This document shows, in pieces, positions 1 through 64,000 of a DNA stretch of 64,000 nt. A program made the position numbers and the translations under genes. Under the pieces are notes generated by a model. The model was not told the origin of the DNA, made no database searches, and saw nothing but the letters and a program-made list of their open reading frames with translations. The stretch's first letter is position 1. Every line of letters begins with the position of its first letter. Source of the stretch: Diacronema lutheri (Eukaryota; Haptophyta; Pavlovophyceae; Pavlovales; Pavlovaceae); contig JAGTXO010000011.1 in NCBI GenBank assembly GCA_019448385.1, positions 186,001 through 250,000 on the forward strand, read 5' to 3'.

Positions 1-385
1 CAGACGCGGCGGTGCGGCGCGGGTGGCTGGCGTGCGCTCGCGCGGCTGCGGCGCCTGGCACACCGTACGCCACCCGTGGCGCGTGCCTCTGTCGCCCTAC
101 CGCCGGCCGAAAAGGCCCACCCTCCCAAAGCCGGGCAGTTGGGGTCGCTGCCGCCATCAGGCCCGTTCCCTGCAGACAAAAATTTCTGCAGACAAAAATC
201 GTGACGCTCTTCTGGCCCCTGTTCGATTTTGCGCCGCCATGGATTTTCGGTATCGTCACATATGCCGAAACACCAAATTTCGTAAACTTGACGCCAAAAA
301 GTTTACAGGGAACGGGCCTCAACATCATGTTTTCTAAGCGAAACATTTTGCAAGTGTCGAATCAGGGGCGCGGCGCCGATTCAGG
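1..385. other. Non-coding stretch upstream of the TraB gene
   Basis: No convincing gene is seen here. Bases 160-360 are clearly less GC-rich than the rest of the window and hold a small inverted-repeat element (159-319). The motif CTGCAGACAAAAAT occurs twice in tandem near 170-200. The promoter of the TraB-domain gene that starts at 386 should lie here, but no core promoter motif stands out. Confidence 0.4.
159..319. mobile_element. Candidate MITE with 14-bp inverted ends
   Basis: AGGCCCGTTCCCTG at 159-172 is the exact reverse complement of 306-319, and similarity goes on weakly for a few more bases. The interior is AT-richer than the surroundings and has no coding capacity. Size and structure fit a miniature inverted-repeat transposable element. 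No clean target-site duplication was found, so the family is not assigned. Confidence 0.4.
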
Positions 386-1558
386 ATGCGCGCCATCGCG
401 AGCCTGGCGGCGCTCGCGCTCCTCGCGCCGAGCGGTCGGCTGAGCTTGCCGCGTGCGCGCGCGGTGGTGGGTGGCTCTGGCGCCATTGACGATGCGCTGT
501 CTCGCGGCCGCGTCATCGTGTGGCAGCCGTCGGGCGCGCGCCCGTCGGCGGGCGCGGTCGGCGCCGGCTGGCGGAGCGATGAGGCGCCGTCGCACGTCGA
601 CCCGGCCACGGTCGTGCTCGTCGGCACGTCGCACATCGTCGGCACGGCGCAGAGCGCCGCGCTGGTGCGCGACGTCATCCTCGCCGTGCGGCCTGACGCG
701 GTCATCGTCGAGCTCTGCCGCTCGCGGCGCGCGCTGCTCTACCCACCGCCCGCGGCCGCGCCGAGCCGCGCGCCAAACCCGTTTGGCGTCTCGGGCGCGC
801 GCGGCGAGGCGTGGTTCGCTGCGGTGCGGCGGTCGCTCGAGCTGGGCGGGCCGACCAGCTTGGCCCTCCGTCTCCTCCTCGCGCGCGCGGCATCCGCAAC
901 GCTCGACGCCTCTGGCGCGCCGGGCGGCGGGCTGGGCGCGGTGGCGTACGGCGCCGATTTTGTCGCCGCGCGCGAGGCGGCGGAGCATGTCGACGCGATG
1001 GTGGTGCTCGGCGATCGGCCGATCGAGATCACGCTCGAGCGCGCGTGGGACGCGATGAGCCTGCGCGAGCGCGCGCGTCTGCTCGCCTTTGGTCTCGCGC
1101 TCGTCGCGGGCGCGCGCGCTCCCGCGGCGCGCGACGGCGGCGCGGCGCGCGCGGCGCAGCGCGCGGATGCGGTCGACGCGGCGACGGAGCGCGCGGGCGT
1201 GCTGGACGTGGAGTGCATGGCCGCGCTGCTCGTTGCGCAGTTCCCGTCGCTCCACCGCACCCTCGTCGTCGAGCGCGACGTCTATCTGTCCTTGACGGCG
1301 AGGAGCTCGCGCGCGGTGAGCGGCGCGCGCTGCGTCGTCGCCGTCGTCGGCGCAGGGCACATCGAGGGCGTTGTGCGCGCGCTCGACGAGGAGCACCGCG
1401 GCCAGTTCAAGGCGCTCACATCCACGCCTCGCCGCGCGCGCGCCAAGCTGCGCGTGTGGGGCGCGCCCGCGCCGCTCGTCGACCGCCTCGTGCGTGACTG
1501 CGCGATCGGCCTCGGGCTGTACGCGGCCACGGCCCTGTGGAACGGCCCGAGCGCGTAA
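386..1558 (+). CDS. TraB-domain protein (TRABD/PrgY family)
   Basis: This 390-residue protein carries the TraB/PrgY-type fold. A GTSH motif lies at about residues 80-83, followed by a conserved helix and the VELCRSR motif with its glutamate near 109. A central ERAW segment and a GAGHIEG motif near residue 330 complete the family pattern. TraB proteins are putative metal-dependent membrane-associated proteases; in eukaryotes they sit on mitochondrial or chloroplast outer membranes. The hydrophobic N-terminus (first 16 residues) could be a signal or targeting peptide. The usual strong C-terminal membrane segments are only hinted at near the end. The TAA stop overlaps a perfect splice-donor-like GTAAGT at 1555-1560, so a further 3' exon cannot be ruled out. 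A pogo-type transposon sits 38 bp downstream. The substrate is unknown. Confidence 0.85.
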   Translation: MRAIASLAALALLAPSGRLSLPRARAVVGGSGAIDDALSRGRVIVWQPSGARPSAGAVGAGWRSDEAPSHVDPATVVLVGTSHIVGTAQSAALVRDVILAVRPDAVIVELCRSRRALLYPPPAAAPSRAPNPFGVSGARGEAWFAAVRRSLELGGPTSLALRLLLARAASATLDASGAPGGGLGAVAYGADFVAAREAAEHVDAMVVLGDRPIEITLERAWDAMSLRERARLLAFGLALVAGARAPAARDGGAARAAQRADAVDAATERAGVLDVECMAALLVAQFPSLHRTLVVERDVYLSLTARSSRAVSGARCVVAVVGAGHIEGVVRALDEEHRGQFKALTSTPRRARAKLRVWGAPAPLVDRLVRDCAIGLGLYAATALWNGPSA

Positions 1559-1596
1559 GTGGTCCTACAGGGTCGTTTTTCAATCCTGGCCCAGTA

Positions 1597-1621
1597 TGAG
1601 GGGTGCGCCTAGATTTCGCCC
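1597..1621 (+). repeat. Left terminal inverted repeat of pogo-type element
   Basis: This is the left end of the 2.16-kb element. Its core at 1606-1621 is the exact reverse complement of a core in the right end. The preceding TA (1595-1596) is the presumed target site. Confidence 0.75.
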
Positions 1622-1662
1622 GAGGCTCATATTCGCCCAACGACGGTGCCGAAGGGCGGGAG

Positions 1663-2983
1663 ATGTCGAGGACCATGGGCGGCGCGAGTGGGCGCCATGG
1701 GGGGCAGCTCAGCGGCGCGGCGCGCGCGCGAGGAGCCGCCAAGAAGGCGGTGGGGGTGCGCGTCGTCGAGCGCCAGCCGCTCGAGCCGGTGCACATCAAC
1801 GCGACGCACGCGCACGCCTACATCGAGAAGGCGATCGCCGACGCGGCGCGGACGCAGGCGCTCGAGGTGGATCTCGCGGCTATGCAGGCGCAGCTCGACG
1901 CGCTCGGGGCGGAGGCGAAACAGCGCGCGAAGCGCTCGCGCGAAGCGCTCGCCGACGCGCCGGCGGGCCACACGCGCGGGCAGGCTCTGACCGACACCGA
2001 GCCGTCGGCACAGCGGATGGCGGCCGCGCCGCGCGTCGTCGGCACCTCCAAGACGGCGCGAAGGCTACATTCGTCCGTCGCGCGCGGCGAGGAGGTGACC
2101 ATCAAACCAAAGGCGACGTACCGCAACGGCTACGAGATGGACGACGTGTACAACCTGTGCGCGCGGATCAAAACGGGCAGCCTCACGCTTGCCGAGGTGC
2201 GGCGCAACCCGAGCGCGTACAAGGTGCCGCGCAAGACGCTCGAGGGCTACCTCAAGCCGCGCGCGTCTGACGGTGCGCCGAAGTGGCTAGTCATGCGTGA
2301 CGAGCAGCGGATAACGACGCTGCCCAAGCGCCAAGGGGGTCGGGCCCCCGCACGGTGCTCGGCGAGGCGGTCGAAAAGAAGCTGATGGTCACGATCGCCG
2401 ATGCCGCGCTGATGCACTGCCCGTACCGCTACGCTGAGATCGAGGAGCTCCTTCGCCGCACGTGCATCGAGATGAACCTCGTCGTCCCCAAGACGGGCAC
2501 GCCGTACACGCAGCTGACGGACGTGTCGACGATGGTCGCAGGATTCGTCCGCCGGTGCGCCGAGCGTGGCGTCCACTTCATCGAGAAGAATGGGCGACCA
2601 TTGCCAAGTTCTGGGGCAAGCACCGTGCCAGCATCGTGTCGGCGGAGGCCGTGCTCGAGGCGGCCGGCGGCGAGCTGAGCAAGGTCACCAAGGTGGGCGA
2701 CCTCAAGGCGCTGATCATCTCGCGCACCGGGCACATTCCCACAAACAAGAATGGCGGCGACGCGCTCCGCGCGGAGGCGGAGGCCGCGCTCGACGCTTCG
2801 GCGACCACGCTGATGCCCGACGAGGACCTGGCTTCTGCCAGCGTCGGCGGCAGCTGCCCGTCGTGCAACAAGGAGCACGTCGCTGGCCAGCTCACGCCCG
2901 ACGAGAACGGCAAGCTGTGGTGCGAGTGCGGCGGGCGTGTCAATTTCGGGGACGAGGCGGAGTCGGCGGAGCCCGTTGAGTGA
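1663..2983 (+). pseudogene. Transposon gene with CENP-B/Psq-type HTH and C-terminal zinc ribbon, frameshifted
   Basis: The first ATG of the coherent frame is at 1663. Residues around 2106-2260 read as a Psq-like helix-turn-helix (YEMDDVYNLCARIKTG then VPRKTLEGYL). After a GPRTVLGEAVE motif near 2350 comes a CENP-B-type second helix-turn-helix ending in VHFIEKN near 2585. The tail holds a Cys-x2-Cys / Cys-x-Cys zinc ribbon (CPSCNKEH, WCECGGRVNF) at about 2860-2950. This layout is that of the DNA-binding half of pogo-type transposases and related domesticated proteins. The frame changes twice: near 2335-2345, in a run of five Gs, and near 2585. Neither change can be a normal intron, so the gene looks inactivated. 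No DDE domain follows. Family assignment rests on pattern recognition only. Confidence 0.6.
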
Positions 2984-3450
2984 GTGCTGCAATCTCGGCG
3001 CGTCACGACGGACGTCTCATATGCGGTGTGGCGCCCGACCGCGGCCGAGCGTGCGACACGTCGCACGCGCGGCACGCGCCGGCACGCGTGGCTGCATCCT
3101 CCACTCCGACTGCACGAGGGCAAAGTGGGTGGTCCCAGCGGTCTTGGCGGTCTAGTTGACGTGCCGGGTAGTGGGCTGCAGGGGGGCGGGCGCTGTGGAG
3201 GCCTGCCATCGACCAGAAGCGAGCACACGCTCGCAGGCGAGCGCAGCCGCGCCCGGTAAATATTCGCCCAGAGCAGCTTGTTGGGGGCAACTTCAGCGTG
3301 TTGTAGCGGCGCGTGGAGACGTCGGGCGTCGACACGCCCAGCGCAAATTTCGCCGAGACGGCAGTGCTCCATGTGCTCTCGCGAGCGCATCGCGTCGCGA
3401 TCACATGGACGGCCCGGCCAACATGCTGAACGAAGGTCACTTTTGGCAGT

Positions 3451-3728
3451 TACAGGTAATCGCGGGCATTAAGAAACCGTACCATTAAGAAACTGGGGCC
3501 GAATTTTTGGCGATCGGTCGAAGAAACTGAGGCTGCCCGGTGGCGCGCAGGGGCATGCCCGAAGGCCATGGCCGCTACTCTGACGTTATCCTTGCTGTCC
3601 CCTCACCATCCTTTAGAAATTGCACACAAGAAACTGTGGCTGCCCACTGTGAGAAGGCTTGTGAAACAGCGAAGAAACTGAGGCCCAACCCCAAATCCCT
3701 GCTTTCTTAATGCCCGCGATTACCTGTA
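3451..3728. mobile_element. Mariner-like MITE nested in the pogo-type element
   Basis: Bases 3451-3476 are the exact reverse complement of 3703-3728, a perfect 26-bp inverted repeat. Read with TA as duplicated target (3451-3452 and 3727-3728), the element is 274 bp and starts CAGGTAATCGCGGGCATTAA. Four copies of AAGAAACTGNGGC-like motifs occur inside (near 3487, 3521, 3628 and 3672), two followed by TGCCC. It has no coding capacity. Confidence 0.7.
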
Positions 3729-3733
3729 TCTTG

Positions 3734-3759
3734 GGCGAAATCTAGGCGAACCCCCTCCA
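3734..3759 (-). repeat. Right terminal inverted repeat of pogo-type element
   Basis: This is the right end of the 2.16-kb element. Read on the minus strand it begins TGGAGGGGGTTCGCCTAGAT and matches the left end with two small gaps. TA follows at 3760-3761. Confidence 0.75.
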
Positions 3760-3801
3760 TAAAGCAAACCTCTTCCCCTTTCCTTTTCTGCCGAAAGTAA
3801 T

Positions 3802-6800
3802 TCACAGCGCGCGGCCCGCCGCGCGCCGAGCGGCGGCCGACGCAGCGCCGGCCGCCGCGGACGCGAGCTGTGCGCGGCCGAGCGCTCGCGCCTGCCGGCG
3901 CGCACCGCGCCGCGCGAACGCGGCGGGCACTTCTGTGCGCGCGATCCTGCGCAGGATGTGCCGCCGCGCCCAGCTGTCCTGCTCAGCTGCGGCGAGCGCG
4001 GGCGCGACGGCGCTCGGCGTGCGCGCCGCGCCGGTCGGGGTCGCCCGGCGCGGCTGCGCGGCTGCACTGCGCGCAGGCACACACGCCGCCGCACGCCGCG
4101 CGGACGGCGGCGGCGCGGCCGCGCCGGGCCCAGCCGCGGCGAGCGCGGGCGCGGCCAATGCGCGAGCGCATGAGACAGCCACGCCCGCGCGCGCGCCCGC
4201 GCCGCATGCCGGCCGGCAGCGCGGCGCTGACAGCGCGCGAGCGGCGTGGGCGGCGGCATACTCGCCGTTCGCCGCGCCCGGCTGATGCGCGCGCGCCGTG
4301 CGCGCGGGCCACGCGCCAAAGGCGAGCGGACGGATGCGCTTGCGCTCAAATGCGATGGGGCCGCCCGAGACAATGCGCAGCAGCGGCGGCGGCGGCGGCA
4401 GCCTCGCGCGCGCGAGCGCGCGGCGCACGCGGCGCGCGCGGCGCGGCGCGCGGCCGGTGCGGCCGGCGTGCGTTTCCGCGTCGGACTGGGTCTCGTCGTC
4501 CGAGCTCGCGTCGGAATCGGAGTCGGACGCGCCGTCGGACTCCGTGTCGGAATGCGAGCGCAGCAGCTCATCGTCTGCCGCGGCGGCGGCGGCAGCCGCC
4601 GTCGTTGCTGCGGCGGCGGCCGCAGCCCCAGCGAGCACCGCTACGACCGCTGCAGGCGAGAGCATGGCTTCGGTCGGCGGGCGCGGTGGCGCGCCACCCG
4701 TGCGCATAGCCTTGCGCGTGCCGCAGCGGAGCGCGCTGCCGCTCGCGCGCGCGCCGCCAAAGAAGCAGCCCGCGCCGGAGGCGTTGGGCACGAGCGCGAA
4801 GCACGCGAGCGCGGCGACCGCGTCTTGCGCAAGCGCGGCGACAACGCTCATCCCGCCGCCGCCGCCGCCGCCGCCGTTGCCGCCGTCGACCTCGCGCGCG
4901 CCGGCCACGCCACGCGCGTACGCCGGCGCGCTGGCCTGCACCCTCGGCACCGCGTTTGCCGGTGCGCCAAAAACCGCCATCGTGCCCGCCTCGGTAACGG
5001 CCGCGCAGGCTGCGCCAGCGGATGGGACGGGCGCAGCTGCAGGCGCGCTGGCGGCCGGCGCCGCGGCGGGCACAATGGCGGCCATGGCCGGCGCGGCCGC
5101 AAGCCCGCCCGAGCCGCACCCACCGCCAGCCCAGCCGCACGCGGCGCGCACGCCGCGCGCGGACGGCGGCTGCGGTGTCGGCGGCGGCGCGGCGGGCACG
5201 CCGTGCGGGCTAAGCGGCGATGGCGCGAGGACCTGCTCGAAGAAGAAGCACAAGGCCGAGTTGTGCAGCGTGCCCGCGCCGTCGCGCGGCTGCGCCGGCG
5301 CGCCCGCGCCCGAACCCGCGCCCGCGCCCGCCAACGCGCGCGCCGTCGGCACACCGGCGGCGCGCGGCGGCGGCGGCGCAAACGTGGGCGTCGCCGGCGG
5401 CGTACGCGCGCCGCTCGCCGCCGCTGCCGCCGCGACCGTCGCAGGCGATGGCGTGCGCACGAGCGGCGCGCCGCCTTCGCGCGCGCCCGCGTCGGGCGTG
5501 GCCTGCGCGTGCGGCGGCGCGCGCTGAGCTGCTTGCACATCGACAAATAGGCACGGACCAGCAGCGACACCGCCCGCGCCGTCGACGCCAGCGACGCGCG
5601 CGCGCGAAAAGCCGCCGCTGCCGCTGCCCGCGCAAGGCACGCCATTGCCGCCGACGGCTGGGATGCCAAAGGCTTCGGCAAGCGCGGCGACGAGCAGGCG
5701 CGCGCGCGCGTCGTCGTCGCCACCGCCGCCACCGCCGCCACCGCCGCCACCGCCGCCACCGAGCGCCACGCGGCCGACCGCACCCGCGGCAAAGCCGCCG
5801 ACGGGCATGGCCGAGCGTTCAGCCGCGCCGGGCGCGTGCGCAAGCGCCCGCCGCTGCTCGGCGCGCTCGTCCGATTGCTGCCGCGTGGCGCACGGCGCGC
5901 AATCTTGGGCGGGCGCAGCGCGCGCAGCGGCGGGCGCAGCGCAGCGCGGCCCGCCGCCATCGCGCGCGCCGAGCTCTTCCGTCTCGTCCGCCGATGCGAC
6001 GAGCGACGTATGGCCGCGCGGTGCTGGCGCTGTGCGCGATAATTCAGCGCCCGCGCCTGCGCCATCGCTCGCGTCCCAGGCGGCGTCGGGCGCGGTGCAC
6101 CCCGCCGGGGCGCTCGCGCTGCGCGCTGCACCCTCGCTCTCGCCGGTGCGCGCGGACACGGGCCCGCGCGACGCGCTGTCGCCGGCCGCGATGGCTGCGG
6201 TCGGCAAGGCGGCCGCTGGCGCGGCGCACCTGCCCAACACGATCGCCTCCCACGCCGCATCGTCGTCGTCGTCGTCGATCGCGACCTCGCTGTGGAGCTG
6301 CCTGCAGCCGCCATCGTGCGATGGGCGCTCGCAGCCGCCATCGTGCGATGGGCGCTCGCAGCCGCCATCGTGCGATGGGCGCTCGCAGCCGCCATCGTGC
6401 GATGGGCGCTCGCAGCCGCCATCGTGCGATGGGTGCGTGGGGGCTCCAAACTCCGCGACAGCGGCGGCACGCGGCGGCCGAGGCGCCGCGAGCGTCAAAT
6501 CCTCCGCTGGCGCGTGCGTGGGTTGAAGCGCCACGCCGCCGAGCGGCTGGTCCGCGTGCAGCGCGACGACGGCGGACGCGTCGCGCGGCGGCGCGTGTGC
6601 CGTCGTCGCTGCCGACCCGCCGCACGCGCCACCGCTTGGCCAAGGCTCGCATGGCGGCGCGCCGGCGAGCGCGCCGCCCGGGGCGCTGCCGAGCGCTGCG
6701 GCATCCATGGGACTCAGCACGAGCCGCCCATTTTGAAACTGGTAGCGCCGGCCGCTGCTCGCGCCGCTCGGCGCGCTGGGCGCGGGCGGCGCGCTGCCGT

Positions 6801-9800
6801 GCGGCTTGGCGGCGGTGGCGGCGGCGGCGGCTGCGGCGGCCGCCTCCTCCGCGCGCGCCACCCGCAGCGCCTCCGCGGCGGCAGCCGCGCGCGCGCGCGC
6901 GGTGGCGAGCGCGGCGGCGCGCTGCGCGGCGAGCCAGCTTGCGCGCTCCACCGCCGCCGCCTCCGCTGCGGCCACCTCGGCGGCCACCTCCGCCTCGGCA
7001 GCCTCGATCGCAGCCGCGTCGACCACGAGCGCGAGCGTGCCCGCGCCCGCGCCCGCGCAGCCGTCCGCTTGCGCCGCCTCGGCCTCCTCGTCGTCGTGCG
7101 CAAAGGCGCGCGCGCCGCGCGCCGCGCCGCTCGCCGCGCCGCTCGCGAGCGCCGCCGCGCCAGCACGTCCGTCGTCGTCGTCGCACGTGAGGACCTCGTG
7201 CGCGAGCAAGCTTGCGCAATTCACATCGGGGGCTGGCGCAGCTGGCGCGCGCGCGGCGCCGGCGGCGGCTGCGCCGAGCGACGCGGCGAGGGCGGGCGTC
7301 GTGCGCGCACCGATGCCGCTCGCGTCGCGCATGGGCGAGGCGTGATGACCCGCGCCACCGCCGGCGCCCTGCACGGCGACGGCGCCGCGTCCGTCGCACG
7401 GAGCGAACGCGTGCGTGCCGCTGACGGTCGCGCCAACGTCGTGCCCTCCACACGGCCAGAGCGTCGCATACGGCGCGCTGACGGCGTACATGGGCGCGAA
7501 GGGCATGGGCGCGAGCGGCCGCGCCGAGCGCGCGACGCGTCGGTGCCCGCCGGCGAGCAGCGGCACGCCACCGGCGGGATAGGCTCCGTAGGCGCAGGGG
7601 CCGCTCGCGCACGCGCCGTACAGACAGCCGCCCGCGACGCCCGCGCCGATGCCGTAGTGCGGTGCGACGGCATATGGCGCTCCGCCGGCGCACCCAGTAC
7701 ACAGTGGCCCGGACCCACCGCACAGTGGCCCGGACCCGCCGCACAGCGGCCCGGACCCACCGCACAGTGGCCCGGATGGCCACCACGCGACGCTTGGTGG
7801 CGGTGGGCACGCGTACAGGTATGGCATGCCTGCGCTCATCCCGTCCATCGCACCGGCCGCGCCATACTGGCTGGTGGCGGGCGGGCTGCAGAGGCTGGCG
7901 CGCAATGCCACGTCGCCCGCGCCCGCGCCCACGTCCGCGCCCGCGCCAGCGCACACGGGCTCGCCGTGTGCGCCGCGCAGCGCGACGACGGCCCCGCGCT
8001 GCGCCCACGCCTCCGCTGGGACGCCGCCGCCGCCCGCGCCGCCCGCGCCGCCCGCGCCGCCCGCGCCGCCACCCGCCGGCGGCGTGGCGGCGGCGTGCCG
8101 CGCCGCGCCGGGGGCGACGGGCGAGCACGCCGGGTGCGTGCCCTGTGCGCCGCCGCCGTCGCGCGCGTCGCCCGCGCGCCGTCGCGCGGCGGCGGCGGCC
8201 GCCATCGCTTCGACGGCGGCGCGCGCGTCCGCGCCGCGCGCGCGCGCGACGGCGTGGCGCGCGGCCTCCTCGGCGGCGGCCTTGAGCGCGCGCGCGACGG
8301 TGAGGAGCGCGCGCACGCGCGCCTCCGCGTGGCCGACCGCGCGGCATACGCCGCGCACGCCGTCGGCGCGCGCGCCGGGCGCCTCGGCGAGCGCGGCGTG
8401 CGCGCGCGCGAGCGCGCGCAGGCGCGGCGGCACCTCCGCCTCCGCCGCGCTCGCGAGCGCGACGCACAGCTCGCCGAGCCGTCGCTCGAGACGCGTGAGG
8501 GTCGCGTGCCGCTGGCGTGGCGTTGAGAAGGCGCCGCACGCCGTCCGCCGCAGCCGCGCGCGCCACGCGGCGCGCGCGCACGCGGGCGGCGCGCGCGGGT
8601 GCGTGCGCGGCGCTTCGGCCGGCGCGCGCGCCACGGGCGGCGCGGCGAGCGCGGCCTCGCGCTCGCCCGTATCCGCGCCGGCGCGCTCGAGCGCGCGCCC
8701 CGCCGCCGCGGCGGGCGCGCCGGCGCACGCGCTGGGCTCCGCCGCGGCGGGCGCCGATGGGTCGGTCGCGCGGCCGTGCGCCCGCGCGCGCTCGGCGTTG
8801 CTCCGCTCCACATTCGCCTCCTCCGCCTCGTCCCCGTCGCGCTCGTGCGCGTCGCCCTCCCCCTCCTCGTCCGCACCCACTGCCCAGTCCGGAAGCGCGC
8901 CGAGCGCTCCCGGACTGAGCTCAAGCTCGGCGGCGGCGAGTAGACGTGCGACCATGGCCGGCAGCGCGCCCTCCTCGCCGCCGAGCGCGCCGGCGAGCGG
9001 GCCGCAGCGCGCGCGCGACGAGCCGCACACGGCGCTCCCCGCCGCGCCTTGCAGCGCCGCGAGGCAGTCCGCGGCGAACGCGGCGACGGCGGCCTCGTCG
9101 ACCGCCGCCGCGGCGAGCGCCGCCGCCTGCGCCGCCTGCTTGTGCGACAGGTCGCCGAACGCGGCGACCTGCGTGAGCTTGAGGCGCGCGAGGCCGCCGC
9201 CACCAGCTCCATTGCACGCCGCGTCCACCCCGACGCCGCTGCCGCCCAACAAGCCGCCGCTGCCGCTGCCGCCGGCTGCGCTGCCGTAGCCGCCGCCGCC
9301 CGCCGCGTCGGCGCCGCCGGCCGCGTGCGCCGCGTCCGCGCACGCCGCGCTCGCCGCGGCGAGGAGCTGCTGCAGCGTGACGGCGGGCTGGAGGCGCGCG
9401 CACGCGGCGACGGCGCGCGCCACCGCCGCGCCGCGCGCCACCTCTTCCGCAACGGCCGCGAGCAAATCGGCCGCCGCCTGCGCCTCCGCCGAAAGCGGCT
9501 CGCGCGCGCCGCTCGCGCCACCCGACGTGCCGTTGCTCGCGGCGGTCGTGTCGGACGTGCGCGCGCCACCGCCGCCACCGCCCGCACCGCCGCCGCTGCC
9601 ACCGCCACCGCCATTCTCGATCGGCCGGCGGCGCCTTCCGCTCGGCCCAGAGCGACGGCGGCGGAGCGCGGCGGCCGCCGCGTCCGCATCGACGCCATCG
9701 TCTGCGCCGTCGTCGTTGGGCGCGCGCGCGCGCTTGACGGCGCCGAGCGCGCCCGCGCTCTGTGCGCGCTTGCGCGCCGAGCTCGCGCCCAGCGCTCCGC

Positions 9801-10959
9801 TCGCGCGCGCCGCAGGCGGCGGGGTGGCGAGCGCGAGCGCGGTCGATGCACCACCCACCGCGCCGCGCGCGCCGCCAACGCCCGCCGTGCCCGCGCCCCC
9901 GCGCTCGCGCTGCGGCACCCGCGCGTCGGCGTCGGGCGCGCGCGGGTCGGCGGCGGTGGCGTGGGCGCGCCCTCCAACCCCGCCCGCCCCCTCGCCGTCG
10001 TCCGCCTCGCAAAAGTCGGGCCGCGACCGCTTACCGTGCAGCGAGCGCAGCGCGGACGCGCGACGCGGCTTTGCGAGCCCATGACCCGCACCCGGCGGCG
10101 CCACGGGCGGGTGGAGCGGTCGAGGCGCGTGCGCGGCGGTGCGAGCGGGCTGCAGCGGCTGCACGGCGCCGGCGCTCCCGCCGCGCGCACCGCCGCCCTT
10201 GCCCTGCTTGCCCGCGGCCAGCGCCGCCGCGCCCGCTGCGCCCGTCGCGCCCGCCGCGTGCGGCGGCCGCTCGCGCGGCGTCGAATGGACGATCTCGTCC
10301 CGAGAGTCCCTCAGCGCCTTGGCCGCGGCGGCGGCGGCGACGCGGCGGGCGGCGTGCGCGGCGGCCATGTCGGCAATCGGCGACGCAACGGGCATACGCC
10401 TGCCGCCGCCTGCGCCTGCGCCGTGCTCGGCCGCGCCATTGCACGGCGCGCCGGCGCCACGCGCACCCGCGCCGGCGGGCACGCCGCCGGCCGCGTCGGC
10501 AGCGGCCTGCTCGTCGTGCGCACGGCGCGGCGGCCCCGGCGGCGTGGGCTCGTCGACATCGTGCGCGCTGCGCTCCACCGGCCTGTCTGCCCCCCGCTCG
10601 CCGCCGTCCTCGCCCTCGCCGGCCGCGTCGTCCGCGCCGTCGCTCGGCGGCGGCTCGTCGTGCAGGGGCACATCGTCCTCGCGCGAAGGCGACGTGGAGA
10701 GCGCGAGCGTGCCGCGGCCGGCGCACGAAGCGCCGGTGATGTCAGCTGCAACCTCGGCCCCGCCGCGCGCCGAGCCGCCCGCCGCCGCCACCTGCGCCCA
10801 CCTGAGCAGGCTGCGGCTGTCCGCGCCGGCGTCGAGCGGTGCGCACGGCAGCCGCTCCACGCACGGCGCGTCGTGCGCCACGTCCGGACAGGGCGGTGTG
10901 GCGCGGCCGTCCGCCACTACCGCCGTGATCGGCGGCGGCCCCGCGAGTGTCTCCACCAT
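3802..10959 (-). CDS. Very large low-complexity protein, function unknown
   Basis: A single uninterrupted frame gives about 2,385 residues from the ATG at 10959; the frame is open further up through a 45-base homopolymer, but nothing there looks coding. The protein is rich in Ala, Gly, Pro and Arg and is probably mostly disordered. Features that favour real coding are an acidic Ser/Asp tract near 4480-4560, an Asp tract near 6270, exact in-frame tandem repeats of 9 residues (SHDGGCERP, five copies) and 7 residues (GPLCGGS), an Ala/Glu-rich helix near 6800-7020, a second helical block near 8180-8520, and ordered-looking islands such as RRYQFQNGRLVLS (near 6735) and IVSGGPIAFERKRIRPLAF (near 4340). 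I recognise no domain. The gene lies head-to-tail upstream of nothing obvious and 318 bp downstream of the TRRAP stop, on the same strand. It could contain unrecognised introns. Confidence 0.5.
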   Translation of the reverse strand: MVETLAGPPPITAVVADGRATPPCPDVAHDAPCVERLPCAPLDAGADSRSLLRWAQVAAAGGSARGGAEVAADITGASCAGRGTLALSTSPSREDDVPLHDEPPPSDGADDAAGEGEDGGERGADRPVERSAHDVDEPTPPGPPRRAHDEQAAADAAGGVPAGAGARGAGAPCNGAAEHGAGAGGGRRMPVASPIADMAAAHAARRVAAAAAAKALRDSRDEIVHSTPRERPPHAAGATGAAGAAALAAGKQGKGGGARGGSAGAVQPLQPARTAAHAPRPLHPPVAPPGAGHGLAKPRRASALRSLHGKRSRPDFCEADDGEGAGGVGGRAHATAADPRAPDADARVPQRERGGAGTAGVGGARGAVGGASTALALATPPPAARASGALGASSARKRAQSAGALGAVKRARAPNDDGADDGVDADAAAAALRRRRSGPSGRRRRPIENGGGGGSGGGAGGGGGGARTSDTTAASNGTSGGASGAREPLSAEAQAAADLLAAVAEEVARGAAVARAVAACARLQPAVTLQQLLAAASAACADAAHAAGGADAAGGGGYGSAAGGSGSGGLLGGSGVGVDAACNGAGGGGLARLKLTQVAAFGDLSHKQAAQAAALAAAAVDEAAVAAFAADCLAALQGAAGSAVCGSSRARCGPLAGALGGEEGALPAMVARLLAAAELELSPGALGALPDWAVGADEEGEGDAHERDGDEAEEANVERSNAERARAHGRATDPSAPAAAEPSACAGAPAAAAGRALERAGADTGEREAALAAPPVARAPAEAPRTHPRAPPACARAAWRARLRRTACGAFSTPRQRHATLTRLERRLGELCVALASAAEAEVPPRLRALARAHAALAEAPGARADGVRGVCRAVGHAEARVRALLTVARALKAAAEEAARHAVARARGADARAAVEAMAAAAAARRRAGDARDGGGAQGTHPACSPVAPGAARHAAATPPAGGGAGGAGGAGGAGGGGVPAEAWAQRGAVVALRGAHGEPVCAGAGADVGAGAGDVALRASLCSPPATSQYGAAGAMDGMSAGMPYLYACPPPPSVAWWPSGPLCGGSGPLCGGSGPLCGGSGPLCTGCAGGAPYAVAPHYGIGAGVAGGCLYGACASGPCAYGAYPAGGVPLLAGGHRRVARSARPLAPMPFAPMYAVSAPYATLWPCGGHDVGATVSGTHAFAPCDGRGAVAVQGAGGGAGHHASPMRDASGIGARTTPALAASLGAAAAGAARAPAAPAPDVNCASLLAHEVLTCDDDDGRAGAAALASGAASGAARGARAFAHDDEEAEAAQADGCAGAGAGTLALVVDAAAIEAAEAEVAAEVAAAEAAAVERASWLAAQRAAALATARARAAAAAEALRVARAEEAAAAAAAAATAAKPHGSAPPAPSAPSGASSGRRYQFQNGRLVLSPMDAAALGSAPGGALAGAPPCEPWPSGGACGGSAATTAHAPPRDASAVVALHADQPLGGVALQPTHAPAEDLTLAAPRPPRAAAVAEFGAPTHPSHDGGCERPSHDGGCERPSHDGGCERPSHDGGCERPSHDGGCRQLHSEVAIDDDDDDAAWEAIVLGRCAAPAAALPTAAIAAGDSASRGPVSARTGESEGAARSASAPAGCTAPDAAWDASDGAGAGAELSRTAPAPRGHTSLVASADETEELGARDGGGPRCAAPAAARAAPAQDCAPCATRQQSDERAEQRRALAHAPGAAERSAMPVGGFAAGAVGRVALGGGGGGGGGGGGGGDDDARARLLVAALAEAFGIPAVGGNGVPCAGSGSGGFSRARVAGVDGAGGVAAGPCLFVDVQAAQRAPPHAQATPDAGAREGGAPLVRTPSPATVAAAAAASGARTPPATPTFAPPPPRAAGVPTARALAGAGAGSGAGAPAQPRDGAGTLHNSALCFFFEQVLAPSPLSPHGVPAAPPPTPQPPSARGVRAACGWAGGGCGSGGLAAAPAMAAIVPAAAPAASAPAAAPVPSAGAACAAVTEAGTMAVFGAPANAVPRVQASAPAYARGVAGAREVDGGNGGGGGGGGMSVVAALAQDAVAALACFALVPNASGAGCFFGGARASGSALRCGTRKAMRTGGAPPRPPTEAMLSPAAVVAVLAGAAAAAAATTAAAAAAAADDELLRSHSDTESDGASDSDSDASSDDETQSDAETHAGRTGRAPRRARRVRRALARARLPPPPPLLRIVSGGPIAFERKRIRPLAFGAWPARTARAHQPGAANGEYAAAHAARALSAPRCRPACGAGARAGVAVSCARALAAPALAAAGPGAAAPPPSARRAAACVPARSAAAQPRRATPTGAARTPSAVAPALAAAEQDSWARRHILRRIARTEVPAAFARRGARRQARALGRAQLASAAAGAASAAARRAAGRAL
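6304..6434 (-). repeat. 27-bp tandem repeat, five copies, coding
   Basis: Unit GCAGCCGCCATCGTGCGATG plus seven bases is repeated five times almost exactly. It encodes SHDGGCERP on the minus strand inside the large disordered protein. The exactness suggests recent expansion. Confidence 0.85.
7700..7776 (-). repeat. 21-bp tandem repeat, nearly four copies, coding
   Basis: Unit CACAGTGGCCCGGACCCACC plus one base, with one or two changes between copies. It encodes GPLCGGS repeats on the minus strand inside the large disordered protein. Confidence 0.8.
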
Positions 10960-11125
10960 CCCGTGCGCGCTCGCACCCTCGCCCGTCTCGCGCCGTGGGC
11001 GCGTGGAGGGCGCGGTAGGCCACGCCCTCTCTGCTTTCTCCCTTCTCGGCTCAGACGCCCGGATACAAACAAAACAAAAACGCACCCGGACACGACGGAC
11101 TGGGCGTGGACGCAGCGCGCCAAAA

Positions 11126-11172
<47 letters not shown>

Positions 11173-11277
11173 CATCCATGATGGCGGCGCAGCGCTGCTG
11201 CGCCGCTGGGCGGCGACGATTCTTCGCGCGCGGTCGGGGGTCTACGCACCGTTCGTACGTTCAGGCGTGCATCGGAC
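10960..11277. other. Spacer between TRRAP 3' end and the disordered-protein gene
   Basis: 318 bp without a supported gene. It contains a 45-base G run (11126-11170). The downstream half must hold the 3' untranslated region of TRRAP and the rest the 5' region of the gene that starts at 10959. No motif was recognised. Confidence 0.5.
11126..11170 (+). repeat. 45-base G homopolymer
   Basis: An uninterrupted run of 45 Gs on the plus strand, preceded by CAAAA. It would form G-quadruplexes or be an assembly-length artefact; the true length is uncertain. Confidence 0.9.
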
Positions 11278-14200
11278 TCAGAGCCACGCTTGCCACCCGG
11301 GCGGCATACGGCCGAGGTTGGCCGAGCTCGTCGCGGCCGCGACGAGCTCGGCCGCCTTTAGGTTGAGCGGCGCGACCGGCGGCGCGCCGGCAGCCGGCGC
11401 TGCGCTGCTCGCCTCGCCTGGCAACGCGAGCGCGCCGATCCGCTGCGTGACGGGGTGCGAGCGCGGTAGCTGCGGCGGCCGTGGCGTGCTGCCGTCGCCT
11501 GCCTCGGCCGAGAGCCGCCGCCAGCCCACGGGCCCGTCCGTCTCGAGGCATTGCAGCCACGCCTCCAGCGGGCACCTGCCGGGCGTCGTGGGCGCGCGCG
11601 TGTCAACGGGGATGGCGCAGCGTGCGCGCGTGCGCAGGGCGAACACCGCTCCGCGCGTGTTTTAAAAAGCGCGCACTTGTAGTGGTTGAGCGCGTCCGCG
11701 CCCGCAACGATGGCGGCGACGAGCGTACCCTCGACCGCAAAGGGGCCGAGCGCGACCTGCGCGCGCGCGCGCGCGCGTGGCGGGGCGCACGCGCGCGTTG
11801 GCGCGTGTAGGATGCGCCGCGGCGGATTGAGCGCGCCCAGAAAAAGAAAGCAGAAAGAAGAAAGAAAAACGCAACAAAGAAAAAGCAAGCCGTCAGCGAT
11901 CGCGCGATGGCGCGCGCGCGCACCTGCAGGTTGCGCGTCAGTCTGAACGGAACGGCGGGCGCGCGCTCGCCGTCAGCGCCCGCCGGCTGCGTGGCCGCGC
12001 GGCCGGCGGTGAGCTGCGCGCCGAGCTGCAGCTCGGCCGTCAAATGCGCGATGAGCCCGGACGAGAGCGACATGTGCATGCCGTGCGCCCACGCCGGCGT
12101 AATGCCGAGGCCGTGGCTGAGCAGCCCTTGGAGTCCTGTCGCGCCACGCGCGCGTGCGCGCGCGGCGTACGCGCGCGCGCGCATGCGTGTAAGCACATGG
12201 GCGCGGCGCAAGAAGGATGGCGACGAGCGAGAACGACGAGCGGATGGCGACGAGCGAGAACGACGAGCTGCGCGCGCGCGCGCGCGCGCGCGCGCGCTGC
12301 GCACCGAGCTGCTGCGCGAACACGTTCCGCCATGCGAAGAAGGCGTTTGGCGATGGCAGGCAGCTGTGCAGTTGCCGAAGGAGCGCGATCGCGGGCAACG
12401 CGCCCTCCATCTCGCTCATCACCTGGCGGTGCGCAGGAGCGCGCGCGACGGCGCGACGGCGCGAGGGGCGCGCGAGCTCGGCGCGCAGCGCGGCGCGGCG
12501 CGGCGCGGCGCGGCGTAAGGACGCGTCGCCAACCGTCACTGGCGTCACCACCCGTCACTGGCGTCACCACCCGTCACTGGCGTCACCAAGCGCCACTGGC
12601 CGCGCGCGCGGCACGCGCCCGCGCGCGCGTACTTCGCCCTCCTCAATCTCGCGGAGCAACTCGACATCCATCGCGCCAGCGGCGGCGCCGCGCACCAGCC
12701 GCGCGCGCGCGCGCTCGACATCGTCGCCTGGCCGCGCGCCGAGCGCCGCGCAGTGCGCGGCGTGCAGCTGCGCGAGCGAGCGCACGGCGCAATCGCGCGC
12801 GCGCAGGCGCACGTGCTCGCTGATCTGGATGGAGGGCGGCGCATTGAGGAGAAGGCAGCGGCGGCGCGCCTCGCGCACGTGCGCGAGCTCGGCGTTGATG
12901 AGCGGCGCGAGCTGCGCGAACGTGCTCGCCGCGCGCGCGTCCGCGCCACGCGCGCCGATCGTCGAGCAGCGGATGGCGGCGAAGGAGTATGTGCAGCCGT
13001 CGTCCACGCGCATGGCGATCGAGAGCTCGGTGGCGCAGCCGGCCTCATCAAGCTCGGCGCGCGCGTACCGCGGCAGCGCGTCGATGCGCAACTGCTGCGC
13101 CTCGCCGGACGGCTCGTCCGGCTGGCGCAGCAGTTGCGTGGGGAACTCGAGTGCCGGCCGCTGCAGCACGCCCGGCCACGCACGGCGCGGCGAGGCGAGC
13201 GGCCGGCGCACGGGCAGCGCTCGGCACGCAGCGAGCAGCACGTCGCGCCAGCGCACGAGCGCCGCGCACAGCGCCGAGAGCGAGCCGCCGCCATTGCCGC
13301 CGCCATTGCCGCCGCCATTGCCGCCGCCATTGCCGCCGCCATTGCCGCCGCCATTGCCGAGCAGCGCGAGCAGCTCGGCACGCAGCGGCGGCGCAATGTG
13401 CGCGAGCGCGCGCGCGCGGCACGCGCCGGCGGCGGCGGTGTCCGTCGCGTCCGCGTCTGCCGGCGTGCGCGGCTGCGCGCGCGCCGCCGCCGCCGCGTCC
13501 GCCGCCGCCGCGTCCGCCGCGCCGGCCACGGGCTCGAGATGATCGGCGATGAGGGCGCGCGCCGCCGCGCCGACGGCGTCGGGCAGCACGTCGGGCGGCG
13601 CGGCGTGCTGCGCGTGCGCGAGGCGGAGCAGACAGCCGAGCGCACCGAGCAGCTCCTCGGCGGGGTGCAGGCGTGCGGCGGCGTCGAGCCAATCGGTGAA
13701 GGCGTGCAACTCCGGCCAGATCAACTCGTGGTTCGCCTTCAGCGCGAGCAGCACGCCGCGCAGGCGCGCCTCGTACGTCGATGGGAGCGGCGGCGCGGCA
13801 GCTGCCGCCTCGGCGGCCGCCGTCGCCGCGCCGGACGTCGCCGCGCCAGCCAACGCGGCGGGCGCGGCGCCAAGCGCAGCGACGGCGGCGGGCGGCGACG
13901 GCGCCGCGCCACCGGCCGGCGGCGCCGCGGCGGGCGCGGCGGGCGGAGCCGGCGCGCGCGGCGCAACGGCAGCGGGCGCGCCAGCGGCCGCCGCCCCGTC
14001 GGCGCCCGCGCCGACGCCGGCCGGCGGCACGGGCGGCGGGATCGCGCCGCGTGCGCTGCCGTCCGCGCCGCCGCCCGTCGGCGGCGCGGTGGGCGGCGCC
14101 GACGCGCTGGGCGCGGCGGCGGCCGCGGCAGCGGCGGCGAGCGAAGCAGCGGCGGCCGCCGCGCTCGCGGCTGCGACGGACGCGGCGGCGCGCGCCGAGA

Positions 14201-14691
14201 GGCGCGCGCGCACTGCGAAGAAGGTAGGCTGCGGGTGCGCGCGCGCGCACGCAAGGAGCACTGGCCACACGGCGATCGCCTCGGCGCGCGCGAGCGCGGC
14301 GGCGAGCTGCGGCAGCCATGGAAGCCACACCGTCGTCGGCACGCCGGGCACGAGCTTCACGAACGAATCGCAATCGCCGCCAGCCGCCGCCTCCTCGGCA
14401 AGCAGCAGCAGGAGCTGCGGCGCGTGCAGCGCCGGCCCGACCGCGCCCGCGCCGCTGCCGCCGCCGCCGCCGCCGCCGCCCGCGCCCGCGCGCAGCGCCT
14501 GCGTGTGCGCCACGATCGCGCGCTCGCGCCACGCGGCCGCGCCGCCGCGCGCGCCGCCGTCGGCGCCTGCCTTGAGCACGCGCAACGTGGCGCAGTACTC
14601 GGCCCATCCAAGCCAAGCTGAGCCAAGGTCGTAATCGAGCGCAACCGCCGCCGCGTACCTGTGTGTGTGTGTGAGTGTGTGTGTGTGTGTG

Positions 14692-14725
<34 letters not shown>

Positions 14726-17700
14726 AGTGTGTGAGTGAGTGTGTGTGTCAGTGTGTGTCAGTGTGTGTCAGTGTGTGTCAGTGTGTGTCAGTGTGTGTCA
14801 GTGTGTGTGAGGGGCGGGCGCGGCGTGCGGCGCGCGCGTGCGGGCGCAGCGCGGCGCGTGCGCGCGTGAGTCGAGCGGCGGCGGCGGCGCGGCGCGGCGC
14901 GCACGCGCGCCGCGCGCTCGCGCGCGCGCGCGCTCGCGAGCGCGCACGCTGCGTTGATGCGCTCGGAATCGCATGGCGCGCCCGCCGCGCGGTAGAGGTC
15001 GCCCTTGAGCTTGAAGAGCACCGCCTTGTGTGCGGGCGCAAAGTGCTCGACGTCCGTTGAGTTGATCAGCGCGAGCCCCAGCTGCGCGTCCGCCGGCGCC
15101 ATTTGCCGGTAGCACTTGAGCTGCTCCCTCAACTTTAAAAAGGCATCGCGCATCTCCTGCGCGCCAATTGACGAGACCTGCGGCAGCTTTGCGAGCGCGC
15201 CAAGGCAGACGGCGTGCATGCCGTGCTCGCGCGTGACCTGCGCAAACTTGACGACGGTGGTGATCATCTCCTCGTACCCCGACACCGCGAGCTCGGGCGA
15301 GATGTCGCCCATCTGCTGCAGCGCCGAGTTGACGTGCGCGAACATGTGGTTGCGCCACGTCGCGAGCTCCGACCACGTCGGAAGCGCGTCCCACGTGTTG
15401 GGCAGGCGCTCGCGCCACGTGGTGAGTATGGAGTGCAAATCGGGCGGCGTGTTCGTGCGCTGCGCCATCTGCAGCTCGAGCAGCAGCTGCGCCGACTCTT
15501 GCAGCTCCTGGAACTGCTGGAAGAGGTGGAGCAGCGGCGCGTGGGACGCGTGGGACAGGCGCGGCAGCATCGCCCACTGGCGGAGCGCGAGCGCGATGCC
15601 GTGGTTGCACTGCTGCTCGGCTTGCGCGACGTTGCCCTCCTGCAGCGTCGCGTACGTCTGGAGGAGTTTGAGCTGCGCCGATTCGGGCAGCGGGCTGCGC
15701 GCAAAGGCCTCGGTGAGGCCGGACCAGTCCGGCGTGCGCCAAAGGCATTCGAGCACGAGGCGAGGCGGCTGGTGCTGCGGCACGGCGCGCACATAGTCGC
15801 GCAGCGCCTCCCACTGGTTGAGGTTGCGCACGCATTGAATCCATCGCCCCTCCCACAGCGCCATCTCCGCCTTGGGCGCGCTCAGCTCGCCAAGCTGCGC
15901 GCGCCGCATCGCGTCGACGTAGAGCGCCTGCGCGCCCGCCCACCGCCCGAACTGCTCGTGCGAGAGCGCGGCGCGCGAGAGCATGGAGCCGGCGCGGCGC
16001 TGCCAGAGCCCGTGCCACGCGTCGTGCTCGCCGAGCGCCTCGTACAAGTCGGCGAGCGCGTCAAACCACTCGGGCTCGGCGGGCGCGAGCGCGGCGTGCA
16101 GCTCGAGCGCGCACGCCGCCTCCGACCAACACGCGTACGACTTGGCCACGTACGCGTACAGCGGCGCGGGCAGCTTCGGGCACGGCTCGCAGCGCGTGAG
16201 CGACGCCATCAGCACCTGCACGACGTGCGGGCCATGCGCGCCGCCAATGGGCGCCTGCCGGTGGTGGTCGCGCGCGAGAAGCTGCATCATCGGCTTGACG
16301 AGCGCCGCTTGCTCGGGCTCGCGCAGCGCGCGCCAAAAGGCGGGGAAGATGTCGACCCACAGCGCCGCGCTCATCTCGTTGCCCTCGTCGTGGTGCAGCA
16401 GCTCGCGGATCGCGCCGAGCAGCGACGTGGGCGCACAGCCGTCGACGCCGCCGCCGCCGTCGCCGCCGGCACCCGCGTCGGACGCGGGCGGGCCGCCGTC
16501 GCCGCCGCTGCCACCGCCGCCGCCGTGCGCGCCCGCGCCGAAGCCGTCGGCCGCGAGCCGCGCGGCGCGTGCGAGGAGCGCGCGCTGCGCGCGCGCGAGC
16601 GCGCGCGCGCCGGCGGCGACGGCCGGCGTCGCGCCGCTCGGCGGCTCGCCGAGCTCGCGCGCGCCGCCGACGGCGAGAGCGGCGGCCGATCCGGCGCGCG
16701 CGCACGCGCGCGCCTCGTCGAGCGTCGGCAGCCTGAGCGAGCCGGCCGCGGGGCGGACGGGCGCGGCCGGGTCGACGGTCGCGAGGAGGAGCTCGAGCGC
16801 GTGCCGCAGCCAAAAGGTGCCCGCAAGGCTCTCCCAGTCCTGCAGCGCGAGAACGTACTCGATGCGCTGGCGTGGCGTACGGCCGATGGAGCCATCGTAG
16901 AGCGCGAAGAAGGCGGCGCGCAGGCTGGGCTGCTGCGCGCGCAGCCCGCACATGAACGCGCGCTCGATCTTTGCGATCAACTCGTGCGCGCGGTGGCTCG
17001 TCGGGTCGGTGTAGAGCGCGAGGACGATGGAGAGGAATTTGCGGCTCACCTCGGGCGCGCCGAGGCCCTCGAGCTGGACAAGCTTGAGGATGAAATTGGT
17101 GCGCTCCTTGAGCGACAGGCCGCCGCCCGGCGCGAGCGCGCCGCCGCCCACGCCGCCCGCGGTGCTCGCGCCGCCCGCGGGCGCGGCCAAGATCCAACCC
17201 GCGAGCAGGTCCAGCACCTCGCGCAGCACGTCCACGTCGTGCGACTTGTCGATGAGGAGCACGAGCGCCTGGAAGCACGGCTTGCGCGCCTCGCTCACCT
17301 CGAGCAGCCGCGGCACCTGCTGCACGAGCTGCAGGCACGTGCGCAGCATCCCGCCACCGCCCTCGCCATCCGCGCCGCCGCCGCCGCCGCCCGTCGCCGC
17401 GCCGCCGCCACCGCCGTCGGCGCGGCGCACGGCATGCTCCTTCGCGAGCCTGTGCAGCACCTTGATCAGCGCGACGATGTGCGCGTCGAGCAGCTCGGGG
17501 CAGAACGGCGCGGTCGCGTCGAGGAGGTGGACGGCGGGCAGGACGAGACCGTCGCGCTCGTGCGCGGTGAAGGTCGACTGCGCGAGCGCCGAGACGAAAC
17601 GGGCGTGCAGCCCGTAATCGGCGCTGATTGCACCGCCGCCGCCACCGCCGCCGTCGCCGCCGTCGCCCTCCTCCGCGCCACCGCCGCCGTGCGCGGGCGC

Positions 17701-18067
17701 GCGCGCGAGGACCTCCATCATTGTGCCGAGGAGCGCACAGAGCGCGAGGACGACCTTCGGCTGGCCGGCGTGCGACGTGAAGACGGGTTGAAGGAGGGCG
17801 TGTAGCGCGGGCAGGTGCGCGTGCGCGAAGCGCGGCTGGCACGTGACGACGGTCTGCAGCACGCGCAGCACGGCGAGCACCGCCGGCAGTAGATCGGACG
17901 ATGCCGGCAGCTGCCGCTCGACGAGGAGCAGCTGCTTTTCAAAGTAGCCAAATTTGACATTCGCGTCCGGCCACAGCCGGAGCGCGGCGCGCAGCAGCTC
18001 GATGGAATGCTGCGAGAGCGCCTGCCCCGCCTTCTGCGCCGCCGCGTGCTGCGCGGACGCCGCCGCC

Positions 18068-18102
<35 letters not shown>

Positions 18103-21100
18103 GGCCGGCGCGCTCGCCTCCGCGCCCGCCGCGAGCGCGATGCGAATTAAAAAGTTGACCACGATCTCGACGATAGCGAGCGACGGCTTGAAGTCATCCT
18201 CGACCGAGCCGCCGCCGCCCGGCGCGGAGCCGGCGGCGGCGCCGCCGCCGCCTCCACCGGCGGGCGGCGCGCACGGCGCGCCGCCCGCCGCGCCGGCCAC
18301 ACCACGCATGCGCTTCGCCGCCTCTCCGCCGTCCGCGTCGGTCGCCGCGCCTTCGGCGGGCCGCTTGGCGCCGGCGGCGACGCCAGCGGCGGCGCCGGCG
18401 GCGGCGCGCGTGCCCGCCGCGCCCTGCGCCGCCTGCCTCTGCCGCTCCCACGCGAGAATGAGCGCTGTGAGGTCGACGGCGAGCCTGCGGTTGTCGGCGG
18501 ACGTGTTCTGCGCGAGGCCGATGCGGTTGAGCGAGTTGACCATCTGCGGCACGAACTGTGCGCGGCTGGCGTAGAAGAGGGCGGGGTGGCGGATCACGAG
18601 CTGCCACACGTGCACGAGCTGCGGCAGCGAGTGGCCCTCCTCCACCACGATCTTCTTCGTCCATTTGATCCACGTCGGGTAACGATGGTCGCCCGCCGGC
18701 AGCCGGCGCGGCAGCGCGGGCGTGAGCGTGTCGAGGGCCTGGCGCACGAGCAGGCGCGAGTCGGGCTGGAAGGTGCGGAGCAGCGCGACGTACACCTGCA
18801 GGATGATCTTGGACGGCGTCTCGAACCGATCGATGAAGTGGCACACGTTGACGTAGGCGCATTGCTTCGAGACGCTCTCGTCCGACTTTAAAAGGTTCCA
18901 CGCGAATTTGATGATGTCCTTGCGGTGGTCGACGAGGCGGGCGGGGACGGCCTCGATGAGAAGCGTCGAGAGCTTGAGCAGCTCCACCTTTGTCGCCTCC
19001 GAGTGCCGCGCCGCCGGGTCGAGCAGCTGCGTGACGATCGCCCATACGATCGGTGGGCTCAGGATGGCGCCCGCCACGCCCGCCGACGCGGCGGCGCGCA
19101 GCATCGGCAGCACGAGCAGCTGGAGCGCGACGACGATCTCGTCGGCGGAGAGGCGCGGGCGCTCGCCCGCCGTGTGGCGCAAAAAGCACGCGAGGATGTC
19201 CGCCTTCGCCGCCGGACTGTACGCGAGCGCAACCTCGTCCGTGTAGAAGGCGCGCAGGAAGGAAAAGTCCGTCAGCGACCGCTCGAGCACGACGCTCAAC
19301 ATTAAAAAGAGGAGCTGCACGTGCATCGAGACGGGCGGGCGCGCGGCGAGCGCGCGCGCGTGCTGCGCGCCATCGCTCGCCGAGACGCCGTCGCCGTCGC
19401 CGCTGGTCGCCATGCTGTCCGCGTCCATGCCCTCGGCCGCCGGCGCGGGCGCGTGCGCCGGCGCGCCGGCCGGCCGCGCGCCGGCGGTCGGCGCGAGCGC
19501 GGGCGCGGGCGCGGCCGGCTGCGCGGCCGGCGCGGCCGTCGATTCGGCCCTCGTCGCCCTGCAGTAGGCGATGAAGCACTTGACGAGCAGCTTCGACTCG
19601 CGCGCGTGCTCGAGCGTCTGCGCCGCCTCGGTTCGCAGCCGCTCGGCGCGCTCGGGCGAGCGCCACACGTCGACGAGGCATTGCAGGACGGCGTGGTTCG
19701 TCGCGAGCCACGCGGGCCGGTGCTTTGCGAGCGAGCGCACGAGCGCGATCCCCGCGAAGCGCGCACACCACGCCTGCTCGGCGCTGAGCGTTGCGGCCAA
19801 CGGCGGGTGCAGCCTGAACGCCGCGGCGAGGAGGCGCGGGACGCTTGCGTAGAGCTCGGCGCGCAGCGCGCCGCCGTCGGCGTGCGAGACGAGCGCGGTG
19901 AACATGCGCGCGTGCGCCGTCTGCGTGAGGCGCTGCAGGAAGAAGTCCGCCGCCTCCGCGGCGTGCCTGCAGAGGTAGGACAGCAGCGCGAATCGATACG
20001 TCGACCAGTGCCGACCACCGGCCGGCGTGCCTGGCAGCTGCGCCTCGAGGTCAAGCGTGATCGCGACGAGCTGCGGGATGAACTTGAGCGGCGCGGGCGG
20101 CAGCAGGACGAAGAGCTCGATGATCGCCGTCGCGATCCGCACGTCGTCGCCCGGCTTCGAGTTCTGCCGCACCTTTGCGAGGCCATCGGGCTCCGTCCAC
20201 TTTTTCAAATGTTCGAGAAGCTTCTCGCCAAGCGTCACCTGCACGCGCCGTTTGCGAAGCGCGCGCGCGCGCGTGAGGCGAGACGTGCGCGCGCGGCGAG
20301 GCGCGCGCGCGCGGGGGGGCGGCGCGACCGCCGGCTGGCAGCGCGGCGCGCGCCAGCGGCGTGGCGCGCGGCGCGCGCGCCCACATTGAAAAAGTTGGCG
20401 AGGAGCTGCAGCAGTCGGGAGAGGCGGTGGAGGAGCGGCACAGAGAGCTTGCGGTAGTCGGCGAGGTTGAGCAGGATCGGCCTGAGGCTCGTCTGCAGCA
20501 GCTCCTTCTGCAGCTTCTGCTGCCGGACGACGTGCGCAAGCCCCTCCTTCGCCGCACCGATCACTTCGTCCGAAGGCGACGTGAGTGCCTTGAAGAAGGC
20601 ACCGATGATGCGCGCGCGCAGCCGCTCGTGCTCCGCCTGCTTGAGCCCCTCCGACGAGATGGCCGCCGAGAGCAGCTCGATGCACAGCACGCGCAGCTGC
20701 AGCACCGCGGCCGTCGAGCGCGGCTGCGCGGCGTACACGCGCACGAAGCGATCGCGCGGCACCTCGTCGGCGGAGGCGGCCTCCTCCGTCGACTCGAGCG
20801 CGTCGCGCAGCAGCCGGAGGAAGGCGGGCGAGATGGGCACGAGCTGCGGCGGCGCGACGCCAGCGGGCAGCGGCGGCGGCGGCGGCGCGTGGCTTGGTGC
20901 CTGGTGCTGCTGCATCGCCGCCGCGGCCGCAACGGGCGGCGGCGGCAGCAGCGCGGCGGCGGCGGACGGCGCGGTTGCAACGGGCGGCGGCGGCAGCAGC
21001 GCGGCGGCGGCGGACGGCGCGGTTGCAACGGGCGGCGCCGACGACGCGCGCGCGACGGGCGGCGCGCCCGCCGCGCCGGCCGCGCTGCCGCCGCTCGCCG

Positions 21101-22257
21101 CGCCCGCAGCCGCCGCCGGCGGCGGCGGCGGCTCGACCTTGGCCGCAGGCGCGCTCAGCGCAGGCGCGGCGGGCGTGCTCGGCCGGGGCGTGGCGGTCGC
21201 GGCGGGCGCGGCCGCGCCACCCGCGGAGGACGTGGTCGCGGCCGAGCCCGGCTTGGCGACGCACGCGCCGGCGCGCGCGGCCGCGCCCTCGGTCGCCGCG
21301 CCGAGCGGCGGCGCGCCCGACGCCGCGCCGCCGTGCGCCGCGCCGGTGGCGCCGCCCGTCGCGCCGGCGCCCGTCGCGCCGGCGGCGGTCGCGCCGCCGC
21401 CGGCGGCCTCGGCCGCGGCCGCGCCGGCCGTGCCCGCGCCGGCCGCGCTTGCGGCCGCGCACCGCTGCTCCTGCTTGAGGCAAAAGCGAAGAGCGTCGAC
21501 AATGCCCATGAGGGTGTCCGTGCGCGCGTGGCGGAGCGGCTTGGACAGGCACGCGTCCGCGAGCTCGTCGCGCGCGGGCAGCAGCAGCAGCGCGATCGGC
21601 GTCCGCGTGAGGCGCTCGAGCTGCGCTAACGCGCCGTGCGCGATCGCGCGCAGCGCACCATTCGGTGTCCACAACTCGCGCACGATGCGCAACAACAGCG
21701 GTTCGGAGACGCCATGCCACGCGGCGCTGCTGCGCGCAGCCGGCGCCGCCGCCGCGGGCTGCGCGGGCGAGTCCACGTCCATCGGCGCGCCGGTCAAGCC
21801 GCCGGCGCCGGCCGCAGCGCCCGCGGCGGCTGCGCCCTCCGTCGAGCGCGCCGAGCGCGCCGCGTCCGTCGCGCGCCCGGCGCCGCCGTACGCGCGCGTG
21901 AGGAGGGCGCCGAGCGAGGCGGAGACGCTCGCGAGAAGGCCGACGCTCGCCTCGTGCGGCGCGTCCGCGCACAGCGAGAGGAGGGCGTCGGCGAGCGGCA
22001 GCTCACGCGCGCACACCCACCAGCGCGGCACGACCGCACTGCTCTCGATCACGAGCGCGAGGCCGTGGCAGCCGCCGAGCTTGCTCGACCACTCGGCCGA
22101 CGCGCACACGCGCGCGAGCTCGGCGGCGAGCAAGTCGAGCAGCGCCGCCGCGCGCGACCCCTCGCCGATCTCGGCCAACCCGCCGCGCGGGTCGGCGCCG
22201 GCGGTGGCGCCGTCCGTCAGCGCCGCCTCGGCCGACGGAGCGCGCGCGGGCGTGTGC

Positions 22258-22303
<46 letters not shown>

Positions 22304-25300
22304 GCGCTTCCATGGAGGTGAGCGGCAGCATCGCGAGCACCGCCTGGAAGACGACGCGGCCGGCGCGCACGCGCGCGGGCGAGTCGGCTCCGAGCGACAC
22401 GCAGAGCGCGCGCACAAAGACGGCGGGGCGGAGACGCAGCTGCGCGCCACGCGCGCGCGCGTTGGTCCCATCGTCCGCGCCCGCCACGCACAGCAGCGCG
22501 AGGTGGCGAAAGACGGCGATGGCGAAGGGCATCGCGCGCGGCACGAGCGTCGGCTCGGCCGCGGCGTCAAGCGCCGCTCCGAGCAGCTCGGAGAGCTGCT
22601 CCTCCTGCGCGGCGAGCAGCTCGGCGGTGGGCGCGCGGCAGCCGATCGGCGCCGGAGCGGCGAGCGCGTCCGCGCCCGCCGGCAGCGGCAGCGGCACCGC
22701 GACGAACGTCGCGTCGCCGTCGCCGCCGTCACCGGCCGCGTCGCCGGCGGCACCGGCGCCGCGCGCCGCCGCGGCGGGCGCGGCGGGCGCGGCGGCGGCG
22801 GCGGCGGGGAAGACGACGTGCAGCGAGGGCGCGTCAAGCTCGCCCGTGTCCATCGCGCCCACGTCGTCTTCGCCCTCGTCCGCCGCGATCAGCATCAGCA
22901 GCGTCTGCTCGACGACGGCGAACGCGGCCGCACGACCGGCGTCGCGCGCGGACGCGCCGGCGGCCGCCGCCGCCGTCGGCGCCGGCGGTGGCGTGGGCAC
23001 GCCCACGGCGGCGTGCGGTGCGGGCGGCGGCGGCGGCGGCAAGGGTGGCGCCGCAGCGAGCGACGCGGCGAGCGCCTCCGCCGTCGCGAGCGGCGGCGTC
23101 GACGCCTCCGCCGCGCCCGTCGCGGTCGCGGCGGCGACGGCGGCGGCGGCCGCCGCCGCCGCCGCCGCCACGGCCGAGCCAGCCGCGCTCGACGCGACCG
23201 TGGCGGTCGGCGCGGCGACGGCGGCGCGGAGCACGGCGGCGGCGCGGCGGACGGGTGCATCGAGCGCAAACTGCAGCCGCGGCCCGCGCACGCTCGCCGG
23301 CGCGCCGGGAGCACCGGCGGGCAGCAGCGCGATGGCGGCGCAGCCGAGACTGCACTCGTCCTCGACGGCCAGCTCGGACGGCGCCGCGCCCGCGTCCGCG
23401 CCGTGCGCGAGGCGCGCGGCGACGACGAGGCTGGGCGCGCCGGGCGCGCGCCAGTCCGGCGCGCCGACGGGCTCGCGCAAGAAGCGACGGTTGCGACCGC
23501 CCAGCTTGCCCAGGATGCGCAAGGCAATCGGGCCGAAGGGGTGCGGGCTCGGCTGCAGCTGCGCGGTGAGGAGCAGCAGCATCTCGCGCATGCGCGGCGC
23601 CATGAGCGGCTGGATAAAGTCCGGGTGGAGGTGGTCGATCCAGAACTCGAGCGTGCGCAGCGCGAGCGTGACGAGCTCTGCGGGCCCCGCGAGCGCGAGG
23701 AGCACGGGTCGCAGCAGCAGGTGCAGGTACGGAAGTAACGTCGATAGGCGCGCGGGCAGCGTCAAGCACAGCTCGACGAGGAGCTCACGATGGCCGCCGC
23801 CGTGCGCGCACGAGATGGAGCGCATCAAGTGCGCGAGCAGCGGCGGGAGGAGCGGGAGGAACTCCTTGTACAGCGCCTCAAACTTGCCGCCGCCGATCGA
23901 CTTGAAGAGCGCGCGCAGCAGGAAGAGGAGGTGCGTCGGGTTCGCGGCGGACGCGGCGTGCTTGGTCGCGCCGTTCACGATCGGCGCGAGGTGCGGCCGC
24001 AGGACGGGCTCGTTCTCGGGGAAGAGCGTGATCGAGCCAAAGACGAGCTTGAAGAGGCGGAGAAGCACCGGCGCCTCGCGCGCCGTCGGCTGCGAGAGCA
24101 GCGGCAGGCGCGCGGTGAGGAAGCTGAGGAGCAGATCCGCAAAATGGCGGGAAACGTTCGAATTCGCCAAAAAGTGCTGCAGCACCGTCGACACCGCCGC
24201 GTTTGCGAGCAGCCGCTCGAAGAGGAACGGGAGCTGCTGCGTAAAGATGGCGGTGAAATTGCGCACGTCGAGCACGGTGAACACGCCCGCAAAGTAGTCG
24301 AGCACCTCCTTCTCCTCCTGCGAGCCACCGCCCGCCGCAGGCGCGGGCGGCGGCACGGGCGGCGCGGGCGGCGGCGGCGCGCCCGACGCCGCGCCCGCCG
24401 CCGCGGCGGGCGCGCCCGCGCCCGCGCCCGCGGTGGCGCCAGCGGCGGCGGCGGCGGGCGGCGGCAGCGGCGGCGGCGGTAGCGGCTCGTACAGCGCAAA
24501 GCAGCGCAGCCCGTTGCGCAGCAGCCGCGAGACGAGCAGGCACTCCGGCTCCGTCATGCCGCGCTCGCGCGCGGGCGCCGCCGCCGCGCCGCCGGCGCCG
24601 ACGGCCGGCGCGCCGCCCGGCTGCGCCGCCGGAAGCGCTCCGACGGCGTTGGGCGGGAGCTTGGCGTTTGAAATGCTCCACACGACCGTCTTGACGCCGA
24701 GCACGATCGTCTTGAGCAGCTGCTTGCACTCGCGCACGCTCTCGGCCGTGTGGCCCGCTCCGCCATCGTGCGATGATGCCGCGCGCGGCGTGGCCGCGGC
24801 GGCGGCGGCCGTGGCGGCGGCGGCGGCGGTGGCGGCGCCGTCGGGCTCGGCGGCGGCGGCGGCGAGCGTGGCGGCGGCGGCGGCGGGCTCCGCTCTCGCC
24901 GCCGCCTCTGCCGCGCTCACGTCGAGCAGCACGCGCGGGATGTGCCGGCGGAGCGTGCTAAACTTGTTGACGAGCGTGTCCAGGATGCGTACGAGCAGCG
25001 CGCGTGAGTCGGCGTCGGCCTTGAGGAAGATGTTCTCGACGAGGTTGAGGAGGAGGCGCACGGACGTCGTATGGATCGAGAGCGGCAGGCTCGGGTCGTG
25101 GATGTTCTTCGCGAAGAGGTGGACGACGCGCGAGAGCTGCCCCATGCTCAATGCGCCGCGCACGTGGTGCACCAGGTCTGCGAGCGTCGAGCACGCGAGC
25201 GGGCGGAGCGCCTCGTGCGACGAGCGCGAGCCGGGGCTGACGCGGCCGCCGAGGAGCAGCTCCTCGTTGAGCAGCGCGTCGACGTGCGAGAAGAAGCCCG

Positions 25301-27476
25301 TGCGGAAGTCCGTTGCGAGAATGTGGCGCGTCGCGATCAGCACGTCCTTTCGGATGGACGCTGAGTCGGCGGGCGCGGCGTGGAGCAGCTGGATGACGCA
25401 TTTGGGGATGGACTCCTGGTACGAGGACATAAAGTCGGCGAAGGCACGGAGCAGGTACGTGAGGAACGAGAGCGTCTTCACCTGCGCCGCCATGCAATCC
25501 GCGTACTGCACGCGCTGCGCGGGCGGCGGCGGGCCAGCGCGCAGGGCCAGCGCCGAGACCATCAATGGGATGAGCTCGGGGATCGTCGCCTGGATGTACG
25601 ACGGGTAGAGCTGGAAGAGGAGCATCACGATGAGGGGGCACTCGGTGAGCACCTTGAACGATTCGGTCGACTTCGTGAGCCGCACCGCCGGCGCGGGCGG
25701 CGCGGGCGGCGCGGCGGGCGCGGTCGCCGCCGCCGGCGCGGCGGCGGGCGCCTGCGCGGCGGCCGCGGCGGCCGCGGCGGCCGCGGCGGCCGCCGCGGCG
25801 GCCGCCTGCTGCTGCTGCTGCGCGGCCGCGGCCGCAGCCGCGGCCGCGGCCGCCTGCGCGACGGCCTGCGCGGCGGCGAGCTGCGCCGCCTGCAGCTGGC
25901 GCTCGGCCGCCTGCGCGACGGCCTGTGCCTGCTGCACGGCAGCGGCCTTGGTCTGCGCGGCGAGCTGCGCCGCCTTGAGCGTCTGCGTCGCGTGCACGTG
26001 CTGCGCGTTCGCCACCTGCATCTGCTTGCCCTGCGCCTGCAACCCCTGCTGCGCGCTCAAATGCTGCGCCGCGACCGTCTGCGCGCGCGCCTGCGCGTGC
26101 GCGAGGTTTGCCTCCGCCGCCTTGACCGCCGCGTGCGCGAGCGCGAGCGCCGCCGGGTCGGCCGCGGCCGCCGTCGCCGCCTGCTGCGCCTGCGCGAGCG
26201 CCGCGGCGGCCGCCTGCACGCCGCGGCCCATCTCGCCCGCGGCGGCCTGCGTGGACGCAACGGCCTGCTGCGCCTGCTGCACGTGCTGCTGTGTCGTCTT
26301 GAGCATGGTCGCCGCCGCGCCCATCTGCGCCTGCGCCACGCCGAGCGCCTGCGCCGCCGCCTGGCTCGCGCTCTGCGCGCCCGCGAGCTGCGCCTGCGCC
26401 TGCGCGAGCGCACCCTGTGCGCTCTCGACTGAAACCACCTGGACGGGCGCGCCGCCGTCAAGTCTGGGCATGCCTGGCTCCAACTTGGGCGCACCGCCCG
26501 CGCCGCCCGCGCTCGCCGCCGCCGCTGCCGCTGCCGCCGCCGCCGCCGCGCTCTCTGGGAAGGTGCGCGTAACGGTCGCGGGGAAGGCGGCGTAGATCTG
26601 CCGGACAAAAGCGAGGAACGGCTGGACTTCCTTCTCGAGCGAGGGGCGAAAGTTTTTGTGCAGGTCGAAGATGATGCGCAAGCAGAGGACGGCGTTCTCC
26701 TCGTTGTCCTTGTCGAGCAGCGCCATGCACAGCTGCAGCACCACGTGCACGTGCGGCCGCAGCACCTCGTTGTTGGGCAAGCGGTTCAGAATCTCGAGCA
26801 AGGTGTTGCGCGTCTTCTGCGCTGGGCCGTCGACAAACTGCGGCGGGATCTCGTTGAGCAGCTTGACGAAGCCGCCAAAGAACTGGCGCAGAAAGTTGCC
26901 GTACTCCGACGTGTGCACGATCTCGATCGAATCGCGGATCTCCGTCGCCACCTGCAGGCGCCCCTCGATCGCTGCGCGCGCAGCCGTGCGGGGAGGCGCG
27001 GCGCGGCGCGGCGCAACGCGGCGCGGCGAGCCAGGGAAGGCAGAGGCGGCGTGGCGGGGCGAGCGCGCGCAAAGCCGCAGCGGCGCGGTAGGCGGACGTG
27101 AGCCGCTCGCGCGTACGCACGCCTATGGGCGCGCGCGCGCGCGACGATGCGCGCGGGGCGGCAGGCGCCGACCGCGCGCGGCGGCCGAGCTCGGGCCGGG
27201 CGCGCCACAACGGCGGGCGCAGAGAGACGGCAGGTGGAAGCTATAGTCTCGCGCTCCACCAGTGCGGCGCGCGCGTCGCTGGTTCCCCGCACAAGCCCTG
27301 CCGAGCCCGTCGGCGCACCCTGCCCACACCGAACACGCTCGCGCACGCCGACGCGCCGCTCGTGCGCGGCAAGCGCAGCGGCCACGCGCGCGAGTGGCGG
27401 TACGCGCGCGTGCGCGCGCACAGAGGGTTGGATCGACGAGCCGCGACGCGTGCGACTCGAAGCTCCCGTTGAGCAT
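11278..27476 (-). CDS. TRRAP: Tra1/TRRAP, PIKK-family pseudokinase scaffold of SAGA and NuA4/TIP60
   Basis: Tra1/TRRAP recruits histone acetyltransferase complexes to DNA-bound activators in the nucleus. Eight exons join in frame: 27476-27422, 26971-20385, 20238-14948, 14658-12633, 12422-12305, 12135-11924, 11756-11677 and 11575-11278. They give about 4,888 residues, against about 3,700-3,900 in yeast and human; the excess is Ala/Gly/Pro inserts. The N-terminus ([19 protein letters not shown], then DNEEN and [14 protein letters not shown]) matches the family start. Long HEAT-like stretches follow. The FAT region includes WLPWLPQL near residue 4,085, and the PI3K-like part starts near 4,535. 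No HRD-like or DFG-like catalytic motif is seen, as expected for this pseudokinase. PFRLTRN and the last residues ([13 protein letters not shown]) are the family's FATC signature. The start is the first ATG of exon 1, which splices in phase. It lies 291 bp from the oxidase gene. Confidence 0.95.
12215..12268. repeat. 27-bp duplication in a TRRAP intron
   Basis: Two exact tandem copies of a 27-bp unit beginning GGATGGCGACGAGCGAGAAC, followed by a (GC)n tract at about 12269-12298. It lies in the intron 12304-12136 of TRRAP. Confidence 0.8.
12534..12590. repeat. 19-bp minisatellite, three copies, in a TRRAP intron
   Basis: Three copies of CGTCACTGGCGTCACCACC-like units with period 19, lying in the intron 12632-12423 of TRRAP. 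Confidence 0.75.
13285..13358 (-). repeat. 12-bp coding repeat, six copies
   Basis: CCGCCGCCATTG repeated six times. It encodes (NGGG)6 in the FAT-to-kinase part of TRRAP, a low-complexity insert absent from ordinary family members. Confidence 0.85.
14661..14811. repeat. GT/CA microsatellite filling a TRRAP intron
   Basis: About 150 bp of (GT)n, with GAGTGTG interruptions and a run of TCAGTGTGTG decamers at its right end. It makes up half of the 289-bp intron 14947-14659. On the coding strand the CA repeat abuts the 3' splice site ACACAG. Confidence 0.9.
22259..22302 (-). repeat. GCC trinucleotide repeat coding poly-Gly in TRRAP
   Basis: About 15 uninterrupted GCC units, read as glycine on the minus strand inside TRRAP exon 2. 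It is one of several homopolymeric amino-acid inserts that lengthen the protein. Confidence 0.85.
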
Positions 27477-27767
27477 GCCTGCGCGAGCGCCGCAGCGCGC
27501 AGCACACGCACACAAGCGCCAACTTGGAACTCTGACTCCGCCCAGTCACGAGTCTCATCAGTCCCGCGCGGTGCTGCCTGAAAGGGACCAGCCACGGACT
27601 CACGGCGTGGCCCACAGGCGACCGCCCCCCGCCGCCGTGGCGCTGCCCAGTCACAGCGGGGACACTCGACACTACGAGCCCACTGGCCAGCGACACCGCA
27701 ACGCCATTCGGCGGCTCACCCCAACGGTCAAAACGTCGGCGCTCAGCGACGAGCGACAACCACGAGC
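27477..27767. other. Spacer between oxidase stop and TRRAP start
   Basis: 291 bp between two minus-strand genes. It must hold the oxidase 3' untranslated region and the TRRAP promoter. Nothing specific was recognised. Confidence 0.5.
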
Positions 27768-29395
27768 TCACATCCGCGAGCGTGCCAGCGTCTCGGGGAC
27801 GCCGAGCAGCTCGCGCAGGTACGGGTTCAAGAAGACGCCGGCCGGATCGAGGTGCGCGCGCACCGCGAGGAAGTCGGCCCAGCGTGGGTAGAGCGCAGCG
27901 AGCTGCGGCGCTCGGATGGAGTGCTCCTTGGCCCAGTGCGGTCGGCCATCGTGCCGGAGCATGATCGATTCAAACGCGGCGAACATGGCCGCATGCGGCG
28001 TCTCGCGGCCAAACGGCCGCTTGGCCGGAATCCCGATCCACGCCGTCGCACGGCCGTGCGCGGGTGAGAGCCAAATATCGTCGGCGGCGCTGTAACGGAT
28101 ATCCACCTGCGGCCGGCGGTCCGCAGCTACGTGCGCCCGGTGAGACGCGCGCGGCGCGGCGCGGCGCGGCGCGGCGCGGCGCGGCGTAACGCGGCTCGAG
28201 ACAGCGGCGGACCGCCGCATGCCGCGCGCACGGGGAAAGAGAGATAGAGCCGCTCGCCGCTCGCCGTCGGTGCCTGGAGCGCGCGCACGAGCTCAGAGAG
28301 CGCGGAGGCGCACCGCTCCGCCGGGATGGCGAACTCGGAGACCTGGAAGCGGACGCCAACCGACTCGGACGAGCCGCGGTGCTCGTTGCACTGCACCAGG
28401 TACGAGCTCTCCGCCGCCTCGAGCGTCGGGTAGAGCAACGGCCGGAGCGCACAATTGACGAGCGGCGTGCTCGCTGGGTCGGCCGCGGCGAGCGCAAGAA
28501 GGCCCTCCATCACGGCGCCGCCCGCGCGCGAGCCAAGGAAGGCGCTGCGCGTCGCAAGGGGCGTCGCGTCCGCGTCGAGCGCAACCACCTCCGCGCCGGC
28601 TCCGCCGCCGCCGCCACCGCCGTCAGCCGGCGCCGCGGCGACCGGCGCGCGCACGATCTGCGCGACGGGCGGCACAGGCGCGTCGTCGATACAGAAGGCG
28701 TGGACGCAGCCGGTGTGCGGGATCCACCAGGCCTTGAAGTATGCAAAGCGCGCGGTAAGCTCGTCCAGCCGCTCGACGCACTCGCTCAACGCCATCGGCC
28801 CTTCGGCGATGTGCAGCGTGCGCGCGGGCACGCACTGGATCGTCACCGTCGAGAACACGCCGAGGGCGCCGAGCGACGCGCGGACGGCGGGGAGGAGGTG
28901 CGCGTCGTGCGAGGCGTCGATGGTGCGCACGTCGCCGCGCCCGTCCACGAGCGTGCAGCCGAGCAGGTGCGCGGAGAGCGACTGCGAGCGCACGCCGCTC
29001 CCGTGCGCGGCGGTCGCGAGCGCGCCCGCGACAGTAACGGCGATCACGACCGGCACGTTCTCGAGCGTGAGCGGCGGCTCAGCCTCGTCGAGCGCCTCGC
29101 AGAGCTGGACGAGCGTGATTCCCGCCTCGCACGTCACCGTGCGCGCGCGCGCGTCGATACGCAGCACGCGCCGGTACTTGCGCAGCGAGAGCGCGATGCC
29201 GCGCTCCGCGGCCATCGACTCATTCCACGAGTGCCCATGCCCAACGACGCGCAGCGGCACGCGCCGGCGCGCAGCGTCGCGCACGTGCGCGCAGATCTCA
29301 GCCTCGCTCGTCGGCTCGCGCACGCCGTCGAGCGGCGTGAACGTCACGTTCCCCGCCCAGTTCGTCCACGTGTCGCCCGTCGTGCCGCCCCCCAT
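27768..29395 (-). CDS. FAD-linked aldonolactone oxidase (ALO/GULO family)
   Basis: Two exons, 29395-28232 and 28106-27768, joined in frame across a 125-bp GTGCGC...GCAG intron, give 500 residues, a normal family length. The N-terminal half is the PCMH-type FAD-binding domain. RVVGHGHSWN lies near residues 49-58, with the histidine in the position that binds FAD covalently in this family, followed by the AAHGSG stretch. The C-terminal ALO domain ends with LSPAHGR and the diagnostic RPHWAK motif at about 443-448. These enzymes oxidise L-gulono- or L-galactono-1,4-lactone or D-arabinono-1,4-lactone, the last step to ascorbate or erythroascorbate. Which substrate is used cannot be told from sequence. 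No clear targeting peptide or membrane anchor is seen. The Gly-rich loop near 28,600 is an unusual insert. The start is the first ATG before the conserved NWAGN segment. Confidence 0.9.
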
Positions 29396-29679
29396 TTCTG
29401 TTCTCTGGCGGGACGGGAACTCGCGAGAAGCCTCTGCGCGAGTGCGCGGCAGTCCGCCGCCGCAGCGACGGTCGCGCGACGCCTCCGCCGCGCGCTCGAG
29501 GTGGACGCGGCCAAAGCCGCGAGCCGCGCACGGGCCCCGTTGGTGTCGCCGCTCGCGCTCGCGCCGCCGACGAGATGGGGCGCAAGCTGGCTGGCGCCAC
29601 GACGACGAGTCGGCGATCGGCGAGCGCGCGGAAGAGGGGAAAGCCTCGGCTCGTGTTTGAACTTTGAACAAGGGAAGGG
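29396..29679. promoter_or_regulatory. Divergent promoter region
   Basis: 284 bp separate the start codons of the oxidase (minus) and the 1,551-residue protein (plus). Both promoters must lie here or overlap the coding ends, so the two genes may share control. No TATA box or other core element was recognised. Confidence 0.5.
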
Positions 29680-32600
29680 ATGCACCCCAGCCAGGCCATC
29701 TCCGCGGAGGCCTGGTCGGCTGGCGCGCACGGGGCGAGAGAAGCCGAGCTGCACGCAGCGCGCACGGCGCTCGCCGCGTCGGAGGCAGCGCGTGCGACCG
29801 CGCGCGATTCGTGCGCCGTGCTCGAGCGCGAGCGCGCCGAGCTGCTCGCGCGGCTTGGCGCGCTCGAGGCGGCGGCGAGCGTGCGCGAGGACGTGCTCGC
29901 CGAGCTGCGCGCGTCGCACGAGGACGCGGCGCTCCGCCTCGAGCGTGCAACGTCGAGCGCGCGCGCGCTCCGTTTGAGCACGCGCGCCGGGCGCGACGCG
30001 AGCGCGGCCGCGGGCGCGCGCGCGACGCTCGAGGCGGGCGTGTGCGTCGAGCTGGTCGCCGAGCCGATCGGCGGGTGCGAGGTCGCGGCAAGCGGCGAGC
30101 GCGGCGCGCGAACGCAGCGCGGCGCGGCGTGGGTCGAACCGTCGAGCGCGCCGGGCAACTGCGCCACGCTTGTGCTCGCGCGCAGCGCGCGCGCGCGGCT
30201 GCCGATCGCACGCGTGCCGCTGAGCTCCGTGCGCGCGCTCGCGCCACTCGAGCCGGCGGACGCGCTGGCGGGCGGCGAGGCGCGCGCGCTTTGCGCGGCG
30301 GGCGCGCCGTCGTGGCTCGTCGTCGCGCTCGTCTATGCGCCTCTCCACGCGCGCGCGCAGCGCCTCGTGTTTGCACCGCTCTACCGCGCGGACGCGCGCG
30401 CGTCGGCCAACGACGACGGCACGGCCGCGGCCGCGCTCTGGCTTGCGCTCCTCGGCCGCGCGGCCGCGGAGGCGGCGGGCGCTGCGCACGGCGGCGCGCC
30501 GTGCGACGGCGTGTGTCACGGCGCGCTCATCTGGCGCCGCGCGCGCCACGCGCTCGCGCAGCGCGCCGCCGCGTGCGGCCTCAGCCAGCGAGCAATGCTC
30601 GCGTGCGCGCGCGCGTTTGCCGCCGCCGCGGCGCTCAGGCGCGCGCGCAGGCTCGCAGCGGGGCGCGCGCTGCTCGAGCACCAGCGCGCGGAGGTGCTCG
30701 CGCTCTGGCTGGACGTGCTCAACTTTAAGCTTTGCGAAGGCTCGCCGCTCTCGCGCGCCGACTTCTGGCACTGCGCCGTCCCGCGGCTGCAGCGCGGGCT
30801 CGTGCACCCGCGCATCGGCAGCGCGGCCGCGCGCTCGATCCTCGCGCGGTGCGTCTTTGGCTTCGAGCTGCGCGTAGGCGCGACGCGGCATGGTGGTATG
30901 GGCGACGTGGCACTCGACTGGCGCTGGCACGACGAGCACGATCTCGCTGCGATGGTGCGCGACGCCAAGTGGCCGGTGTGTGCGCCACGCGTCGACCCGG
31001 CCGGCTCGCCGCCGCTGCGCGCCGCCGCCGCCACCACCATCGCCGCCGCCGCCACCGCCACTGCCGTTGGCGCGCACAAGCGCGACGACGACAAGTTCGA
31101 GCGGCTGCACCGGCGCGTGCGCGCCGCGCGCTCGTGCGCCGCGCACGAGCCTTCAGACGAGCCCAGCCCGTGGGAGCCACCTGCCGCCATCCTGCGTGCC
31201 GTGCGTCTCCTCGTGCTGAACGAGCGCGCGGTGCTCGCGCGCGCGCTCGCGCCCGGCGCGCGCGCGCTCGGCGCCCGGTGCGCGCGCGCGCCGGCGGTGG
31301 CGGCGGCGGACGCAGCCGATGACGAGGCGGCGGCGGCGGCGGCGGCGGTGGCAGGTGCGCCGAGGGACGACGGTGACGGTGACGGTGACGGTGACGGTGA
31401 CGGTGACGGTGACGGCGAGCGCACCGCGCACGACGCGAGCTGCGCGTGGCTCGTCCCGGCCGCGTGTGCGCGCGCGGTCGACGCGAGCCTTCGCGACGCG
31501 CGCGCGCGTCGGATGCGCGGCGCGGATGGCGTGCGCGCCGTCGAGCGGGGCGCGGCCGAGCCTGAGTTGGCGCGCGGCGCGAGCGCGGCGGAGGTGCGTC
31601 GCTGGCGTGACACCGTCAACCTACTCCTCGCGCGCACGTTTGTCCCGCCGATCGACGAAGAGGCGCGCGCGGCGCTCGGCGCGTGGCGCGCGTCGCTTGA
31701 CGTCGGCAGCACGCCGCGCGCAGTTGTCGAGCTGGCGCCGCCGTGCCGCGCGGGCGCGGGCGCGGGCGCGGGCGGAGCGTGCGGCGCGGACGGCGGCGGC
31801 GACAAGCTGTTCGTCGTCGTGAGCGCCGGCGCGGAGGTCGAGTTTCGGCTCGCCGGCGGCAGCGGCCGGTGCGAAGTGGTGGTGTGCCGAGCGCGCGGCG
31901 TCGCGACCGCCGCCCGCCCGTTCATCTGGCGCTCGCCGAGCGCGGAGGCGGGCGCGGATGTCGAGGGCGAGTACGAGCTCGTCGCCACGTTTTACGCGCG
32001 CGACGGGCTCAATAACGATGGCGGCGCGCCCGTTGTCGAACGCGGCTGGCTGCATCTACAGGCGCCTAGCGCAGTGCTCTCGCACTCGGGGCTCGTCGCG
32101 GCGGCGCCGCGCTCGGCCGCGGCGGCGGCGGCGGCGACGGCGGTCGACATCCCGCCGCGCGCGCTCGCCGCCGCGCTGCGCGAGTACGCTCTCGCCTCAC
32201 TCCTCCCCGCCGGCCTCAGCGCCGGCGTGCTCGCCGCGTACGAGGCGCGCGTGCGCGGCGCCGAGGCGGACGCGGCGGTGGCGCTGCGCGCGTCGGACGA
32301 TCGGCTGAGCGCGCTCGCCGCGCTGCGCGCGCCAGCGCCGCCTCACACGCCGCGCACGCGCAGCGCGAGCGCGTGCGACGCTGCGGGCGGCACGCCGCGC
32401 GCCGTGCGCGGCGCGCCCCACACGCCCGTTGAGCGCGCGCGCGCGCGCAGCAGCAGCAGCCTCGTCAACGCGCCCGCGTCGATGGCCGCGTTTTGCGCGC
32501 GCGCCGACCTGAGCGCGCGCCGTCTGGCGCTCGGCCCGATGACGGTGCCCATCACGCTGCGGCCCGTGCTGACGCGCGCCGCCGCGCGCGCGGCGCGCGT

Positions 32601-34639
32601 CAACATTGACGCCGACGCCGACGCCAACGCCGACGCATCGGCCGCGCGAGGAGCGGACGCGCCCGCGCGGGCGCCGCCGCGCGCGGGACCAGCGCCCACG
32701 CCCGCGCGGGCGCGTGCCGACGCGGCCGCCGATCCCAAGTCGCCGGCCGTGCGGGCGGAGGCTGTGGACTGCGCGCCCGCAGCGCGGCGGGCGAGCCCGC
32801 CAGGGCCGGCCACGGCGGCCACGGTGGCTGCAGCGGTGGACGCCACCGCCGCTTCGGAGGCCGCGCCCGCGCGCGCGCGCGCGCCGCGTCGACGGCTCAA
32901 CGTGGCGTGGCCCCCGCAGCAGCCGCACGAGCGCAGCGACGCCGCTGCTTTCGACGGCGACGCGCGCGCGCGCCAAGCGGCCGAGGGCGTTGCGCGCGCG
33001 CACGTGGTAGCTGCCCCGGCCGCACGCGCGCCACTCGCGTCGCCACTTGCGCAGCTCGGCACGCCATCACCGCCGCCATGCGTCGACGGTTACGCGCGCG
33101 CAGCGGCGCATGCTCTCGCCGTCGCCGTCGACGCGATGCACGGCGCGGCCGCGGCGGTCAAAAGCGCGCCAAGCGCCGGCGCGCGCGCCGACGGCGACGG
33201 TGGCGGCGTGCGCTCCGCCGCGAGCGTCGTGCGCGCCGCCGACGCGGCTGGCGCCGCTCTGCACGCCGCCGCGGCGCGCGCGACGGCCGAGCTGGGCGGG
33301 GCGGCGGACGGGGCGGCGGGCGCGCTCGCCGTGCTCGCGCGCGCCGCGACGGACGCGGCTAAGGCCGACGCGCGCGCGCGTCCGCAGGCCGTGACATCCG
33401 ACGATGGCGGTAAACGCTCCGACGATGGCGCGTCGCCGGGCTCGGCGGTCGCGCCGCACGCAGCGCCGACGCGCAGCGCGGACGGCGGTGCGACGGACGA
33501 AAAAGGACGCGCATCCCAGGGGCGCCAGGGCGGTGCGAAGGATGAGGCGGCGCTCGCTTGTGCGAGCATTGCTCTCGAGGTGCGCCCGCACCCGACGCGC
33601 CCGACGCGCGTCGCGGGCGCGCGCGTGCGTGGCGAGGCGAGGCGAGGCGGCTGGGCCCGGCTGCGATGCGATGCGCCGCGCCGTGCCAACCGGCGTCGCG
33701 CGCGCGCGCGCTCGCGCCCCCGCTTTCGCACGCCCCTACCACCCCCTCCTCCTCCCGTTTCCGCGCCCAGGCGGAGCTTCTCGCCTCGGCACTCTCCGTC
33801 TGCACGCGCATGGCGGCGCTCGTGCACAGCGTGCCGGCCGCCGGCTCGGACGAGATCCGCGCGGCGCGCGCGCTCGCGCACCGCTTGCGCCGGCCGGCGC
33901 TCAGCGTCGCGTGGACGGCGCTCGAGGCGACGAGTCAGCGCGGCGAGCGCGGCTCGTGGGGCGCGCGCCTCGCCGCCGCCGTCGCGCTGCGCCTGCGCCA
34001 CGCGGACGCGGCGCTGTGCGGCACGCACCGTGCGCTCTGGCAGGTGCGCGGGGGCATTGCGCCGCGCATCCGTCGCGCGAGAAAGCGTGGGCCAACTGCG
34101 CCGTACGCGCGCGCGCCTGCCCTCCCATTCGCGCCCGACCGCATCGATCACCGCAGCTCGAGACGCCGTCGGCGCGCGTGGCGCTCGCCGCGCGGACGCC
34201 GAGCGGTTCGCCGGATGCGCCGACGGAGCCGCGCTCCGCCCGCAGCTCGGTGCCGCGCTCGGCGCACGGCTCGGGCTACGCCGCCGACGCCGCACGCGCG
34301 CGCACGCCTCTCGCCGAGTGCGCGCGCGATGCCGCGCCGCAGTCCAGCTCGGCGAGCGCAGCCGCGACCGCTGCTCGCCCGCCTCCCGTCGTCGCCGCCA
34401 CAAAAAAGGATGGCGGCGCGCGGCCGGGTGCGCCAGACAGCGCGCCGAACGGCCCGTACCAGCTGCTGCTGCAGATGCGTGAGTCTCTCGGCGCGCAGAA
34501 GCGCGCGCTGCAGAGCAAGCGCAGCGCGCGGCGCGAGCGCAAGGCGCTCGGCACCGTGCCGCACAACCACGCAGGCGCGAATGCAAATGGCGCGGGCAGC
34601 CCGGCGAGGTGTGATCGTCGGGTTGTCACTGACCGATGA
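29680..34639 (+). CDS. Conserved-looking protein of 1,551 residues, function unknown
   Basis: Three exons join in frame: 29680-33579, 33771-34043 and 34157-34639. Both introns start GTGCGC and end CAG. The first 100 residues form a likely coiled coil (Ala/Glu/Arg heptads). Residues 110-470 look folded and include an aromatic-rich block (LWLDVLNFKLCEG, then ADFWHCAVPRLQRGL, then DVALDWRWHDEHDL near 30,900). A second folded block lies near 31,600-32,060 (TVNLLLARTF, KLFVVVSAGAEVEF, EYELVATFY). The rest is Ala-rich and probably disordered, up to a short basic C-terminal helix (PYQLLLQMRESLGAQKRAL). An acidic (DG)n tract comes from a hexamer repeat at 31369-31416. I do not recognise a family. It is transcribed away from the oxidase and converges on the giant Fanzor-containing gene, whose stop lies 409 bp away. 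Confidence 0.7.
31369..31416 (+). repeat. Hexamer repeat GACGGT, eight copies, coding (DG)n
   Basis: Seven exact GACGGT units and one GACGGC, read in frame as Asp-Gly repeats in the 1,551-residue protein. Confidence 0.9.
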
Positions 34640-35048
34640 TCGTATAGATGGTCAAGCCAAATCCGATCAGGGGCACGATCGAGCGCCCCGAGTGCAGCGC
34701 GGGCCATTCGGAAGGACGTCCTTGTGAGGGAGCTCTTCGCGTTTGGCGAGCGGGGGAGCACGACGCGCAGCGTTGCTGCGGCGGCGTGCGGGCGGCGAGC
34801 AGCGGTCGGGCTGCTCGCGACGAGGCCGGAGCAGACGGCGCCGTGGCCGCCGGCGCAGGTGACGCGCGCCGACGAGCCGTAGCGAGCGTCCGTGATCCGC
34901 ACGGCGGTTGGAGCGGGCCGGCTGGTGCGGCGCGCTCGGCCACGGGTGGCGGCGTGCACGGGCGTGCCGAATGCGGTACGCGTCGCCAGCCGCGCGCGAC
35001 CTGGGCAGAGCCCGCAAAGCGTCGACCGCTGCGCGGCTCGGCCGTGCG
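34640..35048. other. Gap between convergent genes
   Basis: 409 bp between two convergent stops. No gene is supported. If the Fanzor gene belongs to a transposon, the element's downstream end and any guide-RNA-coding segment would be expected here, just after the Fanzor stop. I could not find a terminal repeat. Confidence 0.4.
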
Positions 35049-37790
35049 TCAACGCCGGCCGCGCTTCGGCCCGCGCGCGCTGCCGCCGCCGGCACTGGCG
35101 CTGGCAGCTCCGCGGGCGGGGGTGCGGGCGCGAGCGCCGCCGCCGCCACCGCCGCCGCGCCCGCCGCCGTCGTCGCCACCGCCGTCGCCGCCGCCGCCTC
35201 CCCCGCCGTCATCGTCGTCGTCGCCGCCGCCGCCTCCGTCGCCGTCGCCGTCGCCGTCGCCCTCGCCGCCGCCGCCGTCGCCGCTGGCGTCGTCGTCGTC
35301 GTCGTCGTCGCCCTCGTCGTCGCCCTCGTCGCCGCCGTCGCCCTCGTCGTCGCAGTCGTCGCCCTCGCCGTGCACCATGCGCTCCTCACGCTCCCACACC
35401 TCGCCGCGCGCCCACCAGGCGAGCACGAGGGCAAAGCGCTCAGGCGTCGACGTGGTGTCGCGCCCGGCCGCGCGCGCCGCAATGTCGTGCACGTCGTAGA
35501 AGATGTTGCGCGCGGCGTTGTAGTCGCGGTGCACGGGCTTCTTGCCGCCGTTGCACGCCGGGCAGATGACGAGCGCGTGCACCGTGCGCGTGCCGCCCTT
35601 TGCCACGGGCAGGCGCGGGTTCTGCGCGAGCTCCGCGCCGCAGCGCTGCAGCCTGCCGCCCTTGGCGAGCCGCGGCATCGAGCAGTGCATCGACGTGTAC
35701 GGCTCGGGTACGAAGACGGCCGCGACGCCGCGCCGCCGCAGCTCGCGCAGCAGCCCCACCTGGAAGGCGGGCGGCGCGCCCTTGGGCTGCGCGCCCTTGT
35801 GGTCGTGCAGCCACTTGCCCACGCACACGAGCAGCCGGTCGCGCGTCACGCCGTCGACGCAGTGCGCCGCGATGAGCGCCTCGGCGACGCGCGCCGCGTT
35901 GGACCGCCCGCCGCTGTCGCGCCGCCAGCGCTCCTTGCGGCGCGCCGGCGCGTCGTACACGTGCTCGGCGGCGCGCTCGCGCACCCGCGCGCTCTCGCGG
36001 TGGAAGGCGATGTATTTGCCCGCGTCGAGCACCTTGGCGCTGTGCGCCTCGCCAAGCCGCGCCTCGTCCGCCTCCACGCTGAACTCCTCGCCGCGCCCGT
36101 CGGTGCGCACGCGCCGCCGCGCCGCGTTGGTCTTGGCCGTCTCGCGCGCAAAGCCCGCGGCGCGCGCGCGCGCGCGCTGCGTGAACTGCCGCCAGACGGC
36201 CGCCCGCCCGACGTGCGCAGAGTAGGTGGTGATGTTGCCCATGTTCGGGTCGGCCGCGACGACGACCGCCTCCTCGATGTCGATCGCCCGCCGCAGCTCG
36301 GAGCCGAGCGCGACGGCGATGCGCCCGTCCGGCCGGCGCCAGCGGTGCAGGACGCTCGAGCTGCCGGCCGGCGCCTGCGCCTTCGGCACGAGGACGGTCG
36401 CGACGGCGTGCACGGCGACGCCATCCGTCACCACCGACGTGACGGGCTGCCGGCCCGGGAGCGGCACGCGCGGCAGCGGCGCGAGGCCCACCCACGAGCG
36501 CCGCGCGTGCCACGGCAGATCGGCCGGCGGCCGCTCGCGCCCGGCGTAGTCGAAGACGCGGTTGGAGATGTCGAAGCGCGTCGCGAAGACCGCGTACCTG
36601 ACGCGCACGTCGGACATTGGCGGGACAAACGAGCCGCCTTGAGCGGTCCACTTGATCGGCTCGCCATCGTGGTCGCGCAGGTCCAGCGCCTTGAGCCGCG
36701 CGCGCAGCTCCTTGCGCTCGTCGTCCGGGAGCGTCTCCCAGATGGCGTTCGCGGTGAGGCGCACGTTGCGCGGCACCTGCGCGCAGCGCGCGGCGCGCGA
36801 GCGCGCGGGCGCGTGACCAACCTGGCCGCGGGGCGGCGCGCACGGCGGCGGCGCGCGCGCTTGGGCGCTCGGCGGCGGTAGCGGCAGCCGCGCCTCGCGC
36901 GCACATTGTGCGTGCGCAGCGGCGCCACGTTATACCGCGGCGGCCGGTCGGTGAGCTGCGTGTACAGGCGCGCGAGCCGGCAGAGCAGCGCCTGCCCCTC
37001 GGCCACGTGCTGCAGGTTGCGGATCTGCACGAGGAAGTAGCGCGTCGTGTGCCGGTCGTAGTTCCACCTTTTCGTGGGCGCGCACTCGTAGTTGATCTTG
37101 TGGAGGACCATGTCGGGCAGGTGGCGGTCGAGCGCGGCGGGGCAGCCGACGCGCGCGCCCTCCACGTCGCCGCGCAGCAGCCGCTCGCACAGCTCGCGCA
37201 CGCGCGCGTTTCGCTGCATCTCGGGCAGCGCGACGAGCGCCTCGTCGCGCTCGACTGCCGCGCGGACGACGTCGCGGAGCAGCCCGTTCACGACGCGCGA
37301 TGGGTGCATCAGGCACGCGGTGGACACCTGCGTCGCCTCCTCCGCGAGGATCTTATCGAGGCCCACCGCGCAGACGGGCTGGACGCCGTCGGCCATCTCG
37401 CCGACGGCGCGCGCCGTCGCCGCCTTGGTCTGCGCGGCGGCTTGCTCGGCGGGCTTGCCTCGGGCCGCTGCACCGTACGTGCTCACGTCCTTGTGCCAGC
37501 CGATCGCCGAGAAGATCGCACGGACGGTTCCCTTGTCCATCGTGGTCGACGTGTGCACGCTGGTCGACGGGCCGCCCGACGCCGCGCCGACGGCCTGCGC
37601 GCTCGCCACCGCAGCCTCGTCGCGCACCACCTTGTTGATGACGCGGTACGCCTGTGTCGTGAGCCTGTGCACGGCCGCCGCGATGCGCCGCAGCTCCTTC
37701 CGCGCACCGGGCTGCGCCGTCACCGCCTGCGGCCCCGCGTTGAGCGTCGAGCGCTTGACCACGAAGCCCGGGAGCACGCTGCCGCGCGTG
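35049..37790 (-). other. Fanzor (eukaryotic TnpB-like) nuclease domain, C-terminal end of the giant gene
   Basis: Fanzors are eukaryotic relatives of transposon-encoded TnpB and act as RNA-guided DNA nucleases. The N-terminal part (VLPGFVVKRSTLN, then HRLTTQAYRVINKVV) matches the family start. A spliced joint at 36904/36777 leads into PRNVRLTANAIW. The RuvC-I aspartate lies in VVAADPNMGNITTYS near 36,250. The second acidic residue is in VPEPYTSMHCS near 35,705, directly before the zinc ribbon, the displaced glutamate position known for Fanzors. The zinc ribbon uses Cys in MHC, RCG and CPAC. The third RuvC motif, RDYNAARNI, lies near 35,520. All catalytic acids expected are present, so the domain looks intact. 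The tail is a long Asp/Gly acidic run ending in a basic PKRGRR. Confidence 0.85.
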
Positions 37791-40700
37791 CGCGCCGTCG
37801 CGCCGCCGGCGGCGCGCGCGCTCGGCGCAGCGGGCTCGTCCACGCGCGCGCGCTCGACGCCGCGCGCGCGGGGAACGCTCGGCGCGCGCGCGCCCGCGGC
37901 GTCGCGCGCGCTCGCGGCGGCACCCGCCACGGCGCGCTTGCCCGCGGCGCCCGACACGCCGTGCGCGCGAAGCGGCGCCGACGCCAATGCCGACGCCGCG
38001 CCCGCGCCGCCGCTGCCGCTGCCCGATCCGCCCGCGCGCCGCTTCTGCTCGTCGCGCGTCTTGCGGAACTGGGCGACGAGGTCGCTGCTCACGTTGGCCT
38101 CAGGCTCCCACGTGTCGGCGCTCTCGTCGTAGCCCCGCCACCTGATCCGGAACTCGAACGTCAACTTCTTGCCCGCCTTGCGGCGCTCGTCGACGACCGC
38201 CTCGACCTCGTACGTGCGCGCCTCCTCGTCGACGCTCGCGCCCGCCGCGCTCGCGCCCGTGTCCGGCCACCCAGCGACCGTGCCGCCCAGCCTCTCGGCG
38301 GCCGCGCGCAGCTGCCGCTCGCGCTGGGCGGCCGCGGCGCCTCGCGCGACCAGCGCGGGCAGCATGCCCGCGCCGCCCGCGAGGCCGTGCGCGCCGACGC
38401 TGGCGGTCATCAGCGCGTCGAGGCACGCGAACGTTGCGAGCGCACGCGCGCCATCGTCGCCGCCGCGCGGCTGCGAGCGCACGACGGGCGATGGCCGCGG
38501 CTCCCCCTCGGCCGCGAGCAGCGGCCAGATCGCACTGGCCAGCGCGACGGCATGCGCGCCGACCGCGGCGGCCACGTCCGCGTCGAGCGGCGCAAAGTCG
38601 TAGCGCACGAGCGCGGCCGGGCGCGAGTCGTCCGTCGGCCGGTCGGCGACGAGCAGCCCGACCGGGCGCGGCGGCTCGCCGGACGGCGCGGCGACGGGCA
38701 CGCAGAGGAGCACGACGAGCAGGCGCGGCGTGCCGCCGAGCAGCGCGCGCGCGGCATCCGCCCCGTCGGCTCCGCAGCGCGCGGCCGCGGCGAGCAGCTC
38801 GGCCGCGCGCGTCGGGCCCAGCGCCGTGCGCGCGTCCTTGCGCGCGCGTGCGCGCGCCGTGTACGCGGCGCAGGCGTCGTCGAGCGCCGCCGCGCTGGGC
38901 GCGGTGCCAGTCGTCGCCCACGCGCGCAGCGCGTCGCGCACCCGCGTGACGATCGCCTGGTCGACTGCCGCCTCGCCGGCAGCGTGCGCCGGCGCGCACG
39001 CCGGCGGTGCGGCGGCAGGCGCGAGCGCGGGCGCGCCGTCGGCGCCGTCAACGCCGACGGCGCCGTCGGCGCGCCGCCACGCGAGCTTCGCCTCGATCTG
39101 CTGCCGGACGGCGTGGCAGTGCCGGTCGATGCCGCGCGCGTCGTCGAGCGCGGCCAGCGCGTCCTCAGCGGCGGGACGGTCGCTCGCGTCCGCGACGGCC
39201 TGCAGGCAGAGCAGCGCGGCCGCACGCGCGTTGCACGCGCTCTGCGGCTCGGGCGCGAGCGCGAGCTCGAGCTCGAGCGGCGACGCGCCTCGCGCCGCGG
39301 CGATCGCGTCCATCAGCACGTCCAACCGCTGCACCAGCGCCCTGTGCGCGTCGCGCGGCGCGCCCGTCGACGGCGCGCGCGAGCGCGTCGCCACGAGCCC
39401 GAGCGCGCGCGCCGGCGCGCCCGCCGGCGTGTGCAGCACGAGCAGCGCCGCGCCCGCCAAGCTCGCGTTGCGCGTGACGAGCGCGAAGATGCGCGACGCC
39501 TCGTGCGCGCCCACCGACGCCCAGATCGCAGCGCGATCGGCGTCCGTCTGCGCGTCGCACAGGTCGCGCACGTCGTCCGGCGCGAGCAGCGCGCCGCCGC
39601 CGGCGGAGCGCGCGACGATCGCCCGCGCCTCCGCCACGAAGACGGCCTGCGGCAGGTCGGCGTGGCGCGCGTCGACGATGGCGCGCGTCGCGTGCACGCC
39701 GAGCTCCACGCCGCGGTAGAAGGCGCGCGCGTTGGCCGCGCGCGCGTGCGCCGGCCGTCCGTCCGCGTTGCGCCTCGCGCGCGCCTGCTTGCTCGTGCGC
39801 GCGAGGCCGTCGCGTGGCGGTGGCGGCAGCGTAGCGAGGAAGCGCGCGGTGGGCGGCGGCGCGCGCACGCCGCGCTGCCGCCGTGCGATGGCCGCGAGCC
39901 GCCGGCCCGCCGCGCTGCCGCCCGCGCCGACGTGCTGCCAGCGGTTGAGCGCCGCCGGTGGCGGCGGCGGCGGCGGCGCGGCGGCGGGCGGCGGCGCGAC
40001 GGCGGGCGGCGGCGCGGCGGCGGGCGGCGGCGCGGCGGTGGGCGGCGGCGCGGCGGCGGGCGGCAGCGGCGGCGGCGCGCCGGCGACGGCAGCACCAGTC
40101 GGCTTGTCCGCCCACGCACCCGAGACGCTGTCCCAGGCCTTGCCCGGTGGCGCGCGCCCACGCGGCCGCGGGTGGCGGGCTCGAGCGGCGGGGGGCGGGC
40201 GGCCGGCGCGCCAGTCGAAGACAGGTGCAACCGTGGCGGCAGGCGCCGAGTGCCGCGCGTCGGTCACAGAGCGCGTGGTGCGCGCGGCGACCGTCGCGCG
40301 CATGGCGGGCGGGCGGTGAGCAGCGCCCGCCGGCGCGCCGGCGGGCGCGGCAGCCGGCGCGCCGGCGGGCGCGGCCGCCTCGAGCCCGGCGGAGGCGCCG
40401 CGCTTGCGCTTGCGCGTGCCGCCGCGCGTGCGCCTGCGCGCGCGCCCGCCGCGCGCCCGTTCGGCCTGCGCGTCGCCAGCCGCGTCGCCGGCCGCGTCGC
40501 CGCGCCGCACGTAGACGACCGCGAACGCCTCCTCGCCGGTCCCGTCGACGCCGCCGCGCGCGCGGCGCAGGACCGACCGCCACTGCAGCCGCCGCGCGCG
40601 GCCGGGCTCGCACGCAAACCAGCGCCCACCGCGCCTGACGACGGCCACAAAGTCGTCGTCGCGCCGCCCGCGCCGGCGCGTGCGCAGCAGCACGCACTGC

Positions 40701-43700
40701 ACGTCGAGCCAGCCCTCGTGCCAGTCGGCCGTGCTGGGGGCGACGCGAATCGACTGCGGGAGCTCGACGCCAAAGCCGGCGAGCCGCACGATGTGCGCGA
40801 CGATGACGCTCGAAATGGCGGGGGCGCTCGATGGGTCGCCCGCTGCAGCGAGCACCGCCCCGCCCCAGTGCTCACGCGTGACGCAATCCGCGTCCTCGAC
40901 GTGCACGTGCGCCACGCTCGCGCCGAGCTGGTGCAGCAACGCGCAGATGTCGGCGTCGACCGTCCTCTCCTCCTCGGCCGCCTCGGCCGTGCCGCGGGCG
41001 GCGGCGTCGCCTGCCGGCTGCCCGAGGTACGCGATCGCCCGCTCGACGGCCGCGCGCTCCGCACGCGCTGCGCTGTCGATCGCCGCATTGCCGACGGGCG
41101 CGCGCAGCGCCGCGATCGCGTCTTGCAACGCCGTCGCGTCGCCCGTCGCCGCCGTCGCCGCCACCGCCGCCGCGCTCGCGGTGCCGTGCGCGACGGCGTG
41201 CAGCGCGGCGGCGCGCGCGGCGGGGATGCGCCCGTCCAGCGCGAGCACGAGCGGCGGCCCGGCCGGCGTCTGCTGCCGCCGGTGCCGCCGGCTCGCAGCC
41301 GGGTGGTCGGCGCGCGCGCGCTCGAGCCGCGCGCGCCGCTCGACGACGCGCGCCCAGAAGGCCTGCACCCTCGGCTGCGCGAATGCAAGCCAGCCGGCGC
41401 CGCGCGTCACGACGTGCACGACGATCCGGTCCTCGTGCCTGAGGTACTGCACGTAGAGCGCTTTGCGCACGCCGAGGACGTGCATGCCGAGCTGCAGCTG
41501 ATCGCGGTGCGGCTGCGGCGGCCCGTCCTCGTGCGCCTTGGCGTCCGCCTTGGTGAGCGTCTTCACCTCGACGAGGACCTGCTCGTTGTCTTCGGGGAGG
41601 ATGGCGAGCCCGTCCGGCGAGAAGGCGAACGGCGCGCTCTTGTCGTGCGGGTCCGCACGCACCATCGGCAGGTTGCACACGACGGTGATGCCGTACGCGG
41701 CCGCCAGCTTGCGCAGCGCGACGGCCTCGCCGAGGATGCCCGCGGTCGTCGCCTTGGTCCGCACCTCGCGCCGCCGCCGGTGCACGTACTCGTCGGTGAG
41801 CGTCTCGTGCGCGACGCCGGCGTTGTCGTTCACGACGTCGCCAACCTTGCTGCCCGTGACCTCCTCCCATCGCTCGTCGTGCCAGCGCGGGCTGCGCTGC
41901 GCGGGCGCGCCCGCGCCGACGGCGTCGAGCACGCGGCGCAGCGCTGTGCCGTCGGGCGCAGCAGGCACGCGCGCGCGGTCCTGGGCCTCGCGAGCGTCGA
42001 GGACGCAGCCCGTAGTGGAATCTTGGGGTAGGTCGAGCTTGCTCGCCTCGCCGTAGCGGCTCTCCAGCTGGCGCGGTGCGTCGGCAGGGCCGCCGTCCGT
42101 GCGCGCACCCGACGCGCCCGCCAGTGCACGGGGCGCAGCGTCCGGGGCGCCCGCCGCGCCCGCGCCGCCGCCAATCGCGCCAGCGCACGCGCGCGCCGCG
42201 ACCTGCGGACGGCCAGCCGCAGGGACCTCGTCCGCTCGGCCGGCCGCTGCGTCGGCCGTCCGCTTGGCCACCTCGCGCACGTCTCCGAGCGCGAGCGTGG
42301 CTGGCGCCGTCGAGCTCCCGTGGCGTTTGTTCCAAAACTCGAGCAGCCCGCCAAGGAAGGGCGTGCCCGTCGGGCGGTCCTCGGGCACCTCCGCCAGGAT
42401 CGCGTCGACGCGCAGCGCGGCCGCCACATCGCAAAACGCGCGCGCGGCGCGCGCCATCCGCTCGGCGCGCGCGCCGCCGTCGTCCGCCGCGCGGCGGATG
42501 GCGTGGCTCACGTGCGCGACGCGGAGCGAGACGACGGCGTGCGCCGGCGCGTCGGCGCCCGTGCCGAGCGTGTGCCGCCGGATGGCCAGCTGCCCATCGC
42601 CCATGCGCGGCGGCAGCGACGCGCACGCCGCGACGGTCGTCTTGCCGGCCGCGCTGTCGCACAGCCAGCTCGCCTCGCCGCCGCCCGCAAACTCAAAGGT
42701 CGCGAAGCCCTCGCGGCCGAAAAGCGCGACGAAGTGGTCGAGCACCGCCTTGTTGATCGCGCGCGCCGCCGGCCGCGTCGATGCGCCGCGGGCAGCGCCA
42801 CCCGCCGCGCCGCGCGCATCGCTGCACGTCGCGGGGCAGGTGCAGCCGGACGCGCGCACGCCGTCCGACCGCGTCCGCGGCAGCTCGAGCTCGCGCACCT
42901 TGGGGCAGAACCAGAGCGGGTTGGACGCCTCGAGGCACAGCACGACGAGCCGCCCGTCCGTGCCGGCCAGCGCGCGCGCGTCGCGCAGCAGCTCGACGGC
43001 GAGCTCGGACGTCGCCGCGTGCACCGCCGGCTCGCCCGTCGCGCGGTCGGGCGGGAAGAGGCCGCCGCCGACGAGCGGGCTGGGGCAGCGGCCGAGCATC
43101 ACGAGCAGCGGCGGCGGCGGCGTCTGCGGTGCCTGCTGCCCGACCGCAGCCGCCGTCAGCCCGGCCAGGTCGGAGCTCGTGCGGAGGGCCTTGAGCGCGA
43201 CGCGCGAGCCGGTGCCCGCCTGCTCGGAAAACGTGGCGAGCATGGCGCACGTGCTCGCCCTCGCGCCGCACTGCCAGCTGACGCGCGCGAGGAGGCCTTC
43301 CAGCGTGTCGTTTTCGCGCGGCCGCGTGACCGCGTCGAGCGCCGCCGAGTCGAGCTGGAGGCTGCCGGGCGTGACGCACAGCACCGCCTCGTGGTAGGCG
43401 CGCAGCAGCTCCCTCGGCAGCTGCTCGGCGGGCGTCGCCGCCTGCCCGCCCACCCACCGTGCACCGTGGCCGCCGTCGCCCGCGCCCGCGAGCCGCACCG
43501 CCGGCCCGCCCGTGATCGCCGAGGTCGGTGGCGTGCCGAGCGCGTCGACGAGCGCGCGCACGGGCGCGACACGCCTGCGCGCAGCGTCCGCGCCGACGGC
43601 GAGCGCGGCGATCCGAGCGCCCTCCCATGCGCGCTCCCTCGCGTCGTCCCGCGCGGCCGCCGGCGCGGCGCCCGGCCGCGCGCCGGGCGGCACCGCGCAC

Positions 43701-45593
43701 GCCGCCGCGACGACCTCCGCGCGCGCGCCGGCGGCGTCGGGCGCGTGCAGCTGCGCGAGCGCGCCAGAGAGCGCGGCGGCCGAGCGGTAGCGGCCGTGCG
43801 CCGCGACGAGCGCGTAGAGCACGCGCAGCGCGGCCACGCCCGCCTGGTCGGGCGCGTCGTCAGCGATGCGCTCGACCTCCCACGTGCGCGTGGGCGGCGG
43901 GCTGCCGTCGGCCGGGTCCGGACGCAGCGCCCACGCGCGCTCGACGATCGCGTTGAACACGCCGTGCGCGGCGCCCTCGTCAAACTCGGCGGCGCCCGCC
44001 GCGTGCGCGCACCACCCGTGCACGCGCGACGTGGGCGCGTCCACGGCGCGCTGCACGACGAGCACCGCCGGCCGGTCGACGCAGCCGAGGCTCACCGCCG
44101 CGTGCTTGCCCTCGAGCAGCGCCGCCGCCGCAGCCTCGACCAAGGCGTCACCAGGCGCGTCGCCGACGACGACGGCACAGCCGTCGCCGTACTCGGCCTG
44201 CATCGCGGCGACGCACGACGCGACAAAGTCGCCGCCCGCGGCCGCCGCGTGTCGCGCCGCCAGCATCCGGCGCGCGATGGCAAGCCAGACGTACTCGGCC
44301 GGCGCGCGCGCGGCGCGCGCGCGAGGCGCGCCGGCCGCGCCGCGTGCGCCAGCGCGTGCGCCTCCAGCGGCCGCAACGGCCGAGGCGGCTGGAGCGGCGG
44401 TGAGCGTGCGCCGCGCGCGCTTCGCCGGCCGCGTGATGGGCGATGCACCCGCCGTCGCCCCGCCCGCAGCAGCCGGTGCGGCCGCCACAGCGCCCGCCGC
44501 AACGCCACTCGTCACGACGCCCGTGGCGGGCGGCGCGGCGGCGGACGCGGCCGCCTCGACGGGCGTCGCGCAACTACCGCCAGCGGTCGCGGACGCGCCC
44601 GGCGACGCGTCGGCGAGGAGGTGGCGCAGCACGCCGCGCGCGAGCGCGACTCGCACGGCGAGCGTCAGCGCGCGCAGGCGGTCGGAAGGCGAGGCGTCGC
44701 GCTCGGCGTCGGCGGACGTGGCGGCAGCAGGCGAGGCGGCGGGCGGCGCGGCGGCGGGCTGGGCGGCCGCCGGCGCAACCTCGTCGGCCTTGGCCAGCCA
44801 GACGAGCCCGGCGACTGCGAGCACGACGCTGTACGCGCCGACATCGTCACCCGCAACGCGCGCCAGCCGGGCGTGGGCGTCGGCCTCGGACACGGCGACG
44901 TGGAAGAGCACGTCGTCGCGGGCAGCTTGCTCGGCAAACTGACGCAGCTGCTTGGCCATCGTCACGCCGGCGACGCACGCCTCGCCCGCCTCTGCCTCGA
45001 CCTGCTCGTCCTGGCCGATGGCGGACGCGCCGGCCTCGGCGCCAGCGTCGAGTGTCCGGCGGCGCTCGAGGGCGAAGCCACGCACACAGACGCTCTGGGG
45101 GCCGCCGAGCGCGCCCGCCTTCTCGTGCAGCGCGCACGACAGCTCGACCACCGAGTCCACGCGCCTCGCGGCGGCGCCCCCCCGCTCGCCGCGCGTGGCC
45201 GCGCGCACGACGAACACCGTGAATTGCGCGCGCTTCGCCGCGCGCGCCGACGCGCACGCGTGCTTCAGGAGCCGGCAAAGCGCGGGCCTTTGCGCCGCTG
45301 CGCCCCGCGTGCACAGCAGCAGTTGGCCGCGCTCGTCGCCCAGCTCCTGCTCGATGGCGGCCTCGAGCGCGTCGTCCGTCAAATCGCCGTGCTCCGTCGA
45401 GGCGAGCGCGCGCGCAGCCGCGAGCGCCAGCTCGCCTGCGCCCGCGCGCCGCCGGCGGCGCGCACCGGCGGGCGCGTGCGGCGCCGACGCGTGTGACGAC
45501 GCCGCCGCGTCCGCGCGCGCACACGCGGCGCGCAACGCCTCACGCGCCGAGGCGGCCGCGCGCGCCCTGGGCGCGAGCTTCAAGAACGTGCGC

Positions 45594-45686
<93 letters not shown>

Positions 45687-48600
45687 TCGCCCTCGTCGCC
45701 GGCCGGCGGCGGCGGTGGCGGCGGTGGCGGCGCGGCCACGGCGGCGGCAGCAGCGGCGGCGGCGGCGGTGGCGGCGGCGGCGGCGCCCAGCGCGGGCGGC
45801 GGCGGCGTGGCGGCGGCGGTGGCGGCGGCGGTGACGCCAGCGGCGGCCTTGGCGCCGCGCGTCTGCGGCGGCGTTTCGGCGCGATCGGGGCTGCCCCCGC
45901 CACGCACCGCGCTCGTGACCGCGCAGACGCCGCCCGGCGCACGATCGCTGGCCGCGCCGGTCAGCGCGACGCGGAGGCGCTCGCCGACAGCGTACATGTC
46001 CGCCACGCTGAACGTGCGCGGCGCGGACGAGCAGCCCGCCGCGGCGAGCGCGTCGTTGAGCGCGCCCACTATCGCGAGGCCGCACGTCGCGCCACGCTGC
46101 GCCGCCTCGTTGAGCAGCAGCGCGCGGCGCACGCGCGAAATGTCGAGACCCGCCGCGTGCAGCGTGGCAGTTATCGCCTTGGCGAGCATGAGCGCCTGCC
46201 TGCAGGGCGACGCGAGCGTGTCGACGAGCACCGCGTCGTAGCGATGCTCGCCCGCGCGCGCGACGCGCACAAGGCGCAACGCGGTGAAATGGCCGGAGGC
46301 GAGCTGCGCGCCGTCGTCACCGCCCGCGCCGCCGCGCTCGTCCGACGGGCTCCACACGCCGATGACAGCCTGCGTTGTCGCCTCGCTGCGCAGGCGGTGC
46401 AGCAGCGCGGCGCGCTCGGCGCCGTCCTGGAACACCGCGGGTTGCGCGGCGAGCGGCACGTGGCAGACATGCCCGCCGCCGGCCTGCCCGTGCACGCGCA
46501 GCACGACCTCGCAGCACGCGTCGACGGTTGAGGCGAGCATGTCGCCGCTGGCGATGCGCTCCACCTCTGCCTGCGGGAGGCCGGCGCTCGCGGCGGCGGA
46601 GGCCAGCCGGCGCGCAGCCGCGTCGCCCGCCCACGCCAGCAGCGCCGAGTTGGCGGGTTGGAGGGGAAGCTCAAGGGCGGCTGGTTCGGTGGCGGTAGCC
46701 TCGTTGGCAACGGGCACGTTGGCGGTGCGCACGTTGGCGGCGGGCGCGGCGGCGATGGCTGGTGGGGCGGAAGACACGCCCGCGGCGGCAGGCGCGGACG
46801 CGACAGCGGCAGCGACTAGTGGGGCGGGGAAAACGCCGTCGGTGGCTGGCGCGGAGGCGAGTGCAGGAGCAACTAGTGGGGCGGGAAAATCGGCGGCAGG
46901 CGCGAAGGCGGATGCAGCAGCGGCTAGTGCGGCGGGGAAAACACCGTCGGCGGCAGGCGCGAAGGCGGATGCAGGAGCGCCCAGCGGGGCGCAGAAAACA
47001 CCGTCGGCGGCAGGCGCGAAGGCGACAGCAGCAGTGGCCAGTGGAGCGGAGGCGCAGGGCCACGCGCGCGCCAGCCGTGCAAGCCCAAGCCGCGCGCGAG
47101 CGACGCACGCGCCGATGGCCGAGGCGGCGGCGCAGGCCACGACGTGGCCTGGCACCGGTGTGGCCAGCCGCTCGCGGGTGTGCACGTCGAGCCGCGCCCC
47201 ACGCCAAGAGCGGCGGCGCGCTGAACGGAGGCGCGCGACCCCGATCGATCCGCCCGCGCACGCGCGCGCCGGCTCAGTGTGGCCAACGCGCGCCGCTATG
47301 CAAGGCGCGCGCGCGATAACGGCGGCTGTCGGCCGTGGCGTGCGCGTGGCGGCGCCGCGGCGACGGGCGCGGCACACGAGCCGCTCGGGCGCGCCGCCGC
47401 CGCGCGGCACGATGTCGAGCAGCACGGTCACGCCGCGCGCGCGCGCGACCGCCGTGCACGCGAGCCGCACGGGCAGCGGCGGCCCGTCCGGGCGCGCGAG
47501 CGCCGCCACCTCGGCGTCGGTGAGGCTGTGCAGCTCGCGGCGCGCGCGCGCGAACGCGGCGATGTCCGCGCGCAGCTCCGCGTCCGTGCCGAGCGCGGCA
47601 CGCGCGTGCACGGGGAGCGACGCGCGCAGCGCGTGGAGCACGCCGCCGCGCGCGCCGCGCGGCGCCGGCGCGCGATCGCGCTCAGCGCGCGCGGCGCGCG
47701 TGAGCTCGCGCACCGCGCGCGCGAGATTGCGCCGCGCGGCCGCGACGGGAGGGCTAGGTGCGCGCGCGCGCCGGTTGTAGCGCGGCCGCGCCGAGTCGAG
47801 GGGCGGCGGACGCGGTGCGTACGCCGCGGCGCGGCCCGCGCGCCAAAAGGCCGGCGGCGGGCGCAGCTCCGTCGCGTCGACCGCGGCCGCGAGCGCGCCG
47901 AGCGCGGCGTCGCTGTCGCCCGCCGCGTCGGCCGCGTCGACGAGCACGAAGAGCGCGCCGAGCGCGCGCGACGCGGCCGCCTGCGCGGCGGTGGGGCGGG
48001 CGCAGGCAGCGACGCATGCGGCCGCCATGCCGCGCGCCGCGGCGAACGCCGGTGACGTGACGGCCGCGCCGATGGCAACGGCGGCGGCGGCGACGGTCGA
48101 GGCGGCAGCGCCGGCGATGGAGGTGGCAGCGGCGGCGGCGCTTGCCATCGCGCGGCGCGCGAGACGCGAGGCGCCACCGACCGCCGCCGCCGCAGCGCGC
48201 GCTGCGCGCGCGCCGGTGGCGCGCATCGTCGCCGCGCCAGGCGCCGCCGCGCCGACGCCGCCGGCGCCCGCGCCGTCGCCGCTCTCGGCCGTGCAGGGCT
48301 CCGATGGCGAACCCGGCGTGCGCTGGCGCGTGATGCGCGCGCCGAGGCGCGCGCTCCGCGCCGCGCGGCCGGCGACGTCGAGGAAGCGCCGTGCGCGCGC
48401 CGCGCGTAGGCCACGCGCGCGCGGCGGCGCACCGACAGGCGCCGAGCGCCGCGGCGCGCACGCCGGCGCGTCGCTGTCGGGTTGCGCAGCGCGCGCGCGG
48501 GAACTCGGTGCGGCGTGTGCGGGCGGCGGGCGCGCGCCCGCGCGGCGCAGAGGCGCGAGGCGCCGGCCGCAGACGAGGCGTGTGCGCAACCAGGACGGCG

Positions 48601-51600
48601 AGGGCCGCAGGGCGCCGTCGACGTCGCGCATCGGCGGGCCGCGAGCCCGCCGCGCAGCCGTGCGGCGCGCGCGAGGCGCTCGGCGGCGCGCGCGCCGCAC
48701 GGCGCGCGCGGCGGCGCGCACGCCAGCGACGGCTGCGGCCACGCCGCGCGCCAACACGGCCGCGGCGTGCGCCATCGCACCGAGCACGGCGCGTGGCGCG
48801 CCGAGCAAGCGCAGCAAGCGCGACGCCGTCGCGCGCGCCGGCGCACCGTGTGCAGGGGCCTCGCCAGCGCCAGCACCGACGCCGCCATCGCCGCAGCCGC
48901 AGGTGGCGTCGCCGCCGCCGCAGGCGTCGCGACGGACGCCGCCGCCGCCGAAACAATCGCCGCACACGTCGCCGCCGACGTTGCCACCCCAGCCGCCGTT
49001 GCGTGCGCAGGTGGCTGCGGCGCGTGCGTGCGGGAGGCGTGCCGTGCGGCGCGCATCACACGGGCTGCGCGACGCGAGCGACGCCGCCGGGGTCCCCGCT
49101 GCGCCAGGCGCGCCGTGCGCGCCAGCCTCGCCGGCCTCGCCGGCGCGCGGTCGCGCGCTCGCCTCGACGTGGCCGCCTCCGCCGCCATCGCCGCCGTCGA
49201 ACCGGGCGGCGGAGGGCTGCCGCTCGAACCGCTCGTCGGCGTCGGCCGCCACCGCCGCCTCGCGCTCCGCCGCCGCGGCGGCCGCCGTACGCGCGTGGCG
49301 GAGCGCGCGGCCGCCGTCCGCTGCGCGGCGTGGCGGCGCGGGCGCCGCCTTCGGCGCGCGCGGCCCCTCGGCGCGCTCGCGGAGCACGGCGAGCGGCGTG
49401 CCCGTGGCGACGCTCGTGCAGACGCGCCGCAAGGCGGCGCTTACGCACGCGTGGACGACGCGCGCCGTCCGCTTGTCGGCGGCGCGCGCGGCGCGGCGCG
49501 CGGCCTTGGCGGCGGCCTTTTTGGCGCGCCTCTGCTCCGCCTGCTCCGACAGCGCGCGCGCCTGGCGCTCGGCTGCGAGCGCGTCCTCGGGCGAAACGGT
49601 CGGCCTCGGCGGCCGCGCGCGCGCGCTGCGACGCTGCGCGCTGCGGCGGTCGGACGGCGGCTGCCGCGGCGGCGAGGACGGCGAGCGCGAGCTCGGCGTG
49701 GGCGACCAATCGCCGCTGACGGTTGCGAGCGGCGCAAACGGGTTGTCGTCCCCGCGCCCCGCGGCGTGCGACAGTGCACGCGGCGTCGGGCGCCGGCCGA
49801 CCGCTGGCGGGCCCCACTCGGACGGCGGCTCCGAGGGCGAGCGCGCCGTCGGCGCCGCGCGTTGCGCGGCCGGCGGCGCCTCCCGGTCCAGCGCCGCCTG
49901 CTCTCTCGCCGCGGCCTGCTCGTCACCCTCCGGCACGCCACGCGGCGCGAGCACCGCGGTGGCGCAGCGCGTCGCGTTGAGCAACGCCGCCTCCATCTGC
50001 CGCACGCTGGCCTTGGCGCACGCCACACCCTGTCTCGCCCGGCGCAGCGCCTCGTGCGCGCGGCGCACATCCGCGTCGGCATCTTCGCGCATGCCGAAGT
50101 GCGCCTGTTGCAGCCGCAGGTCCGCAGGGCGCCCCTGCGCGCGAGGGGCACGGGCGCGGCGGCGCGCGGGTGACGGAGCTGGCGCGCCGTTCTGCGCTGC
50201 GCGCACGCCAATCGACGGGCGCGCGCGCGGCGGGGCGCGCGCGCGCGCGCGCGCGCGCGCTGCCTACCCAGCCGCCGGCCGGCTCGCGCGAGCGCGCCAG
50301 CTGCTCCGCCGCCTCGGCGTCGAGCACGCGCTGCTGCGCCTCCTCCTCGCCCAGTGCAGCGAGGTGCAGCCGGCGGGCTGCCTTGCGGCAGTTGCCCTCC
50401 GCCTTGCCCACGGCCTTGCGCGCCGCGTCGACGGGGTCGTCGTTGGCTCTGGCGCGCCTGCGCTTGCCCTTGTCGGCGGGCGGCGGCTCGGCGCGCTGCG
50501 GCGCGCCGAGCGCGTCGTCGGCTCCGCGCGCGGCCGCCCGCGGGCGGCGGGCCCCAAAGAGCGCACCGGTCGCCGTGCGCGCCGCGCAAGCAACGACCAG
50601 CGCTGACACGCCGGCGAAGACCGCACCGCCCAGCGCCACGGTTGCCACGATGCGCAGCGTCCCGTGCGCAGGCCGCGCTGCCTCCGCCGCCGCTTTGGCG
50701 GCCTCGCGCGCGCGCGCATCGGCGGCTCTCATCTCGTGCAGCAGCCCGGCCGCGCCGCTCGCGCCGTCGCGGCCGCGCGCGAGCTCGCACAGCACCGCCG
50801 CCGCGCGCCGCGTGGGCTCGCGCGCGAGCAGCTGCGCGCCGCCGTCGGGGCGCAGCTTCTCAACGAACTCGGCAAACGTCGCGTCGCGCCAGAGGGACAT
50901 GCGGAAGGCCCTGTGCACCGCCCCCTCTTGCTCGCGCATCCGCCGTGCCGCCCGCCTGCCGTCGCGCGCGTGCGCGTGCGCGGCCGCGTCGAATCCCGCG
51001 ACGCCGCGCTGCGCGTCGCGCGCGTCCGACGACGGCGCCGCCGCGCTGCCCGCCAAGGGCGCCGCAGCGGCGACGCGCGCGTGCGGAGCGACGGGATCGC
51101 CGGCGGCCGGCGGCTCGGCGCGCTGCGGCGTGCCGTTTGCTCCGCGCGCGGCCGTCCCGGGGGAGATGGCCGCGATGGCGCCACCAGCCGCGCCGTGCGC
51201 CAGCCACGCGCATAGGCTGCCGACGAGCTCGCCGAAACCCCCGACGGTCGCCGCGGCGGCGAGTGCGCCGGGCTTGCCGGCCGACAGCGGCTCGCGAGCG
51301 TCGTCGTCGCAGCCGCCGGCACCCGTCTTGGCGAGTGCGTCGCGCTCGCCCTCGACGCCCGCCACGACCGCCGCCCCTCCGTCGTCCGCCGCGCCGGCCG
51401 CGCGCGCGGCCGGGCGCAGAGGAGGCGTGCCGGTGCAGCCGTCGCCGCTCGTCTTCGCCGTTTCCTCCACCTTGATCGCTTCGTCGCCACCTGCGCCATC
51501 TCCGACGCCGGGGCCCTTGGTCACGCTTGCCGCCATGCGCGCCGTGCCCGCCGGCCAGCCCGCCGACTGCTCGAGCGCGGCGGCGAGCGGCGCGACGCGC

Positions 51601-53945
51601 GCCGACTCGGGCGCGCTCTCGTCATCGGGCTCGGGCGCGTTGTGCAGGCGCGCGAGCGCGCGCTCGACGGCCGCGGCGCCACTGCCGGGGGCGCGGCTCG
51701 CCGCGCGCACCGCGCGCCGCCAGGCCGGCGCGAACATGAGCGCCGACTCGAGCGCCGCGAGCGCGCGCGCCTCGCGCGCGTCGCTCGCGCCGAGGCGCGG
51801 CGGCACGCGCGCGGCGCCGCGCGGCGCGGTGCCTCGGAAGCGTGGGCTCAGCGTGTAGGCGAGGTGCTGCGGCACGCCGCGCGCCTCCGCGCGCGCGCGT
51901 CCGTCCTCGACCTCGCGCCGCGCCTTCGCGATCGCCGGCGTGGCGCGCGCGAGCCAGTCGGGGTCGGCGGGCAGGTGGATCACGACGAGAATCGGCGCCC
52001 AGTCCAGCCGCGGGTTCTTGTGACGGTCGGGCACGACCCACACGAGCAGCACCGTGCCCTCCGCGCCGCACGCCGCCTCGTAGATCCTGGGCTGCGAGCG
52101 CCAATCGGGCCTGACGCGCAGCGCCCGCGCGTGGTCGATGGCGGCGGCGCGGTCGCCATTGAAGTGAACCGTCGTCACCTCGCCGTTGACGGACCGGCCG
52201 GACCGCCAGCAGAACACCGCGTCCGCCGACCCGCCGGCGATGGCCGCGAGCGATTCGGGCGCGGCGAGCCGCGGCAAGCCCTCGAAGGCGGCAAAGTCCT
52301 CGTGCGCAGTGTACACGCCGCCCCAGCCGTCGTGCGCGTACGCGCGCGCGGCCGCTCGTACCGCGCGCGGCTGGTTCTCCACGCCCGACGTCATGTGCCG
52401 TGTCGTCCCCGCGAAGCCGGGCTCGCCCAGCTCGGCCCGCACGACGGTACCGTACCCCGCGCCCTGCGTCGGGGCGGCGAGGTGGTGCATGCCCGCGCCG
52501 GTCACGCCCTCCGTGCGCTGCCGCGTGACGATCGTGCCCGTCGCGTGCGCGAAAAGCGTGTCGACCACGGCGGGCGCGCGCCCGCTGTTCGCCCGCAGCC
52601 GCGCCCTACCCGCTTTTAGCTGCTCGGGGTCCTTGGCGTCGTACACGCGCGCGTCCGCGTCGCCCTCATCAGGCGCAGTGTAGACGCAGCGGCGTTCGAG
52701 CGGCGCCGAGCCACCGCCGTCCGCCGCCGCCGGCGAGGTTGGCGCCGCGCCCGCCGCCACCGCGCTCGTCGCCGCCGTGCCCGTCGCCACCGCCGCAGCC
52801 GCCGCGCCCGCGAGGTCGTCGTCCCCGTCCTCCGCGCCCTCCCCGTCGTCAGCGGTGGTGGCGTCGCCATCGTCCCCGTCGCCCTCGCCCCCGCCGAGGA
52901 GGCTGAATGGTCGGGGCCCCCACGCCGAGGCGGCGCGCCGCTGCGGCGCACGCGGCGGTGGCGCTCGCGACGGCGGCCTTGGCGCCGCCGCGCCGCGCGG
53001 CCTGGCCGCCGTCGACAGCGCGCGGCCTGCAGCGCCCGTGAGCGCGTCGAGCGCGGCCGTGCGTGCGATGCGGTCGTCGGGCGCGCGCAGCGCCGCCTCG
53101 ACGGCCTGCAGCAGCCCGTCGGGCGCGGATCCGCCGACACTGGCATCGCACGCCTCGGCGAGCCGCGCGGCCTCGGCGAGCCGCGCGGCCTCGCGGGTGA
53201 ACGGGCCGAAGCGCCTGGCGCGGTCGCCGAGCAGAGCGCCGATGGCGGCGCGGAGCGTGCGCGCGCGGGTCTCCTCGTACGCGGCCGTCGTGAGGCGCGC
53301 GAGGCGCGCGTCCAAAGCCTTCTTGATCTCGACAAGGACATTCGCGCGGCGGCCGTAGAGCGTCGATGCGCTCGCCGCGACCTCAGCCGCGACTGTTGCC
53401 GCGGCGAAGCAACACGCGGCCCCACTCTGCGGGGGCGCCTTGAAGGCATCGATGGGCGGCGCTGTTCTGCCGATGCGCTGCGCAAGCTTCTTGATGAGCA
53501 CGCCGGCCGCCGTGGCGTACGCCGATTCGCCGTTGCCCAAGGTGCGCGAATCGGCGAGCAGGGCGAGCGCGGCGCCGGGCGGCGCGCCGCGCTGCGCGGG
53601 CGGCGCGAGGAGCAGGTACGCCGCCGTCCAGTGCGCGAGGCCGCTGGACGCGCGGAGGCAGAACGGTAGCACGACCACGAGCACCTGCCCAAACCGGTCC
53701 GCATCCGCGCATGCTTTGCGCAGGTTGCGCAGCGCCACCTTGAGCGCATGCTGCGAGCACCCCGTGTCGCCCAGCATAACCCTGCTCGTGCCGAAATCCG
53801 CGTAACGCAGCAGGGCGATGAGGCAAGTGGATGGGACCACGTGGGGGTGGGTATCTCCCGGCGACAGAATGGTGCTGAGGGCCAGCGAGAAACTGTCCGA
53901 GCCGCCCCGCCCGCCGCGCAAAGCGTCCTTCACGGAGTCCTCCAT
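35049..53945 (-). CDS. Giant multidomain protein: Ulp1-like proteases, YqaJ nuclease, chromodomain, Fanzor
   Basis: Three exons, 53945-50268, 50191-36905 and 36776-35049, join in frame and give about 6,230 residues. In order: a C48/Ulp1-like protease (His105, Asp132, Gln173, Cys179); a basic/acidic linker; a membrane-like segment near 1,095-1,120; a coiled coil spanning the first splice joint; Ala-rich hydrophobic stretches; tandem 57-bp repeats; a second C48-like domain near 2,435-2,625; Ala-rich and poly-Ala linkers; a YqaJ-type nuclease near 3,995-4,155; a Pro/Ala repeat region; a chromodomain near 5,215-5,265; and a Fanzor from about 5,360 to the end. The 76-bp first intron is short and is the weakest joint; without it there would be two overlapping genes. 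The second intron (128 bp, GTGCGC...GCAG) is well supported because it joins Fanzor halves. ATG 53945 follows a CAG, so an earlier exon is possible. No DDE, integrase or HUH transposase domain was seen. Confidence 0.6.
38080..38225 (-). other. Chromodomain
   Basis: The sequence YEVEAVVDERRKAGKKLTF, then FRIRWRGYDESADTWEPEAN, is a textbook chromodomain. An aromatic at the first position, the RWRGY strand and the TWEPE motif supply the three aromatic-cage positions that bind methyl-lysine of histone tails. It lies about 100 residues before the Fanzor start in the same frame. Chromodomains are used by several transposon proteins to target chromatin. Confidence 0.9.
39953..40078 (-). repeat. 15-bp coding repeat, about seven copies (PPPAA)n
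   Basis: GCGGGCGGCGGCGCG units with minor changes. They encode a Pro/Ala linker between the YqaJ and chromodomain parts of the giant protein. Confidence 0.8.
41400..41900 (-). other. YqaJ/lambda-exonuclease-type nuclease domain
   Basis: The region reads SPRWHDERWEEVTGSKVGDV, GILGEAVALRKLAAAYG, FSPDGLAI, LVEVKTLT and RDQLQLGMHVLG, in the order and spacing of YqaJ-family exonucleases. The catalytic set is visible: Glu in GILGE, Asp in SPDG, Glu and Lys in EVK, and the Gln of QLQ. Such enzymes are 5'-3' or recombination-type nucleases of phages and are also carried by many eukaryotic transposons. The domain looks complete. Confidence 0.85.
45595..45686 (-). repeat. GCC trinucleotide repeat coding about 30 Ala
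   Basis: About 92 bp of uninterrupted trinucleotide repeat, translated as poly-alanine in the giant protein just after the second protease domain. Its length is likely variable. Confidence 0.9.
46000..46560 (-). other. Second Ulp1/C48-like protease domain
   Basis: The His-Asp-Gln-Cys order of SUMO/Nedd8-type C48 proteases is visible: His in SGHFTALRLV (about 46,290), Asp in AVLVDTLASP (about 46,220), Gln and Cys in AQRGATCGLAI (about 46,080). Spacing fits the family. Two later stretches of the same protein (near 45,200 and 43,850) look like degenerate copies without the cysteine. Role is inferred only: self-processing or removal of SUMO-like tags. Confidence 0.65.
46755..47045 (-). repeat. 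Degenerate tandem repeat of about 57 bp, five copies, coding
   Basis: Units with GGCGGGGAAAACACCGTCGG and GGCAGGCGCGAAGGCG recur about every 57 bp. They encode Ala/Pro-rich repeats with the motif APAADGVF in the giant protein, just before the second protease domain. Confidence 0.75.
53370..53660 (-). other. First Ulp1/C48-like protease domain
   Basis: AHWTAAYLLL (His105), LLADSRTL (Asp132) and PPQSGAACCF (Gln173, Cys179) give the catalytic order of C48 cysteine proteases, with the Gln-to-Cys spacing of Ulp1. It lies close to the N-terminus of the giant protein. Confidence 0.6.
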
Positions 53946-54469
53946 CTGCAGACTGTGGGCACGTCAGTGTCCGGATGGCGGCCCGGATGATACTTGGGAG
54001 AATTTACATGATGCCCTGGAGAATGCCCCGCTCTCCCACAACCAGGACCCGCCAGCGCGCCGAGCCTACTCGTTTGCCCGCGCCGCCTCTCTTTGCGCGC
54101 CCGAGCGCGGCCTCCGAGCGCGGCCAACGTCCTCCGGGGGCGTGCATCGTGGCTGCTCGGAGGGGCTGCGACGCGGCGAAAGCTCGCTGCGCGGCCGCAA
54201 CGTGAGCGCGCGCGCGCGGCCGCGCGCCGGCCTGCGCTGCTCTGCACGGCCGCGCGCCGGCCTGCGCAGCCTCGTCGCGCAGCGTGAGCGCGAGCGCGCG
54301 CGCGGTGAGCTCGGCGGATGGGTGCGCGGCGGCGTTGGCGGCGGGTGCGGCGGCAGGCTGGGCGGCGGGTTTGGACGGAGAGTGTCGGGGAAGAACGGGG
54401 CGCATCCTGGTTGGGAGTTGGACGGCGCCCACCACGCGCTGGCGGATCCTGGTTGCCACCACCACCAAA

Positions 54470-54493
54470 CCCCCCCCCCCCCCCCCCCCCCCC
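54470..54493 (+). repeat. 24-base C homopolymer
   Basis: Uninterrupted run of 24 Cs, preceded by CACCACCACCAAA. Confidence 0.9.
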
Positions 54494-55857
54494 GGAGACG
54501 AGGACCAGGGGCATGGCCGACTCGCTGCGCCGCACAGCGCGCGGCGCGCGGCATGCTGCGCGACCTCAGGCACATCCAGCCGCGCTCCGCGCACGCAACG
54601 CGCGCAATGCCGCGTTGCACTGCAGGTGTGCACGTGCGGCTCTCACGCGCACTGTGTTGCACGAACGGCATCACGCCACCGAGCTGCGTCCGGACCACGC
54701 GCCGCGCGCAGGCGACCACACAGGGGCGCGCCGCGCCGCGCGTGCGCGCCCTCGCAACCGTTGCAGCACGCTCTGCCTTGCACTGCGCCGAGCCGCCGCG
54801 CGCTGTGCGCGTGCATGCAGGGCGCACGCGTGCGACGAAGCGCGCGCGCGGCGAGGCGCGCGGGCGGCTCGCTGCGCGGGCGGCAACGCGCCAAGCTGCG
54901 CCCAGGCCAGGCGCGCGCCCGCGAGTGCCACCGGGACGCACTGCCCCCGCCGGGGTCGCCGCGCGCTCTGTGTGTGCGCTCGCGCGCTGCGAGCGCGGCG
55001 GAACGTTCGTGCATGGCGCGAAGAGCGCGGCACCCGAAGACGGCTGCCCCGAGCCCGCGCCGGGTGGCAGCGAGCGGCGGCACCTCCTCGGCGAGCCCGC
55101 CCCGCGCCTTCCCCTCCACGTGGCGTTTTGAGGCAGACGGACACGCGCCCACACTGCGACTGGGCACGCTGCTCGAGGCAGACACGCACCCAACGCGCGC
55201 GCACCACGCGCCCGCGTCGGCGGGCCGGTGTGAACGAGCGAGAGCTCGGTGTCGCCAACGGGGGCACGGGCGCGAGTTCGGTCCGCCTCTCGACGGACGC
55301 AGGCGACGCTGCCGGGAACTTCCCCGACGCCTGCACATCCAGGGCTTCGAGGTACAGAGCTGGGCAACAGTGCCGCTCGTCACCGATGAGGCGGCCAAGC
55401 TTGCTATCCTTGCTGCCCTCGGCTCCACCAAACAGCCGGGCGACCCAACGGTTCGTGATCGCCTGGCCGCCAGGTGCGAACCGCGTTCATGCAGGCGCTT
55501 CGCCTGCATTCTCCGCCCCGCTGCGGACGTCCGCCTGCCGGCCGCGAACACGGCCGGTGCGCGCTGCCGCCTGGCCCAACACGAAAACGCGCCCGCCCCC
55601 GAGGCCGCAGGTCCTACCTACCCAAGCGCAGCCCAACGGCACGCAGACAGCCCGCCTTGGCAACCGACTCGTGCGCGAGCGCTCCGCCCTCCACAAGAGC
55701 CTGCCCCACGCCACCGCCGACGCGGAGCCAGCGCAGCCGACGCCCCTCCGCGACGCTCGCGCCGCAAGGCGCAAGGGCCCCGGCGAGACGGCGTCAACCA
55801 AGCCCGCCGCTGGCACAGCGCCGGCACCCGGAGCCCACCCTAAGCCCGCACGCCTCG

Positions 55858-55894
<37 letters not shown>
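55858..55894 (+). repeat. 37-base C homopolymer
   Basis: Uninterrupted run of 37 Cs in a region without a supported gene. True length uncertain. Confidence 0.9.
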
Positions 55895-55895
<1 letters not shown>

Positions 55896-56297
55896 ATCGG
55901 CGGACCGATTGCGTTTTGGTGCGCCAGGCTCAAAGCGCCATCGCAGTGGCGGGCCCGCAGACGCAGACGCTGACATGCCCAACGCTGGGCACTGAGGCCG
56001 CAGGCCGGCCCTCCTGGACCTGGCGGGCGAGCTGCCCGCGCAGCGGCCACGCGAGCCTCGCACTGACCGTGGCGGTCGCTGCCACCGTGATAGCTGCGGG
56101 TGCGGCGGCCTTGGCCCCAACCCCATCATCCGTCTTCATCCCCGCCCTGCTCGCGCTCGCGGCCTACGTCGGCAATCCCTGCACCGGGATCCGCCCCGCG
56201 AAGTCCACACAAGACTTATCCGTGCTGCACGCCAGCCGCGCGCGCCGACGCGCGCCGCTCCCACACGCTCACCTCCGTTTCCGCGGGCGGCCCAACG

Positions 56298-56333
<36 letters not shown>
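56298..56333 (+). repeat. 36-base C homopolymer
   Basis: Uninterrupted run of 36 Cs, about 90 bp before a possible LINE endonuclease fragment. Confidence 0.9.
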
Positions 56334-56335
<2 letters not shown>

Positions 56336-56423
56336 CAGGCGGCCATCGAGCCGCATTAGCACACCCGCCCGGGGCCTCCCGCCGCACCCGCAGCGGCTCG
56401 GCGCCTTGAATCCTCCCGTCCCC

Positions 56424-56570
56424 TGGGGTGAGGCCTTCAACCCGGGCCCAGCGCGCTCCGACTGCCTCACGCGCGCCAGCGCCAACCTCGGCGGCATGGT
56501 AGGCCCCGAGCGAAAAGCCGCACTTCTCGCCGTCCTCGTCAGGCGCAAGTACGTTATCCTGCTCCTACTG
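56424..56570 (+). mobile_element. Possible LINE endonuclease N-terminal fragment
   Basis: In one frame the sequence reads WGEAFNPGPARSDCL and then ASANLGGMVGPERKAALLAV. A GxxxNPGP (2A-like) motif followed by a short spacer and an N-x-x-x-M...K-x-x-L-L pattern is how the apurinic-type endonuclease of CR1/L2-like LINEs, and of some Helitrons, often begins. Only about 50 residues are visible; no downstream endonuclease motifs or reverse transcriptase were found. Treat as tentative. Confidence 0.3.
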
Positions 56571-56886
56571 CCGACGCGGTTCCCGCGCGCGCGGACTACT
56601 ACGCCGGGCAGATCGCCGCAGACGCACGTAAGTGCACACGTGCGGACAAGGCGCACACGCTCGACGTCCAGTTAGCGCACGTGCACGTGCGCGCCACTGG
56701 TCACATTTAAGCGTCCGTGCTCGCCCACAGCGTCGCCATCCACAAGATGCGCGCTGGAGCCATCCAAGCAGGGCTCTGCCTGCTCGGCTTCCGCAAGGCA
56801 ATTTGGGCCGCGGACAGCGGGCAGCGGACGGCGTGCGCGTGCGAGGTGCGAAAGGAGGAAGAAGGTAGGGAGAGTGGTGTGTGTGT

Positions 56887-56933
<47 letters not shown>
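56887..56933 (+). repeat. 47-base G homopolymer
   Basis: Uninterrupted run of 47 Gs preceded by GTGTGTGT. It lies downstream of the ubiquitin-protease domain on the minus strand, where it could be read as poly-Pro or be untranslated. Confidence 0.9.
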
Positions 56934-56938
<5 letters not shown>

Positions 56939-57194
56939 CGGCCGCCGGAGACGAGGACGCACTCACCGCTGTTGGCAATGCGCGCGTCACGGAGACAACT
57001 TGGCGGGCCTCGCGCGCAGCTGGGCCGATCGCCGCCGTAGAGATGTCTGCAGCCGTCTCCGCGATGCCGATCGTCGCATCTGTTGGCACCGCTGCCATCT
57101 GCCGCACCCGCGGCCAGGCTGCCGGCAAGGTCGGCGCGTCGGGCTCCGAGCTCGGCCACGCAGGCGATGCGGCCGACGGCGGTGACGCTGAGCC

Positions 57195-58150
57195 CGGCGC
57201 CGGGTCCAACGGCTCCACGTCGAGCCGGCTGTGAACGAGCATGCTCGCACCACTTGCCCACGCCAGCGCGTCGGACTCAGGCACGTTGTAGATCTGCGCG
57301 GGCAACGCGCGTGCGTGCGGCAGGCGCGCGCGCGAGCTTTCAGGCCACGCGCGCGTGCCGCGCGGGAGGACGGGGCGGTTGCGGCTGCGCTCGACCGCCG
57401 GTCGCGGCACCGAGCGACCGTGCGCGCCGCCGCACGTTGTAGTCGTCGCACGGAAGCCAAGCCTCGTTGCGGAGCACGATGGCGACAAGGTGCCCGCTCA
57501 TCGGCCCCTCGCCCACGTGCACCACGCCGGCGACGAGGAGGTGGTCGCGCCCGCCGAGTAGCAGCCGCGGCGCGCACACGAGCGCGCGGTTGTTCTTGCA
57601 CTGCGGGCCATTGCCGCGCGTCGTGCGCGGCGCCTCGACAGCGATGCTGGCTGGCGTGAGCACGCCCGAGTGGCCCGCGTTCGTGTGGCGATCCCGCGGC
57701 GGCCCAGCGGCGCACCCCAGAGCGTGTGCAAGCGCGCGCGCCGCATCGCCGCCGACGCTGACGAGTACGGCGATGCCCTCGCCGGACTCTGAAGGCACGG
57801 CGATCTGCTCGAGCACTGGCCCGACGCGTGTGTCGGCTCCGAAGGCCGCAGCGAGCCCGGGCACTCGGCCGAGTAGCAACCGGAAGAACTCAGCGGCATC
57901 CTGCGGCGTCCTTCGCGCGCCACGGCCCGAGATGACGTCGATGACGGACACAAGACACAGCCGTGTCGGCGCCTTGGTGTCCTCGATCAGCGTGCCAAAG
58001 TCCCGAAAACGCGCCCTCTCGACGCTGTTGGCACGGCGCGAAGCGGAGCGAAGCATCGCACGGAGCACGTTCAGGGCGAAGAGCGATTGCATAAGGACGT
58101 CGTGTAGCACGCGTTGCCCTCGTTCTTCGCGCCTGCGCCGCGCCGCGCAG
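57195..58150 (-). CDS. Ubiquitin carboxyl-terminal hydrolase (USP, peptidase C19), partial
   Basis: USPs remove ubiquitin from proteins. The Cys box KNEGNACYTTS with the catalytic Cys is near 58,105, followed by MQSLFALNVLRAML. The motif TPQDAAEFFRLLL near 57,900 is the family's QQD-type box. The His box SGHLVAIVLRNEAWLPCDD near 57,450-57,500 supplies His and Asp. A 142-bp intron (57435-57294, GTGCGG...GCAG) leads to the last strands, ASMLVHSRLDV, near 57,220. At about 300 residues it is small for a USP. The frame changes once directly after the Cys box in a stretch too short for an intron, so the gene is either inactivated or the sequence has an error. Upstream exons and the exact C-terminus are unknown. 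It is on the same strand as the giant Fanzor gene and the helicase. Confidence 0.65.
57281..57443 (-). repeat. 11-bp direct repeats flanking the USP intron
   Basis: GCACGTTGTAG occurs at 57281-57291 and again at 57433-57443, bracketing the 142-bp intron. Removing the intron as spliced leaves a three-residue duplication (Y-N-I-Y-N-V). A target-site-like duplication around an intron suggests the intron arrived as an inserted element. Confidence 0.6.
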
Positions 58151-59929
58151 CGCCGGGTGTGCGGGGTGCGCACGCACGGTTTGCGGCGGGGTGGAGGGAG
58201 GCTGGCTGGGCGCGCGCCGAGCCCGGCAAGCCGTGCAGGCGCTCACCACGCGGCACGCCGGGCACTCTCACCGGCCACATCGGGCCGTCAAACGCGTCTT
58301 CCACAGGCTGCCGACCGACGACGTAAAACTTGCTCAAGGCGCTGCGCCGTGCGCGCGCCATGCGCGCGCTGTTGCGGGCTGCGCAGCAGGGACGACGGGG
58401 GAATTGGCGAGCGAGGGTTGGGCGCAGATCAGCGTGGTGGCGCGGCAAGACGAGCGCGCGCCGGGCGCCTGGCGCGGAGGCGCCCCGCGCGAGGACGCGA
58501 GCCGCTTCTCGCACCGGACGGGCGCCCACGCGCAAGCCGGCTTGCGAGGGCTGGTGGATGGTGGCAGATGCCGAAACGGACACATGGAATGATGCGTCGG
58601 CGGCGCGAGCGCGGGACGATCTTGCCCGGGCAATTGTGCGCACGCTGCCAGCGCGCGTATGCGTGCGCATGCAGCGGGCGGCGCGCACGTTGCGCGTGAC
58701 GGGGCGCCGAGCGGCACACCGGCGGGGACGCGCTCGCCGCTGCCGTGGCATCGTACGCTGCCTGCGTGCTGGCCCGCACGCACGTTGCCGGCGCGAGGGG
58801 ACGGCGAGTGCGCCTCGGCCGAACAGGCGCGAACGTTACGCCCGAGCGCGTGGCCGGGCCCCGCCGACTGCACGCAGCGCCGGCCCAGGCGCGCACCCGC
58901 CCGACGCGGATTTGGACGACGCATCGACCGGCACGCCGAGCGTCTGCGCCCGCCTCGCGGCCGGTCGCGCCGGCCCCTCTTCGGCCCGAGGCCGCACGTG
59001 CGCCGCGCGCCGCTTCGGCGCGCGGCGCGGCGCTCCCGGAACGCGCATGGCACACGCGCGGTGCGCGGGCACGCCCGCAGCGCGCCATTCCAGCGCGAGC
59101 AGTTCGGCAAGCTTGCAGCGCGCGAGCAGCCGGGCATGTGCCGCGGACACATAGTTCGCTGTGTGCGCCGGCCGCGACGACACGGCGTAGCGGCGCGAGG
59201 CTGGCCGCCGGGGCCACGGGCGTCATCGTGGCGCGACGCCATGGCATGAGTAACAAATCCATGCCGAACGCGCTGTACGGCCACGGCGTGTCGGATCCGC
59301 CCCGCAGCCAGGACCGCATTTTCGCCCGGCCGCGCAGCGGACCACGGCGCGTTGTGCGCGCCCGGCGCGAGTGGTGCGAGTGGCGGGCCAAGCCGCGTCG
59401 CCCACGGAGCCCGCCCCCGGCTCGGCGGCACCGCTACCGCTTGCTCGCCGGGCCACGCACCGCCGTCGCCGCCGCTGCGCGCTTGCCCAGCTTGCCGGCA
59501 GGCGGCGGCGGCGGCGGCGGCTGCGGTTGCGGCAGCGGCGCGAGCGCGACGCCGGACGGCGGCAGCGCCGACGGCACGCGCGCGGCGGCGACCCACGCGG
59601 CGGCGGGCAGCGCGCCGGCTTGAGGCCCCTGCGCGCCCTAGAAGGGCGCGCAGGTACGCGGGCCAGTCGCGCGGCGCGCGGTGTTGGCGAGCACCCGCCG
59701 GCTGCGTGTCGGCCGCGAGCGGCGCGACGGGCGTCGCGCCGGCGGGTGCTGGGCAGCACCGCGCGCCGGCGTCGCGCCCGCCGCCAGCGCGCCGCCCGCC
59801 GCCGGCGCCGCGCGCGCCGTCCGAGCCGCGCCCGCCGCGCCCGCCGCCACCGCGCGCCGCCGCCGCGCATTCGCGCGCGGCGGCGACGGCGGCCGCGGCG
59901 AATGCCGCCGCCGCCGCCGCCGCCTCGCC
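58151..59929. other. Region without a supported gene between USP and helicase
   Basis: About 1.8 kb. Long open frames exist on both strands but show only Arg/Ala-rich random texture. An upstream exon of the USP gene may lie in the left part. The minus-strand Ala/Gly-rich tail of the helicase frame runs into it from the right. Confidence 0.4.
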
Positions 59930-61500
59930 ACCGCTGACCGCGCGGAGCACCTCTTTGAAGACGACGGTGCGCGTCACATGGTCCGGGCCAAGCGCAAAGC
60001 GGATGCGCGACGCGTGCCCGACGCGCGAAGCGGCCACGTAGAGCTGGCCGTGCGTGAAGCACGGCTCGGCGAGCCACACGCCCGCGCACCCGAGCGCTTG
60101 ACCCTGCGCCTTGTTACGCCGGCCGCACCGGGAACTGGCGGTGCAGCCATGCAAACGCGAACGTGCCCTCGTCGGGCGAGTGGTGGTCGATGCGCGCGAT
60201 GAGCACGGTGCTGTCGCGCCCGGCGGCCGCGCCGGGTCGCGCGCACTCGAGCAGCCGGCCGCCGGCGCGCACGCCGCGCACGACCAGCCGCGTGCCGCTG
60301 CACAGCCCCTCGCCGAGCGAGAGGAGGCGAGTGGCTACGAGCTCCGCCGGGTAGGCCGAGACGCCTCGGGCAGCTGCACGGGATCGAGCGGGAATGCGCC
60401 GGGCATGGCCCCCGCAGGCGGCACCGCCGCGGGAAAGGCGCCGTCGCCGAGGCTGCGCGGCAGCTTCGCCCACTCGCCCGCGCCGAGCGCGTCGCCCGTG
60501 TCGCGCGCCGCGTTCGAGGCGCGAGAGTTCTCGACCAAGGCGTACGGCCGATCGTGCTGCCACGATGCCGAGTACTCGAGGCAGGAGCGCACGATCTGCG
60601 CGCGCGAGCCGCGCCGCACCACCGGCAAGCACTGGCAAAAGTCGCCGGCGAGCAGCAACGTCTTGCCGCCGAAGCGCTCGTCGACGCCCGTCACGTCGCG
60701 CAAACACCGATCGAGCGAGTCGAGGCGGCCCCGCTTCTGCATCGGCGCCTCGTCCCCCACGATCATTCGCCGCGGCGGCCACGGAGCGCCCGCGCTCGGA
60801 GCGCGGCACGCCATTGAACGGCTTGCCCGTCCGAGTCGGCGCCGACGGGCACCTTGAAGGTCGAGTGGAAGGTGCGGCCGTCGGGCAGCAGCGTGGCGGC
60901 GACGCCCGAGGACGCGCACACGACGACCGCGTGCCCATCCGCGCGCACGGCGGCGATGATGGCGCGCTCGACGAACGTCTTGCCCGTGCCGCCCGGCGCG
61001 TCGCAAAAGTGCAGCCGGTCGCCCACGCCGCGCAGCGCCGAGTCGACGACCGCGCCGTGGAGCGCGCGCTGCTGGCCGGTCTCGGCCATCGCCGCGCGCG
61101 CCGCCGCCGCGCTCGCAGCCTGCTCGGCGCGATCGTAGCCCTGCGCGCGCGCGAGCTCGCGCCCGCCCGGCCCGGCCGGCGCGCGCGCCGTGCGCAGACC
61201 GGCCACCGCCGCGAGCGCCGCCGCGCGCTCGCGCTCGTCGGGCACGTACAGCCCCGTGGAGTCGAACGTGTCGGCCCAGGCGGCCACGCTGTACGAGGCG
61301 AAGGCGTCCGAGCCGGGCTGCGGCCGCTGCTCGGCGCGCTTCGGGAGCATGACCCCGCACACGTTCCACTTGGTGCCAAACATCGAGCCCGTGAGCCCCG
61401 TGTAGACGCAGTCGAGCTGCGTGGCGATGGCGCAGACGTCCTCGTGCCGGATCTCGTCGACCGGTTCGCCATCCGTGGCGTCCAGGATGGCGACTGCGCC
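59930..61500 (-). pseudogene. Pif1/Helitron-type DNA helicase, broken
   Basis: The order of SF1B helicase motifs is clear although they fall in different frames. FGTKWNVCGVML lies near 61,380, Walker A in DAPGGTGKTF near 60,990, ASSGVAATLL near 60,900, motif II in VGDEAPMQK near 60,760, motif III in LLAGDFCQCLPVV near 60,640, LCSGTRLVV near 60,290, HRQFPV near 60,130, KAQGQAL near 60,100 and the last motif, HGQLYVAASRV, near 60,030. The DEAPM box and the GLC-NGTRL and RQFPV segments are typical of Helitron and Pif1-like helicases. The reading frame changes about three times, so this copy looks inactive unless exons are missed. No HUH Rep domain was found upstream within the window. Confidence 0.75.
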
Positions 61501-61648
61501 CGGGCCGTGACGCCGCGGCGTCGTTCGGCTGCGTCACGGAGGAGCGCCATCCGTGCGCCACGGAGGAGCGGCAGGACCACGACGCGGCGTGACGCTGGAC
61601 GACGCCATGCTGTCGAGGCGCCATGCTGTCGAGCCGCCATGCTCCGAG

Positions 61649-62116
61649 GCGCCGCCGCTTTCTAAAAGGGTGTAGGGTGTAGGGTGTAGGATGCAAACCA
61701 AGCCCTCCCCACATTTGGGCCCGACGTCACTCCTTCTTCCGTCACAGCGTCATTCCTTCTCCCCCTATGGGACTTTCATAACCGTACTGATCCTACACCC
61801 TACACTATGTAAATGCCGTCCCGGCCGTTCCCGCTGCCGGCGTGCACAGGATCGACGCCCTGATTTCGGCCTGATGTTGCGTGCGCCCTTTCGCTCGCTC
61901 CGTTTGTCCAGCCTCGGCCCCGTGCGCGCCCCTCCTGCTGACCCGCCTGTAAGATGTAAATACTTGGAGAATAGATCCATCCTACACTAAGTAAAGGTAC
62001 TCGTATGTGAGTAACGTCACGGCTTCGAAGAAGGAACGACGTCGGGCCCAAATGTAGGGAGGGCTTGTTTTGCATCCTACACCCTACACCCTACACCCTT
62101 TTGAAAAGCGGCGCCG
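61649..62116. mobile_element. Inverted-repeat MITE with TGTAGGG heptamer ends
   Basis: The left arm (about 61649-61745) and right arm (about 62029-62116) are imperfect inverted copies of roughly 90 bp. Both read GGCGCC, then GCTTT, AAAAGGG, three TGTAGGG-type heptamers, ATGCAAA and AAGCCCTCC, with CATTTGGGCCCGACGTC further in. Shorter copies of CCTACAC and TGTAAA motifs recur inside (near 61,790 and 61,980). No coding capacity. Superfamily not assigned; target-site duplication not resolved because the repeat runs to the edge of similarity. Confidence 0.65.
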
Positions 62117-62530
62117 AAGGTGGGAGGAAGCCACCCGTATGCGCGCGTTTGAACGTGCGCGGACGGCCGTTGGCTTCGCGCCCTTTCGCCCACGGTTTGC
62201 GCGCCAACGGACCAGTCCTCCGCAGGCGCCGCGCATCGTCTCAGAGGCGGTCGGTGTGGTATGCCGCGCGCATCGTCAGCGCCGCGGCGTCGAGCTCGGC
62301 GGGCGAGGGCGCGTACGTGACGCCGCTCAGCACCTCGTCCGCGCCCGCCCTCGTCGCGCTCGCCGCCTCCGCAGTGCGCGCAGGCGGCTTCGTGACGGCA
62401 CGCGAGGCCACGCCGCGCGCTGCAGGTGCCTTCGCGCGCTGCATCGTCTGTCTGCCGGTCCGACGCGCTCTGCTCTGAACGAACGGACGGCACGCCCGAC
62501 GAGATCTCGTCGCGTGCTCGCTCGCACAAC

Positions 62531-63431
62531 ATGTACCCCCAGAACGTCTCCGAGCTGCTGCCCGACGAGATCTTCGGCGACGAGCTGCTCGTCGACCGGC
62601 ACTACCGCGTGCGCATCCTTCAGCGCGTCGCCCGCCGCCGCGATGCGGCCGAGGCCAACTTTTGGCTCGACGGCGGGCCCGCCGACTCGGTCGTCGGCGC
62701 GTGCATGTGCGGCCGAATCTACGCGCTCAAGTGCATGGGCCGGCTCGTCCGCGGCGCCCGGATCCTCGCGCTGCTGCGCAAGAACGTCGCGCTCGCCACG
62801 TGCCGCGCGCACCTCATGGGCCACATGCTCCAGCGCATCGTCGGCGACAGCGGCGTCGCGCGGCTGCTGCAGCTGGTTGCAGCTCGTTCGCGTGGATCAC
62901 GACACGCTCAACGCCGAGCACCAGGCCTTGGAAGCACAGCATGACACCGGCCAAATCATGCGACGGCATGTGCGCGCGCGCCGACGCGCTCTCCAAGGAC
63001 CTCGCACGGGCGCACGAGCACGCTCACAAGCTCGATGGCTATCTGGTGTAATGCAGCGAGCGCCTCCGTGAGAGTGACTCTTTCAACGGAGCGCTCAAGA
63101 ACCTGATCACGCGGTGCAGCATGAGATGTGCTGGCTCCACGCCGAGATGTCGTCGCTCGTTGCGAGTTCGCCCGAGGCTTACGCGAACGACAGCGAGGCC
63201 ACCGACTTCGAGGACCACGGCGTGTGCGTCGAGTTCGATGTCTTCAACCGCGACGGGGTCGAGGGCGCGCCCGTGCCCGCGACCGCGCCCACGAAGGCAG
63301 AGCCGGGCATCGAGTCCGAGTGCATCGCGCCCGCACAGGCAGAGCCGGGCAGCGAGTCCGAAGCGTCGCGCCCGCGCCCGCGCACGCGCCCGCGCCGGCA
63401 GAGCCGCGCACCGCGCACCGAGCCCAAGTGA
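62531..63431 (+). pseudogene. Unrecognised gene with several frame changes
   Basis: From ATG 62531 a folded-looking segment reads MYPQNVSELLPDEIFGDELL and later VVGACMCGRIYALKCMGRLV. After a frame change near 62,870 the sequence continues as a likely coiled coil (DHDTLNAEHQALEAQHD, then ADALSKDLARAHEHAHKLDG), and a further frame holds an acidic, non-random tail (SSLVASSPEAYANDSEATDF) that stops at 63431. At least three frames are needed, over gaps too short for normal introns, so it looks like a decaying gene. No family recognised. Confidence 0.35.
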
Positions 63432-64000
63432 GCCAACATGCTGTCGAGGCGCTGGTTCCGGCCACCGGCGCATCGAGGCGCTGGCTGCGCAGCACGGCCG
63501 TGCGCGACACCCGCAGCTCGGCCAACGGCAAGTAGCGCGCCGGCGCAGCGCACGGTATGCCGCGGCGAGCTCAGTCGCGAAGAGTGTCCGACTGGCCGCG
63601 CCCTCCACGGGGTGCACGCGCACTCGGCGCGGTCCGGTCAGTCAGAGGGCCTCAGCTTGCGCGATGCCAGTTGCGATCCCCCCCGGAATCCGCCATTCTA
63701 ATCTACTCTGCGTCAATCACCCAAGCCCTTCCGGTCGCCCGCATTCCGGGGTCGGTAACTCCGTCGGCCCGGCTCGGGCCCTCCGTCCGCCGCGCCCGCT
63801 CGACCCCGAATTCTACTCAAAATCGGCCGGTCAGGAGGGGGGTCTCGGTCCTAGGCTCGTCCTAAGCATCGCTCCGACCCCTCGAGCGCTCATTGCCTGG
63901 CTTTTAACCCTTGATTGTACGACCCGGGTCGTACTCTCAGCCTTACACTGGCCGGACCAGCCCGGACCGCGCCCTACATAGCGGTACACACGCACCTAGC
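63432..64000. other. Right edge, no gene seen
   Basis: No supported gene. Base composition falls towards the right end. The perfect palindrome GTACGACCCGGGTCGTAC lies at 63917-63934. Confidence 0.4.

Follow-up and report, generated by a model that had tools for sequence, protein, structure and literature searches.

A predicted giant protein joining YqaJ, chromodomain and Fanzor parts, encoded by a high-copy mobile element of Diacronema lutheri

Introduction

Helitrons encode a PIF1-type helicase, and IS200/IS605 elements, which are about 2 kb in size, insert without target-site duplication. Fanzor nucleases belong to the same superfamily as TnpB of the IS200/IS605 (omega) systems and carry the motif D-X(125,275)-[TS][TS]-XX-C4-X(5,50)-RD, as given in the abstract of PMC3627910. 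So far as the available parts of the literature describe them, the Fanzors of published transposons are proteins of their own with an unclear role.

Here, we analyzed a 64,000-nucleotide stretch of the D. lutheri genome (the window; contig JAGTXO010000011.1, positions 186,001 to 250,000 of the forward strand). A sequence-only reading had placed in it a single spliced gene for a Fanzor, a chromodomain, a YqaJ nuclease and Ulp1-like proteases. The stretch 35,049–53,945 (minus strand) makes up the main gene of an element 29.3 kb long, and this element is transposon-like and present in about 200 copies in the D. lutheri genome. Our main reading, to which we assign a probability of roughly 60%, is that the gene encodes one predicted protein of 6,211 residues that likely works as a cut-resect-copy machine. 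By rough estimate the element family makes up perhaps a tenth of the genome of this aquaculture alga.

Results

In the window the element occupies 34,642–63,981 on the minus strand and consists, from 5' to 3', of the left end, a PIF1 helicase, the polyprotein gene and the right end. The right end is common to 20 other copies examined, and the left end was placed by alignment with other copies. Across the genome the end patterns matched 226 right and 200 left ends, while reversed-pattern controls gave 0 matches. Pairing of 66 of the 100 right ends listed with one of 92 left ends gave motif-to-motif distances of 30.9–31.0 kb (30 pairs), 29.1–29.4 kb (9), 26.0–26.9 kb (7), 21.4–21.6 kb (12) and other values (8). 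Common element lengths are 31.0, 29.1–29.4 (the class of the window copy) and 21.5 kb, with a maximum of about 31 kb. Among the matches listed, the spacing is constant between helicase and exon 1 in at least 44 pairs and between exon 1 and Fanzor in at least 38, and the distance from helicase to Fanzor is 25.4–25.5 kb in 24 of 26 pairs. Several contigs start at element ends. The two copies of the 21.5-kb class that were examined (C4 and C14) have about 5–6 kb at the left end in common. The C14 copy matches the window from 46,647 on, as far as examined; the stretch preceding this part has no match in the window and none in Pfam, and a simple deletion as the origin of the class was rejected on this ground.

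Exon 1 (50,268–53,945, minus strand, as are all following features) begins with an ATG at 53,945, and its first part has at least 86 matches in the genome. It is followed by a predicted intron 1 (50,135–50,267; 133 nt, GTAGGC...GCGCAG, phase 0) that contains a (GC)n run. Exon 2 (36,905–50,134) lies inside a frame that is open from 50,263 to 36,428, or 4,611 codons. After a predicted intron 2 (36,777–36,904; 128 nt, GTGCGC...GCGCAG, phase 0), exon 3 (35,049–36,776) encodes the C-terminal part of the Fanzor (RuvC D and E, C4 zinc finger, RD), an acidic/Gly tail and the stop codon. The spliced model has 6,211 residues and 0 internal stops; the sequence-only reading had put its length at about 6,230 residues.

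Stops are scarce at 77–80% GC, many long spurious frames exist on both strands, and several contigs begin at element ends, which could point to a chance open frame or to an assembly artefact in a very GC-rich genome. However, the longest open frame in 100 resamples of the minus strand (36,428–53,963; first-order Markov model) reached 1,428 codons at most, with a mean of 754, against the 4,611 observed, which bears out the earlier description of exon 2 as a long open frame. The GC content at third positions is 0.90, 0.91 and 0.95 in exons 1, 2 and 3 (0.88–0.95 in sub-blocks of exon 2), compared with 0.57–0.66 at second positions. In a comparison with the C71 copy, the indels in the exons of the window copy have lengths divisible by 3 or, in short clusters, lengths that add up to such a number, and the sole uncompensated indel (+2 at 36,860) falls inside intron 2. 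Together with the frame retained in a divergent family described below, this periodicity and the triplet indels leave a chance frame or artefact with next to no probability as the origin of the main frame. Among 149 copies tallied, the exon-2 frame spans at least 4,000 codons in 102 and fewer than 1,500 in 17. A crude dN/dS for two young copies was 1.39 for exon 1, 0.76 for exon 2 and 0.61 for exon 3, values that are not clearly below 1.

The intron 2 join is also present in the annotated protein KFE25_006464, and in the divergent family coding is continuous at this position. The (GC)n run inside intron 1 differs in length among copies, and the exon-1 frame exceeds 3,700 codons in 7 of 86 copies among the matches listed. 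In six such long-frame copies examined, the run is 2 nt longer (five) or 4 nt shorter (one), which joins the frames without splicing; three other copies have a run of the same length as the window. We tentatively prefer an intron over slippage at 50.26 kb, since the remaining exon indels in the two copies compared come in triplets. Overall, we are highly confident of this anatomy of element and gene.

The Fanzor region (35,412–37,750, spliced residues about 5355–6091) contains intron 2 and was delimited with its blastp likeness to the divergent family, which we call family 2. PF07282 (TNB / OrfB zinc-finger domain) scores 28.2 bits here (cut-off 26.3). All positions of the Fanzor motif are present (D176, T361 S362, C365 C379 C405 C408, R417 D418) and identical in four of four aligned sequences, as the earlier reading had it for the catalytic residues; P0002 and the divergent family both conserve the motif. 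Glu 358, which presumably takes the role of the RuvC glutamate, is likewise retained in the alignment. A homologue search returned P0001 (94%), P0002 (45%) and P0004 (40%), besides the chimeric gene model P0003. Against the PDB, the single sequence gave chance-level matches only and the profile gave Cas12f1 as its best match at just E=0.039; PADLOC found weak Cas12f-like and Csx1 matches only. A predicted structure was too poor (pLDDT 39) and was discarded. The Fanzor would likely be an RNA-guided DNA cutter.

The YqaJ / lambda-type exonuclease domain (41,477–41,884) was recognized by PHROG 434 (E=5.7e-17), by TIGR03033 (E=9.9e-7, under that model's own cut-off), by a profile match to PDB 3syy (Exonuclease, E=1.1e-4), which we take to be the LHK exonuclease, and by likeness to family 2. 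E617, D655 and E670-x-K672, in our view the catalytic residues of a lambda-type exonuclease, are identical in both families, in line with the claim that they are kept. The chromodomain (38,060–38,212) matches PF00385 with 45.9 bits (cut-off 25.1, E=5.5e-12), and its stretches YEVE and IRWRGY, judged by eye and unaligned, would fit an aromatic cage (Tyr, Trp, Tyr), presumably at the positions known from HP1. A further conserved domain at 42,842–43,429 has 41% identity to family 2, and its function is unassigned. A search with the exon-2 region 2230–3000 found no homologues among giant proteins.

The profile searches proposed by the sequence-only reading thus support the chromodomain and the Fanzor TNB domain above cut-off. 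In Pfam, YqaJ stays below the cut-off of 22 in the window (15.8 bits) and passes it in the C71 copy (28.2 bits); for the window domain it is PHROG that supports the assignment. The Ulp1-like proteases gained no support from the same searches. Both putative cysteine-protease-like domains (53,316–53,945, with a His...Asp...Gln...Cys order, and 46,004–46,516) were seen by eye, and neither region, searched in sub-pieces, matches C48 in Pfam at E<=10; the second matches no Pfam family at that threshold. For the first, a low-confidence structure model (pLDDT 58) gave nothing in the PDB at E<=0.001.

Family 2, the divergent one, occurs in this genome too and combines YqaJ with Fanzor in a single intronless frame of 4,321 codons. 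Its identity to family 1, the family of the window copy, is 47% in the Fanzor (42% by blastp over 775 columns) and 39% in YqaJ, and the motif residues of both domains are retained in both families. Its Fanzor scores 22.2 bits with PF07282, under the cut-off, and Pfam detected no chromodomain in its frame. The earlier claim that YqaJ, chromodomain and Fanzor belong to one gene gains support from the recurrence of the YqaJ–Fanzor join, and homologues that are always separate genes, named as an outcome that would speak against it, were not what we found: the one divergent family has the two joined. The support from family 2 starts no earlier than about residue 3,460 of the model, apart from a low-complexity alignment from 1,995; the N-terminal part is known from family 1 alone.

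The same frame might nevertheless yield several proteins, through an internal Fanzor promoter or as a polyprotein cut by the protease-like domains, and the fusion would then be a matter of gene arrangement only. Protein chains as long as 6,211 residues are rare, and the two regions with a His-Asp-Gln-Cys pattern by eye would suit a self-cleaving product. However, triplet indels in low-complexity linkers preserve the exon-2 frame, the join is retained in family 2, and the protease-like domains have no profile support. We therefore consider separate products somewhat unlikely and favor the single chain.

Upstream of the polyprotein gene lies the PIF1-like helicase region (60,338–61,469), in which a Pfam match covers 60,431–60,769 (PF05970, E=2.7e-23) and the remainder was assigned by likeness to the C71 copy. 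The window helicase lacks an upstream N-terminal part that the C71 copy has, and the similarity to that copy stops at 61,469. PIF1 helicases and YqaJ nucleases are named in papers on large DNA viruses, and both could stem from an endogenous virus, related to giant viruses or Polintons, that has multiplied in the genome. Yet in the frames scanned with Pfam, which include part of the small ones, neither a capsid nor a DNA polymerase nor a packaging ATPase turned up, and a scan of viral contigs, sensitive to close relatives only, confirmed none for the YqaJ module or for P0002. We regard a viral origin as very improbable.

The right end (34,642–34,689) consists of a 20-nt inverted repeat (34,670–34,689), a ATCGGATTTGG box, a second small hairpin and a TATAC terminus. 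The left end (63,917–63,981) reads CTATGTAGGGCGCGG in the window copy, has an 18-bp palindrome at 63,917–63,934, and is [C/G]TATATA in most copies read. The terminal inverted similarity is short and imperfect (STATATAGGG / GTATAGATGG). Both families have the same right-end layout of hairpin, ATCGGATTYGG, small hairpin and TATAC, and the predicted DNA folds of the two differ by one compensatory pair (TGG/CCA versus CGG/CCG). As DNA, the hairpins of family 2 fold better than shuffles (z=-3.06, 0 of 200), whereas in family 1 34 of 200 shuffles fold equally well (z=-0.99). As RNA, the predicted folds of the two family 1 ends depart from those predicted for DNA; at the C71 end the small hairpin is lost. 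The 3' non-coding region (34,642–35,048), a candidate guide-RNA (omega RNA) scaffold, is common to 20 other copies examined; its 407 nt fold no better than shuffles (z=-1.25), and nothing in the window reaches the gathering score in Rfam.

No target-site duplication of more than 2 bases was found in 12 of 12 junction pairs, which have fewer matching bases than shuffled pairings. No common motif adjoins the element in the left flanks, by eye (13 and three more). Simple TnpB-like homing would call for a target-adjacent motif in the flank, which the left flanks do not have. The right flanks of the C69 and C36 copies lie in repeats; no empty site was found for either, and the stretches expected for their left ends have no element sequence. 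The Y1 transposase profile PF01797 has 0 matches at E<=0.1 genome-wide, and no transposase or recombinase was recognized within the element.

Alternatively, the element could be a rolling-circle transposon of Helitron type whose Fanzor and YqaJ are captured cargo and whose Rep has been lost, has diverged or acts in trans. This would explain the PIF1-family helicase, the predicted hairpins near the ends and the lack of target-site duplication, and Fanzor1 is reported from Helitron2 elements of a green alga (PMC3627910). However, the Helitron Rep profile PF14214 has a single match in the genome, on C63, where no element copies lie among the matches listed; the ends are [C/G]TATATA and TATAC rather than TC and CTRR, and the flanks have no fixed target. 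On balance this origin seems improbable.

Discussion

The mechanism that we propose for the single-chain reading is tentative and considerably less certain than the anatomy. Intron 1 would be spliced and the product translated as a single chain. The Fanzor part would cut DNA in an RNA-guided manner, with a right-end transcript that runs on into the flank as the guide RNA. The YqaJ part would then resect the cut ends, and the PIF1 helicase of the element would aid the repair synthesis that copies the element across, while the chromodomain would tether the protein to chromatin. The enzyme that initially inserts the element into a fresh site may lie in stretches of the protein that lack annotation. 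The fusion of a Fanzor with an end-resecting exonuclease has been kept through deep divergence, and this suggests that both may act on the same DNA ends. Such a fusion would provide a natural model for the RNA-guided insertion of very long DNA.

Extending this further, the families may represent a superfamily of their own among eukaryotic transposons, giant in size, lacking a conventional transposase and spread by RNA-guided Fanzor cutting, YqaJ resection of 5' ends and PIF1 copying, with the nucleases covalently joined and the high-copy family steered to chromatin by its chromodomain. We regard this as speculative and, as a whole, rather unlikely.

Several known systems resemble the element in part. 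Cut-and-paste DNA transposons with a target-site duplication differ from the element described here, as its 12 junction pairs show. IS200/IS605 elements likewise place a nuclease of the Fanzor superfamily at the right end, and they resemble the element in their terminal hairpins (PMC3627910), which are predicted here, but the present element is about 30 kb long, the Y1 transposase has no match genome-wide and a flanking target motif is not seen. With Helitron2 it has in common the predicted subterminal hairpins, the lack of target-site duplication in canonical insertions and a Fanzor1 cargo (PMC3627910); it differs in having no Rep domain, other terminal bases and no visible target preference. 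Lambda exonuclease and YqaJ nucleases have the Glu, Asp, Glu-x-Lys and Gln that are retained here; in our case, however, the domain forms part of one giant predicted protein that also contains a Fanzor, and no annealing protein was recognized beside it. The transposons that carry Fanzors likewise have a D...[TS][TS]xx-C4-RD Fanzor within a mobile element. Published Fanzor1 elements belong to recognized superfamilies (Mariner, Helitron2, IS4, Sola, MuDR), whereas no transposase is recognized here, and unlike in those elements, the Fanzor stands at the C-terminal end of a giant predicted protein that also contains YqaJ and a chromodomain.

The polyprotein gene and its domains

The sequence-only reading had proposed one spliced minus-strand gene at 35,049-53,945, in which a Fanzor nuclease, a chromodomain, a YqaJ nuclease and Ulp1-like proteases are joined. 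Profile searches upheld the chromodomain, YqaJ and Fanzor in this gene and the joining of these three stands, but the Ulp1-like proteases found no support from either the Pfam search or a structure model. YqaJ reaches 28.2 bits in the copy on contig C71, above the Pfam cut-off. By eye, a region resembling an OTU protease was seen at 47384-48016 (-) in the window and at L087:1765-2367 (-) in a stretch of family 2, the divergent family of the same genome; family 2 reads GNDCLLAAV here, the Cys is absent from the window copy, and neither region has a match in Pfam at E<=10. The helicase of the element is a PIF1, whose N-terminal part is absent from the window's copy.

Three minus-strand stop-to-stop frames make up the gene, with 1,346 codons (49,923-53,963), 4,611 codons (36,428-50,263) and 626 codons (35,049-36,929). 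The two predicted introns (50,135-50,267 and 36,777-36,904, both on the minus strand) are GT-AG, in phase 0 and end in GCGCAG on the 3' side, and splicing them out yields a model of 6,211 residues. The join across intron 2 is present in the annotated protein KFE25_006464 (...NVAPLRTHNV-PRNVRLTANAIW...). Pieces of this protein match C69:1,672,449-1,672,661 and 1,675,006-1,675,254, and between them lies the Fanzor part of a copy of the element; the annotation (C69:1672449-1675254; L092 and neighbouring stretches) links the Fanzor exon junction of that copy to a SAM-domain gene, and stems either from a chimeric transcript or from a mistake in the annotation.

Intron 1 holds a (GC)n run, whose length is altered in the six long-frame copies compared, by +2 bases in five and by -4 in one; in these, exons 1 and 2 are one frame even unspliced. 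Long exon-1 frames of that kind occur in 7 of 86 copies among the matches listed. GC at codon positions 1, 2 and 3 is 0.79, 0.64 and 0.90 in exon 1, 0.82, 0.66 and 0.91 in exon 2, and 0.78, 0.57 and 0.95 in exon 3. Between the window and C71 copies, all exon indels are triplets or compensated, and clear purifying selection was not evident from the substitutions. Among the matches listed, the exon-2 frame has at least 4,000 codons in 102 of 149 copies and fewer than 1,500 in 17 (median 4,501).

A divergent family with the same nucleases

A search with P0002, a Fanzor with 45-50% identity, as query led to family 2: among 82 matches listed, two were divergent copies, C74:351,370-352,947 and C82:1,476,180-1,477,757, with 99.5% identity to each other across 6.7 kb. 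In the C74 copy, YqaJ and Fanzor stand together with a conserved domain of unknown function in one uninterrupted frame of 4,321 codons (364,284-351,322). Identity to the window protein is 41% for the conserved domain, 39% for YqaJ and, for Fanzor, 42% across 775 blastp columns or 47% over 700 aligned codons. YqaJ of the C74 frame matches PHROG 434 at 2.7e-8; in Pfam, YqaJ (16.1) and TNB (22.2) both stay under their cut-offs. In the C82 copy, Fanzor is interrupted by a stop, and the parts of this copy that match are split over two frames.

The motif residues of YqaJ and Fanzor are identical in both families. Since four-fold sites in identical Fanzor residues differ at 80 of 238 positions, the likeness is not recent. 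The YqaJ-Fanzor join is thus old and has been kept. No chromodomain was found in the C74 frame (residues 1429-4321 and 1-1428 both scanned), and of the two families compared one was seen only in family 1, that of the window.

Copies and extent of the element

In the genome searched (43.49 Mb, 103 contigs), where the window is C37:186,001-250,000, the matches listed include at least 94 for the Fanzor part (95-100% identity), at least 86 for the exon-1 part (98-100%) and at least 96 for the helicase start taken from the C71 copy; combined, these give at least 183 loci. Similarity breaks off at one common right-hand point in 20 copies besides that of the window, and the flanks beyond are unlike one another wherever flank was present in the comparison (L014 has none, L021 one base only). 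The left end of the window element is at 63,981. With at most one mismatch, the whole genome has 226 matches to the right-end pattern and 200 to the left-end pattern, against 0 to the reversed-pattern controls. Pairing took in the 100 right ends listed and 92 left ends, 8 further left ends lying on contigs past those of the right-end list; 66 right ends had a partner and 34 had none. The motif-to-motif distance is 30.9-31.0 kb in 30 of the 66 pairs, 29.1-29.4 kb in 9 (the class of the window), 26.0-26.9 kb in 7, 21.4-21.6 kb in 12, and of other lengths in 8. With about 200 copies, each up to 31 kb long, the element would by a rough estimate take up a few megabases, or perhaps one tenth of the assembly.

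Copies of the 21.5-kb class (C14:231745-253291 and others, L083, L084 and L085) share both ends, as well as the part of exon 2 from position 46,647 of the window onward, and have a different middle; the exon-2 frame of the C14 copy has 4,190 codons. The right-end pattern lies at bases 4-27 of contigs C1, C5, C6, C10 and C12 and the left-end pattern at bases 6-41 of C32 and C49, and hence the assembly seems to break at the element repeat. Inverted, telomere-repeat-like TGTAGGG stretches lie within the element at 61671-61684 (+) and 62082-62095 (-). Outside it, the window carries a Tra1/TRRAP-like gene with two long frames (14791-27122, -) and, adjoining it, an FAD/ALO oxidase gene (28130-30526). 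Helitron Rep has a single match in the genome (C63:35738-36019, L047).

Element ends and insertion sites

Left ends mostly read [C/G]TATATA[G/C]GGCGCGGTCC and right ends, among those read, ...CCATCTATAC, with L082 as the exception; the two ends share a short imperfect inverted similarity. A target-site duplication is absent from 12 junction pairs, where the longest end-match is 2 bases and matching bases total 10 against a mean of 18.7 in shuffled pairings (the C71 right flank being taken one base late).

The right end of family 2 has the layout of family 1: a hairpin, ATCGGATTYGG, a small hairpin with one compensatory difference between the families, and TATAC. Predicted as DNA, this end folds strongly in family 2 (z=-3.06) and not in family 1 (z=-0.99), whose right ends fold otherwise as RNA; because of this, we regard the right-end structure as a lead rather than a result. 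The family 2 right-end pattern, at up to one mismatch, occurs in six places, five of them family 2 ends and one (C27) a family 1 end. One of the five, at C4:72715-72740 (L090), has a different sequence ahead of the hairpin on the upstream side, and may belong to a non-autonomous element.

Relation to known systems

A full-text literature search, in which most subscription-journal papers are absent, returned nothing on Fanzor and YqaJ together. Such a fusion is likewise not described in the titles and opening lines of abstracts on Fanzor with chromodomain, polyprotein, haptophyte, replitron or giant transposon, nor in the portions consulted of PMC3627910, PMC10432273, PMC10711439 and PMC6338049.

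A Fanzor guide extends into the flank. The right flank differs in every copy where it was read, and each copy would therefore have its own guide. No common motif was found in the left flanks of the copies read, which disfavours a simple homing model. The parts list suggests a scheme of cut, resect and copy: Fanzor would be the putative RNA-guided cutter of DNA, the YqaJ exonuclease would carry out resection, the PIF1 helicase could take part in copying, and the chromodomain might serve as a chromatin reader.
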